From the NCBI GenBank assembly GCA_029891345.1, contig CM056994.1, forward strand, positions 141,940,457 through 142,004,456: 64,000 nt of DNA. The letters are read 5' to 3'. Position numbers and translations under genes: made by a program. The notes beneath the pieces were generated by a model. The model did not search any database. It was not told the origin of the DNA and was given only the letters and a program-made list of their open reading frames with translations. This DNA comes from Dryococelus australis (lineage: Eukaryota; Arthropoda; Insecta; Phasmatodea; Phasmatidae). Positions 1 to 64,000 of the stretch are shown here, one piece after another (positions within the stretch are counted from its first letter, which is position 1; every line of letters starts with the position of its first letter).

Positions 1-480
1 ATAACTGGTATAAATCTATGTAAACACGTAAAAAAATCAATAGACATAATTTGATGTGGTGAGCCCACTAATTGCCTTCAAGAAAAGTATTAAATTAATA
101 TAAAATTGAACAAATGAAAGCCTCCAAATTATTTCATTTTTAGTTAAATATAATTATTTGTCTTGCTGCAGTATGTAAAAATATCTCTTACGAATATCTT
201 ATTAAACGATATGTTTAGTTTATTTTCGAGATAGAGTACACGAATAGTTATTTATCATAAAATGAAACATTTAATAGGACAGAAAAATGTGAATGTTATA
301 AACAAATTAGTGGAGAAAGAATTTAAAATTTAAATCTGCCATCACGTTAGCGAAATGAAATGGGTGTATACGTAATGTTTGGAATGTTTTAGATAAGACG
401 TGGATGAAGTGACATAGTGGATCAGCGTAGTAGCCTAAGGGAAAAATGCTCGTAAATTATTAAAATGAAGTAAATGGCTG
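1..480. other. AT-rich unannotated stretch
   Basis: No coding frame of note, no repeat and no RNA-like structure is visible here. The base composition matches the general AT-rich background of the window. Confidence 0.6.
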
Positions 481-499
481 GAACTTCATAACAAATTAA

Positions 500-1144
500 T
501 TCCAGTTGTGCGTCAATTTACCTCTGCAAGTAAACAACACGGTGACAACAATTTTTTCCTCCCGCTAAATATTCCGGGATATAAGTTCAATGAGATAAAT
601 TATACAGGGCATTTAACGGCGTTTCTCGTTCTGAGCAGGAGAAGAAAATGTTTATTCCTCGTAACATCCTCACACTCTACACAAACCATTCCTCTTCGCA
701 ATCATTCTACTGTCTCGCAGTCCGTGGCGCGGCTCGGGTGCGCCGACTCCAGTCGTCCCACTCACTTTCTTTCAGTCTCTCTTCCCCTCTTCCTCTTCTG
801 CGTGCACCACCACTAGATACACATTCATTAGGCGAGTGTTTATACAGAGCGGCCTTTACCATAGGTCTGGCGCTGCGCCCCCTCTCTCCAAGCAACACGG
901 CTCCCAGGAAACCCTTACCCTTTTTCCACTTCTCGTTCGCTGCCTCTTGAGTTGTCTCCTGTGAGTGGTTCTCGCGGGGTTACAGCAGCGTATCGGGGTC
1001 AAGCCCCCACCTACTACACTGGCCTGCAGAGCGCCCAAAATATCCCTGCACAGAGATCCGGCAGGGAAAATGGTGCATTGCACAACGGCACGTGTGTGGC
1101 CTAACTGAGAACATTTTCGCTAGGGACGGGGACGTGGCGTTACA
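500..1144 (-). repeat. GC-rich LTR-like island (possible solo LTR)
   Basis: This island is clearly richer in G and C than its flanks. Read on the minus strand it starts TGTAACGCC at 1144. A TATAAA box lies at 839-844 and an AATAAA polyadenylation signal at 651-656, so the order promoter then poly(A) signal is what a long terminal repeat would show. I see no gag or pol remains beside it, so it would be a solo LTR; the far end and any target-site duplication are not clear. The second LTR-like island near 6 kb begins with a similar TGTGACGG on the same strand. The island could instead be an unrelated CpG-type promoter. The short open frames inside it look like chance products of its base composition. 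Confidence 0.3.
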
Positions 1145-1149
1145 CATAA

Positions 1150-1590
1150 AATCGTTCGCCGTACAAAGTTTACTAAATTTTCGCTTTGCCTAAAAGTAAT
1201 TTCCCCCACAGACACTTGACCCCCCGGTCAGTTAACCTGATTTTGACTTCAGTGCAATTCTTTTTCCGACAGTAATCTTATCTAAACCGTTTTTAAGGTA
1301 CTGTTCGAGTAAATTTCTTGACAACAGAAACAGAGAGGAGACCTACATGCATAATAACTTACTTCAAAATTTTTTACATTTAAGAACAAGCTGTTTTACG
1401 TATTGTGCGTGTTACACAATAGCACTACACTACATTGGTTCCTTACTGGCCATTCAAAAAGAAACGCCGACCGAGATCGTATTAGAAATATTGCAGTTCT
1501 AATTCAACAGATTTTGTACAAAAAGTTTTATTTTTAGTTAAAATGTTTTTAGTTTTCGTTTACACACAAACTCAAACACACACACGATAT
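1150..1590. other. unannotated stretch
   Basis: I see no gene or structured repeat between the GC-rich island and the CT microsatellite. Confidence 0.5.
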
Positions 1591-1591
1591 T

Positions 1592-1595
<4 letters not shown>

Positions 1596-1645
<50 letters not shown>
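1596..1645. repeat. (TC)n microsatellite
   Basis: About 25 uninterrupted CT dinucleotides. The RERERE tail of a minus-strand open frame across it is only a product of the repeat. Confidence 0.95.
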
Positions 1646-1648
<3 letters not shown>

Positions 1649-2319
1649 CAGTCCTCGACAGATTGCATGAAATAAGGAATTGTTAGTTTACCGTGTGTTG
1701 ACATATTTGTTACGTAAAAAGAACACAACAGGCTTTTATCAACAACTGCAATAATCGAGCACTCTTTCGTGTGAACAGTAGCATTACATATCAGGTTAAT
1801 GTATTTTTTAATGATAGGAGTAGTGGGCGTATATGGAAACGGTTGCGCAGGCATCAGGGAGAGAATCTGAGGATCGACCTTGAATGGCATCGATCTGAAA
1901 TGTTTCTTACCCCCTTCCCCCTACAATCACTTTTTTTCAGTGAAAATCGTACTTTTTATCCGAAAATTTTCTTGCAATTCCTTTTCGACTTAAAAATTTC
2001 CCGTTTTTCTTTAACAATTTGCAGTTTTTTTTTCCAAAAGCACCGAGCATCAAGCGAGCTCCATTTTTGCGAAAACGAGCCAATTCAGGTGATTTGTGGG
2101 GCTCATTCCTTCTAGAACAAACAATGCAGTATCCGGGAAATCAATGAAACAGAGTTAACATAATAATTATTTTATAAAATTTAATACATAATTATAATTA
2201 AAAAATTTAAAGTTGTTAATATTAAGTGTTATATATTACCAGGCTCGTCTTTTCAAGATACATACCATCAAGTTTTCATACCATCATTCAGTCTCGGTTT
2301 ATACTCGTTATCATTTGAC

Positions 2320-2850
2320 GTTGTCTCTCTCTCTTTCTCTCTTGTCTCTCTCATTCCATCTCATTCTCTCTTTCCTTTCTCTTTCTCTCTTTCTATCTTT
2401 CCATCTCTTCCTCTCCTTCTATCATGTCTGTCTCATTCCATCTCTTTCTCTCTTTTATTTCTCTCTAACTGTCTCATTCTCTTTATCTAATGTCTCTCTA
2501 TAATTCCATATGTTTTCTCTGAGTCCTCCCATTTTATTGTGGTTTCGATCTCTCTCTTTCTTTCTTGCATGTCAGATTGGTTTTCTCTCTTTCCCTTCTC
2601 TCTTTTCTCTTTCATCCAAACTCTTTCTATCTTTAGTTTCTCTCCCATTCCATAGGTTTTCTCGGAATCCTCCCATCTTTTTATTATATCATTTATTTCT
2701 CTCACTCTCACTCTATTTCTCTCTTGTCTCTCATATACGCATTTTATCTTTCCTTTCTCTGTTGCCTCACACATTCGTTCGACCAATTACTCACATTTGT
2801 TCGATTAGTCGCATTCTCTCTTTCCTTTTCTCTGGTCTCTCAAATACATT
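2320..2850. repeat. degenerate pyrimidine (CT) tract
   Basis: About 530 bases of TCTCTC, TTTCTC and CATTC patches. The plus strand is nearly pure pyrimidine, giving Ser/Leu/Phe-rich pseudo-proteins that are artefacts. The reverse-complement counterpart lies at 11690-12200 in the right arm, so the tract is an ancestral part of the repeat and not a local expansion. Confidence 0.85.
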
Positions 2851-3889
2851 CGACACTGCCGTCTACATAGTTCCTTCATCGCCAGCTAGAGTGCGCGAAT
2901 TTTCAGTGTATATATTTATTTACGAATTTAAAAGGTAATTTTCCATACAGGAGATGGCATATAAACAATTATTGTAAAGGTTATCCCAGGCAGGACTTAG
3001 TAAAACATATTCGATTTTCAATACCTTATTTTTGAAAATCAGAAATTTTTAAAAATATTTTACTTAACTTAATTTGTTTCTACTGTTGTACAAAAATTAA
3101 GTCGACTAGGCTTGTAACCACGTACACACATGCTGACAGTTCGGCCAGGGCAGATGTGCCAACTGTGACATGCGCGTGCAGTGATGTAGGAAAGTACCGC
3201 GCGGGGAAAGAAAGGGAGTCCAATGGCCGAGAGGCACTCAGTTGGCCGGCCTTATCAGACATGTATGAAGCGATACATTAATAAATAAGTAGAATTATTT
3301 AAAATTATTTTTTTTGTCATTTTAAAGTGCCGAAAAACATCTGTGGTAAACACATTAAAATGTCGCTTAACTGTTTTTGATATGTAAAACTTGGATAGAA
3401 TAATGTAAATTGAGTAAATTTCACACTTCGCATAACACATGGTAACATTAAAAAAAACTTCATGCCCGGACAGTATTATAACCCGAGACATTTGAGTTAG
3501 GAGTCGGGCATGCTAGTCACTCAGCCAACAAACGCACAATGCAACGTAGTGCCTTAATGTTGGATGTAAATTTCCAAGAAAAACTTCCGAATTCCCTCAT
3601 GTAGTTACGCAAACATTTTTAATGTTTCCTTTTTTTTTTATCAATGCTTATATGGCTCAAGAATACTATAGGGTTTCTTTTGTTTTTTTGTAAAGGAAAA
3701 CGACAATATTTCAATCATTTGTCCACACAGAACACACAAAAGCCAACATACAGCCCATACCAGTGACACAATCAAATTCTTCTCATACCATCCATAATGC
3801 CAACTGACACCAGTCAAAATACGTTAACCACCCATACCAAACACTCTTAACTCAAGCATGCCTTAGCATTACAGGACTCACCAACACAT

Positions 3890-4260
3890 ACATACATCCA
3901 TAAATGACCCATAATGAATCCAAAATGAATACAAATTACTCTAAATGACATCGAAATAGCTCTAAATGATGTCAAATGACTCCAATATTATTATAAAATG
4001 ACTCCAAAATTATTCGAAATGACTCCAAAATGACAATAAACGGCTTTAAATAACTACGAAATGACCCTATATGACTCCCAAATTACAATAAATGTCTCTA
4101 AATGACACAACGATGACTCCAAAATGACTCTTAATGACTCTTAGTAAATCTAACTGACTCATTGACGACTAAATAACACAAAAATTATTCCAGTTGACTA
4201 CTAAATTGCTCTAAATGATTCGAAAATACTTTAATAAATTAAAATGACTCCATAGCCCCA
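3890..4260. repeat. TGACTCC-type minisatellite
   Basis: A run of degenerate 10-12 base units around AAATGACTCCAAA, repeated some 25-30 times with many substitutions. The inverted counterpart at 9000-9140 reads as GTCATTTTGAGTCATTT units but is shorter. The copy-number difference between arms suggests expansion or contraction after the arms were formed. Confidence 0.8.
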
Positions 4261-4821
4261 CATATACGTAACTCAATAACTCCATCGGTTAATCGATCCA
4301 CAAATCTAAATGAACGGATGCTGAATAACTCGCCATCCATACCAATAAAAAGCTAACCATCACACCTCAGATGTTCGAAACAAAATATGTGTAACCCTAC
4401 TGACCAGGAATACAGGATACTATAACAACCATAACCCTGCATACTGCATTCATGCAACACATATCGCATTGTATATGCATCATGTAAACTACTAATTTCA
4501 TAACCCCCCACACCATCAGTTAACCCCACCAACTATAACATATCAGGTAGCGTACCTCCAGCATACTTAACAACCATATCGATAACCCATTAATACCGAG
4601 TATCAAAACCGATATAATAATTTTCACTATGACACTAGATTGCATCAGCCATGTGTCGTCGAAAGCCAAACATCCCAGCCTACCAACATATTATACCATC
4701 TGAATATATCGACGAACCACCACAGCAGATAACCATACCAACCATACCATGCAGTTCAAACCATATCATTCGCTCTAACCCAAGCAAACCTTAATCATGT
4801 GCTGTTAACGATAAAGACCAT

Positions 4822-5570
4822 ATAAATCACCAGACCTCCAAATTACAAATCGATCATAACAGGCACTGACATGACAAAAGTCATGGGATACTCGTCTAAT
4901 AACGTGTAGGCACCCCTCTAGCCCGATGAAGTGTCGCAACTCGATGTGGCATGGACTCCACAAGTGGACAGAAGACCTCTGAAGAGATGTTAAGCCATTC
5001 TGTCTCACTAGCTGACCAAAACTACCTGGTATTTCTAGTTTCATGATCTTGGATGCGAGTGTCTCTCTCCACTATGTCCCATAAATGCTCAAATGGGTTC
5101 ATGTCGGGGAAACGTTCTGGCCACTCCCTTCGCTGTAACTCTCCAGAACCAGTCCTGGATATCCACAGCCTGATGAGATGGCACATTTTCCTGTTGGAAC
5201 ATCCCAACATTGTCAGGAAAACTGAAGTACATGAACGATTGTAAATGGTTACCAATGAGAGTTTTGCAGCAGATACAATTGAGTTTTGTGGGTGCATTGA
5301 CAAGTGGATCCAACCCATGCCATGTGAACAAACTCCACACCATTACGGAACCACCATCAGCCTGCATGTTGCCTTGTTGACAACTGATATCCACAGCCTC
5401 ATTGGGTTTGTGACATGCCCAAACCCTGCCATCAGCCTGAAACAACCTGTATTAAGATTTATCGAACAAGGTCACATGTTTCCAGTCCTCCACGGTCCGA
5501 TTAGCAACCTCACGAGCCCAAGTGAGGCATTGTACCCAGTGTGATGCTGTTAACAGGGACACTCTGGTCG
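4822..5570 (-). pseudogene. Tc1-like transposase, C-terminal remnant
   Basis: Minus-strand frames read as the DDE half of a Tc1-family transposase, the enzyme that cuts and rejoins transposon ends. Visible landmarks are RTVEDWKHV near 5500, GGSVMVWS near 5340, a degenerate form of the DNAxPH motif reading ENVPSHQA near 5180, and the C-terminal signature WPERFPDMNPFEHLWDIVERD near 5085. A degenerate C-terminal tail follows to about 4850. The second catalytic Asp of the usual QDNAxPH block is replaced, and the reading switches frame at least twice (open pieces 5445-5089 and 5318-5022). The N-terminal DNA-binding part is missing. The piece sits exactly where the left arm of the inverted repeat stops matching the right arm, so it probably inserted into or broke that arm. 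It is a dead copy. Confidence 0.85.
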
Positions 5571-5604
5571 GTCATCTTCCATATTCCATGGAAGCTAATG
5601 AACG

Positions 5605-5880
5605 TACTTCACACTAGCGAAAATATACCAAGTCCATTTGGGACTCTGCAAATTACAAATTCAAACACTGCTTCTCCAAAAATGAAGTATTTTATCTACA
5701 CACAAATGAAACACTTCTGTGTCCATACTGGGACACTACTCATCCAGAGACTAAGCCTTTAATCATCACACGAGTGAAAATATACTAAGTCCATATGGGG
5801 ACTCTGAAAATTTCGAGTTCAACACAGCTCCCCCAGAGACTAAGTCTTACTCACAGCCTTACTTCGTAGTTCATACTTAA
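5605..5880. repeat. two-copy tandem duplication, period about 157
   Basis: The segment from 5611 (ACACTAGCGAAAATATACC, GTCCATTTGGGACTCTGC) recurs from 5767 (ACACGAGTGAAAATATACT, GTCCATATGGGGACTCTG). Each copy is followed by CAGAGACTAAG, at about 5747 and 5836. The copies differ at roughly one base in six, so the duplication is not recent. Confidence 0.75.
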
Positions 5881-6227
5881 CTCTCTAGTCGGACGACACC
5901 CAATCTCTTCTTGACCAAGGCGCGCTCCACCTTATTCCTTGGTCTTTTCCCGCTCGCCGGCGGGGCGCATCTCTGCCCAACCCTCCTCGCGCACGCCCAT
6001 TTATACTCGCAATCATTACTACTACTAGTCTCCCTCCTCGTTAAGATCTCACTGCAACATCCCCTATACGATCGTGACAACGCGATTATACGATCATACG
6101 CCACGACGTCTTTACTGATATATATTCCCCGGCTGCTTCCGCGGAGGGAAAACACAACCAATGGGGTTCTTACGGACTAGAATAACAGTTCCTTCGCCTT
6201 GCGGACGGCGGACCGCAACCCGTCACA
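5880..6227 (-). repeat. second GC-rich LTR-like island
   Basis: On the minus strand this begins TGTGACGGGTTG at 6227 and carries a clean TATA box in the setting GAGTATAAATGGGCG (6000-6005), then a GC-rich leader. The minus-strand 94-residue frame across it (6161-5877) is not a recognisable protein. The start and the promoter layout resemble the 0.5-1.1 kb island and suggest a solo LTR of a Gypsy-like element. No internal retroelement sequence is visible, and the far end is uncertain. An ordinary TATA-containing promoter of another repeat is the alternative. Confidence 0.3.
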
Positions 6228-6399
6228 CATCTCATCACTGTAAGTAGCGGCACACCAAGATACAGCAAGCAACAGAATTCCTTAGTGCATACTTCAAAGA
6301 AACGAAAACTATTTGTGAGGGCCATACATCCATCACAATATAAGTCTAAAAAATAAATAAATCAATCAAAGAAATTCCAATTTATCATTTATTTTAAAA

Positions 6400-6733
6400 C
6401 AAAGTCTATAAGTGAGTGGTTTGTAGGACTGTAGATGGCTCTAACATAACTATTTACTCTAGTGAATGCTCTCTAGTATATATAATATCCTTGTATGTTG
6501 GTGACATGTTTGCAAGTATAGTTCGAAATGTTTTCCTAAAAGGGAAATAAAATGAAATACTGGTATCGAATGTTCTCTAATAAATGGAATATCTTTAATG
6601 CGTATAGGTAACAGCTGGTTAAATGCTCGCTCATATGCTTCTTTGAATATGTGTATGAAAATATTATTCGCCTTCGAATGATATACAACTGTGGTATATA
6701 GTTTGTTTATTTATTTTATGTAGGATGTGTTTG

Positions 6734-6812
<79 letters not shown>

Positions 6813-8400
6813 TGCACACCTATTTTTTAAAAGAGTTTTGCACAGTAAATGTTTTTAAAGTACTGCATTAAATTTGTTGTGATCTCTTTAATTACCCAGA
6901 CTGGATTTTAGATATGATATATTCTTTTCTGGTATTTTGCTATGTTCACGAAAGGAAAAATTGTTGGTGTGTTGACTGGTAGCAAGCAATGAATGTTTAG
7001 ATATTTATCTCCCTATTGGTTTGTGTGTGTATGTTTGAAAAATATAGTAAAAATGGATATTTACTTTTTACCCTAAAATTATTGTTCGCATGAGTTGTTG
7101 ACAAAACAATCAGTGGCATTCATTCGTCAGTTGAGACCTTTGTGTAGTATTTTTAGTGATGGACGAGATCTATGTATGTCATAAGTCATGCGATAGCATA
7201 GCAGACATGTTCTGTAACGAATGGTAGAATAGATATTCGCAAGGGTTGTATCGATTCACTTGCAAGCTGCCATATTAGGTGAATGTGATTTGGTAGGGTG
7301 TGTGGATTAAATGTCCTGTTGTCAACATGCACTTCCCCTAGAGGCAATGTTGGAACCAGTTTCACCCTCCCCTACCCTTTATCTTCACCTCCTTTGCAAG
7401 TTTGATGGCTGTACTCGTGTCTACCGTTCGAGAGATCTAACCTCTCGAGAGATTTGCTAGAGATATGAGTGCAGTCTCTTTTGTATTATATACTATTATA
7501 TATTATGACCTGTATATATTCATTGTTTGACTGGTTGCTGGTGTGTCTTACTTGTATGGCCTATCAGTACGTTAGTAGCGATGTCTGAGATGTGTGATTG
7601 GAACATTGTAGTAATTTGGGTAGACAGTAGAGGGAAGATTTTTTTTTACGGAATAGCATAGTCTCTGAGTGTAACATGCCTGTATGGCTGTTAAACAAGA
7701 GGGCAGGGGTTATGATGACAGGTGTGAGGGATAATATAAAAGGTACAAATCTATTGCTTGAATATTATGTTGGTCAGTTTAATAATATGAATTGTATGTA
7801 GGCTCATCATTGGTAGAGGTGCTTTTTAATGTTTGTACTATATGAACTCTCTGTGTGGTTGTTATATATAGCTGATTTTTGGTAATATGTTTTGTTAGTA
7901 TGCCTGACTGATAATTTTTTGTAGGAATTCTCTAGAAATGGCTCAAATTGATGTTGTTACATGATGGTACTGTCTGTCGGTATGGAATGCCTCTATGATT
8001 TGTTATATTATGGCTAATATATCTTGATGGCATAAACTGTCAGTATGACTTTGTTGAAAAAACTGTTATTTGTGGAGTTGGTATAACCATTATGTTGTTT
8101 GGTGTGGCCTGATCACATGATCGATGAATTAGGAAGTATGACAAAAATGTAGCTTCGATGATGTGCGAAGAATGGTTTGTTTGTAAGAGCGGAATTGTTT
8201 GATGACATGGTACCTGGGTATTAAAACAGTATGGATATCATAGATAGTTAAATTATTGCTAATGATCTTATGATAGCATCATTGGAGCTTATAATAGGAA
8301 TATTTTTAGTGGCTCGGCTACTGGAACGGCTTTTTATATGTGTAACATGCCAAGTTAGATGCGCTGAAATGATAGTCAATATAGTTGACTATTTTGATTG
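6400..8400. repeat. G/T-rich strand-biased segment
   Basis: The plus strand is dominated by G and T, with many GTATGG, TTGGTATGG and TGTTGTTAT patches but no fixed period. The bias continues into the right arm (to about 9480). The left arm shows the complementary A/C bias, but no left-arm counterpart of this 2 kb is visible. I see no coding sequence; the open frames of 74-84 residues at 8376-9455 come from the skewed composition. Confidence 0.7.
6733..6812. repeat. (TA)n microsatellite with (CA)n end
   Basis: About 35 TA dinucleotides with one phase break, then CACACACACA. This is a simple repeat. Confidence 0.95.
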
Positions 8401-9479
8401 TTTAGTAAGTAAGAGGTATGGAATTTGTTATGGTCTGTATCGTTAACAGCACATGAATAAGGTATGCTTGGGTGAGAGCGAATTATATGGTTTGGGTTGC
8501 ATGTTTTGGTTGGTATGGTTATTTGCTGTCGCGGTTCATTAATATAGTTAGATGGTATAGTATGTTCGTATGTTGGGTTGTATGGTTTAGGACGACCCAT
8601 GGCTGATGCAATCTAGTGTCATGGTGAAAAGTATTATATCGGTTTTGGTACTCAATATTAATGAGTTATCGACATGGTTGTTAAGTATGATGGAGGTATG
8701 CTAACTGATATGTTATAGTTGTTGGGGTTTATTGATGGTGTGGGGTGATATGAAGTGAGTAGTTTATATATTGCATATACAATTTTATTTGTGTGGCATG
8801 ACTGCAGGAAGCTGGGTTATGGTTGGTATAGTACCCAGTATTCCTGTTCAGCAGGGTTACTCATATTTTTTGTATGTCTGAGGTGTAGTTGTCCGTATTT
8901 TATTGGTATGGATGGTGAGTTATCATGCATTTCTTCTGTTAGATTTAAGGATCGATGGAATGATGATGCTATGGATTTATGGAGCTATGTGGTTATGTAG
9001 TCATTTTGAGGTCATCTGAGTCATTTAGAATCATTTTGAGTCAATCTGATGGCAATTGGAATCATTTGGGTATCATTGAGAAACTTTTGAGTCGTTTAGT
9101 GTCATAAGATTAATTTTGGTGTCATTTAGATAAATTAGGGAGTTGTTATGGGCCATTTATGGTTGTATATGCGTGTTTGTGAGTCCTGTAATACTAAGGC
9201 ATGCTTGAGTTAAAAGTGTTTGGTATGGCTGGTTATTGTATTTTGACTGGTGTCAGTTGGCATTATGGAGGGTATGAGAAGAATTTGATTCTGTCACTGC
9301 TATGGACTGTAGGTTTGCTTTGTGTGATCTGTGTGGATGAATGGTTGAAGTATGCTAGAGCTATAGTGTGTTTTATTGTTGGTAGGTATAATCAGTTTTG
9401 GTTAGTAGAAGAAGTAGAATGGGTGTTAGATTATTGGCTGGTCTCAGCTGTATAGTTGCTCGAGTTACGATAGATATCA

Positions 9480-10126
9480 AGCTTGGTGTATTGAGTCGTG
9501 CAGTTGAATTTAATTTTTTTCTTTAGTATGGTGGTATAGTGTCTAGTGTACATTTGACGGGTTTCAGCCAGTAGAGCAGAAAGTTTGAGCATAAAGCAAA
9601 AATTTTGGTAAGGTCCAAGTGAGTAACACTGTTCCTATATGTAAGTAAAAATATTAAAAGTTAAATACTTTAAATATTAATAATAAATAAAACATTTCTA
9701 ATAAATTAGTCTGGGATTGCAAAAAAATGTTATATGTAAGTTAAAATGTAAGTACCAAAAATTTAACCTTAAAACAAAAAGAAACTTATTCCTGGCTTAT
9801 GTAGGTCTGCGTTGGTCGCTAGAGGAGTTGGGGCGCATAAGTTACAGAGGGTGGATCATTGAATGTTAAGGTGCCTGCTTGGGAGTATATAAGCAGCAGG
9901 GTTCATTTTATGGAGCTGTTTGACAGTGGCATTCATGAAATTTTGTCGAGAAAATTGAATGGCCATGGGTTCTGATTGGATGCTTGTAAGTATAGACTAT
10001 CTTTAACTGTGTATAAGCAGATTATATTCACTTCATGAAATGTGAACATGCTGTTTTAAAGACTATGTTAATGGTGTGGAAAAATTTAAGATTTATGTTT
10101 TTTCATTTGTAGTATTTGTATGTATG

Positions 10127-10196
<70 letters not shown>

Positions 10197-10965
10197 TATA
10201 TGATATAAATGAATAAGTATTTAATTTTTGATAGTTTTGCACCCTGCCTACTCCCCTGAAATATAGAGAATACGATGGCGCTTGGTTTAGTCACATAAAC
10301 CTAAATTTAATAAAATCCGAGTAGGATGGTTAAGTCTACAAAAATCGTGTAGGCTAATAATAATATATATTGTATAATATTTAGACTTGAAGAGAGGAGA
10401 CCAGAAATTATATTGAGAGTACTGTTTTTTCTACTCTACATACAAATTCAGTACAACTTGAAAAAAAATTAGAAATTAAAATTAAAAAACTAAATTACAT
10501 GAATATTTTTTATTTCTTATTTTAATCTTGTATCGTAACCTCTTAGTTCTAAACAGATCTCGTTAAGAAAATCGAAATATTACTTTAAGCTTATTACTAT
10601 GGCTATAAATGTCTTAAATATACATTCTTCGAGCTAGAAATGTTACTTGCATACTGGATTTAGCGAGCCTGCCTCCTAAGAGTTCACAATCTATATTCAT
10701 CTGTGACTTTAAATATTCACTTCTTGACGAGACCGACTTGATACATAATTATTAAAAAAGAATATATAAAAAATTATTTTATTTGAGCATAGTCACTCAT
10801 GTTTCATACTCAGATTGGAAATAAGGAATTGACTCTAATACAGTACATTGCTTACCTTGAAATGAACAAAAAACCGCTCTAAATTATAGTATTCTCAACC
10901 TATATACGCATTACTTAGAAATTTAACGAAAAATTAAAGATATTAATGTAATTGTACGAGAAAAT
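9480..10965. other. extra 1.5 kb in right arm
   Basis: This stretch is missing from the left arm. It holds an AT microsatellite and AT-rich DNA with no gene. The part from about 10400 onward resembles 25400 onward (shared GAGCTAGAAAT, ACTTGCA and ACTGGA blocks in order), so it probably belongs to the original element and was lost from the left arm. Confidence 0.5.
10131..10202. repeat. (TA)n microsatellite
   Basis: Nearly perfect TA repeat flanked by GTATGTATG. The Tyr/Ile-rich frame on the minus strand is only the repeat translated. Confidence 0.95.
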
Positions 10966-11026
10966 ATGCTAAATTCGCTTGGACATTATATACATCATGA
11001 AGGCACAACAATTAATTGTGTGTTTG

Positions 11027-11095
11027 GTGGCTGAATGGCTAGCCTGACTGACTTGTAACAGAAAAGTTCAGGGTTCGAGTCCTGAATGAAAATAC
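11027..11095 (+). repeat. tRNA-like segment (pol III A and B box)
   Basis: TGGCTGAATGG fits the A-box pattern and, about 45 bases on, GGTTCGAGTCC is a textbook B box. The cloverleaf is poor: the anticodon stem does not pair, and no acceptor stem is visible. I read it as the tRNA-derived head of a SINE or of the large repeat family, not as a working tRNA. A diverged counterpart lies inverted at about 3455-3535 in the left arm. Confidence 0.55.
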
Positions 11096-11689
11096 TTTCT
11101 TTTTTTAAATGTTGCCAGCTGTCATGGAAAAGTCTGAGTTTACATAATTAACATTAGTTAAACCGATTTCTACATTAAAATGCATTTAAGATACATTTTA
11201 CTGTATTTTTCAAAGATTTTTTTTCGGCCTATTTAAAGAATAAATAAAATACATTTAAATAATTTGATTTATTTATAAATGTACAGCTTCGTAGACATCT
11301 GATCAACAAGACTGACCAACCGAATGCCTCACAGTCATTGGACTCCATTTCTTTCCCTCTGCGGTGCTTACCTATACACGTGCATGTCACAGTTGGCGCA
11401 TCTGCTCTGGCCGACCTGTCAGCCTGTGTGTACGTGATCTCAAGACTAGTTGACTTAATTTTTGTACAACAGTAAATTCAAATTGAATTAATTAAAATGA
11501 AAATTTTCAGAAATTAAGTATTTAAAATCGAATATATTTTAAAAAGTCCTCCCTGGAATGTACTTTAGAATAATTTTTTATATACCTTCTCCTGTATGGA
11601 AAAATTACATCTTAAAATTCGTAAATTAATGTGTACACTGGTGATTCGAGCACTCTGGGAGGCGATGAAGGAACTATGTAGACTGTGGT

Positions 11690-12200
11690 GTCGAACGGAT
11701 GAGGGACAAAAGAGAATGGAAAGAGAAAATGCGACCAATCGAACAAATGTGAGTAATTGGTCGAACAAATGTGAGAGAAAAGAGAGAAAGGAAAGAGAGA
11801 ATGCGAATGTGAGAGACAAGAGATAAAATAATGTGAGTGTGAGAGAGAAACAAAAGAATACAAAATGGAAGGACTTCGAGAAAACCTAAAGAATGAGTAA
11901 GAAAACAAAAAGATACAAAGATGTAATGATAGAAACAAGAGAGAAAGCGAATATAAGAGACAAAGAGAAAGGGAAAGAACAAAACGACAAAATGGAAAGA
12001 ATCCGAGAAAACCTTTGGAATGATAGACAAGAGAGATAGATATGGAATGAGAGATGAAGAGGAAAAAAAGAGAGAAATAGACAGAATGAAAGAGACACGA
12101 GAGGAGAGAAAGAGAAATAAAAGAGAGATATAGATGGAATCAGAGAAAGAGATAAAGAGAAATAAAAGAGATAAACAGATAGAAAACACGGAATTACAGA
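11690..12200. repeat. degenerate purine (GA) tract
   Basis: GAGAGA, AAAGAG and AATGAGAG patches over 500 bases, the inverted partner of 2320-2850. Open frames on either strand here come from low complexity. Confidence 0.85.
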
Positions 12201-12699
12201 GCATGAAAAAACGAGACTGAATTATGGTATGACATCAAGATCGTATGTGCCTTTGAAAGAGGGGTCCGGTGATATGCAACTCTTAATACTTGCACCTTTA
12301 AATGTTTTAATTATGAAATATATTTAATTGTATTAAAAAATTATTAAATTAATTTTACTTTTATTGATTTCTCAAATACCTCATTGTTTTGGTCTAGAAG
12401 CAATAACAAGCTCCACAAATCACCTACATTGGCTCGTTTTCCCAGAAATGCGGCTTGCTAGATGTTCGGTGCTTTTTTAGGGAAAACGAGAAATGTTTAA
12501 GGGGGAAAGTGAAATTTTAAGGCATATTTAGGTTAAAATGTTCAATTTGAGTGAAAATGAGCAATTTCGGGAGAAAATGCGTGAAAAATTTTAGGTCGAG
12601 GCCATTCAAGGTCGAACCTCAGTACCTCTCCCTGATACCTGTGCAGCCGTTTCCCCATACTCAAACTACTTAAATATTTTATATTCTTTAATTTTTTGC

Positions 12700-14950
12700 T
12701 AGGATATTATAATGAAAATAACTTCATGGGCCACTAGAAAAATATAAAGTTGCACGGCCAAACATAGCGTACTTATGTGAAGAGTTTGATGGAAATCAGT
12801 TATTTTGTGAGATATGGCATAAAACACTTTTTTCTTATTTGGTACTGTGGCGCAAAATTTACTTAAAAGAAAGGTTCTCTATATGATACTGTTAATAGAA
12901 ACCGTCAGCATGCTAAGTTTGGTTAAATATGGTTAAATTGTTTAATAAATGAGGCAATTTATCTAAACGGTTTAGGTTGTGAACACAGTATACAAAATCA
13001 GTGCCTGAAACAACATAAAACATACAAATTTTCATAGCATTCTCTAGCACTACTTGCGAGTGAAATTGTGGTGGAAATAAGTTTATTGTTTTCGAAAATG
13101 TGCCAAAATATACGACACTATTTTATCTCGCACTATTTTACGAAAGGCCGGCAGAATACGATCCCTTAGTAGGCTTATTTGTACTTCTAATGTATAAAAT
13201 TTGGTTGAAATTTGTTGAATATTTACCAACCTAAGTTATTTATTAAACGTCACTTTAAAATAAACGCTTGCCGCATCTAAAACATGAACGTTTACAAGCC
13301 CTCTTTTAGTACTATTTGCCTGCAAAATTTGGTGAGAATTGCTAGTTTTGTCTTGGGACATGAGGTAAAATCTCCATATTTTTCATTTGACTATATTCAG
13401 AAATGAATATCAAAAATGTTATGTATAAGCACATCAGATGATTTTCATAAATACTGCAAGCATAAAATTTCTGGGGCACATATAGCTTACCAAAAAACAA
13501 CAAAATATTTTCATGTTTATTTTGAAAATATGTGACAATCCCCCTAAAAACATAAATTTTAATGGAATTGAAGTGTGAATACAGTCCAAAAGTTTGGTGA
13601 GTTTCCTGATATAGAACACGAAAGCTCAAGTCTGCGCATCATGCTATCTTCACAGTATCGTCCAAATATTTTATGTTTTACCTAATTTAATGATTGCTGC
13701 CAGTTTACTACGTAAAGCTACGTAAAGTTATGTAAAAATAGCCTACTAAAAAAATATTTTTATATATCGGCCACTCTGAAAATGAGTGTCTGATCCACTT
13801 AAAATATATGCATAATATGACCTACCACAGTACAAATTCTTAGCCAAATTTGGTGTGAATCGATCGATTTTTAAAAAATATATAAGATAAACTCTTTTTT
13901 ATGCGGGACTATCTTTAAATTGGTACAAAAATAAGGCCCTATAAACACGTATTTGATGGTTGTAACAGAAACTACCAGCATACAAGTTTAAAATTAGATT
14001 TGCTGTTTCGTAGATATAGTATCCTAAGCAAAAATGTTTATGTGGGAGCCATTTTGAAAATACGTATCTGAACCACTCAAAATATATTGATTTACATGGC
14101 CTGTGATAGGCCTATTTGTGTACAAAATGTTGCTGGAATCTCTAATTTTTTTTTGCACAAATCTGACGTTAGAATTTTAATACGTCGTGTGATGTATTCT
14201 TTTGAAGTGGCAGACAAAATAGACTTTGTATACACGTATTTGATTCTTGTTATATATTCTGTTATCATACATAGTTATTTTGGAACTGGTAGCATGGCGT
14301 GGACGATATAGCACACTAGACTAAATTGACTTTAGTCAGTCAATAAAAAAATTAACTTTATGGCCATCTTATGAAATACAATTTTAAATCACTGCAGTAG
14401 TATTGCTTGATTTTCAAATAATATAAACTTTTGATAGAATATAAACATTTCTTTATTCTTATATAGTGACATTTTACAAATAGCGGGCAAAAGGGGCAAT
14501 ATGTTGGCTTATATCATGCTTTCAGTAGATTGTTTCAGCACAAAAATTTTCGTTTACATAAACCAAACGTTATGGTATTAAAATAGAATATTCTTTCTAA
14601 CGGGTATTACAATATATGTGCCTTATCAATTTAACATTCATGTGTTTGATAACTTGGCCTACGGTAGTATTACTACTTGCCAAACTTGGTGACAATTGCT
14701 GAAATAGTTTTCGAGACATAATGAAAGCTTTATTTTTTAATGTAGTGCTATAATCCAAAATATCCGACCAACAAATATATATATTCCTATATTCAGTGCT
14801 TACATTATGCACTGTCAATATTCAATTTGTGGTTTAAATCGTTTGAATGGTTCCCGAAATATAAGAAAAAGAACTTAAATTTTAAAATGGCTGCCATTTT
14901 ACAATTAAGCACTCGCTAAATTGTTTCAAACTATAATAGTCCGAAGTCCT
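12700..14950. repeat. degenerate about 270 bp satellite array, copy A
   Basis: A block recurs several times, roughly every 260-290 bases: GAGATATGGCATAAAAC near 12811, GGGACATGAGGTAAAATC near 13355, AAATTTGGTGTGAATCGATC near 13846, and AAACTTGGTGACAATTGC near 14682. Between these lie CAGCATACAAGTTT-type and ATTTTGAAAATAAGT-type blocks. The units are strongly diverged from one another. The same family forms the array at 39190-45240. No coding frame is conserved between units, so this is a non-coding satellite or an old tandem element. Confidence 0.7.
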
Positions 14951-16390
14951 TACTAATTACTACACTCATATGAAACAAAAAATTGGTCACCATGAACGAA
15001 TGGCGTGAGTACAGCAAAGGTTACCACGGAGTATCGTCACAGTTTGAAATATAGTGCGATTATTGTTAAATGCGGTTTGTTTGTGTGGATGCGCCACTAG
15101 AGGGCATAGATATCCCTCCATCATTCACAGCTGCAAGACACCGAATAAGTCCTTAGTAGTAGTGTGAGCCACGGATCAAAGTTCAGTGAACACGCGGCAT
15201 GCAACGACGGCGCATTCCAGCTGGATGAGTTTGAGAGATACTATGTATTAGGTCTCCGAGAAGCAGGTTGGACCCATTTACGGCTCTTGAACTGTTATCC
15301 TAACAGTTTGAGTCAGTGTTGGATGCAGTAGAGTCAATAGGGTACACACACCCTTTGAGAAGACTGTGGTCGACACCTGGCGGATCGCCAGAAGGAAACA
15401 TCGTTTCATTGTGCAACAGGTTGTAAGCACTCCACAGGCGTGACTGTGGAGTGACCTGTCCAGAGACATGTCACGGCATCTGGGGTTACGCCTGTGTCCA
15501 CCAGTGCCCTATGCAAGCGCCTAGCAGAGCGGGATACGTCATCGTAGCATCCCGTATGATGTCTACCATGAGCATCGCCGAACACGCGTGACCTTCTGCC
15601 GTAACAGGAGGCATGGTAGATTGCGGACTGGCGACGATTGGCGATCAGCGACGAATAACGGTTCTGGTATGCCTAATTCAAGTCTGGAGACATCCTGGCA
15701 AGAGCTGTGATTCACACTTCATTTTAGAGAGTCATACCGCCCCAAAGAGAGGTGTCAAGGTGTCGGGGTGCCAGTACCTATAATTCGCGCACTCCACTAG
15801 TGTTGAATGAATGAACCTTGTGAGCGCGACGAAACATCCAGGAAATTCGGCTACCATGTGCGCTCCCCTTCCTGATGCAGCTTGACAAACCCAGTCTCTA
15901 GCAGGATAATGCTCAGCTTCACACAGCACGGGTATCATTTTGCCTGCTTCCTGGGCCAGCAAGGTCTAGGTAGTCCTCTCTCCCATCGAGAACGTTTGAA
16001 ACATGGTCGGATGGCAATTTCGACCAGCTGCAGCTACGGTGGACTTGGAGGGTCAGTTTCACGAGCTGTGGCATGATCTTACTCAGGATAACCACCGATG
16101 TCTCCTTGCCTCCTTGCTCCACCGTATCGCGCTTCTTTCCGTGCTAAGGATCATCCACCTAAGTTCATCCTGCAAGTGTTGGTCACCTGCAAAACAGGCT
16201 TCATCTGAAATATTTGGATTTCTATCTGTATACACACTACCATTTACTGTGCCTGTACCATCACTTACGTGCCTCTGTGATTTCACCTTCAGTGTGATCA
16301 ATTATTTAGCAAATGAGTTTATGCTTGTTTCGAGTCTGATGAAATTCCATTCACGCATTCAAAGTCTTGTTGGATGGGGATGCGAGACAA
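14950..16390 (+). mobile_element. Tc1-like transposon, copy 2
   Basis: The DNA from about 14950 (CATATGAAACAAAAAATTGG, then ATGAACGAATGGCGTGAGTAC) is shared with the 60.0 kb element, which marks the 5' end of the family. It runs through a decayed transposase and ends near 16390, before a CA-rich stretch. I did not find clear terminal inverted repeats. It lies directly after the satellite array, so it may have inserted at the array's edge. Confidence 0.75.
15199..16370 (+). pseudogene. Tc1-like transposase, decayed but near full length
   Basis: Fragments of a Tc1-family transposase lie in order in three frames. They include an N-terminal helix-turn-helix (LREAGW near 15255), the block near 15380-15560, the central HRRTRVTFCRNRRHGR block near 15580, and a broken DNAxxHTARV block near 15900. 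Near 15960-16120 comes the C-terminal piece with RQFRPAAATVDLEGQFHELW-like sequence and LTQDNHRCLLASLLHRI. I chose the ATG at 15199 because it opens MQRRR just upstream of the helix-turn-helix and matches the start at 60266 in copy 3. Many stops and at least four frame changes make it dead. Several smaller open frames on both strands between 15278 and 16497 are pieces or shadows of it. Confidence 0.85.
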
Positions 16391-16394
16391 GCAC

Positions 16395-19300
16395 ACACAG
16401 CCATACACGTATGCACACACTCCCTCACATATACACACACACAAACATAAAGGAATGTGATATCACCAGCCTGTCTTTCCTTCTTAAATTAGACTAAAAA
16501 TTTACCTGGAAGAAATTATACTCTTAATATTAATAAAATAAATAATATGAACCCCCTTTTTAGGAAACCAACAGCAAAAAATTTAACAAAACAATGTCTC
16601 ACCAGTGTATTAGTAACAAGCATGCAGCAATTTCTAAAGGCTTTGAAATGTTCTCACGGTAGCTTAGTTCCTCGTTAAATTAAATCTGGAATAGAGGAAT
16701 ATAATTTAACACGGTAGTAGAAAACGAATTACACCATGGATATCGCACTTTATTTCTCCCGTTCCTCTTCACAGAATCAGCTAATACTATCTATGAACAC
16801 TTTAGAATTTGAAGTATTTTTGAACTATTTTGAGCATACTTTCAGAAGGAAAATTCGTTTGTGATATCACGTTACTGTATATGTGTGTATGTGTGTATGT
16901 GATGCATTAAGTCAGAGTCGCTCTTGACATTTGCTTTCTGCCCGATAAACGTCACCGTTGTGTAATAAATATCGACATCTGCAAAGGCAGTAATTTTTAA
17001 ATTCGGTCTCAGGAGACTTCGAATTAATCCATTATACTGTTTTGTTTGTAGTTCTTTCGTACTGAATGTTTTGCCGGAACTGATTGTTTCTTATGATCAC
17101 CCGGCCTATAGCGTAACACAGAATTTAATATCAGGCTAGATCCTAGTAAGAAATATTCTGCACTTAAAACGTTCCTTCGCCTTAATTTTTTTTTTTTGTT
17201 AACAAACGCGTGAGCTCAAAATTTTACACGTTATTTTACTACTTATGAAATACCGTCGTACTACTTGTGAATGTGGCAATGAAAACGGAAACATTGTTTA
17301 AAAAGTCTGAAGCAAAGTTGATTGCAGCTCTCTGTAAGTAATTTTAAGATAAAATAGCGGTATAAGTTAGCACATCGTTCTTGAAATTTGTCCTTTGTAT
17401 CCATTTTAAAGGGGTTCGAATTACAGTTCGCAATATGCAAGATATACTGAAAATATCACTGACAACTAGATTGAGGTGTGATTCAGTATGGTATGTGATT
17501 TTCTTTCGCATGTGAATAGATAGTTACCATGTGAAGCAGTTTCTGTTTTATCTTGTACTTCAGACACAATTCAGCTCTTTTCACACATCATGGGTATTTA
17601 ACGGCAAGAACGCAGTTGAAACACGTGTGAACATCGTCTTTAACAGCACTTATTTACATGCAAACAATAAATATTTGGGGTGGTCTTCTTATCGATGCAA
17701 AAGTGTTATTTGGGACCCTAAAACCACTGGGTCTCCTTCATGATGTAAAAAACACAATAGACTTTCTGCGATCGAGTAGTCATCGATGGTCAAACAAAAC
17801 CTTGGAATGGTTTATGCTCGACTTGGTTGTATTCAGTGACTACAATAGTTAAAATATAGGTAATAATATCATAAATATAATAATTAATCTCTAAGTAACT
17901 TAGAACAAAATTTGTGAAAAGTATCTCGTTTTGTGGAAAAGGTTAATTCAATAACCGTGTCATTTACGATTAAAAAAAACTAAAAATGGTAACCAAAAGC
18001 AAATAACGAATACAAATGTTTTGACTACATACGTAGTTTACAAAAAAAAATATTATTTTGACAATATACACTATTGAACTTTAATGTGTTTTTATTACTG
18101 GACAGTATCAGTTGCCACGTGAATATTATCTTTATAATGAGCAATCAGTAAAATTGTATTAATTATTTTCACATTAGAATTTTTTTATTTAGAATATTTT
18201 CCTCAAATATTAACTATTAAAACACTTGGGTGACTACCGCCTGTTGGGCGTAGACAGCGAACTGCAGTGCTATACGTATCCTGTTTCCATTCTCCCTTGA
18301 CAAGCGCGCTTTGCTGATTTTTGCTACCTTTCTGTTCTTCTAGTCCTTCAGCACATTTTTCTTGTTCGATCACACTGCACTCTGTCGTTATCTGCATAAC
18401 TAAAAACTGTACTGGTGGCTGAAGGTTTACAACAAACTTTCAATTACAAAGAATTGTGCGCAATTAAAGTTATATAGAGATTTACCCTGAATTCCAGGTA
18501 CAAATCTCCTGAGACGATACGTAGTTGAAAAGAGGTAAACATATCATACCATTAATGACTTTACGTGATTGGTAATTGAGAGATATTATCATGAAAGTGG
18601 AAAATAAAATTTTTTTAAATTTTTTTTTAAAAGATCAGAAATAATCTGAGATCAAAATACAAATATGGGAATAGTGTTGAAGAGTGATTTTATATCTGCT
18701 CTCTTGGATTATATTCTGTGTAATATTATCCTTCGTCAAGCCAATTAAAGAGTATCTTGTTAACGAACAAAAGTGAGTAACCCGTTGATGTTCACCAATT
18801 TTATGACGTAAAACCTATGTGTACGTTAAAGGAACACAAAAAGTTAATTAAGAGCCCAACTTTCAGACAAACGGTTCTCGAGAAAATGTGTGACGTTTGA
18901 AAGGTTGCTGAACATTTCCAGTTATGTTTGGAAGCTCTTTAGCCAGGCCGATCGTTTACACCCTTCACTAATGACGCGAGGCATATGGCGTTCTGAATTG
19001 TCTGCCGCTGCAAGATTCTGAACTGACATTATTTTTCCATGTCTCTATTTACTTTGCTCGTTTTTACTTGATTGGGAGTCTGGATTTTGGTTGTTTCAGG
19101 TTTATATTTAGAATAAATAATGAAATCCCATTTGCATATTTATATGTTAGAGAGAGTCATGGCGTATATTTAATATTTTTTGTCATACTTTTGTGTCCCC
19201 TGGCCTGTTTTTCACTAAGAGAAACAACCCAATTGTGACGTAGTTGAAGCCGCTGGAGATAGGTGGTTTTTACTATAGACTCTTAGCCGCTATCTGGACA

Positions 19301-20630
19301 GTAACCCAAAATATTGTGCTTACATTAGAATGACTGAGAGAAAGGTTACATTCGAAGAATTTTGTGTTGTGCAAAGAAGATGATGAATAAATAAATATAT
19401 ATTACAATTCAAGTGTGACGTTTTACTAGTTTATTGTTGGCTTGCCGTAATTGTGCAATCAAATAATTTCCTCATAAAACTAGCGATCGTTATGTGCGAC
19501 AAAAACACGTGTTTTAGATAAAGTGCTCATATATCAGAATTTGTGGAAAACAATTTTTTTTGAATAAATGATTAAATAAAATACAACAAATGTGCTACCG
19601 TTATCGTATAATGAATTGCAGGTTGCGTAACATTAATGAGTACAACAAAACAGCGACCAGCAGCCTAGCTGAATTTCCGGAAGGCAAAGTTCACATGTTC
19701 CTGAGCCATGAATAAATAATTATTTGTTGGCATTTGTATTTAAATTCCTAACACTGAAAATGACTCCGGAGGTTTGTTTCCAATATGACTTAATCTCATT
19801 TATACATATTTAATGTAAATATAGTAAATTGTTTCTGGTAAATATATGGAAATCCTGTTTTAGTAATTCCCTCTCTTTACATTACATTAGTTTTATGTTA
19901 TGATACAATTTTATACTTATTTATCCCTTATTGTAGGATACCGTTTTGTATCATGCATCTACAATGTTGTACAGGGTTAAGATACCCTTGGTACATAACT
20001 AAAACAGAAATTAAAATTTTACAGAATTGTCTGCACTCGACAATCAAGTATTTTAGGAATTTTTCATAAGAAAAAAGAGGGAAGACAAGAGACATTGCTC
20101 GATAATTTTATTCCCTATATCTACAAAAATTGTGTTACATCTTTCTCAAAAAGTGCAATTTAGTACCATGGGCTTAGTCAGTAGACACATTTTTTTAATT
20201 CTGCCCAACATGTCAAAAAATTTAACATTGGGAGAGAAAACTACAGTAGGATATTATTTCTATGAATACACATTTAGGGATAATAAAGGAACCACCCTAT
20301 GGTTAGGTTAAAATTAATGAGAATTTGTTCGCCAGCATTTAAGGTTTCTTTGGATAGATTTATTGGATTAGGATACATTGTTGAACTGCAATGGGCGAAA
20401 GACGCATGCACCACAATGATAATGATAACAAGCGCACATGTACTAACCACTGCCAAAGTGGTCAACAGACACACTTGTCAAAAAAATTTCTTTGTTGTTA
20501 TCTACCAACTTACGCAATTATTATTTTTAGTGTGAAATTCTCTTCTGAATACATTACAAATTATTCAGTTTCAATATCTCAGAACCACGCTACAGAAACT
20601 TGACAAACAAACACTCCTCTAAGAAAGAGC
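16395..20630. other. AT-rich unannotated stretch
   Basis: Over 4 kb with no coding frame that I recognise. A CA-rich patch (16390-16450) and T/A homopolymer runs are the only low-complexity features. Open frames at 17531-17852, 18203-18397 and 20274-20603 are short and show no domain. Confidence 0.5.
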
Positions 20631-20669
20631 ATTATAGCTGAAGAAATTAGGTTCCTCTCCTCCCTTACG

Positions 20670-20870
20670 ATGAGAGGCATAGTGGTAGGACGCTTGCCTT
20701 TCATCAATATGATCCATGTTGGTTTCCCAGTGATGATAATCACAGATTTTCACATATAGGTTATGCTGCTGTGTTATGCTGCTGCCTGACATGTTTTCTG
20801 GAGGTTTTCCCATTTTCCCCACCCTTGCATTTCAATGCTGCATATCTGCCATATATCACCGTCATTGGCT
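20670..20870 (+). repeat. tRNA-derived SINE remnant
   Basis: GAGGCATAGTGGTAGGACGCTTGCC is a tRNA-type A-box region, and TTGGTTTCCCAG 40 bases later is a degenerate B box. The following body (TGCTGCTGTGTTATGCTGCTGCC, then GGAGGTTTTCCCATTTTCCCC) has the feel of insect SINE tails. No intact pol III terminator or poly(A) end is clear. Confidence 0.5.
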
Positions 20871-20929
20871 CTTAATACCTTGGTTGTTACAAACCACCAA
20901 ATCTCTCTCAGCTCCTCCCGTCAGATAAT

Positions 20930-21010
20930 GGAGGCCATGGTGGTGTAGCGGCCTGAGTATTCACTGTTTCACGAAGCACCCTCTTTTTTGCGTCCCATAT
21001 ACATCCAATA
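20930..21010 (+). repeat. second tRNA-like SINE head
   Basis: CCATGGTGGTGTAGCGGCCTGAGTATTCACTG reads as a tRNA-type A-box half, and TTTTTTGCGTCCCATA may be what remains of a B box. It lies just downstream of another SINE-like unit and just before the LINE 3' end. Confidence 0.4.
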
Positions 21011-21037
21011 CACTTTGGAAAGGACTTGTAAATTACT

Positions 21038-22150
21038 TTTATTATTATTAAATTTTTATCATTCAATGTGGATATTTGCACACAATTACATTCAACGTAA
21101 AAATATATAACAGATAAAAAATATATTTACGCACTTCTTAATTTTAGAAACTCTACAAACATGTTAAGAATACATTTATTTGCAGTACAAATAGTTACAA
21201 TTCATGTACAGATAGATATGAAAGTATAAATATGTAAAGTCTACATTAGATTGAAACACAAGGTATTACATGAAGTCTCCTTATATCAGTCTTGTTCTGC
21301 GTTATAGAAATTTATCTTTATGTAAGTATTCGTCTACGAAATAGAAGGCCTTATTTAAAAAGTATAATTTCACAGCTCTTTTTAATTTCTGTGAATTATT
21401 AACTGACTTAAAATTACTGGGTGGGTTATTTATTAGTTTTGCCCTACCATAGTGTGGATTTGATGTAAATTTTGAGGTTCTGTAAGAAAATAGGTGAAGC
21501 TGATTAGCTTGTCTGGTGTAGTCATGGTGTATATCACTATTTTTAACTTTTTTAAAAAACATACTACGGTACATATACATGCATGGAAGAGTGAAAATTT
21601 TGTTAATTATAAATAGCTACCTACAATGGCTTCTTTTTCCTTATTATACTCTGTTCTAATGTAATATGAAAGCATTATTTTCCATTTTATCAATTTACCG
21701 AAAATATGATTACATAATTTATTATCTACTGAATATTTCAAAAATAGTATGCAATTATTGCATTATTATTACAAATCTTTTTTAAGGTATTTATAGCGAA
21801 ACACATTGAACTCAATTTTTTGCAAACAATATCAAATGCTTATTCCATGTTTAATTACTGTCTACAATGAGCCCTAGAATTTTAGTACTATTTACAGTCT
21901 GTAACCAATCTTCTATTGTTGTGCATCTTTCATCCTGCATTGTATGTTTATTTCTTTGCGTGAAATCGTGAGCACAGATTTGTTTACATTTAATATTATT
22001 TTATTATACTCGAACCAATTGGACATCTCAGTCACTGTTTGTTAGATGTTTTCTTCAAGAACAGCATTATTTGAACTAGTTACCAAAATGTTTGTGTCAT
22101 CCGCAAACATTATAGCTGAGCCGTTGTTTAGCGGCAGTAGTGTAGACATT
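21038..22150 (-). mobile_element. 5'-truncated non-LTR retrotransposon (Jockey/CR1-like LINE)
   Basis: On the minus strand the catalytic motif FADDT of a non-LTR reverse transcriptase lies at 22094-22108, preceded by TLLPLNNGSAIM and followed by WFEYNKIILNVNKS near 22000, the thumb region of these enzymes. Near 21790 comes KKLSSMCFAINTLKK. The typical C-terminal block follows at 21580-21302: an H-x-Y-x-TR motif (HHDYTRQANQLHLF), RTS, LINNPPS and FYFVDEYL. The 3' end may be the TAA-type repeat at 21038-21050. Everything upstream of the FADDT region is missing, as in an ordinary 5'-truncated insertion. The catalytic-side reading contains at least three stops and frame changes, while the last 92 residues are open. 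It is dead. Confidence 0.8.
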
Positions 22151-22165
22151 GATTATGTCTGAACT

Positions 22166-22348
22166 GATGACGAAGATAGCGATGATGATGATGATGCTAA
22201 ATGTCCTATTCATAGAAAAACTTTTTCTTCAGATAAACATGGTGAGTAATGGATTCGCTGTACGAAGCGTGTTATCTGGTACCACGAACTATGCTACAGG
22301 TTCCACAATAGAAAGGACTGTATTTGTGATACGTGTTTGGAAGGCTGA
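22166..22348 (+). pseudogene. C-terminal PHD-like finger of a pogo/Tigger-type transposase
   Basis: Read from 22166, the frame gives an acidic DDEDSDDDDD run, then CPIHRKTFSSDKHGE, one in-frame TAA (22247-22249), and WIRCTKRVIWYHELC followed by CICDTCLEG and a terminal TGA at 22346-22348. Acidic linker, paired CxxC-like ligands, a WIxC turn and a final CxxC form the short zinc-binding tail found at the C-terminus of pogo/Tigger/Jerky-like transposases. One finger Cys appears changed (CPIH where CxxC is expected). All of the DDE domain upstream is gone, replaced by the oppositely oriented LINE, with a junction near 22150-22160. The longer open frame at 22149-22358 is a shadow in another phase. 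Confidence 0.65.
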
Positions 22349-22349
22349 A

Positions 22350-22885
22350 CTTCTTTAATCGGATGTGTTTTGCAAGTATAATTATTTTTAAGGTAAAAAA
22401 AAGTGCACATTTTTCCAAATCTCTAACATTTGTGTGTTACATTTTTACATAAATAAATATTTTTTGGTCTTTTAGAAGCAGAGAATGTAGATTGTGTTAT
22501 TTGAATTTTTCTAAAGGAAAAAAGTAAAGGGGACTAAGTAATGAACACTTTTTTCATAATTCTATTTCTGCCGACTGTCACATTTATTTATTTTTAACGT
22601 GAAATAATTAATTTTTTTAAAATTGAAATAATATTTTATCAATGAATATTTGTAGAACAAATATACAAATTTTTGGAATTAGAGCACACTCCTGCGGGCT
22701 CAGAGATGCCTAAATACGACGAGGGGATGCAATATGCCCCCCTGCCTTATATATATATAAATTAGTTTTTAGTTCCACCGAGAGATGAGAGATGTTGCAT
22801 AGATACTCAGATCAGTAAAACCGTATCTGTGCTCAGCGATATTTTCAAAATGGCGAAGGTACTGAACGAGTGGTCACGGTAGAAG
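22350..22885. other. unannotated stretch
   Basis: AT-rich, with a short TATATATATA run near 22750. I see no gene. Confidence 0.5.
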
Positions 22886-23025
22886 GTGAGCGCGGTAATC
22901 GGTTTCCTGTGGGCAGAAAACACGGAACATGTCAACATTCACAAGAATGTTACGTCTGTATATGGAGGGAAAGTGATGTCTGCCCAACAAGTACGGAAAT
23001 AGCGCTGTGAATTTGCAGAAGGTAA
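22885..23025 (+). pseudogene. mariner-like transposase N-terminal helix-turn-helix fragment
   Basis: The plus strand encodes a short stretch reading VIGFLWAENTEHVNIHKN, then a VYGGKVMSAQQVRK block with a stop just after it and CEFAEGKT. This is the first helix-turn-helix of mariner/SETMAR-like transposases (pattern: IRFLWxEGxxxxEIHxxxxxxYGxxxxSxxxVxxWxxxFxxGRT), which binds the transposon ends. Nothing of the DDE domain follows. It is a small fragment and the assignment rests on this motif alone. Confidence 0.5.
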
Positions 23026-23029
23026 AACT

Positions 23030-23635
23030 GAAATTTAGCTAATGACATTACGCCAAATAATCAACTAAATACGTGCAAAGCAAATATAATTTAGAAATGT
23101 TATTAACTATCGCACACCCACTTAAGCAAAACACAAACAAACTACTTTATGATAAGCTAACTAAAAACCTGGAAATTCATAAATGTTTAAACATGGATGA
23201 CCTTCGCAACTCACCGATGATGTTTCTTAACTGGCTCACATTATATTACATTTAGAATCTACAAAACACATTTATGATGTCTGTACCATGTATTTCGCAG
23301 CTCCAGCACAATTTGTCTAGGTGTTGAATAACGAGCCGTCAAATATCAGAGTGGAAGACAAATAGCGACAGGCTTGCGGGATTCAGTGGAAGGGGTGAAG
23401 TATAAATGAGCACTAGCCAGACAGCAAAGCGACTCAATCGCTACGACATTCGTTAAATTTTAATTTAGTGACGTACACCGGGGAGGGTAATCAAGGTGAG
23501 GGAAAGACATGGAGAAGGGAGAGAACACGGAGTCACCAGGGAGAAACGTCTCTACCGTGGCGTGCCTAGAGGACGTTGACTCAACAACGTCTCAATGTAT
23601 CAGCACTCTCTCCAGAAATACAAAACTGCATACAC
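23030..23635. other. unannotated stretch
   Basis: Contains a 60-residue plus-strand frame (23073-23255) without a recognised domain and a GC-richer patch near 23340-23600. I see no supported gene. Confidence 0.4.
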
Positions 23636-23639
23636 AAAT

Positions 23640-24045
23640 ACTGTGATTTATTGAACTGTCGTTCAAAGATAGTTTTTAAAATAAAGATCACCAGCTAAAA
23701 TGCAATCATCCAGTCTAACATGTTGATGTTCGTTTGTTAGGAGGTTGGCATATTTTGGGTATCCATTGTTCCTGCTATGAATAATGGTCTTTGAGATGAT
23801 GGTTCACTAATTCCACACCACACATTTACACTCCATGGGCTTTAACATTGCCTACGTTTTCGAGGTTTCGCACTTAGAGTTTCTTGTAATCGGTTAAAGA
23901 TGTTCGCATACAATTGTCGAGCTGTTTGACGTCTTTTGGAATATCGTTCGGCGTAGAAATTAGAAGAACGAACAGCATTCATCCTACATTTGCCATACAC
24001 CATGACCATGTATAACATTTCTGCATTAGTAAATACCATCTTCAA
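23640..24045 (-). pseudogene. DUF4817 / IS630-type transposase remnant, internally deleted
   Basis: The minus-strand frame 24045-23842 encodes 67 residues with the signature MVYGKCRMNAVRSSNFYAER, then SKRRQTARQLYANIFNRLQE and KPRKRR. This is the N-terminal helix-turn-helix of the DUF4817 family common in insect genomes and usually linked to IS630/Tc1-like transposases. It is followed at about 23845-23700 by SVNVWCGI and by SKTIIHSRNNGYPKYANLLTNEH, which resembles the mid-DDE region (VNVWCGI...GPxxxxxxxxxxxYxxFLxxxLP) of the same kind of protein. The middle of the protein, including the first catalytic Asp, is missing between them. It is broken by an internal deletion plus stops. Confidence 0.65.
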
Positions 24046-24049
24046 GCAC

Positions 24050-24530
24050 GTCCTACATCTAGGTAGTAGGAACTATCACAAAGTACTGAAAGGAGTTCTT
24101 AATGCAATGAGTATAAAGGAAACATAATTTAAACCACAGTGTAGCCTAGTAACTGGATCAGACAACTGTAGGTATTTAAAAATGTCATATTCGGATAACA
24201 TGATAAATACTAGCACTAGAATCATACAAAATAATCCAATGAAATTTGAATTTCCTGTACTTTCTATGTCTTAATGTCAAAGGCATTGTTCCATTTGAAA
24301 CAAACGTTACTTTTTTAATATAAACACATTCGAATAATTATTAAAATCCATGCCTTGGCTGCACTTACAAGCCCTTGTCTAACATTCAATTATGTGAAAC
24401 CAGCTCATTAATAGCACCTTTAATTTCCGAAATATTTGAGGTGCAATTTTAGAAGATTCGTCCTGTACAGGTAGAGTTTTTTTAAAACTTGTGTTGTATT
24501 ATAAATATAAATTTATTTTGATAGTAATTG
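24050..24530. other. unannotated AT-rich stretch
   Basis: I see no gene or repeat. Confidence 0.4.
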
Positions 24531-24539
24531 AGGTGAAAA

Positions 24540-25225
24540 GCAGATCATCGCAGCAGGTGACAGCAAATGGCTTTAATATTATGGAGATGTCATTACTTGG
24601 TCTATCTAGCAGCAGATGTAGTTCCGAGGTTGGTAAAATGCAATCGACTTCTTCGGTTGAGATGTCTCCGCCATTTCCGGTTACACCTTCGAACAAACTG
24701 ATAGCGCAGTTCTTACTGCAACATCTGTTTCATTGGCATTACCATCCAGTTCTTTAGCTGTGTCGTCTCCCTGCAGCTACTGCGACAAGGAATTTTCGCC
24801 CCAATACATCGCATGACAGCATACAATTCATGGTTTTATGGAGAAACCCGAAACCCCACATCAATAAATATTTGTGCATACAATGCAGGTCACTGCTCTA
24901 CAACAACAAAACATTCTGCAATCGTCTAAAGCCATGCAAAGTTAAACTGTTTTACTCATCGAAGCTTCGGTGCCATTTCTGCAAAGGAAGTTCTTGCAGC
25001 CTCCATCGGCGATGTGATGGACTGTTATATCAATCGTATGTTTTCTCTTCGACCACCGCCTATGACTTGTATGAACGTCAAACTCGCAACTCATCGCCGA
25101 TCCTTTCCTTGGTTCCTAGCCATTCCTTTGGCCGAAGCAGCTGAGTTCAGCACTGCATCGGTGTTGTTTCTGCAGCGAAGAAATTTCTTTCAAGCTTACT
25201 GTATGATGGCACGAAGTTCGTAAAT
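24540..25225 (+). other. coding-like segment of unknown origin
   Basis: This 0.7 kb has a more balanced base composition than its surroundings and open frames in several phases (24491-24757, 24830-25144, 25014-25223). One phase reads PCSYCDKEFSPQYIA near 24770, which looks like half of a C2H2 zinc finger. Another reads CRSLLYNNKTFCNRLKPC with spaced cysteines. I recognise no family. It may be a decayed zinc-finger protein from a mobile element; the fragment is too damaged to assign, and the strand itself is only a best guess. Confidence 0.3.
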
Positions 25226-25469
25226 GCCGGAATACTTGAATTCTTGTTAATGGATTGTATTTGATATATAATGGTGCAAAACTGTTCACAGAAGTGTGTA
25301 TTTTTTTTCCTTGTGTTTTATTATAATATATAAATTAAAATAACAGTACAATTATCTAACTTATTTCTCATTTTTGTTCTATATCAATTTCACACTGCTA
25401 TGTATCTCAACTGATTTTGTAAAAAAAAAAAATGCTACCATACAAAAATTTTTGAAACAAAAATTAACC

Positions 25470-26370
25470 ACTATGCTTATTGATGTATACATTCTGGGAG
25501 CTAGAAATTATACTTGCAGACTGGAAACATGAGCGTGACTCTATAAATTTCAAATTATCTTATTAACCTATGCCTATAAATGTTCGCAAAACTGGTACCG
25601 TGCTTGCACTCCGACTTGCAAAAATACAGTTTGCTGTGAAATTATTTAAAATTAATATAAAAAATTTATTTGTCGGGATAGGCACATAATTTTACTTAAT
25701 ATTCGGATACTACTGAGAAAATTATAGTTCTGTGAAATTTAACTTGCTTTTAAAATGTTAAAAAATGCTAAATACAGTCATCTTAAACAAAATATTTATA
25801 ATTTTGTATGCAGATTATTATACATAACTTGGAATAGTTGGTATCGTCGTCATAAGCCATGAATTCATACATAAAAAAGAAGTTTTAACTTAACATACAT
25901 TGAATTATACACAAATATTATTATTAGTATATTAAAAATAGAAAAATCGGTATATAGGAATGCATTTTTCTTTCCTTATTTATTATAATATATTTATGCA
26001 CTGCTACTCATCTAACTTGTCCACCTACCTACCAAATAGTTTTATATTTGAATCCACCTGTCTCCATATGAAACATTAATTTTTTAATGTTACCAGCTGT
26101 AATGGTGAAGTGCAAATTTTACATCGTTCAAATATTATAAATGGCTATTCCATTAAACGAGCATGTTCTATATATAGAACGATATTTTAAAAAATTTAGA
26201 TATAAAAAAAAAAAAGTATAAAATAAATTCAATAAATATCAATTTAATTACTTAGGAATGCATTAGTTTCTAGATATGGGGTCATTCCACAATTATTTTA
26301 TCAAGATCTGCGAGCCGCACGCCTCGCGATCATATCGATGCTTGCTGAATGTCTCACTAGTGGAGTGAGA
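25470..26370 (+). repeat. third, partial copy of the inverted-repeat family
   Basis: The order of blocks matches 10620-11330 of the right arm in the same orientation: TATACATTCTGGGAGCTAGAAAT with ACTTGCAGACTGGA (25488-25525 against 10619-10658), AATGTTACCAGCTGTAATGG (26086-26105 against 11108-11127), then CTCACTAGTGGAGTGAGA near 26350 against CTCACAGTCATTGG. The copy is strongly diverged and lacks the GA tract and the G/T-rich body. It shows that the family is dispersed and not unique to the palindrome. Confidence 0.6.
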
Positions 26371-26550
26371 GGGGGTGGTAGACATGGGTTGGGAGTTTGA
26401 TACTTTCGGATGTTTCTTGGCTGTGATATGAAGAAGGCAGTGTTGAGTGCTGGGTATTGTATTTGTCGTTTCAATATAATTGCCGATTCATGGCAACAAT
26501 GCGTGACCCATTTTTATAAATCACTTTTTGACACTTTTATCAATGTAATA

Positions 26551-26733
26551 AATGGAATGAAAGGGGGGTGAAGCGAGAAGTGGGATGATGAAGTGGGGTT
26601 ATGTGATTAGTTGGTGTTTGGATTGTGGGAAGTAGTGTGTGAATGGAATGAAAGGGGCGGTGAAGTGAGAAGTGGGATGATGAAGTGGGGTTATGTGATT
26701 AGTTGGTGTTTGGATTGTGGGCAGTAGTGTGTG
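26551..26733. repeat. two-copy tandem repeat, period 91
   Basis: AATGGAATGAAAGGGG opens copies at 26551 and 26642. The copies (91 and 92 bases) differ at only four or five positions, so this duplication is young compared with everything around it. There is no coding content, and the plus strand is strongly G-rich. Confidence 0.95.
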
Positions 26734-26739
26734 AATACA

Positions 26740-27425
26740 TATTAAATCACACATGATGGTTATGTGACTTGGTTACTTAATAAGTCCGATAACATACAAT
26801 CGTATTCGCATTGGAAATATTTGTCCTGTACAATATATGTTAATGCATTACATTTTTTATTTAAACACTAAATTATAATAAAAACAAAAATACAAGATTT
26901 AATTCTATAGACTACTCGGTGTGGCTTGTAGTTATTGAAGGGGATTAGAATACCACAATATTGTGCGCCATAATCATCTTGGTGACGAAACATACTTTAA
27001 TAAGTTATAAATATCTATAAATAAATAAAAATATATTAATATATGTTACAATGCACTCGTCTTTAACTTTTCCAAGAAAACAGGACAAAATTTATAGTGA
27101 TCCAATGTGGTAAACAGTTAATATGCAATGTTTTTATAAAATACATATTTATTGCAATAATTTTTAATAAAATATTCTTTGTTAAATTTTTATTTATGGT
27201 TTCGAATAGCTGGAAAGGAGAGGTGCTACAAACAGCCAACCTGATTGCCGAGCGCGACTTCCGTCTGTGATGTCAACTGAGTTGGCAGGTCCTCAATCAG
27301 CAGCCTGCGTCATCAGAACAACCAAACCTGTCTACTGGTAGCCATGAAGGTCAGAAGAGAGCAGGCTGCCTGTGATACGTTAAGTTTGACGAATAACTGT
27401 GACTTGGTGCAACTGTTTATCTGCA
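26740..27425. other. unannotated stretch
   Basis: AT-rich, then GC-richer from 27220. I see no recognised gene. The open frame at 27344-27586 runs into the SINE-like body and shows no domain. Confidence 0.4.
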
Positions 27426-27699
27426 GAGGTCACGACGTCACGTTACCTTTAGCCAATAACGACTGCCGTAAAGGGGCGAGACGATGGAGCTTCGGGTGTG
27501 TGGTGATGAAAATAATGATGCGAGCGGTGGAGCCCTGGCCAGTGTGTGCGAAGATGGGGTCGATCTACGTTGAAGAGTTGAGTTGAGTTGAGAGATAAGG
27601 GCGACTGTTAACAAAGAGGTCGTGAGAGTTGATGAGGTGAGGTGAGAGTGAAGAATGGAGTGAGAATGGAGTAGCGCCGCAATGCAAGGGTGGGTATCA

Positions 27700-27815
27700 T
27701 CTGACACGACTCCCACTTTACGAAAATCCGGGAGTGACCCGGCCGGGGATTAAACTCGGTTCGCCTTGGTTGAAGGTGAGCTGTCTAACAACTTAGTGAC
27801 CGCGGCCCCTGAGTG
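27700..27815 (-). repeat. tRNA-derived SINE head
   Basis: On the minus strand GGCCGCGGTCACTAAGTTG, then TTAGACAGCTCACC, is the A-box half and GAGTTTAATCCCCGGCCGGG the degenerate B-box half of a tRNA-derived SINE. The layout is the common GGCCGCGGTGG...GGTTCGATTCCCGGCCGGGTCA type. A body continues toward 27430 with CTCACTCCATTC-type low-complexity sequence. Its Ser/His-rich 92-residue minus-strand frame is not a gene. Confidence 0.65.
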
Positions 27816-29960
27816 GAAAAATGTCGGACGATTTGATGGTGGTGTGTGTGGAGGGGGACTTCTGTTACATATAGCCAACAATTAGCTTCTTTAGGACTAT
27901 ATTGACAATGAGTAACTAGCACGGTGTTCGAGACAAACCAACTAATCAGCCACCTGTGATGATCTTAATACAGAGTGGCTGTGCTCCGCATTTTTTACAA
28001 GAATCTGCCACACAACTAACATAGAGAATGCAACTAGTGATGTAATTTATCTTCAGTTTTTACCAGTTGGCCCGATTGCTACAATTTTACTAGTTTAATG
28101 TCACCGTGGTTAAGGCCAAGGTCTTCCATATCGAGCAATGCCGTTGGGGTCAGTTAGGAAATATTTCCCTCGATTTTTGAGAGTTTTTCATATTTTTACG
28201 AATTGTTCTGATTTTTTTATTGTGTTTAAGGTAACTGGGTTCAGGCTCAATGATATCCACATTTATCATATATAGGTTGGGGTATATAACGTAACGTTTT
28301 CGTTAACTTTCGCTAGTTTTTTTTAAATGTTTTGAATCTCAGGTCATGTGGGTAGATGTCAAGGTCACCTAGATCCAACATGACAGTTGGAATCAATAAT
28401 GTTAAAACATATGACCGTCTCAGTCAGTGGAGTGCGAACATTGTCGTGACATTAGCCAAGATAAGGAACGCTTCCTGATTTCATGGTCGTAAATCATGTG
28501 CCCACGTTCTCATAAACCTAACATTATTAAGCGTTTTTACCAATAGTAATAAATTAAAAAATATTGGAATACATAATGTGAATCCATGATACTGGAGTGT
28601 CTATTACTATGGGAATGAAATTTTACGTATTATAATGGTAAAGGTTATTTCAGTGAGCTTACGTTGTAGAGATGTAAATTACGTCACAGTGGATGATGTG
28701 AAAACTAATGTGATAACACGAGTAGTTATTGTAATATTGGAATTTTTTCACCGAACATAAATGCCTTTTTTAATATGCTGTTCTGGTAACGTCACTATTA
28801 CTACAAGTCATTAATCGGGAGGTTTTCAGTTGAAAGAGTGAACTTTTAAAAAAATACATTTCTCATGTTTAATGCGAAAACATTTCTGTTATCAATGGCA
28901 AAGTTGTAGAACCGGCATGGTTACAACTTATATGGGATAAAGTATCCTTGAATAACATTCTTGATAAATTGGCCACAGTCACAAAACTGTATACTAGTGA
29001 CTGAGGTACTCGGTGATGGCTATCGCTGAGGCAATGCAGCGGAATCAGCTATGGTGGAGCTAAACACATCGATGTTACATACTTTGTAAACTACTTCATA
29101 GATCATAGCTTAGAGCATATTGAGGCTTACAGATAATGCTCTCTAACATACACTCTTTGCATTTAGTGACTACTTCAATTTAACTTAACTGCAAACGTAG
29201 TTGTGATTACAAGGGAAGTTCGAACGCAGCACTAATTTTCTGCGTTTATTCTATAAAAATGGGGAAGTTGTACTCTCGCCATAAATGTCACATATATTTG
29301 TGAACTGGGCTGTTGATTTATATATTACAAGCGCTTATTGCTTATTTTAAGCTTTAGAACATTATAATCTTAAATGGATATATAGTTTTGGGCAACCTTT
29401 AAATTTATAGTAAAAACATGCATATGTTTCCAGGAATCTTGAAGAAATTTGACCATGATCTCAGAAAAGTACAAATACGTACCGATGAATTTTAAGTTAG
29501 ACAACGTTCATTTGTTCCTTTCTCCTCAGAAATTAACTTAAAAATTATTAAAGTCCTCAGCTACTTCTGCTTGTGTATAAGTAATGGCGATCATAACTCA
29601 TAAATGTAAAATCATTGTTTTCAGTTGTATCCGGAAACCAATGTTTAGCAGAAAACCAGCATTTAATTTGATACATATCGTCAATGGGTGAAATAAGTAA
29701 AACCTTAGTAGTGATATATTTATATATGTTGATGAGAATTTTATAAACGTCTACAAGTTTTTACAATAAGTGCCAGGTTTCATAATGAAATAAAACACTT
29801 TGCAGTTAATGTTATCTATCTTAAAGGAGTATAACATTTTGAAAAATACTTAACTTTATCACCTTGTTGTAACTGTACGTCTGGTATTATTGTACTAGGT
29901 GAATTTCTTCATAGTTGAAACGGTTTTACGCTCGCCTGCAGCAAGTTTGATGGCGAAGGG
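27816..29960. other. unannotated stretch
   Basis: About 2.1 kb of AT-rich DNA with no open frame over 60 residues and no repeat that I could follow. Confidence 0.5.
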
Positions 29961-29966
29961 CAGCAG

Positions 29967-30194
29967 CATAGCTCACATTCCGCCCTCCATCCATACTGAC
30001 GAGGGGGACATCAATCAGCCTCGGCGAAACTGCCACAGGAGAACTTGTTGAGAATTTATGGCACAAGTTTTACGACTATTCCAGGAAGAAGTTCTGCCGT
30101 TACTTGCTCGCAGCGACCCAAAACACACGGGATGAAATCAAATTTAAATCCGGTAACTCCAGAAGGTCCTGGAGGAAAGGCTTAACTTGGAACT
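29967..30194 (+). other. short coding-like segment, unknown
   Basis: An open phase of about 75 codons ends in TGA at 30192-30194. It includes ETATGELVENLWHKFYDYSR and KKFCRYLLAATQNTRDE, which looks more protein-like than the surrounding AT-rich DNA. It has no usable ATG near its start and no recognised domain. It may be an exon-like or transposon-derived scrap. Confidence 0.25.
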
Positions 30195-30447
30195 GACCAA
30201 TTCTATAAGAATCGATTTTTTACGACATTTTCCCTATCGTCTGCGCTGGACGCGTCCCAATAAATATATGTTTTTTCTTCAAATCGGACAAAAGTAGTTT
30301 ACAAGGCTTCCTTGCAAAATTTCACGAGTAAAGCCAAAATGATGCATTACTTTCCCAGCTATACTTCTGGACATTAAAAGGGATTGAGCTAACCAAACAT
30401 GATATCCTAGTACGAGAGGTAATGCATATTTATTACTGTACGTAATG

Positions 30448-30662
30448 TAGAATGTATACCTCATTTTCGTAAGCGTAGTAAGCACATATCTTGCGTTAGG
30501 ATCTTCAGTATTAACAATATAGAACGTATACCTCATTTGCGTAAGCGTAATAAGCACATATTATGCATAAAGCTCTTAACAATTCGCAAAATAGAATACT
30601 CACCTCATTTGCGCAATCGTAGTAAGAAAATATCTTGCGTAAGGCTCTTAACTATCAGCACC
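30448..30662. repeat. three-copy tandem repeat, period 72
   Basis: Units start with TAGAAT/TAGAAC at 30448, 30520 and 30592. Each holds TACCTCATTTGCGTAAGCGTA and AGCACATAT-like blocks followed by CTCTTAAC-type ends. The units are about 75-80% alike by eye. The plus-strand pattern TTGCGTAAG repeats within units. Confidence 0.85.
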
Positions 30663-30853
30663 AAGATTTTATATACTAAATATAAATTGATACAAACATA
30701 TTAATTTGTAGTAAAGGATATTATGGCTTTTCAACCACGTTTTAGGATCTACAAATTCTGTAACTACTATATTTATTTTCTCTTTTTAGTGCATTTATAA
30801 ATAAAAACTTGGTTATATAAGTTTTTGCAGTTAAATTATAGTTCACCTTTTCA

Positions 30854-31008
30854 GTCTCACCAATTTTTATTATTTTTATATTGGTGGACTATTTATACAT
30901 TTACATAGGCGTCCATCATCGGTATCTCTTGCGATCCCGATGATGGACGAGTCTGTGAGTGTTAAAATAGTCTACCTATATAAAAATAATAAAAACAGTT
31001 AGTGAGAC
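30854..31008. repeat. palindromic MITE with inner hairpin
   Basis: Terminal inverted repeats GTCTCACCAA...TTTTTATTATTTTTATATTGGTGGACTATTT and its diverged reverse complement close a 155 bp element ending GTGAGAC. Inside is a perfect second inverted repeat, CGTCCATCATCGG (30910-30922) and CCGATGATGGACG (30937-30949), around a 14-base loop. There is no coding capacity. The target-site duplication is not clear, so the superfamily stays open. Confidence 0.75.
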
Positions 31009-31009
31009 C

Positions 31010-31680
31010 ATAAATGCCTAAAATGTGCAGTTAAACACTGGTGGCCTCTTTCCACACTTCGGGCTGCAACCTGACGAACAGTAATGCAAATAATCAAAGG
31101 CAAGTATAACAAGTGTGTTGTTATCGTAGTACAGCGGATTTGACGCACGTTTGTAAGTTTCGCAGAAAAACGCAAATTTCTAACACACTGCAAGGCAGTT
31201 CAAGTGCTTGGCAAGGGGGGGGGGGGGACATTTAAGGCCTCATTTTCAGGCCTCAGACGTGCAAAATTCCTTCAACCAGGCGGCAGTCCTTGGCAGCCTG
31301 CAGGCGCGCCGTGCGGGTGGCATACCAGTTTACTAGTTTACCGGTGCGCCGGACAGACACCTACCATACATAAAAACAAGGAAAGTTAAATAAAAGCTGG
31401 TAAAAATAACTTACTCACTAGTACGCAACGATGATAAGTTAGCAGCTAGCGAGTCGGTCAGAAGTTTTACAACTGGTAGGGTTCTTCTAGGACTAAACAA
31501 AATAAATATTATTTACGAATTGAAGCTAATTTCGTCCCGACACCAGCATAATTTTTTTAATCATTACATTTCGCCTTTATTTTATATTCCTACCATAATA
31601 CGGTAGTGATAGAAAATATATTTTCTGGAGAGATTTGGTGACGCTTCGGTCTTTATATTTCCTAGTCGAGTGGTAGGTAG
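31010..31680. other. unannotated stretch with a G run
   Basis: Contains an uninterrupted run of 13 G at 31215-31227 and a GC-richer patch to 31370. The open frame at 31204-31389 starts at the G run and shows no domain. Confidence 0.5.
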
Positions 31681-31689
31681 GCGCGGAGT

Positions 31690-32480
31690 GATAGAAGGGA
31701 AATAGTACTTGCAGAGTACGGCTCACCATGGGAGAATTCCCTGACTTAGGCTATCTGACACCATGTATGCATGCAATTTTCCTGACACTGTGCAGGTGTA
31801 GTCCTGCTAACACTGCTCTTGCCATGCAAGCACGGATAGTTTTACTTTGATGAGGTTAGCTTCCCTGCCTGTTCATGCATATGTTGTCATTAGCCTCCTT
31901 TCACCTACGGACGTCTCCAGCACACTTCGCCTGTCGTAACAGATGCGTCTGCCTCGCGAGCCTGTCGGTGCGTGGCTGCAAAGCTAGACGCATTAAATAT
32001 GTTTTTTTTTTTCGTACAACAGTATAAACATACTGCCTGTATGATTGGTTTGTCGGTCTTGTTTGTCAGTTGTTTTGCCCGGTCAAATGTCCATAAACAA
32101 GTGTTTTCGACACTTTTTTTGAATAAGTTATTCAGGATTCCGGGAAGAAATGTCAGTAATTCGGCAGATGAGGAGAGGTTCGAATGTCTTCGGATATTCC
32201 CAATTTAATAGGTCTTACAACAGACGCATCGACTTCTTCGGGAGAATCGCCCAAAGCAGCACAATCCTCATTAAAGACCAAGTCAAAGATTTTTGATTAA
32301 CCAGTGCCGTCGCCATCTTAGAGTGGGTCGCCTAATACAGCACCATCATCGACTTCTTCGGCCCCGATACAATTGAAGTCACCATTGGTTTCATAAAGCC
32401 ATCGGTGATGTTAATGATGAGGAGATATATTCGTATACTGACATGGTGCTGGGAGGTATTAAACAACGTCTTGCATGACC
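31690..32480 (+). mobile_element. Polinton-related fossil fragment
   Basis: Two parts match the 52.5-53.2 kb part of the Polinton fossil, in the same orientation. CTGACTTAGGCTATCTGACACC and the CAGGTGTAG...CACTGCTCTTG block (31741-31830) match the repeat units at 52515-52620. The Ser/Thr/Pro-rich coding-like segment (32225-32400), with repeated ATCGACTTCTTC, matches 52960-53160. It is an old, broken piece of the same kind of element, or of a related copy, with neither integrase nor polymerase core remaining. Confidence 0.5.
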
Positions 32481-32484
32481 AGCT

Positions 32485-33305
32485 TTTGCTCTGATATGCA
32501 GCAACTGGAAAAGTGTAAACGCTGAATTTAATTAAGGAATTATCTTTTAAGAATTTTGAAGATTTGCAAAACTGGAGTTTCAGCAGCTAAGAAACGACCA
32601 ATACTTATGGTAGGTGGCATTTCTAAATGAAAATATTATCGTTGATGGCTGCTTAAATTTATGTTATATGATTAGACGCGTATTTGTGGGTACAAAAGTC
32701 TAATGCACATGCGCGGGTGACATTAAGTAATAAATAACGTATAAATTGACAGAGGAAGTTGAAGAAAGACTGATTAGACATAATTTTGGGTTGTAGTGTT
32801 CCTATGAAAAATTGAAAATTTTGATGAAGAAATTTCTAACAAGCATTCAAGACTGCGAATGTAACATTCTATAATACTGATAGTATAAAAAATAATGTAG
32901 AGGTAATAAAAATACATTATTGTTGAGGGTTCTGGTTCGTTGTTTGCTAGGGTAGACTCTCTTGAGCTGTCTACAACAATATTAATTCATTGCATAAATA
33001 GTGAACCTGTTGTTGGAAAGGCGCTACATGAATGGTATGCAGACTGAGTTGATTCTTTTTTTGTTTTTATTGCAATACGATCAATGTAATATATATGATT
33101 TCAAAAAACATAAATATATATGAATTTTTTTTTTCGTTGCAGTAAACAATATCCTGCTTCATTTCAATTTGGTTTCGTAAAATTTGTCTTGCAAATAACA
33201 TTCAAATACTAAACAAATCATATATTTATAATACATACAAAATAATATCACGAATAAAGATAAATTTATTAAACAAATGAGCTCTCGTACCTTGTGAGTT
33301 AGAAA
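32485..33305. other. unannotated AT-rich stretch
   Basis: I see no gene or repeat. Confidence 0.5.
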
Positions 33306-33310
33306 AAACT

Positions 33311-33700
33311 TCAAGTAGTTTGGACCTCGTCACAGTTTTGAAAAAATGGACATTGGCAACATCGCAGTTCTTTTACAATACTATTAAAGCATGATTTACC
33401 AGTGAAATCTAGCAAAAAAATGCTACTGCAATGGACAAAGTAGAGGAACAGAGATTTTATATTAAGAGAGGACAGATTTTGTTCTTTTATTTTGTGCATT
33501 TTGAAAAGGTATACAAATTTTTTATACTGACGAACAATATTTTTCTTAGAAAAGTGATATGATTTTCTTTTGTGTTTGATGTGATATCTATGTCCAAGAA
33601 ATTTTAACTTTATTTCTAATATTCTCTGTAAATGTACTATCATATCTTTAACTAGATCTTGCCCTCGACATTGTCCGTATGGAATTCGTGTTTCTGTCAC
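33311..33700 (-). other. open frame of 129 residues, unknown
   Basis: An uninterrupted minus-strand frame rich in Lys, Phe and Ile, with a cysteine-bearing C-terminus (CCQCPFFQNC). It is AT-rich like its surroundings and matches nothing that I recognise. It lies about 160 bases beyond the stop of the Helitron helicase fragment and on the same strand, so it could be a transposon-carried piece. A chance frame is at least as likely. Confidence 0.2.
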
Positions 33701-33858
33701 AGATTTTTTTTAAAATTATCAGCATGTTTTTAAAGTAGAATAGGTACATATTTAAAAATAGAAATAATAGTGAAATGAAAGTCCAAACATAAGATAATTC
33801 CTACTGTTAAGTTTGCAGTTGTTTTTAATCGGCAATGTAAAAAAAAAAAATTATGCAT

Positions 33859-34603
33859 TTAAAAAACTTCTTTGTGAACAATATTATTTTCCATTCTAGA
33901 ATGTGACACCAAAATAACCAAGCTGAGGGGCGAGCTTACTTGCAAGTACGCCACGTAAAACTGACCGTGGGTGAACAGTCCTTTCTCAAGTCAACTCCTG
34001 CTAATTTGAGAGTTTTCCGCTGCGAATTATATATCGTCATCGTGAAGCACACTTTGAGGGGAAACTGCAGTCTCTTGAATTCAAATGACGGTCATTGGGC
34101 ATCTCAAACGCTGTTGCTCCCTGAGATGATCCAGTTAAAATAGCGGCCTCGAATACATTGCGATGCAGAGCTTCGACTTGCAGGCCAGTGCCATTACAGA
34201 GTTTCGGTGGCTTCAAATTTCTGAGTAACATAACAGGCGCACCCTCACGCAGTCTAACCCTATGGTATGTGAGACACGGGGAATATATTGTTAAAACATT
34301 CCTCTGTGTAATTAACTGCCTCGTCTGTATTTACTATCGAGTCTATTGATCTGGTACAATTTCATCCGCTTCGAATGATTTCAGCAAAATTTCTTTGATG
34401 ACCGCTGCTTGATAGTTTTTGAGGTCAGAATGGCTATCTCACACAACTATTCCATTGGCTTGTCCTGAATTTGGGAAACGTTTGGAAAAATATTTTCTCT
34501 CAGCTCCTGAACGGTAGTTACTACAGTACACAACTCGTCTAGTATAGCTATCATGCTGTCGGTTTCCCGATAATCACCGTTTCCTAGTTTGAGCAAAAGG
34601 TCT
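33859..34603 (-). pseudogene. Helitron Pif1-like helicase, C-terminal remnant
   Basis: Helitrons move by rolling-circle replication using a Rep-helicase protein. The minus strand encodes, in order, the end of that protein: LLLKLGNGDYRETDS near 34595, DELCTVVTTVQELRENIFPN near 34545, ILTSKNYQAAVIKEILLKSF near 34400, and LREGAPVMLLRNLKPPKLCN near 34245. Next come LQVEALHRNVFEAAILTG and the FPSKCASR block near 34040. The GQFYVAYLQVSSPLSLVIL ending follows, with a terminal stop at 33859-33861. GAPVMLLRNLxPPKLCNGT and the GQFYVAxSRVSSP motif are hallmarks of this helicase. The FAMTINKSQGQ motif VI that should precede GQFYVA is badly damaged. At least four frame changes or stops occur. The upstream Rep domain and most helicase motifs are absent. 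Confidence 0.85.
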
Positions 34604-34609
34604 GAAAAT

Positions 34610-34955
34610 ATAATAAAGGCAGACAGTTATGTGTTCTCTAATTTCTTACAAGTTTTAGAACATTAACTAAGGGTAACAAAGACGATTTCTCGTGGTACCC
34701 CTTGATTTAATCGACACGCGTTCCTCTCAGCACGACTGCTGAGGTTGGTGAAAATCACCTGTAATCCACACTGTCACACCACGATTAAGCTTTGTTACTC
34801 TCATGTCCTGCATGGTCCTATTTCAATTTATTTACTAAGAATAAGTTTATGAATTTTAGTATGGATTTGCATCAAATAAACGGTTAACCATGTGTTCAAT
34901 TATTTATTTTTATACTATTTTCACGAAGTTTAGGGTTAATATGACCATTTAATGT
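34610..34955. other. unannotated stretch
   Basis: I see no gene. A T/A-rich run ending in CAG stands immediately upstream of the helicase fragment on the minus strand and resembles a splice acceptor, but it may be chance. Confidence 0.4.
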
Positions 34956-34959
34956 TTTT

Positions 34960-35470
34960 CCACCATACAAATTTTTTAACTCTATTTCACTGCTAGGAGT
35001 AAATTTTTGAAAACTCGGTCCTTGGTTGTTGTCTACATTATATAGTTAATGTTTCTTCCAAATGTCATGTTTGTAAGACCAATGGTTGATGCTGGCCGTT
35101 TTTTTCTCCATACGAAATTTAAACCGCCAGGTCACCCCTTTGGTGGTTGAATTTTGAAAACTCCCTGTGTCTACTTTACACAAAGAATTTTTCTTCCAAG
35201 TTTCATGTTTTATGAAAAATCGCACCTTAGTGACTGCCTACAACACATGATGAATGTTTACTGTAAATGTCATGTTTTTAGGACCAATGGGTGTGTCTGG
35301 GCGTATTTTAATCTATACGAAATTTGAAACCCTAAGCCATTCTTTTATGGGTTGAATTTTGAAAAATCACTCCTTTATGGTTGCGTACATTACAAAATAT
35401 ATGTTTCCTCAAAATTTAATGTTTGTAGGACGAATGGTCGAGGCTAGCCGTTTGTAAGTGGGAAGTTTAT
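34960..35470. repeat. degenerate tandem repeat, period about 150-200
   Basis: TTTTGAAAACTC-type blocks (35004, 35153, 35355) alternate with CATGTTTGTAGGACCAATGG-type blocks (35066, 35204, 35270, 35418) and ATACGAAATTTGAAACC blocks. There are about three to four diverged units. The family differs from the 270 bp satellite. Confidence 0.7.
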
Positions 35471-35472
35471 AG

Positions 35473-35473
<1 letters not shown>

Positions 35474-35551
<78 letters not shown>
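35474..35551. repeat. (GT)n(AT)n microsatellite
   Basis: Ten GT units followed by about 30 AT units. Confidence 0.95.
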
Positions 35552-35552
<1 letters not shown>

Positions 35553-35559
35553 CAGCTCA

Positions 35560-37640
35560 TTTATCTTATTCCTTAATATCCTCTATTTTGTATTTTTATT
35601 AAATTCCATGAATATGACAAATATCCTGGAGAAATTTATTCTTCATTATTCCATCCCATGGTGACATTATTCCTTCCAAACTTGTAATATTTCCCCATAT
35701 TCAATTAATGCTTGGTTGAATTGTTTCATGAAAGGATCTATATTTTAATTTCTTCTTAATTTTTTCCAACAATACATTAAGGATTAACACTATTTGGCAT
35801 GAGTTCATGTAGAAGTTTTACTGTGTCTGTATTTAAATTATTATTTCGAAAGATACATTCATATTTAATGTTATATTGAAACGACGGAATTGTTTTGCAT
35901 CAATGTACATGTATCCTAGAATAATATTTTTACTGACACATAAATCGAATTTTTTTCATAAATAGAGATTTCAGTTTGTTGATTTAATATATATATTTGT
36001 AAATAAAGGTAGAATGATATTTCATACTAATATGATAATATTTATTTCTTTTATGAATTTTACCTTTGAATAAACGAAATATTCTTTTGGTGTAGGGATA
36101 TGTTTTCATACAATAATAGGTTAAAATTATTTGGAAAAGTTTTATACTTATCGCTGATATATGAAAATTCGAAGGTTCCATTTTCTCACTTCTAATCATT
36201 TTTAGAAATAGTAAAATGTTTTCTTTTTTCTCCATATAAACATGAATTAATTAAACGGGATATTTCATTTTTTTTTTTATTTATTATTTATTCTCTTCAA
36301 TACTACTATTATCATCAGGTCTGTTGGAATGATTAAGATCATTTAAAACTCCTTCTAAATGATATTTAAAATAACTTAAGTTTTCTTGTGTTGACATTTA
36401 AATGTGTTATGATTTTGCGATGATACAGCACTTCTTAATTTTTATTAATGGTGGTTTTTTTATATAAATCCCCCCTAGAAGTAGATTTTTTTATCAGAAT
36501 GAAGGTCGACGCGAATAGCTCGGGCAATTTAAATTTTTTTTATAAAAATCTTCGACTTTTATTACTATCAGACTTTTTGCATAAGTCAAAGTACGTCTAT
36601 TGTTTTTTAAATTTAAGATAAAAATGTATGGTTCCTAGAATAAATATTTATGTAAAAAAATTGTAGGTTCATCTAAATTGGTTTTAAGTTATTGAACAAC
36701 TACAACATTAGAATTTTTTAGAATTTTTTCTACTTTTGACATATTTTTTATTATTTCACCACATGAATGTAGATTATTTTTTTAATTTTGTTCAAATGTG
36801 ATTTTCCGATTACAAATAAACTGAATCAAATAGAATTACATAATTCCATTATCATTTATATTTTAATATTTCTGCATCATTATTGTTTTCATTTCTTTCA
36901 TTAATACATGGTAATATCTTAAAATATTTTTCATTCTTTTGTATAACATATTGTAGAATTAAACTTTTTAAATAATATTTTCTTGCCATACAATATATTA
37001 CCAAATTTAAAGAAGTTTTTAATATTTTGAACTGTACAACTATAATTTTATTGATATTTGTTTTATCACTAGAAACATTTTCATGACCTTTTCTGGGAGT
37101 CTCGAAGATTCCCCTTACATGTTCATTTTGATTTATTAATTTTAAAAAAATATTTAGAAACTGTTTCATTGACATAAAAATGTTTGTGTTCCAGCATCGA
37201 AAACACATTAATACGATTTAAAATCTAGTTTATGCAAATCGTCGTACAAATTCTTGTTTATATAATAACATATTTATTTCCATATTTCTTCATCATTTAC
37301 ATAAATGTGAATTTTTGTCTCTGTGTGTCAAGAGGAAATGAATTTATGTCGTTTCATTCCTTCACAATTTGTACATTTTAATTTACGATAATTTTTGTAT
37401 TTTATAGTTTTTTTAAGTTTTTTTAATGTTTTTCAGTATGTAGTTTACATAAATAATTACCAAAGTCAGCACAAAGTTCTTTTCCTTGTTTACCATCACA
37501 GAGGTTTTTATTATTTTTGTAGTAATTTCTAATACATTGACTGAATCATGTTTTTCATATATAATTGAGTTTACCTTTATTATGTTTTTGTAAATGGTAA
37601 GAATCGATATCATTTTAACTAAACTTTTTATTTTATAGTC
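35560..37640 (-). other. extremely AT-rich block with minus-strand open frames
   Basis: About 2 kb in which G and C are very scarce. The three frames over 60 residues (37613-37413, 37208-36852, 36235-35984) are all on the minus strand. A 37-residue ATG-started minus-strand frame lies at about 36394-36281 (MSTQENLSYFKYHLEGV...). Residue use is Lys/Asn/Ile-rich, as it must be at this composition, but the consistent strand in stop-prone DNA hints at decayed coding sequence. I recognise no domain. Candidates are an old AT-rich virus-like insertion or a non-coding AT island. Confidence 0.3.
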
Positions 37641-37708
37641 TCAAATTATTAAGAAACGTTCAATGTTATTCTAATTAAATTTTATTTTACATAAATAACT
37701 AGAGACCT

Positions 37709-37985
37709 GCAAAATTCGCGATATTATTTGGGGACAAGTTAAAACTGAAATACATGTAACTTTGCAATGCGTTTGTCATTGGACCATACTTTATGTGATA
37801 CGCCCTGGATGACTCTGCACCAATAAAGGGATACTTCACAATAGTGTGTTCCAAATACGTGTAGTTCAGTTATTGAGGGAGCGACTTCACCTCTATGCAT
37901 CAGCGAATGAAGAAACGACGCCGGCTCTAGTGCATAGAGTACTGTGAAGTTCAGCTTGATGCCAAATAATAACGCGAATTTGGCA
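37709..37985. repeat. foldback MITE with TTCGCG terminal repeats
   Basis: AAAATTCGCGATATTATTTGGGGAC (37711 on) pairs with the reverse complement of GATGCCAAATAATAACGCGAATT (37958-37980). A second inverted pair lies inside: TTCACCTCTATGCA near 37886 and TGCATAGAGTACTGTGAA near 37931. There is no coding content. Length and structure fit a miniature inverted-repeat transposable element. Confidence 0.7.
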
Positions 37986-37989
37986 TGTC

Positions 37990-39185
37990 CCTATAAATAA
38001 CAATTGATCCAATGCTAAACAATATAAACAACTCAACCGAATTTAGAAAAGTAAAAGAGTTACAGTTCAATAAAAATTTTAAATATAAGATTTTCAAGTT
38101 ACTGAGAGTTTAAGGTAGAACTTAACGTGTCTTTTTGGCACTCAATATAAATAACTTTACCATATAAGTGTACCAAATTGTAGATCAATTGGAAGTTATT
38201 AGTAATAAGAAATATGTTCTCAGATTAAAATGTTTTAAAACTTTGACGGATCAGCCAATGCATGCCATTTAATTTTCTATTTTAGGAATCGTTATGTTGT
38301 TGAAAAATAATATTTTTTATTCTATTTTCTTAGAGTAGCAGCAATATGAATCAGCTACAATGAACAATAATGGGAGTTTACGTTGGCACATGTTCGTAGG
38401 AGAAATTAGGTATTTTGCTTGAAAAAAAGGGGGGGCATAGGGAAAGTTGTGGAAGATATGAGGAGATAGTCTAAAGTATTTTTCGGATATTTAGGTTATA
38501 TAGTTATAATACTTATTTACATAATTTTTCTCCTATATTCTCTTTTATCGTTTTTGAAAATATCTTATATAGCAATATATTATATTAATATTATTCCTTT
38601 ATCTAAGTAGGTTTTCAATATACATATTTTGTTTCCATGAAATTTGCTAGAAATTTTTTTCTCCTCACTTTTTTTTTAACTTTCCCATTTTCATCTTTAA
38701 TCATTTCAACGATTCCATTAAATTTATTACCTTGAGGTTCCGTGTTTATTTATGCCAAAAAAAATTTTAACGATAAAAAATCTGACTTTGCCACTGTAAT
38801 AAGGGATAACCTAACTACTAGATTAAATTGCATCTTAAAATTTAACAAGAATTTATTGATATAACCAGATACCCAACTTTCCTCAATCTGGGTGCAATTA
38901 ATTATTAAATAATTTATTAAAAGCTGAGTTGGTAGGTAGGACCTGTCGTCTTGTTGAAGGTAATATAATTATAGATGAAACGAGAAACATATTCAATAGC
39001 AACGACACAATTAGAAATACACATGTGCCTCACGGACTCAAATGCACATAACTTCGTACCATAAGATAGAGTGTAATGAACTGCATTACGGAATTCGGAT
39101 TAAAGGCATCAACTTCGCTGTATTCTGTCTAATGTTTCGAATGATAAGGATTAATTAATTAATTAAAATAGTTACACGGCCCTCA
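37990..39185. other. unannotated AT-rich stretch
   Basis: I see no gene or repeat beyond T/A homopolymer runs. Confidence 0.5.
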
Positions 39186-39189
39186 TTTG

Positions 39190-42100
39190 GAAAATAAGTG
39201 AGTGAGCACTTTAAACTTGCAAGTTTACGGAGGCCGCTGTAACACTACTTATGTGAAGAATTTGGTGGAAATCGGTTGATTGGTTCCTGAGATATGGCAT
39301 AAAACCTCCATATTTTTCATGTGATTCACTTCGTAAATGGAGGACAAAAAGAACATTCGATAATTGTAAACTGCCAGTATACAAAGTTTATTAATACAGG
39401 ATTACATAGTTTCGAAAATATAGTACACTTGGATAAAATTATTTTACAGCCGATATTCTGAAGATAAGTGCCTGTGATACTTAAACATAGACTTATTTGT
39501 TTTCCTTAGTATAAAACACCTTCATTGCCAAATCAGGTAAGAATGGTTTGAGTGTTTTCAAAGATATGTCATAAAAATTAATTAATATTGTGGGGCTAAC
39601 TTACAGACTGCCAAGGAAATGAGGTACTGTATAGACAAGCTTGATGATTGTAATACATAACGCCAGCATACAAAGTTAATGAGAAGTTAATTTCGGTAGT
39701 AAAATGTACTGATCTAAAATATTTATATAGCTAGAATTTTGAAAATAAGTACCTGGCATACTTAAACCATACTCGTTTACATCACCTTCTGCAGTATAAT
39801 TTTTTTGCCAAATTTGGTAGGAATCTGCAAATTGTTTCCCGAGCTATCACATAAAAACTTTATTTTCCATGCGGTATATCTTACCAAACGGAAGGAAAAA
39901 GAAGCTCCTTTTAGACGCATTGGATAGTTAAAGTATATAGTGCCAGCACACAAAATTAAGTTGAGAATGATTTCAATGTTTCGGTGATATAGCAATCTAA
40001 GCTAAAACAGTTTAATGACAGCATTTCGATAATAAGTCTCAGATGTACATTGCTTTTAATTATTTTACATCATCTGCCACAGTAATATATGTTTGTCAAT
40101 TTTTTCCCGAGATATGACATAAAATTTCTTTATTCATGTTGTCCTATCTTACACTATGGTGGGCAAAAGATGTTCTCAGTAGACACTGTTGATAGTTGTA
40201 ATATCTACTGCCAGAATTAAAAGTTAAATTGGAATCTATTGCATAGTTTCGACGATAAAGAATTATATGCTGAAATAGTTTTGTGTATGGCATTTCGAAT
40301 AAAAAGTGTTAAGCATACTTAAAACAAACAATTTAACATACTCTGCCACATTACAACTTGTCTGCAAAAATTTGTTAGAGATTGGTCAATTATTTCCCGA
40401 GTTATGGCATAAAAATTTATTTATTCGTGTGGTTCTGTCTTACAATATGCGGACGTAAAATTTTCATTTAGAAACATTGGAGAGTTGCTATATATATATA
40501 TCATACGAAGCAAAATTGGAATATATGACATGGCTTCAACTTTATAACATTCTAAGCTTAGAGAGTTATATGGCCGCATTTTGAAAATAATTGTCTGATA
40601 TTTCTTAAACATTACATAAAATAACAAATGCCTCATTAATACTTGTTTGCCTAATTTTGTAGGAATCTGTTATTTGTATCCCGAATTATTGCATACAAAA
40701 TATATTTCTTCAAATATGGCACTATCACACGAAATGCCTTACAAAGGTGGCTACTTTTTGGCATATATGATAATTGCAATAATACTTCAAACATACATAT
40801 ACTGGTCAACATATTTTAAACTGTAGAAAAAAATATACGAAATAAAATAAAATATATTTGTACGGCTGCGATTCCGAAAATAAGTACTTAATCAAGTTTA
40901 TTAACTTACGTTCACCTGATCTGTCATAGTTTTACTGACATGTCAAATTGTTCTAGAATTGGGTTGACCATTTTCTAAAAATAATGAAAAATATTTCTTT
41001 CTAATTTTGTGCTATCTTACAAAATGGAGGACTAACAACAATACTTATCTTTACAGTTAATGTTCACACGATTTTCTACCAGCACTCAGCAGTTTATTTA
41101 AATTTGTTGAATTGATCTCATAATATGTCGTATTAACAAAAGTATTAAAATTGTCGCCATTTCTAAAATAATTTCCCTGCATAGCAAACAATTATAAAAC
41201 CCAGACCTCTTAATTCAGTATTGTAAATGTACCGAGATTGGTGAAATTTTGTTGACACATTCAAAAATTGAAAGATGGGACACATACATTCCAACACGCC
41301 AAACCACACACACTCACACATACACACAAGGAAAGTGATCCTTTTTGCCTTTCTTTCCTTCAGAAAAAGAGTTTTAAAAATGGGATGGGTAAATAGCTCA
41401 AAAAAGAAATACGCCATTTTTTTTTCATCGGACATATATGCAGTGATTGAAAAGAAAATATAAAAACAATATAGTAACATATATATAAATATACAGTTGC
41501 TGATGTAACTAACGAGCCTACTCTCCTCTACATGGACGCAAATTATTTGTAATGATATTCTTAAAGATTAGATAATATGCAGGACTTGATATATTTCGTT
41601 GACAGCAATAATATTAGCAACAAATATATGCAACAGCGCCGGGACAATAACATACAAACACGAGCATTGCCTGGGACTCGTACCAAAGAAATGTAATGAA
41701 ATAAAATATAGTGTAATTAACTAAATCGCGGGGGTAGGATTCGAAACATAAATTTCGGATATAATCTTACTAATATTTTCAATAATAGGGTTCACTAACT
41801 TTAATTGTATACACGGCCAACATATTAGTGTGTGAGGTAATTAAATCACGTAAGTTTACATGGCCTACCATAGCGCTACATTTGTAGAATTCAATGGAAA
41901 TTGCTTGATTGGTCCCCGAGATATTGCATAAAATCTTATTTTCTTATTCGTTACCGTCATACAAAATTTTCTATAAAAATTATACTAAAATTATAACAGA
42001 TAGTGTTAGCATACAAATTTTGGTTGAATATGATTAAAAGGCTAAATAGCTATGCCACATACACATATAACTAGTTATAGGGCTGCGATTTCGAATATCA

Positions 42101-42303
42101 ATGTATGGCACTACTTATATCATGTAACTTTATATGGACTTCTGTAGCACTACTATTGTGCAAAATTTGGTAAAAATTGTTTGAATTGCTTCGCAAATTA
42201 GGCAAAATGTTATATCTTTTCACGTGGCACAATATTCTAAAGTCGCAGGAAAAGGTTATATCTGCACTTATAATTTATGCTTCTTCTGAATACTGTGTAC
42301 AAA
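39190..42303. repeat. degenerate about 280 bp satellite array, copy B (left part)
   Basis: The block GAGATATGGCATAAAA and its variants recurs near 39289, 39560, 39840, 40112, 40399, 40683, (40975), 41920 and 42190, which gives spacings of about 271-291 bases. Each unit also holds a CAGTATACAAAGTTTA-type block and an ATTTTGAAAATAAGTGCCTG-type block. 41163-41800 is too diverged to follow and includes a CACACA patch. It is the same family as 12700-14950. Units share no long open frame. Confidence 0.75.
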
Positions 42304-44833
42304 CCCCAGTAGCAACTTTTTGTTGGCCCAACATTGACCTAACGTCTGTCTCTAGGGAAATTGGCCCAACGTCATAATGCGACTCGGTTCAATGTTGGCC
42401 CAACGTGTATTTTTTCGTTGGCTGCAAAATGAAATATGACGTTCAGCCTACATTATTACGCCAACGAAAGTATGTGGTGTTCTCAGCACTTTCCAAAATC
42501 CTCTTCCTTTCAAACATATGTGATATCAATAAAAAAGCAAAGTGATTGTTTTTTGGCTTCACTTCAATTTATCTTATGACGGAAACCCAACAACTAAATA
42601 ATGATAGTATTACTTTGGTTATTCGTAGTATTCTTATCGTTTACTAAATAATATTCTTTTCTATTTCAGAAAGGCGTTCGCACAATCATTTATCTGCAGT
42701 TAGCAATGTTTTGCGAAGATGTGTTATTGCATACATAATGCCAATTAATAAACAACAATGTGCCAATTTGATTACCATTGTTTTAAATAAATTTTACCCA
42801 ATAACAAAAAAATTGTAAAAACACATTAACCGTATACTTATTCATTACATACCAATTCACATTACGACCTGAAAAATCCAATGAAAATTCCGGGATTCGA
42901 ACCCACGACCCTTTTATTAGCAGCCCGACATATTAGCCACCAGACTACTGCAACATGTTATACACAAGACTATTCTAAATTGTATTCTCCAGTACAAAAA
43001 TAGGAATGTATCATTTTCCAGTTCGAATATACAATGTTGGCTCAACATACAAAAGTCTAGTGAATTACCAACTATGTCTACCAACGTGCTGTCATCAATC
43101 AGCCATCACTGACCATAACAATCTATTTGAAACAAAAATAATATGCAATTAAAACCTAACTGGTAAGCAAATATGAAAATTTATTGATAATTTTTTTATC
43201 CCATATATTATATTTAGTATTGTTGGAAATATGTAAGTTACGTAATATTGACCAAACTGGCCAATAAACTAAAGAAAAAGTACCAATTGTAAACTGTTTT
43301 TCTGACTGATAATGTCTCCAACATTATCCCAACATGAGACCAACAAACCCCATTTCAAAGAAAAATGGTCAGTTATGTGAAAAATCTTTTCACTTCATTA
43401 AATGCAGTTAAAAAGCATTTTTTTCATTAATAACACACATTTTCTAATGTTGACTTAAAGTGATGGTTATACAGTACGTTGGCAGAACGATGTTTATTAG
43501 TTGACATTATGTGTGAAAAAAAAAATTCGCAAAACATTGCTAACAGGGGATAAAATATACACAAAATAAAAAAAAAACCCAAAACCTTCAAACCGCATTG
43601 TGGTTGTCTGATTGATATAGCATATGTTTGAAAGAAAGGGAGGTTCTTATGTTGGGCCAACTTATGATTTCCAACTTGGCCTAATGCCAGAGTAAGACGT
43701 TTTAGCCAACGTTTGGCCAACAAGAATTTTATGTATGTCTACCAACTAGTTGCCAGCAATCAGCCAACCACGTCTATCAATATCTATTTGAAATACAATT
43801 ATTTTATATATTAAAAAACCAAATGTTTAACTAAACATGAAAAATTATGTTTCATTCTTATCCCAAAATTTCTATGGAGCATTGTTAAAATTATGCTGGT
43901 TATACAACGTTGGCCCAACTAACGAAAAATTACCAAACCCTAATCGTTTATTCCCAAAATTGTTTATAGTTAAACCCAACTGAACATATGAAATAAAAAT
44001 GCTCAGTATCGTGAACAACATTTATATCTCATAAAATAGAGGAAATAGCCATTGTTTTCATTGCGAAAAATAACTATTGCCTGAATTTCACATTAAAGTG
44101 TTGGTTGTACAACGTTGGTCCAACATATATATTAATACCAATTAACAACTGTATATATATCAACTTGCTGCCAACAATCAGTAAAACTCGACCGATAAAT
44201 TAAATTTCAAAGAAAAACATTTATTTATTAAAAAACTTAAATTTTAAGCAAACAATAAAAGTGATTCCTGTTTTATTCCAAAAATTGTATTGACCATGAT
44301 TGGAAAAATATTCGTTTCTCAATGTTAGCCCAAATAAAAATAAATACCACGCGGCAACTGTTTGGTTACGAATATAGTGCCAACATAAAACCCACTACAA
44401 ATATTTCAAAGAAAAATTTGCAGTAGCGTGAAAAACATCTGTGTTACATAATATGCGGAAAGGAACATTGCTTTAGATAACTATATCTATTCCCTAGCTA
44501 TATCATAAAATGTCGGTTTTATAATTATTCCCAACATAAATATACATACACATTACCAACAGTATGCTATGCCTGCCTACTTGTTGCGAACATTAGGCCA
44601 ACCATTTTAAAGTTTTCAAAATATGCTCTTCGAACAAGTGAAATGTTTTGATATAGAGAGGTGCTGAAGTAGGTTTTTCGAAAATATCTCATTAAAATTT
44701 TCGAATAACATGTTTCGTTGGCATATAATGTTAGGCCAACGTTGCATTCATGTATGTTTTCCATCCAAATGTATTGCCAACCTCTCCAGCCAAATGCCAC
44801 GCGTTGGCCCAACATATGTTGCTACTTGGGGAG
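42304..44833. mobile_element. 2.5 kb TIR element with internal GTTGGCCCAAC repeats, family unknown
   Basis: The left end reads CCCCAGTAGCAAC, then TTTTTGTTGGCCCAAC. The right end, reverse-complemented, reads CCCCAAGTAGCAAC, then ATATGTTGGGCCAAC. The element splits a satellite unit: GTGTACAAA on its left and AGTTTGATTAAAT on its right rejoin as the unit's own GTATACAAAGTTTATTAA, leaving at most one duplicated base. Inside, TTGGCCCAAC-like palindromes occur over a dozen times, and partial units of about 415 bases recur (TTGCTGCCAACAATCAG-type blocks near 43737, 44157 and 44573). A longer inverted pair links 42497-42730 and 43525-43645. No transposase is visible, so it is non-autonomous. The near absence of a target duplication does not fit Tc1, hAT or piggyBac. 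Confidence 0.75.
42890..42965 (-). repeat. tRNA-like segment inside the TIR element
   Basis: On the minus strand GTAGTCTGGTGGCTAATATG gives an A-box-like half and GGGTTCGAATCCCGG a perfect B box, about 40 bases apart. An acceptor stem is not evident. It is a SINE head or tRNA pseudogene carried within the 42.3-44.8 kb element. Confidence 0.6.
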
Positions 44834-45240
44834 TTTGATTAAATGTAGTCGAAATATTTAATATATATAATATGCTAACATAAATTAATATATTAACGTC
44901 GTAGGAAAGCCTACTGCACCAAAAACATTTCAGTATACACACACTACTGTAGCACTTAGTGCATAAAAAATTGTTGGGAATAGGTTGATTTCTCCTCGAG
45001 ATGTGGCATTAAAATATTCATTTTTGAATTGCCAATCTTCATAAAGGCAGAACAAAAAGTTTATGTATTAGGACATTCGATGTTTTTCGTTGGTAGGCCT
45101 TGCTGCCAGTAAACACAGTTATTTAAACTCGGCTACATAGTTTCATAAATATAGAGGCTATTTGGAAATAAGTGTCTTGGATATTAAAAACTTATTAATT
45201 AATATGAACTGCCATAACTTATTTGCCAAATCAGGAATAA
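44834..45240. repeat. satellite array, copy B (right part)
   Basis: The array resumes directly after the TIR element, with CTACTGTAGCACTTAGTGCATAAAA near 44943, GAGATGTGGCATTAAAATATTC near 44999 and TTTGGAAATAAGTGTC near 45158. These are the same block types, in the same order, as left of the element. Confidence 0.7.
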
Positions 45241-45249
45241 ATAGTGTAG

Positions 45250-45840
45250 TAAATAAATAAGGTTCCTTCGGGGACAAGGGCTGAGGCTCATGGAGCCAAT
45301 GTCACCGACCACCATGTTGTATTCCCGAACTTCCTGCTCTGTCATTCTGGTCACACAACAGTTATAATGGATTCTGCCGTCTTGTGGCCAGTATGTCGCC
45401 ATCTTTGTAGCCAGTATGCCGTCATCATGCACCGCAATTTTGTTAACCATTAAGTCATTTTTTCATGCTCTTGCATTCCGAGGGTTTTCTCCGAGTGCTC
45501 CCACTATTTTCTACTTTGCATTCTTTATTTCTCTTTCTTTCCTTCATTCCTTTCCATCTCCGCCCTTTAATTTGCTTCTCTCCCATTCATTCGCCATTTG
45601 TTAATATGTTACTGGAGTCCACCATATTTGTTTACATACATGGATAATCTCATCTTTGTTTTTTCGTTGGTCATTTGTGTCCCACATTAGTTCTGGAATT
45701 GACTGCTAGGAGCATTGCCGTCTGAATTCTGGCATTGGCTGCTATGTGGCGTGCCAGTCTTCTATTAGTCGATCTCGCATTTGTCGCATGGGCTAAGCCG
45801 CCTTATTGGTGCTAGAGTTATAGCTTGGGGCGCTACTTCT
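45250..45840. other. GC-richer stretch, possible SINE body
   Basis: Holds a two-copy short repeat (GTGGCCAGTATGTCGCCATC / GTAGCCAGTATGCCGTCATC, 45396-45425) and no gene. The part from 45670 up probably belongs to the SINE whose tRNA-like head follows at 45845-45950 on the minus strand. Confidence 0.4.
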
Positions 45841-45844
45841 TTTT

Positions 45845-45950
45845 AGAACTCAAAATACCATATATAATGGTGTGGGATCGAACTGCCGGACCCTGGGTCG
45901 CCCGACTAAAGCCTTAGACTAATCGGCTTTTGCGACATGCGCTGGGATAA
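45845..45950 (-). repeat. tRNA-derived SINE head
   Basis: The minus strand reads AAAGCCGATTAGTCTAAGGC, then TTTAGTCGGGCGACCCAGGG and TCCGGCAGTTCGATCCC. The A box (GATTAGTCTAAGG), an extended variable-arm-like region and the B box (AGTTCGATCCC) resemble a Leu/Ser-class tRNA with a long variable arm. The stems are imperfect, so this is a SINE head or pseudogene. Confidence 0.55.
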
Positions 45951-46198
45951 GATTTTATAATAAGTATATAGTTTGGAGACTAATAAATAACATCTCGTGT
46001 CTCATTAAAGACATTAGATTTTTATTTCTTATATCATTCTAAGAGTTATTATTTCCAAATCAATATTTTTTTTTTGTATTTATTTTTTAACATTTACAAA
46101 TATTAACTTTTATATATAATATTAACTTTGAAGTTTCATGTATAATATATTATTATAATATTTTTATTATTTTGGTTTAATTTGAATATATGTTATTT

Positions 46199-46740
46199 AG
46201 TTTTAATTAACATACTTTTTTTAGGTATTTAATGATTTAATATAATTTTTTATATATAGTATATTTTATTTAACTTTTTAAATAACTGCATTAAGTGATG
46301 TGTCTACAGATTCATATTTTTCCAGGAGTTAAGAAAATGTGGTTAGCAAAATATATATTATTACGTGACTACGACCAGTGCCTTATTGGATGTTTATAAG
46401 CTTACATAAAATATGTATTTGTAAATACTGTATATGCCAAGTGTTATATATTATGAACATTGGTTATTCACAGTTTTTCGATTTTTATTTAAGTACAATA
46501 TTTATTTTGACTATCCCAGACTAATATATTTACATGTATGGACTATGTAACCTAAGTTGTATTTAGGAAATATTTCCTACCATTATGCTAGTACTTGTGA
46601 AGTTTTTTTGAAAACACCGTCCCATAATCATACATAACATTTCAGTATCCACTTTATGTAACCTAACCATCATGTAAGAACTCTTAATACATATTTTATT
46701 TCTCTCGACATTCACTTACCCTAACTACCACACTCTAGCC
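46199..46740 (+). repeat. left terminal inverted repeat of the Polinton fossil
   Basis: Pairs by reverse complement with 54110-54707. Shared blocks, in order from the outside, are AACATACTTTTTTTAG, AAGTGATGTGTCTACAGA, TTATTCACA...TTTTCGA, GACTATCC, TTTCCTACC...ATGCTAG, GTATCCAC, and TAACCTAACCATCATGTA. About a quarter to a third of positions differ by eye. The exact outer end and any target-site duplication are not resolved. Confidence 0.7.
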
Positions 46741-46744
46741 TCAT

Positions 46745-47740
46745 CGCCAGAGCCCTCTTCACCGCTCCTTCTAACAGTCTTATTTAACAACCATATCGAT
46801 AATAAAATAGTACTAAATACCAAATATATAACACCTTTCACCATGACATTAGCTTGCCACATTCATGTTATTAACAATACAGGTTATATCCACCACCATA
46901 CCTCAGAATTACTGATCAATAATAGCATTCAACTATAATGACTGCAATTTCAGCCACTCTAACTTCACCAATCACACATAATTATAAACAAGCTATACCA
47001 GCAGCCGAGCCTATCAAATATTGAATCACTAGGGGTTTAGCCCGTGACAGTGTTTTCAGTATGGTCACGTGCCTAGAATATTTACACTGTAAAAAAAATT
47101 GGTTTTCATAAAAAGACTGACAAATTAGTTTTTGATATTTGTCTATCCACTGGGCCACTGTGGCCTCACTTGGAATAGCTCTAGCCACTTGACCACTGAG
47201 GCCCCACTTATTTAACTCAACATTGAAGCGAGTCATTTGGAGTAAACAAAAATGATATTCCATTACTTTTATATATCTATGCTATAATCTCTATGCATTA
47301 ATACAAAACTTCCATAAGAATAAAGTAATTAAAAAGTGAGCTTTTTAGGGCCAAAAGTCATAATTGCGTAATCTGATCTTGCTGAAATTCTATATTGACA
47401 TATAATTGACCCTGAGGATTCGCTCTGCAAAATTTACAGAACTTCTGTTGAGTTTCAAGGGACTTTGAAGTACTACAGATGGACAGACATACATACAGGC
47501 AGAGATCGTCCTATTATATAATAGGATTAGCTCCAGTCGTGGTAACATAAGATCCATACTATTAAATTAACAATCTATCACACCCATATCGTGTAATTTC
47601 GAAGATACCATCCGATTATACTAAATAAACATACCAGCTAATCATTATAACTAAACTACCCAACCAACCATTGCACTCTTACAAACCAATTACACAAATA
47701 TACCATTCTCCCCACACCATCGATAAAACGCTCATATGCA
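46745..47740 (-). repeat. AC-rich insertion, relative of the giant inverted-repeat family
   Basis: TTTAACAACCATATCGATAA at 46784 and ACCATGACATTAGCTTGCC match 4565-4650 of the left arm, in the same orientation. CCATACC-type patches resume at 47530-47740. Between them (about 47000-47520) lies another insertion ending in GACAGACATACATACAGG and CCTATTATATAATAGGATTAG, a tail pattern often seen at the ends of old transposons. No gene is visible. Confidence 0.55.
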
Positions 47741-47754
47741 TACGCCATATATAT

Positions 47755-48200
47755 ATATGGTGTGGTGATGCATGCAGTAGAAAAACGCTTTCCTTGCATG
47801 GACGAAATGCGTGCGTGTTCAGAGCTTCGGCACTGAGTTAATGCCAGCCCCGCGAACCGGCGTGCCAGCGGTGTGGAGCCAGTATAAGATTGCACTTCGA
47901 GGCAAGACTCCATGCAGCAGTTAACATCACAGTGTCAAGTCAGCATTCAGCAATTACATCATGCCGCAGATATAGGAACTGACCTAATTTTTTGAAAATT
48001 ATTTCGTTTAGGTAGTTGTATAGCAAAAATGTTTGTAAAACATGAGTCTACCAAATGACAGTACACATTATGTTTCTGTGCTATTAGAATTTGAAATAAT
48101 TTATAAGCTGTGAATAATAAAAGACGTTATAATATACAATATGTCTAGTAAAAGTTATTTACACACACATGCACGAGTCTCTAAAATATTAACATTTTGA
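47755..48200 (+). repeat. LTR-like island (tentative)
   Basis: TGTGGTGATGCATGCAG opens a GC-richer stretch with a TATA-like GTATAAGAT near 47882, initiator-like sequence downstream and AATAAAAGACG near 48116. The order fits an LTR or a pol II promoter with its own poly(A) signal. Its end is not defined. Confidence 0.2.
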
Positions 48201-48669
48201 TGTGCCTACGCATTATATATACAAAAATGTGCTTAAAATAACGAAAAAATCGTGACTGGAGTATGTTCGCTTACCTGATATATTTATTTCTGCGATTTAC
48301 CTTTGCACATTGTATGTATTAAATTCAATTTTTATTTTAAGAGGTAGGAATGGACAAAAAACGGTGAAAACTAAGTCATACCTCTAACACAGTTACGATT
48401 TTCTGTGTTTGGTAGGAAACTATTAACAGCAGTGAGAACTCTCTGCCCCGAGTCTAGGTAAAATGATTTTGAAAAAAAAAATTACTTTTAGTCTTTACTG
48501 GATACCTTCAAAAGAATTAATTATTTGTTTTCTTTTCTCATTATTACTCTTATTCGCATCACAGAAGCGTTCGCAATCTATTCAGACTCAGTCTGTAATC
48601 ATCTGCATAAACAGTGACTGCAAAATTAAGGTTGGCAAAACCATTTAAAACACAAGCCTGCAAAATTTA

Positions 48670-49480
48670 GACCATTAGTATTACAAACTGATAACCAGAA
48701 GTCTCGACGAACTTAGTCGACAACGCCAGGAGGAAGATTCGCCTAGGCCAATTATCAAACATTACATCAATGTGGAAGAATCGACCCCGACATGTACACG
48801 GAAAAGATGCCCGGAATTGCCCGAGTTGGAAGGTGGCATCATTAGCGACAAAGATGATTTGCCTCTGATCGTTAGCTGTGTGAACGGGAACGGAAACGAG
48901 CACTAGAGCGCGGGCGCAGAGGTGGGCAAGCTTGTCGGGCATTACATCGCTTCCTACTCCGATCCGAACTTTGACAAGGCGTACGCCCTTCGACACCGTG
49001 ATGAATTATGATTTCTTGGAAACAAGGAAGTGATGTTTTTTCCAGGAGATGTGATGCAGATCGGCAAGCGCAAAGTGAAAATGACACATGGTCTGTGCGA
49101 ACTTTTCTTTCGTAGGCATCCGAGACACTATGCTTAATCAGATTTGCAGATTTACTGTCTCCTGCTACAGTCCAGTCGTGCCCATTATGCGAACGATAGC
49201 TCCTCATTGCGATGTTTTAAGGAGACGACCCATGTAAAATTCGACATTATCGCAGGACTGTTTCTACGATTGGCCGAAGCTATTGGATCGGGTATGCTGC
49301 TGCAGAATTTCAATGCAAAGCGCAAGATTCATTAGGTGTATTGAGTCGATCCGAACGAACTAATCGATAGACTACGGCTATTGGTCGCTTCGCAGTATGC
49401 TGGCAACCGGTCGCATACCAACGAGATTATATCCTTCATCGAAGAACTTTTGAAGCTAGCTACATCGTTCGATGCCGAAA
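48670..49480 (+). pseudogene. Polinton-region conserved protein, fossil
   Basis: The clearest part is DPNELIDRLRLL, then ASQYAGN and SFIEELLK, near 49350-49455. I recall this signature from a protein repeatedly found beside Polinton-like elements in insect and cnidarian genomes; its function is unknown to me. Weaker coding-like sequence extends upstream toward 48670. It sits just ahead of the integrase on the same strand. Broken at several points. The minus-strand open frames at 48667-49207 look like shadows. Confidence 0.5.
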
Positions 49481-49559
49481 TATGCTGTTACCGGCAAAAT
49501 ACTTAGGTCGGCCAGAAGGAATTACCTTCGGAGAAAGTACATGATGAAAGGTCTGGACG

Positions 49560-50370
49560 ACAATTTCTAATCCGATCTAATCGAATACTTTGCTCATGCG
49601 AATAAAGGCCACCACTCTATTTTGACCGCAATAGACACATTTTCTGAGTGTAACTGGGCCAAACCGTTGAAGTCAAGACTGCACATGACGTCCTCCAGCC
49701 CATGGCAGATGTGTTGCGAAGGGTACATACCGAAAAATCTCCACACCAACGATGGTACAGAATATTTTAATGCTACTTTCCATACGCTGATGAAAAAGTA
49801 CGGCATAAATTTCTGTTCCACGTACTCTGGACTCAGGGCTAGAATCGTCGAGCATTTTCATAGGAGTCTAAAAGCCAAATTGTGGAGACATTTCACGGGG
49901 AACGGAAACTACAAGTGGCATGAGCAACTGTCGAAACATGTTAACGAGTATAATTCTACTGTTCATTCTACCACTCACATAAAGCCCGAAGATGTCGAGG
50001 ATGAGTCCCTACATTGGTTATTTTATAATATTGCGATGAGGAGGGACACCCACAAGCCTAATGCCAAGATCGGTCACCTTGTGTGCATCTCCAAACAGCA
50101 TGGCATTTCCCACGAGGTTGGCAGAATTGTACAAATTAGTTCGCTTACGACATTGATACCTGTGCATGTATTAGTTGAAGAACATACGAGGTGAGCCCAT
50201 TGTCAGAGGCTTTTACGCAGAGGATATCCAGCCTACCTATTTTGGAGACGTGTATTTGGTGGGAAAGCTGCTGAAACGACGTAATGGACGTATGTACGTG
50301 AGGTGGCTCGGACACTTGAAGCGGCACGACTGCAAGGTAGACGAGAAAGACATTCTGAAGTAGGACTTAG
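49560..50370 (+). pseudogene. Polinton-type integrase with chromodomain-like tail, fossil
   Basis: The retroviral-integrase-fold core is clear: AIDTFSECNWAKPLKS near 49628 with the first Asp, NLHTNDGTEYFN near 49735 with the second, and a GLRARIVEHFHRSLKAKLW block near 49830 that carries the Glu. These are followed by WHEQLSKHVNEYNSTVHST. Such enzymes join Polinton ends to target DNA. A chromodomain-like stretch (YLVGKLLKRRNGRMYVRWLG, near 50255-50315) lies in a neighbouring frame at the C-terminal side, as in these integrases. The zinc-binding N-terminus is not evident. The 190-residue open piece 49622-50194 is the best-preserved mobile-element protein part in the window. The gene as a whole is broken. 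Confidence 0.8.
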
Positions 50371-50374
50371 CAAT

Positions 50375-51300
50375 GTTTTTTTTATGTTGATATGTACAAG
50401 GAATTTTTTTAAACATGAAAGTGTTTTTTACCTTACTTTGCAATCATTTAATGTTTGCCTGTCCTTAAACACACTATTGGTGGCTCTAAAAGACCGATTA
50501 ATTCGGTGGTTTTTGAGAGTCTGTTTTAATCCATCATAAGAAGTGCGATAATGACTTTGTGTATATTATCTCCCAAAAATGTTTATATTAGTATGAAAAT
50601 TTTCAATATTGCTCAGTAGGTAAACATTTAACATTTTGAGTGCAAACCAGTTTAAATTATACTAATGAGATGTTGTTTATCAACAAAATGATATGTGTTT
50701 TATATACATACATTTATTTACTTAAAAAAAAACTTAATACATCAGTTGAAATGCATTTTTTCCTAAATTTTTTTTCGTACGTACATGAAGTTGAAATATC
50801 AATCTCTATATATTTTTTGAAGGGAACACCATCATCTTCTGTGTGAATAAACATGGAAGGCTTTCAGGGCGGAATTGATGCTAGTGTAATTACTGGAAAT
50901 AAAGCCACTTCTTTCTTCTGTAGTAGTGTCACTGAAGGATAAGTCACCAGTGTTGCTAGCATAGCCACTGCTGCTAGAGTAGATAAGCTAAGGTTCATGA
51001 ACAAATATATCTGAATTAATTGCATACTCCAGCTGATATGTTGATATGAATGTTTTTGGGTAAATCTAGCTTCTCGAAGCAGTTTTTGACTATATACGAA
51101 GAACAAATTTTATGAACAAGGTGTATCCATTGTCAGGAAACGTCCAACAATGTCTTTCTTAATACTTCTATAATGTTGTTTACAATTGCATGGTTCTCTG
51201 TACTTGATGACCTTGGGGTCCCCTTACATCGCATAAGACGGCGCTAGCTTCGGAGCACAGAGATGAACGGCGTAATTACTATCTTCACACACAAAACTGG
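50375..51300. other. AT-rich interval inside the Polinton fossil
   Basis: I see no recognisable gene. A short plus-strand stretch near 50852-50940 (MEGFQGGIDASVITGNKA) looks protein-like but is unassigned. Confidence 0.35.
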
Positions 51301-51303
51301 CCT

Positions 51304-51958
51304 CTACCCTGGAATATTCATATGGTGAAAATTCATTCCACTGTAGACGGAAATGTACATTTTCACTACACATTTCGAAGTATATTGAGCTCTAACTATC
51401 ACCAAACTCACATTTAAAAGTAATACCATACTGCACACAGTGTAAGCCTTCACACACATAGTCGTAGCAAGTGATGGGGTTCTACAATATGCATGGTGCT
51501 GACTCGGTGATAGTAGGATCAGGCAACAGGAACACCTCTTCATCTTCCTCGCAGTCTTCAGAAAATTGTTGAACATTTTATTCAGGGTCCATGGTGGCTG
51601 GGTTGACTGACTTATTGAATGTAGACTAGACACAAGAAAACTGGTTGCAGACTGATTTTCAGACAATGAATGCAATGTACACATTACATGTTCATGGGTT
51701 GTACATAGTCTCCAAAGTTGTTCTGACGTGGTTCGAAATGGTAGTATGATGTTCTCCATTGCAGTGCTCGGACCACCAGATAATTTTGTAGCTGTCTGGT
51801 CTTCTGAGGTGATATACAATTTTCCTATTGCCCCAAATTTGACGTAGCCATTTTCCTTTTTCTTGACTTATCAGTTCTCTGGCAGTACAGGGTAGCTTCG
51901 TGTCTGGCCAGAGGTGGTACACAGGGCAGGTAATGAAGCTGTATGGTAGTGGAACCAA
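51304..51958 (-). other. coding-like minus-strand segment in the Polinton fossil
   Basis: Two overlapping open frames lie here: 51819-51304 of 171 residues and 51958-51692 of 88 residues. The base composition is balanced, unlike the AT-rich spacers on either side, which suggests former coding DNA. I recognise no domain. Position between integrase and polymerase makes an old Polinton cargo or structural gene plausible, but that is inference. Confidence 0.3.
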
Positions 51959-52262
51959 GCTGAAAAAGCCACCTTATTTATTCATGCTGACCCAATGTTC
52001 AGATCCGTTGCAGGTTTGTACTTGCTCTGGCATACCATGTATCCAGAAATTAACATGACGCTAGCCCATGGAAACATAAGAGTAAATGGCTGCATCTTCA
52101 GGTCAGCACTGCACAGATATGATTGGATGAAACTAATACTACAAGCCTTATCCTCCAATTTTATATATCAGCTTCCCTCTTTCCGCTGGTTTTTCCCACT
52201 CTGCCACAATTCTAGAGGGGCCAGTGTTTTGCTTATGAAGCCTGCTGACTCATTCTATTTAG

Positions 52263-52620
52263 TTACCAGACGCCGAGCAGGTGCAGAAATTCTAACACAG
52301 TTATTCCCAAGCACGTAATCATCCGACACTATGAAAATTGTGAAAGTGGCTAGGAAGCACATACAGACTTCATTTACCTGGCACTGTGCAGGTGCAGATA
52401 TGCTAACATAGCTATTCCCAAGCACATGGTCATCCGACACAGTCTAGGTGCGAAAATGACTTGTAAGCATGTACATACTCCATTTACCAGACGCCAAGTC
52501 GGTGCAGAAAATATATGTGCTGACTTAGGATATCTGACACCATCCAGGTGAGAAAATTGCCAGGAAGCATGTACAGACTCCAGTTTCTGCACAGGTGCAG
52601 ACATTATACCACTGCTCTTA
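52263..52620. repeat. tandem repeat, period about 110, in the Polinton fossil
   Basis: Units start near 52263, 52374 and 52484 (TTACCAGACGCC...GGTGCAG, AAGCAT...ACAGACT), with a partial fourth from about 52583. They lie just upstream of the TATA box of the polymerase fossil. Related units occur at 31741-31830. Confidence 0.8.
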
Positions 52621-52719
52621 GAATTGACAAGGTCAGTTGCCCCTAAGCCTCGGCTAAAATGCTGAGTTGACACATGGTATTGGACTTTGGTAGTTATTGA
52701 AATCGATATAAGACAGGCA

Positions 52720-52727
52720 TATAAATA
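52720..52727 (+). promoter_or_regulatory. TATA box upstream of the polymerase fossil
   Basis: TATAAATA stands 39 bases upstream of the ATG at 52766, a spacing that would give a very short leader. It probably was the promoter of the Polinton gene. Confidence 0.5.
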
Positions 52728-52765
52728 CGGGACCCCAGTTTAAATCTAGCAACAGTTCGCTCAAG

Positions 52766-53960
52766 ATGTCTGAAAACTGGGGAACGGAGGTCTACGACTC
52801 ATCGAGTGATGAGAAAATGTATAACCTAAACATTGACGAGGAAGTCTCTGCTCTCCTGCTGCCGAAGTAGGAAAGAAAACCAGAGGTAGCAGATTGGTCT
52901 CTCGCAGAGCCGTCGTCTCCACTTGGTCTAACCCCTTACCATGGAGTGAACTTGTTATCGACTCGGAGCCTAGCCTACCAGATGCGCCATTGAATTATTC
53001 AGATGGATCCCCTATAGCAGTGATGCCATCGATATGTTAAGCTGTGATGGCTACATTACTACCAGCAGCTACTGCCAGCAGTGCAGCACCATCGAACTCT
53101 TCAGATGGGCTGCCTACAGTAGTGTTGCCATCGACTTCTTCTGAGTGGTACCAGAAGTGCCTTCGAAATCTCCCTCTTTAGTAATGGCATCGGCTACGTC
53201 AGTGCTGTCATCTACTACTTCACCAAGGCTTCGCTTACACTTTTATAACAATATATTTGCCTAGAGTTATGGTGCAAGGAGAAATGAGAAGCATGGCTCT
53301 ACAAAGAGCCCCACCCAAATAAGGTACACATGTCCAATGTGTGGTGTGACGACTTAATGGATGGATGGTCTAAGGAAGCATATCCATAGTTGCAAGGGGT
53401 TTCCTCTAAGTATTACAGAGGAAGTACCTTAACAGCTATCGCAATATGTTTACCATACGGACTTTATCAAAGACAAACATGCCTTAATGAAACCCAACAA
53501 CTATGACAGCCAATTTTTCAAGTGGCTAGTGTTGGCTGGATATATTAACTCATCGCATCAGCGATGTTTGGACAAGAGGTATGCTGAGATAGAAGAAAAG
53601 TTAGTTTTTAGCTGACTGGATTTTCCGACTACTCTACAGTAAGTGTCTTTGAGAACAACTACCCTGGTATGTCTGTAAATGCGTGGTTGCTGAATTCCAG
53701 GGGAAAAGTGATACCAACACATGTGACTACGAATGAGAAACCTGAACATATCGATCTTCTGATGGTGAAGGACGAATCAAAGAATATTTCACATTATTGT
53801 TACATAAAAATTTTTTTCAAGACTGGTTAACTCTCAAATTACTTCGGCTACGTAAAAAAACTCATGTCTGCAAACAGTGCCTTAAGCATTATACAGGTCA
53901 CCCACCAATGCAGGACTCGCTGTGAAACAGTGCCTTGTAATACACAACACGAAGTGCACA
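52766..53960 (+). pseudogene. Polinton DNA polymerase B N-terminal region, fossil
   Basis: The start MSENWGTEVYDSSSDEK follows a TATA box. A Ser/Thr-rich low-complexity part follows (52960-53230), then a C2H2-like finger (YTCPMCGVTT...HIHSC near 53320-53385). After that come KPNNYDSQFFKWLVLAGYIN near 53488 and the N-terminal signature of protein-primed Polinton polymerases: NNYPGMSVNAWLLNS near 53655 and EKPEHIDLLMVKDE near 53740, with HYCYIKNF near 53793. The exonuclease and polymerase cores never follow. The sequence ends about 150 bases before the right terminal repeat, so a large part has been lost. Broken in many places. An AATAAA near 54010 lies downstream. Confidence 0.7.
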
Positions 53961-54109
53961 CGATATTTTTCAATTTGTATATGAGTTTTCCTCATGTTGT
54001 ACATAACCAAATAAATTTTGTGTAAAAAAATGCGTCTTTATTTTAAAGGTACACTTTTCATAATATTTTTAAAAGAAAAAAATATACGTAATATAAAGTT
54101 TTTTTAATG

Positions 54110-54707
54110 AAAAAATATTCAAAGTCCTACATGATGGTTAGGATATGTTAGGTGAATTTCATACGGAAGTAATGTTAGTTTAAGGGGATGTTAACAGAAA
54201 TAAAATATATTCAAAAGTCTTACAAGATGATTAGGTTAGGTAATGGTAGGTTAGGTGAAGTGGATACTAAACTGTTATTTTGATTTTGGGATGGTGTGTT
54301 GGAAAAAATTGACAAATCCTAGCATAGGGGTAGGAAACATTTTCTTAGTTCAACATAGTTTACAAAGTCCCTACTTGAAAATACTTAAGGCTAGGATAGT
54401 CGAAAAAAAAATTATTTTATGTAACTAAAATTCGAAAATGTGTGAATAATCAACGTTAGTAATATACAACACTAAGCATGTACTTACTAATATATTTCGT
54501 ATATGATTATTAAAAAATCCTCTATGACAGTGGTCATGGTCATGTAACCATATTTTTTTCTGGCGACATATTCTTATCTGCCTGAAAAATATATATCTGT
54601 AGACACGTCACTTATTACCGTTGTTTGTAAAAGTTAAATAAAAATAATATATATAAAATTAATAAAATTAAAAATTAAATACTAAAAAAAGTATATAAGT
54701 TATAACT
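54110..54707 (-). repeat. right terminal inverted repeat of the Polinton fossil
   Basis: Reverse-complement partner of 46199-46740. It includes two GGTTAGGTTAGG-like stretches (54128-54260), which belong to the terminal repeat and are not telomeric. Confidence 0.7.
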
Positions 54708-54709
54708 AA

Positions 54710-55440
54710 AAAATAAACATGATGAGTATGAACGACACCGACAAAGGCCGGTAGGTGATCCCTTAGGAAAATCCAAGACGAAAATTTAAGAACCACGTTA
54801 TCCGAAATTGATTATTAAGGGAGCTGTGCGCCCCCAGAAGTCGGATTTGGAAATGTCTTAAGTTGACTATTTTAGAAACTGCTTGCGACTAAGCGACTAA
54901 TTGGCGAACAGTGTTTTGTATAATGGAGATCGTTCTCCTCGAGAAATATGGTTGGTAATAGCATCCCCTTACTTTGGGGAAATTGAGGTTGCAACCCTGT
55001 GTTTGCACGAATCTTGTTAACAAACAATTATAAGCGATTTATGGATTGAATTTATTAATTAGCACGTCTACATTAACAAAAAAGGTCATATTATCCGAAC
55101 ACTTTCAGGTGATCCGTTTACGAGAAATCCGTGGCAACATCATTCAAATCAGAAAGCGAGTGGCCTGGAAGGTTGGCAATTCACAACGCACGGGCCATGT
55201 TACTATGATGAAAGGCGGACAATGTTTTCATTGAACAGTCATGAGAAATTTCCTAAATTCACGAATGTACATGACGTTTTGCGCGTGTAAACTACAGCGG
55301 GCGCTATCGGTGTCACATCATTCAAACACAGGAGTAAACATCAGGAGATTAATATCTATTCAATCTTTATTTTATTTTATTCTCAAGAGCATTGACGATT
55401 TTTCCGTTACAAATAGTTTTATTGTCGTGGTAATTAATTA
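54710..55440. other. unannotated stretch
   Basis: GC-richer between 54720 and 55010, with short frames lacking any domain (55046-55441). I see nothing further. Confidence 0.4.
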
Positions 55441-55449
55441 ATTGTAATA

Positions 55450-57130
55450 ACCGTTATACACTGTAAAAAAAGCATAAAAATACACGTACAAACCTTTGGT
55501 AATTTTAAATTTTCTGTGTGTAATTTGTAAAAACCAATTACAGTACGTGTAAATTTACAGAAATGTACAACTTTGTTCCTAATATGGTACAATGACGGTA
55601 TTAAAAAAAAAACAAATATGTTGGTATATTAACAAGAAGAGGATTGTAATTTTACAGATTTGAAAGAACGTGTAGAAATCAATGTACATGAAGTATTGAA
55701 GCCCTATGCTTGCGTTTTTACAACCTCGCCAATTTTGTACTAAAACACGTACATAAGTGTAAAAAAACATATTTTTCTATATAAAATTTTACAATAAAAT
55801 TACTATAATATTGTAATATTACTATAATACTATATATAATAATACTATAATATTACTATAAAAAACACAAATGTACTGGTATATTGACATTTAAAAGGGC
55901 TTAAAATTACAAATGCCAGAGTATGTGTAAAAATACACTAATGCAAGGCACTAAACCCCGAGCATGTGTGTTTTAACAACCATGCCAATGCTGTTTCAAC
56001 TCGTAAATCAGTGCAAAAGTACATATTATCCTTTTTCACTCCAAATGTAGTACTGTCTTACTGTAAAATAACACGAATGTACTGGTATGTTGACATAAAC
56101 AAAAGTGTAAAATTACGTATGTGAGCGTATATTTACACATACAAATTTTAGGGGTTACTTTATATTTTTATGTGTAGTTTCCTAAAACGAGTACAGAATT
56201 TGTAATTCTACAACAATGTTCCTGTGAATTTAAATATATCCAAAAGTATTTGCTTAAAACATGTGATCTAGTGGTAAAGGGTATAACTACTTCGAGCTCC
56301 TTTTGTGTGTCGAAAAGGAAATCTTTACTCCCACCGCTGGAATTTGCTGGCTTTTGTATACAACTACCTGTTCTCTATCTGAAGATTGCTTTATCCACAA
56401 TTTGGAGATAACATTTTATAACTCTGTTAAACTACCAAGATTTTGTAATTACAATTACAGTGAATCTGAGATTTTACTTTTTGTTACTGAGAAAATACGC
56501 ATAGACTACACAGTGGTGAAACTACAATTGCGATGTTTGTGCAAATTTAAAGTACATGGTAGGAAATCTATAGTTTACATAGTTCAATTACTTGTACGGT
56601 GTGCATGTTATGTAACATAATAGTATGTAAAAATTACAGACAGGTAAGGTAACATTTCACCTACAGTGTACATGTAATTATGCATGACGAACATTAAACA
56701 GTAACAGACTGGTGTAGTAAAATTACGGTAACAATGATTGTGTTAATTTTAAATGTGTAGTAGAGCGTTAGTAGTTACTATAGTAAAATAACATGTACAC
56801 AGTTAATGTGATTTAATGTAATGATAAGTAAGAAAAAACCGACAGGCATGATAAATTTACACTAACAAAGTTTGTGCAAATATTCATTATGTGACTTGAT
56901 ATTGGTAACAAATGGAGTAAAATGACTCATACAGAGTACTTGTGATTGAACATAATCATTAGTAAAAGGAATAATATTTATAGTACAATTACACGGGCAT
57001 TTTATTTGTAAATATATATGGGACACACATTAAAAGTACACTTACACATGTACAAGTAAAAATACACGGACATGTATGGAGATTGTGCTGCCACATACAT
57101 TCATATAAAAATACACGAGTTTTTAAAAAA
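55450..57130. repeat. degenerate tandem array rich in TGTAAAATTACAC motifs
   Basis: A block ATGTACTGGTATATTGACAT recurs near 55615, 55872 and 56070. A block AAGCCCTATGCTTGCG/AACCCCGAGCATGTG recurs near 55699 and 55952, giving a period of about 200-255. Between these, GTAAAATTACACG-like words appear very often on both strands. The later half (56300-57130) keeps the word but not the period. The 105-residue frame at 56303-56620 shows no domain. Confidence 0.6.
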
Positions 57131-57309
57131 TGTATGATTAATTTATATACTACCCCAAATTCCATTGCAATTTGTTAATCAATTTGACTATAAGTGGTCA
57201 AACAAGAACCTTGACACACCGTAATGAATCTAGCCAAATCATTTAAAGTTATAACATATTTTGAATAGTAACTGTTTAAATAGTGCAATTTAACACAACC
57301 AGAAAACAA

Positions 57310-57390
57310 TAAATATCCCGGTTACCTGAATTTGAATCCAGAGTGGCATGCGTCCAGAAAATTGCCTAACCAATTAAAGCTTCAAAGTGT
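57310..57390 (-). repeat. tRNA-like SINE head
   Basis: The minus strand reads TTAATTGGTTAGGCAATT (A-box-like), GACGCATGCC, then GGATTCAAATTCAGG (degenerate B box), at the usual spacing. No cloverleaf closes fully. Confidence 0.45.
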
Positions 57391-57399
57391 AAGTTATTC

Positions 57400-60000
57400 G
57401 TAGAGGGGGAAATATACGTATTATATTTCTTTGTCAAAAATATGTAGATTTATAATATAAGTATTTTCTTTCCATTTTTCGTTTATTGGTTGATTTTGGG
57501 ATTGTTAATTTTATTCTACAAATGCCTAACTGTTCATGTTGCCTCGTAAAATGGCATTATAAAAGACGAAATTAAAAATTAAAATATATTAGTATTGGTT
57601 TTATTAGTTTATGCAGTGTTATTTAATTTGATACATCTTGTTTATCTGCTTCATATGTCAAGAAACAAATCACTAAAAAACAGCGAATGAAATAGACGAT
57701 AAACGGTTCAAAATGTCGCTCATTCAATATGTGAAGGAAAGCTGGTATTTGTCAGTGATTCCTCGGCTAAATTGACTGAAGTGCCTGATATATAAGTAAG
57801 GCGCTGTTAACTGTTTTTAAAATGAAATTATTGCTTATTGAATCAGCTGCTTCCTTGTGGGTAATGTGATTTGTGGACATTTCTGCAGCTCTGGTTTGTG
57901 AGAGGTTTTCCCAATACTTCGTAAACACCAATCACATAATTTCATTAGTTTTATGAATGAAGCAATTGTTGAATCAGGATACATGCCGCACAAAAAAAAA
58001 AAACATTGCTTGGTTTCAACACTTGAAACTATTTAATAATGAGGGACTGAAAAATTTTAATTATATACACGAATTTCCTATTTAGATATTACAAATGACA
58101 ACATTAGCGTTCTGCTAGATTATATAAAATCTCAAGCAGCATGTTAGTTAGCCACATGCGATGGATTTCAATGTTTACATGTTTCATCTATAGCATCTAC
58201 TAAGGCGATTCTTACCAATTTTTAAGGAAGAACTTAAATACAAGAGACAGTTTAATTTTTACAAAAAAAAATGTTACATGAAAGCACTTGTTCTCGTAAT
58301 TTACTGTTTCGAAAAAACAATATCTGAAAAAGCAAAATAATTGTAAATTTATGAACAAGGTGCTCATTTTAAATTCAAATTTCATATTCGTTGTTTTATT
58401 GGAATTGGAGAGCGTTTCGATTCGCTTGTAATTTGAGTAGATCATTCGAATAACTTTAATTATAAATTTAAATCTTACGAAATAAGATTATAAAACGAGT
58501 AGTACTTTAAAAAAGAACTTATCGTTTAGACAAAGAGTTATTTAAAAACAAACCATTTTTCATACAAAATTATTGTGTGGATACTTTTACAACATACGGT
58601 AATGTGAAAATTTATCAATGTAGCGTTTAATCAAAAGGCGATTTTGTTTAAATATATTTTGATGAGAACAATCGATTCATATGTATTGTTTAATTTTTAT
58701 AGCGTATACAGTTCTATTTTTCCTTGTAGTGATAAATTTGTTTAATATAACGCCATTAAAATCAACGTTTTTGTCTTGAATTTGATAAGATCTCATTTTA
58801 TGAGGGAGAGTAAATATTTCCCGTATACAATCACAGGCCGCGCTCGACGCATCTGAGCGCTTGGCGTTCAGACCAGCAGCCACCCGCATTACTCGCTTGA
58901 AAGGTTTTTTGCACCACTAGCAGTTAACCCGGCTGCCCAACGAGAGCCACATCTGACAGATTTGAGAGCAATAAAATGGACTTCTGCGGAGAGTAAGACC
59001 GGCCTATGCTACGAAACATAGCTGATCTTTTTTATTCACGCCCGTAGTACTCGGCCATATTTACGCTCTAAGCTTTTTTTCAAAGTACCCATTTTTATAC
59101 ACGTTTGTTTGCGTTTACACTCTGTGCATTATTGAGGTAGAAAGCTTAAAAACTAATTATCCTAACGTGACGTATTTCTATTCTAAATATAATTATAAAA
59201 GCTGGGCTTTTTAACCGTTTGAAAAACAACGGAACAAAAGAGACTTTGTCAATACATGTATTTATCAAAACATTGTATTGATATTATTATTATTTCCTAC
59301 CACACTTTCAAACACGCATTCTTCCATATGAATTAAAAATGTTTATTTTAAAAAATGCATCTCGCTCTAACAGAATCATACCAACACGAAAAAATTAATA
59401 TAAATATAAATTAGCTCCTGTATTTGTAGAAGGTTTAATCTAATATGACATCATTAATAAAATTTATTTTTTGAATTCTTAGCACTACAAAGTTTTAAAA
59501 TCTCGTAACTCTAAATTTTAAGAGACTCGTAAGTCTGCGATAATATTTTCTGTGGTCATAAAAAGTTACAAGTAAACTAATTTCTTCTACTATCGAATGC
59601 AAACTCGATTTTTAAAAAATTAAGGCATTTCGTGCATAAAAGAATATAGCAAATTGTAAGTTAAGGCTGCAAGTTTTCCCTTCATATTCTATCATTCAAA
59701 TAATCAGTGTTGTTTTATCATGACCTTAGAAATATTTAATACACAATTATAGTAGTTTGTTGGGGCTCACAGGTGATATTTTTTCCTTTGGGAGCAGGCA
59801 AAGACTTTATATTAATTTTAAACCTCATGTTAGCTCGATGAGAAAGTATTAACAACATAAATTACGTGGTTTTACATATGCACTGCAATTCTAGTTATTT
59901 TCTTAATATTCATTTAACTGTGGTGTTTGTAATAAAGCCGCTATTCTTTATAACACATATGTATTATGAAACTTTGGTGATGAATTTCACTTTCTTTGTC
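57400..60000. other. AT-rich unannotated stretch
   Basis: 2.6 kb with no gene or repeat that I can support, apart from a GC-richer patch at 58830-58990. Confidence 0.5.
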
Positions 60001-60004
60001 TTGT

Positions 60005-60715
60005 GTAAGAACTACATTCGTTTGAAAGAAAACAAATTGATCACAATGAATGAATCGCGTAAGTACAACGCAGTTTGCCGCGCAGTATGGTCATAGCTCG
60101 ACATGTGCCCCATTTGCTTTCATTGTGGTTTGCTTGCCCAGACAGATGTGTCACTAGGGGGCATACGTATCCCTCAATCATTCATGGTTGTAAGAGGCAG
60201 AGTAAAGCCTTAGTAGGTATGTGAGCAGAGTGGAGGCACAGAGTCAAATTCAGTAAACACGTAGCATGGCCCGATGGTGCATTCGACAAGTCTTTGCCCA
60301 GCTGAATGAGCATGAGATAGGCCGCATAGCCAGCCTCCGATTGGCAGGGTAGACATTTCGGCGAGTTTATCGCCACTTGAACCGTTTTTCCTACAATTTG
60401 AGTCGGTGTTGGATGCAGTGGGAACAAGCCGATACACACACCCGTCGGAAAGGCTCGGGTCAACCACGGTGGACCACCAGCAAGAAGGATTATTTCACCG
60501 TGTGACGTGCCATGAGAACTGTAAGGGTGTCGCTACGCACCACCCAGGGACTTATCATGGAAGCTGTGGATACGCTTGTGTACATCAGTACCATATCCAG
60601 GTAGCTAGTGGAGCAGGAACTCTCTTCGCGGCATCCATCACGACGTCTACTATTACGTCCTGAGCATCGCCGAGCACGCTGTGATATTCTGCGCGAAATG
60701 ATGCAGTTTCGAAAA
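60005..60715 (+). mobile_element. Tc1-like transposon, copy 3, 3'-truncated
   Basis: From about 60005 the sequence follows copy 2 (14950 on): CATTCGTTTGAAAGAAAACAAATTGATCAC, ATGAATGAATCGCGTAAGTAC, and the CACTAGGGGGCATACGTATCCCTC leader. It stops matching near 60715, inside the transposase gene, where unrelated AT-rich DNA with a G-rich patch (60763-60777) begins. The two 5' leaders agree at about three bases in four, so the copies belong to one old family. Confidence 0.75.
60266..60712 (+). pseudogene. Tc1-like transposase, N-terminal remnant
   Basis: The ATG at 60266 opens MARWCIRQVFAQLNEHEIGR, the start of the first helix-turn-helix. It is followed by ASLRLAG, FRRVYRHLNR and CWMQWEQADTHTRRKGSGQ, the linker with its GRPR-like hook. 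The second helix-turn-helix comes next, then RRLLLRPEHRRARCDILREM near 60620-60700 in a neighbouring frame. This is the best-preserved DNA-binding half of the three copies: only about three stops and one frame change. The whole catalytic DDE half is missing. Minus-strand open frames at 60182-60467 are shadows. Confidence 0.8.
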
Positions 60716-60719
60716 CGCC

Positions 60720-63700
60720 TAACTCATAAACGGGAAACAGAAAAAGAAATTCTTTATAGGCCTGGGGGGGTGGGGTTAATTTTCATGACTCTCCGACTGA
60801 CTGGTGTAAAATTTATATTACATAATATTTTAACACCACATTACATACAGACACAAGCTACAGGTATCAAAAATTCCATGCTGGTTGTCGACCAGCCTTA
60901 ATATTAACAGTCCTTAGTATCGTGCCGTGTGAGCACAGAGACCAGCACCGACATACAACAGCTAACCTGTGCGGAGACTCAGATGTGCTCGCGAAAGATA
61001 GTGACGCGTGCGGGTCTACTTCGTGAGACAGCCACCATGCCGAGCGTAGTGTTCTGCTGCAGTGAGCGGCACTGACTCGTCACGAAGTTCTGGGGACATG
61101 GGACAGGTGTAGAGTGCTCAGTCAGCCGCCATCGTCTCTAACAGACGGCACAAACGGCACAGTTTGGCCTCCGGCAAAACATTTATATTTAATAATTTCA
61201 CGTGAACAAAAAATTTCTAAATAGCAGATGAACTTATTTCTTTTATAATGGCTGCTTTGTTAGGGATTATATTAACTGTTTGAATCAGAAACAAAACAAA
61301 AATATCTTAAATCAATGTACGCACGAATACATTTTTGACAGTTAAAACGTAGAAGTCACACGACAACGTTTTATGTCTACTTGTAGCGGAAGGATAACTA
61401 ATCGGTAACCAAAAGTAGAACTTTAGCAGGGCCTCAGAAAAATTGGATGTGGCCATGAAAATACTTTAATGACGTAGTACAATAGTGAATGATGTATGCA
61501 ACACAAGATATGATAAATAATAAAACAGGATGCGCTTTTAATGTGTAAATTTCTTTTAAGCTTACACAATGCATATTTAAAAACTAATTACGTTTCACCA
61601 TTTCGGGCGAACGGCTCAGACAATGCATTTCATGTATTGACACTGGTGTATAAAAAATTAATAATATTTTGTTCACAAACGATGTTTCTGTGTGCTAGAG
61701 AACACGAGTTTTGCTTTCTGGTCGGAGAAAGCAAAGTATATTTTAATTACATTTTTGCAGTAAAAATATATATTATAGGAGCATTCAGAATGCTTAATCC
61801 ATGCAGTCTCAGTGAACGAAATTGTGTACATGACGCATGTTTTTCAAATTGTGGTCTGTATTGTGGGCAAATGACTCGCAAATAGTCTTACTTGTCAAGG
61901 TCATAATTGGTTCATATTACTGAAGCCGAACAGTAGCAGTGCAAAGACGGCTTTGTGTATTAAGAGGTTGGGCGGCTATTAACGTCGCGATTCCGTTGAG
62001 TGTGGATCAGTGAAAGAATGCAATGATAATAAAGGGAGGGAGCAGAAGATCACTGAGAAAACCCGCCAGCTATTCAAACAAGAATTACGTTAGCAAATTT
62101 GTCAAAATTTTACATGGCTAACAGTTTCCTACTTTAATTTCATTGGCGCATGAATAAATACATTAGGCCTATAGCAATGTTAATTTTACATTTGGCAGAA
62201 AAATGTACAATATGCATACAAATAAAATCTCGAGCAGGGCTTTCGAAAGTGTGTATCGTGAACGACTTATACTGCATTCTGTACTGCTTGCAAGATAGGG
62301 TAACCTTATATCCAGACATTTTACTGTCATAGCCTGAAGTTCAAAAAACGATACAGCATTGATAACAGAATATAACTCTCTTCGACGCTTCAGTCAAGTT
62401 TAATATAACTTCAGTAAATTTTGACAGTTCTCGAAAAGAAGTGCGGCCACGATGTATCCCTCCACCACAGCTGTTCTGTCGGTATAGAAAATGATCTTTG
62501 TAAACAAATTACGAATCCAATGACAGGCATGAAAGACTGACCACCTCTGTCCATTACTTAGGCTATTCCCAAATGTTTTATTTTTGTTGTGGTCACATAC
62601 TATACTAGGTAGGATTGTGTTTATTTTATTGGTGGAGTGGGGTACTAAGGTTTAACATATTTCGTGAGACGTGATTGTGTTGCGTTTCTACTTATGAGAG
62701 AGTGGCGATTGGAACTTACATAGTTTTGAAGAAGCAGTGGAAAATTTTGTTCATACGGAAATAGTATTCATTTTCTATACATCTCAGAGATTTAAATTTA
62801 TAAAATAAAAAAAAATCGATAAATTGGCGTTGTTCACACCTTAACATTATTGCATTTTTTATACATGAACTACATTTAAAGGGCGTTTATTTAGGCCACA
62901 TACATTAGGAAACCTCCGGGAATAACAAAACGCGATAAATATCTCACTGGTAATACGGACGTACGAAATGAGTAATGTAAATATGTTCAGAAAATCGAAC
63001 TCTCCACGCAAAAAAGTAGTTATAAATTCGATAAAATAAATAACGGTAAAACGAGGTTTCTTTGATTACGAAATACGTTTCAAATATTATAACAACAATT
63101 TAAGGAACCATTATTTATAAATTGCACAAATTTACTGTTCACTTCGTAATTCCTAAACATGTTCCTATCTTCGGATTATTACTTCACTAAAATCACGTGT
63201 TGGCCACAGATACGAAAAAGTTTATTTGCTGACTTATGCAAATAACGAAACACTTGAAACCAAACAATTCAAACTTCACAAAATAAATATTTTTTTTCGA
63301 AAATGCTTTACGATGGTCACATAATATATGGCCTACCAGAAGCCCTATTACAAAGTGGCTGACACTAATTTCGCTGAGAAGACTTTTCTAAAAAGGCACA
63401 TATGACGAACTACACTTAATGAAATATTCAAATACAAAAATTATTAAATGCGTATAAAATAATCAGATATCACCAGCACGGAACTTTCAAAACATTATTG
63501 AAAAGAGCTGAATTGCAAATGACATTTCACCAGGCGGGTGGAGCTCAAAGACAAGTGAGATTGGTGGAGATCTTCCGTAATGTTTGCATGCTCTATGTTT
63601 TTAATGCCCTTGCTCGATAACTCAGAGAAATTGTACATTATTCCATGCTTGCAATTTTAAACATTGTTTTAGTAATTGGCATTAAATTTCTACATAGTAA

Positions 63701-64000
63701 TTTTTTAAATGCCAAGTACTCTTTTCTTCTGGTCATCTTGAAGGCCACCAGCATAATAACACGCATCCTGCAAAAAACATCAGCTGACACAGTACTTTCC
63801 GAATGACGGTGGATAAATCTCCTTCTGTAAATTTTTGGTTTACATGTTCTTCTAACCTGACAACAGCGCTTCACATCCGGGATGGATTATTTACTATTCT
63901 CCTTGAGTCACTGTTACTGGGTAATAAATATCTCTTCGCTTTGCTGAGTATCTGAACAAAAATCATTAAATTACAACCACGACACATGACATGGGTGTAT
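60720..64000. other. AT-rich unannotated stretch
   Basis: About 3.3 kb without supported features. GC-richer DNA at 60900-61180 has no recognised content. The frames at 61541-61885, 62150-62332 and 63638-63874 (minus) show no domain and are consistent with chance. Confidence 0.5.

Follow-up and report, generated by a model that had tools for sequence, protein, structure and literature searches.

A palindrome in the Dryococelus australis genome is probably an old, damaged copy of a foldback transposon family with Maverick-like ends

Introduction

Mutator-like and P superfamily transposons make target-site duplications of 7–11 bp. Foldback designs are already known among such cut-and-paste elements (FB, Tetris and Galileo): the inverted arms are very long and modular and contain tandem repeats, the centre is short or variable, copies without a transposase occur, and structure varies between copies. 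One Galileo copy from D. willistoni is given as 9,021 bp long with arms of 4,246 and 4,680 bp (PMC4168063), and 8–10 bp duplications are given for Tetris from D. virilis (PMC4079207). A second relevant group is the Maverick/Polinton elements. In the vertebrate Mavericks covered by PMC8097293, the ends are most often 5'-(AGT)2//(ACT)2-3', intact elements measure 16,862 +/- 1,678 bp and carry 6-bp duplications, and inverted repeats span 46–1,447 bp. In Ginger elements, as outlined in PMC2836005, duplications are 4 bp long (5 bp in TDD-4/5) and inverted repeats measure ~40–270 bp.

Here we describe a palindrome within a 64,000-nt window, the whole stretch of DNA analyzed, from Dryococelus australis (Phasmatodea; GCA_029891345.1, CM056994.1, positions 141,940,457–142,004,456, forward strand). 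We consider it probable that the palindrome is an old, damaged and internally deleted copy of a non-coding foldback transposon family that was moved by a Maverick-type integrase. Comparison of the sequences supports the foldback part of this reading well, while the Maverick-type helper is the part that we infer.

Results

Arms of the palindrome in the window

The inverted palindrome reported in the first-pass annotation was confirmed, with 1819–4865 matching 12670–8386 over ~2.7 kb of aligned bases. The arm lengths given there, about 3 and 4.3 kb, hold for the symmetric stretches (1819–4865 and 8386–12670), but the right arm extends beyond 8386 to ~6338, which is how far other genomic copies match. 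The main features are as follows:

1819–4865, plus strand: left arm, inner part deleted; inverted match to 12670–8386; matches copy C17_181 up to 4740 and lacks about 1768–2883
6338–12670, minus strand: right arm, its symmetry with the left arm confined to 8386–12670
9354–10862, minus strand: right-arm segment that the left arm has lost; parts present in fragments X1 and X3 and in C17_181
2766–3310, plus strand: conserved middle segment, 0.84 alike; counterpart at 11247–11777; contains the genome-search query, 3100–3260
2311–2765, plus strand: left-arm CT tract, with its GA counterpart at 11778–12196
3706–4865, plus strand: AC-rich body; GT-rich counterpart at 8386–9353
4866–6337, no strand assigned: filler between the arms, made up of a Tc1-like transposase remnant (minus strand; ORF pieces at 5022–5451) and other unrelated sequence

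When the window was compared with itself using BLAST, inverted matches joined 10885–12670 to 3670–1819 (72.7% over 1,879 columns), 8386–9080 to 4865–4169 (79.4%), and 8999–9353 to 4076–3706 (76.9%). The annotation had itself raised the objection that arm matches might be confined to low-complexity tracts. This does not apply, since blocks outside the simple tracts persisted with low-complexity masking on (the largest being 824 and 699 columns). Joint alignment of the arms yielded 2,729 aligned pairs and 356 gap columns with an identity of 0.818 (K2P 0.21), and 36 unrelated 500-bp pairs, run as a control on a similar aligner, had a mean of 0.63 and a maximum of 0.67.

The left arm lacks its inner 1.1–1.5 kb (near 3670–3711) and everything beyond 4865. 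Because other copies carry parts of 9354–10862, the absence of this segment from the left arm is best read as a loss. The 0.93 kb centre of the family is also missing, and the filler lies between the arms; the only PDB sequence match of its ORF was Sleeping Beauty (E 0.11), and we take the pieces to be Tc1-like. Judged by its sequence, the window copy derives, in shortened form, from a palindromic family.

The CT/GA tract and the AC/GT-rich body that had been proposed as landmarks are present in both arms. A TGACTCC minisatellite had been proposed as well, and its exact repeats occur in the left arm (6 of the 8 found on both strands of the window) but not in the right arm (0), where only related TGACTC-type repeats were seen by eye. 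The proposed tRNA-like segment, which sits in the least similar part of the arms (0.70), did not hold up: ARAGORN called 0 genes and no Rfam tRNA match was obtained even at E 5. A tRNA-derived SINE inside the arms was rejected on the same grounds.

Copies elsewhere in the genome

The genome (3.4 Gb) was searched with 3100–3260, and all nine of the best-ranked other loci were read 13–20 kb inward from their outer side. An inverted partner arm was present in six of them. It was also present in a tenth locus, chosen since the search already showed a pair there, and absent from two loci picked through an outer-end search. Altogether, 7 of the 12 other loci read carry convergent copies of the same arm, and 5 of the 12 carry single or direct copies. 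Such a genome-wide test of pairing had been suggested at the outset, and its outcome supports the foldback option. The most symmetrical copy, C17_181, is 17,559 bp long; arms measuring 8.1 kb (48–8194) and 8.5 kb (9125–17606), inverted and 69–81% identical by block, flank a centre of 0.93 kb. Another copy, C5_157.0, measures 12,496 bp. Tandem-repeat modules in the arms and a short middle domain are present, as expected of a foldback element. Searches with one stretch in each of the viral contig, genome contig and plasmid collections did not find the family.

Three old fragments of the family lie elsewhere in the window, and no inverted partner was seen for any of them in the arm parts:

31886–32037, minus strand: X1, resuming at 26284–25320 past a 5.6 kb interruption
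32927–33869, minus strand: X3; 32918–33039 is matched by other copies too
46778–47723, plus strand: X2, a fragment of the body, interrupted at 47023–47525

Ends and target-site duplications

The termini of the window copy were placed where the inverted homology stops:

1819–1824, plus strand: left terminus, AGTAGT; other copies have similar starts
12665–12670, minus strand: right terminus, ACTACT, which reads AGTAGT on the minus strand
1813–1818, no strand assigned: left 6-bp flank, GATAGG; only 2 of 6 bases are shared with TAAATA at 12671–12676, so that no duplication is left in the window copy

The window copy thus has exact AGTAGT...ACTACT ends, and other copies have AGTAGT, AGTAGA, AGTAAT and variants. 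In addition to the window copy, five two-ended copies were available, and a duplication surrounds the pair in several of these, as in foldback elements. Flank agreement was 6/6 in C17_181 (ATCAGC/ATCAGC) and C5_157.0 (CTACTC/CTACTC), 5/6 in C17_73.66 (CATAGG/CCTAGG) and C5_122.5 (CATGTC/AATGTC), and 4/6 in C17_61.22 (TATTTT/TCCTTT), with the right termini of C5_122.5 and C5_157.0 placed by eye from the motif. Across five copies (window copy included, C5_157.0 left out), a length of 6 at the AG terminus gave 22/30 matches, although a 4-bp register shifted by 1, which lies within the same bases, scores equally high at 15/20. Random placement in the same flanks, repeated 20,000 times, never gave as many as 22/30, and lengths of 7 and 8 gave 10/35 and 11/40. 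The family combines the (AGT)2//(ACT)2 ends and the 6-bp duplication of Mavericks, the latter being absent from the window copy.

When the outermost 300 bp were compared between the arms of each of the six two-ended copies, the arms proved 0.73–0.82 alike; between copies the mean is 0.68 and the maximum 0.77. The partner was the nearest end in 10 of 12 cases, a count that fell to 9 with 150 bp and to 7 with 60 bp. For the window copy this was true of the left end; at 150 and 300 bp its right end was an exception. An internal 161-bp block showed hardly any excess of likeness within elements over that between copies. Because the pairs are convergent, their outer ends mostly match pairwise and 6-bp duplications flank several of them, the arm pair looks, from these sequences, like the unit that transposes, in line with the foldback option of the first-pass annotation.

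Coding content

Pfam scans of 12 of the 29 ORF pieces (at least 70 aa, 1500–13000) returned no convincing match (weak ones at E 0.017 and above) and no polymerase, capsid or integrase match. Since the Maverick gene set (protein-primed polymerase, integrase, ATPase, capsid) was not found in these 12 pieces, we do not file the element as a Maverick. The arm ORF pieces scanned likewise gave no transposase match of the kind expected for Mutator-like or P elements. Coding arms were rejected, the lowest codon-position-bias p for a single window being 0.019 among 45 windows and Pfam showing nothing convincing. In other copies the scan covered three centre pieces, one of which had zinc-finger-like matches below curated cut-offs (best E 2e-5) and two of which had none. 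Comparison of C5_157.0 with C17_181 gave fewest changes at second codon positions in a few overlapping windows (lowest p 0.003). The pattern was not repeated in the other two of the three copy pairs tested, and we therefore claim no selected gene.

Integrase relatives are very common in the genome, with 17,507 first-look candidates and matches for all 150 that were scored. A look for a coding Maverick with the ends of the palindrome family covered 20 kb around one integrase (C2:322.93–322.95 Mb) and revealed none, the inverted repeats present there being just 28 and 34 bp long. Around the integrase in the window, no Maverick ends were found by motif plus 6-bp match.

Discussion

The element would consist almost entirely of inverted arms without coding signal, around a short centre with traces of a zinc-finger-like reading frame, and would have no enzyme of its own. 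Insertion may have been carried out by an integrase that acted on the AGTAGT...ACTACT ends and used a 6-bp stagger, the mode of action proposed for Maverick/Polinton integrases, and coding Mavericks of the same genome could have supplied it. The arms differ by similar amounts within and between copies, so that the copies probably stem from an ancient spread and have been decaying from then on.

The family resembles Mavericks in its AGT-repeat termini, 6-bp target duplications and, in its most symmetrical copy, a length of ~17 kb. Unlike them, it has 8 kb arms where Maverick inverted repeats reach 1,447 bp at most, no Maverick gene in the scanned pieces and a zinc-finger-like centre. Ginger elements are Gypsy-integrase-like movers with terminal inverted repeats, but their duplications (4–5 bp) and inverted repeats are shorter. 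The anatomy is that of Tetris, Galileo and FB, although these differ in having 7–10-bp duplications and other ends than AGTAGT, and the arms here are nearly twice the longest Galileo arms seen in PMC4168063.

The Maverick-like ends may be accidental, the family being an ordinary Mutator-like or P-like foldback. Although known elements of those superfamilies have the same anatomy, we think this unlikely: the duplications fit 6 bp and not 7 or 8, the scanned arm pieces lack a transposase match, and AGTAGT is the commonest Maverick end motif in PMC8097293. Chance head-to-head pairing of two independent one-armed dispersed repeats and local duplication were initially favored, because the remaining fragments of the family in the window are unpaired and the window copy has no flanking duplication; the genome search reversed this. 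Single or direct arms at 5 of 12 loci and the 161-bp block still speak for chance pairing, but convergent pairs at 7 of 12 loci, end subtypes that match within copies and duplications that span whole pairs in other copies make it very improbable. An immobile local inverted duplication of a chromosomal segment, which would account for the missing target duplication, is scarcely credible given seven other places with convergent arms and similar ends.

A bolder version of the Maverick-helper reading is conceivable, though we hold it to be rather unlikely. Linear DNA viruses such as adenovirus can give rise to snap-back defective genomes. Snap-back genomes of AAV are the subject of PMC8235507. The family could similarly be a Maverick satellite whose snap-back genome arose when one end of a linear, Maverick-like DNA came to be copied into each half. 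It would have kept the ends of its helper and about its length, and none of its genes, borrowing the protein-primed polymerase, the integrase and perhaps the capsid before dying out in one ancient burst. On this reading, the family and the viral snap-back forms would both be helper-dependent genomes turned into near-complete palindromes; unlike the viral ones, this family is integrated, multi-copy and old, and is known here from sequence alone. Among the titles listed by our literature searches, none concerned palindromic or foldback Mavericks, and in these searches we found no earlier description that combines palindromic foldback anatomy with Maverick-like ends.

To our knowledge, arms of 8 kb are among the longest foldback designs, and they are a possible source of rearrangements. 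According to PMC8097293, Maverick particles have not been observed in animals. If the ends can be taken at face value, Mavericks are themselves parasitized by elements that retain nothing but the ends and the length, and such parasites would argue that Mavericks in animals have a linear form that replicates or is packaged.

Arms of the window palindrome

To assess the long imperfect palindrome with mirrored landmarks that the first-pass annotation had placed at 1.8-12.7 kb, the window was compared with itself, and the structure was borne out. The copy occupies 1819-12670, with a left arm at 1819-4865 and a right arm running from 12670 down to about 6338, and the arms are joined by three inverted matches:

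1819-3670 and 12670-10885, inverted, 72.7% identity
3706-4076 and 9353-8999, inverted, 76.9% identity
4169-4865 and 9080-8386, inverted, 79.4% identity

The anti-diagonal persists with low-complexity masking, so the matches are not confined to such tracts. Whole-arm alignment gave 0.818 likeness over 2,729 base pairs (K2P 0.21), with divergence unevenly spread: the middle segment is 0.84 alike, the outer block 0.77, the CT/GA tract 0.78, the arms around the tRNA-like piece 0.70, and two parts of the body 0.87 and 0.80. Two of the five landmarks described as mirrored could not be upheld in that form: the tRNA-like segment was not recognized as a tRNA by ARAGORN or Rfam, and exact TGACTCC copies occur only in the left arm. 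The CT/GA tract, AC/GT body and repeats are modules of the arm. No coding signal was shown in the arms, and the left arm stops where a Tc1-like remnant starts.

Profile and relaxed BLAST searches within the window identified three old single fragments of the family, all colinear with the arm:

32037-31886 and 26284-25320, minus strand, fragment X1
46778-47022 and 47526-47723, plus strand, fragment X2
33869-32927, minus strand, fragment X3

Reversed-sequence controls returned AT-microsatellite and non-significant matches (E 2.7 and above) for the first search, and for two other searches AT-microsatellite matches in one and none in the other; opposite-strand controls produced a single microsatellite match along with two weak matches (E 0.005 and E 0.016). 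The fragments show that parts of 9354-10862 belonged to the arm originally and that the left arm lost them; they also show that the right arm continues beyond 8386. Self-comparison of the window also detected a direct repeat (14959-15599 and 60011-60692, 65% alike), presumably transposon remnants, and 30854-31008 matches its own reverse complement (158 columns, 80%).

Paired arms elsewhere in the genome

The 3.415 Gb assembly, in which the window is C2:141940457-142004456, was searched with 161 bp of the middle segment, giving 45 matches (121 first-look candidates, which are not a copy count, with 40 scored). The nine best-ranked other loci were read 13-20 kb inward, as was C17_181 (loci are named by chromosome and Mb), chosen because its pair was already visible in this search. 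An outer-end search added six non-window loci, two of which, C14_91.3 and C17_180.9, were read inward. The genome-wide search for paired inverted copies proposed at first pass thus found a partner arm in 7 of the 12 other loci read: C17_61.22, C17_73.66, C2_140.4, C17_90.7, C5_122.5, C5_157.0 and C17_181. Among the loci chosen by rank, and reading inward only, the proportion was 6/9. With the window's arm as query, an inverted partner was not seen in C5_144.1, C1_224.7 or C3_161.5. Just inside its arm match, C3_161.5 has an inverted pair of its own (1699-2085 and 9653-10026, 397 columns, 68%), perhaps a decayed partner, which was left out of the 7/12 count. C14_91.3 carries one arm only, with a 93-bp body piece in the minus direction 13 kb further inward, and C17_180.9 has two arms in the same direction. 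By anatomy, the element is a foldback.

The most symmetrical copy, C17_181, measures 17,559 bp. In the fetched sequence its inverted arms lie at 48-8194 and 9125-17606 (69-81% by block), on either side of a 930-bp centre. Aligned to this copy, the left arm of the window copy extends to 4740 but lacks 1768-2883, and the right arm extends from 103 to 6725; the family centre was not found in the window copy. The centre is common to C5_157.0 and C17_61.22 at about 80%, part of it is present in C2_140.4 at 74-79%, and its orientation with respect to the arms varies. In our reading, it carries broken frames in which the spacing resembles that of C2HC or C2H2 fingers. Pfam comparison of the centre's ORF pieces gave weak hits under curated cut-offs in one of three, and a codon-position test was negative for two of three copy pairs, the remaining pair giving a weak signal at best.

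Other repeats were observed in these searches. First-look candidates number 2,218 for the inner body (4300-4861) versus 121 for the middle segment. Of the 41 inner-body matches listed, 24 start between query positions 34 and 36, near window position 4333, so the body may also occur on its own as a more abundant module with a distinct edge. At C11:111036120-111036921, five successive middle-segment matches are spaced by about 170 bp; here an arm piece has been amplified into a short tandem array, much as is reported for Tetris. At C17_90.7, a 2.4 kb self-complementary stretch (8923-11307 of the fetched sequence, L015 and L016; 74%) lies between pieces of another family copy.

Termini, target-site duplications and age

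Inverted homology in the window copy halts at AGTAGT. The same terminus is read in L029 and L030, at the right end of C2_140.4 and at the left end of C17_181. Other family ends are AGTAGA, AATAGA, CGTAGA, AGTAAA, AGTAAT, AGTGGT, AGTTGT or AAAAGT. Six copies have both ends.

Matching positions in the 6-bp flanks of copies with both ends
C17_181: 6/6
C5_157.0: 6/6
C17_73.66: 5/6
C5_122.5: 5/6
C17_61.22: 4/6
Window copy: 2/6

For the five copies other than C5_157.0, which was found later, the total is 22/30, a value that none of 20,000 random placements attained. In these five, no excess was seen at this terminus for a length of 5, 7 or 8. Registers lying within or enclosing those 6 bp scored high, as expected (length 4 shifted by 1, 15/20; length 8 shifted by -1, 26/40). 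The right termini of C5_122.5, C5_157.0 and C2_140.4 were placed by eye with the motif, with some freedom of placement.

Over the outer 300 bp, within-copy identity is 0.73-0.82 versus a between-copy mean of 0.68 (maximum 0.77), and the nearest end is the partner in 10/12 cases at 300 bp, 9/12 at 150 bp and 7/12 at 60 bp. In the internal 161-bp block, the six within-copy pairs (0.77-0.89) hardly exceed the 0.79 mean of 130 between-copy pairs. We read this small excess as a sign that the family spread in a single old burst.

Relation to known elements

An integrase-like ORF in the window (49571-50194, plus strand; Pfam rve E 0.0021, under the cut-off) resembles the Polinton type. A second inverted pair (46193-46725 and 54713-54174, 74%, 556 columns) flanks it and partly touches X2. 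Genome-wide, relatives of the ORF number 17,507 first-look candidates (not a copy count), and all 150 scored gave matches. Long inverted ends were not seen in the 20 kb read around one integrase locus. Near that locus, at C2:322.932 Mb (L046, about 2185-2277), a stretch of 94 columns is 71% identical to the foldback centre (E 1.3e-5).

The nearest published designs seen are Tetris (PMC4079207) and, in D. willistoni, Galileo copy 112, whose arms measure 4,246 and 4,680 bp (PMC4168063). As described in PMC8097293, vertebrate Mavericks most commonly end in (AGT)2//(ACT)2 with 6-bp duplications, which the foldback family's end motif and duplications fit. Intact Mavericks there measure 16,862 +/- 1,678 bp, a range that fits C17_181, but the other two-ended copies are smaller (6.1-12.5 kb), and the foldback arms do not fit the 46-1,447 bp inverted repeats. 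Because of this misfit, and because the pieces scanned showed none of the defining genes, the family is not called a Maverick. It probably integrates as Mavericks do, and a helper element supplying integration is plausible, since integrase relatives are abundant in this genome. As a hypothesis based only on the ends, the size of the duplication and how long one copy is, the family might be a snap-back satellite of Mavericks.
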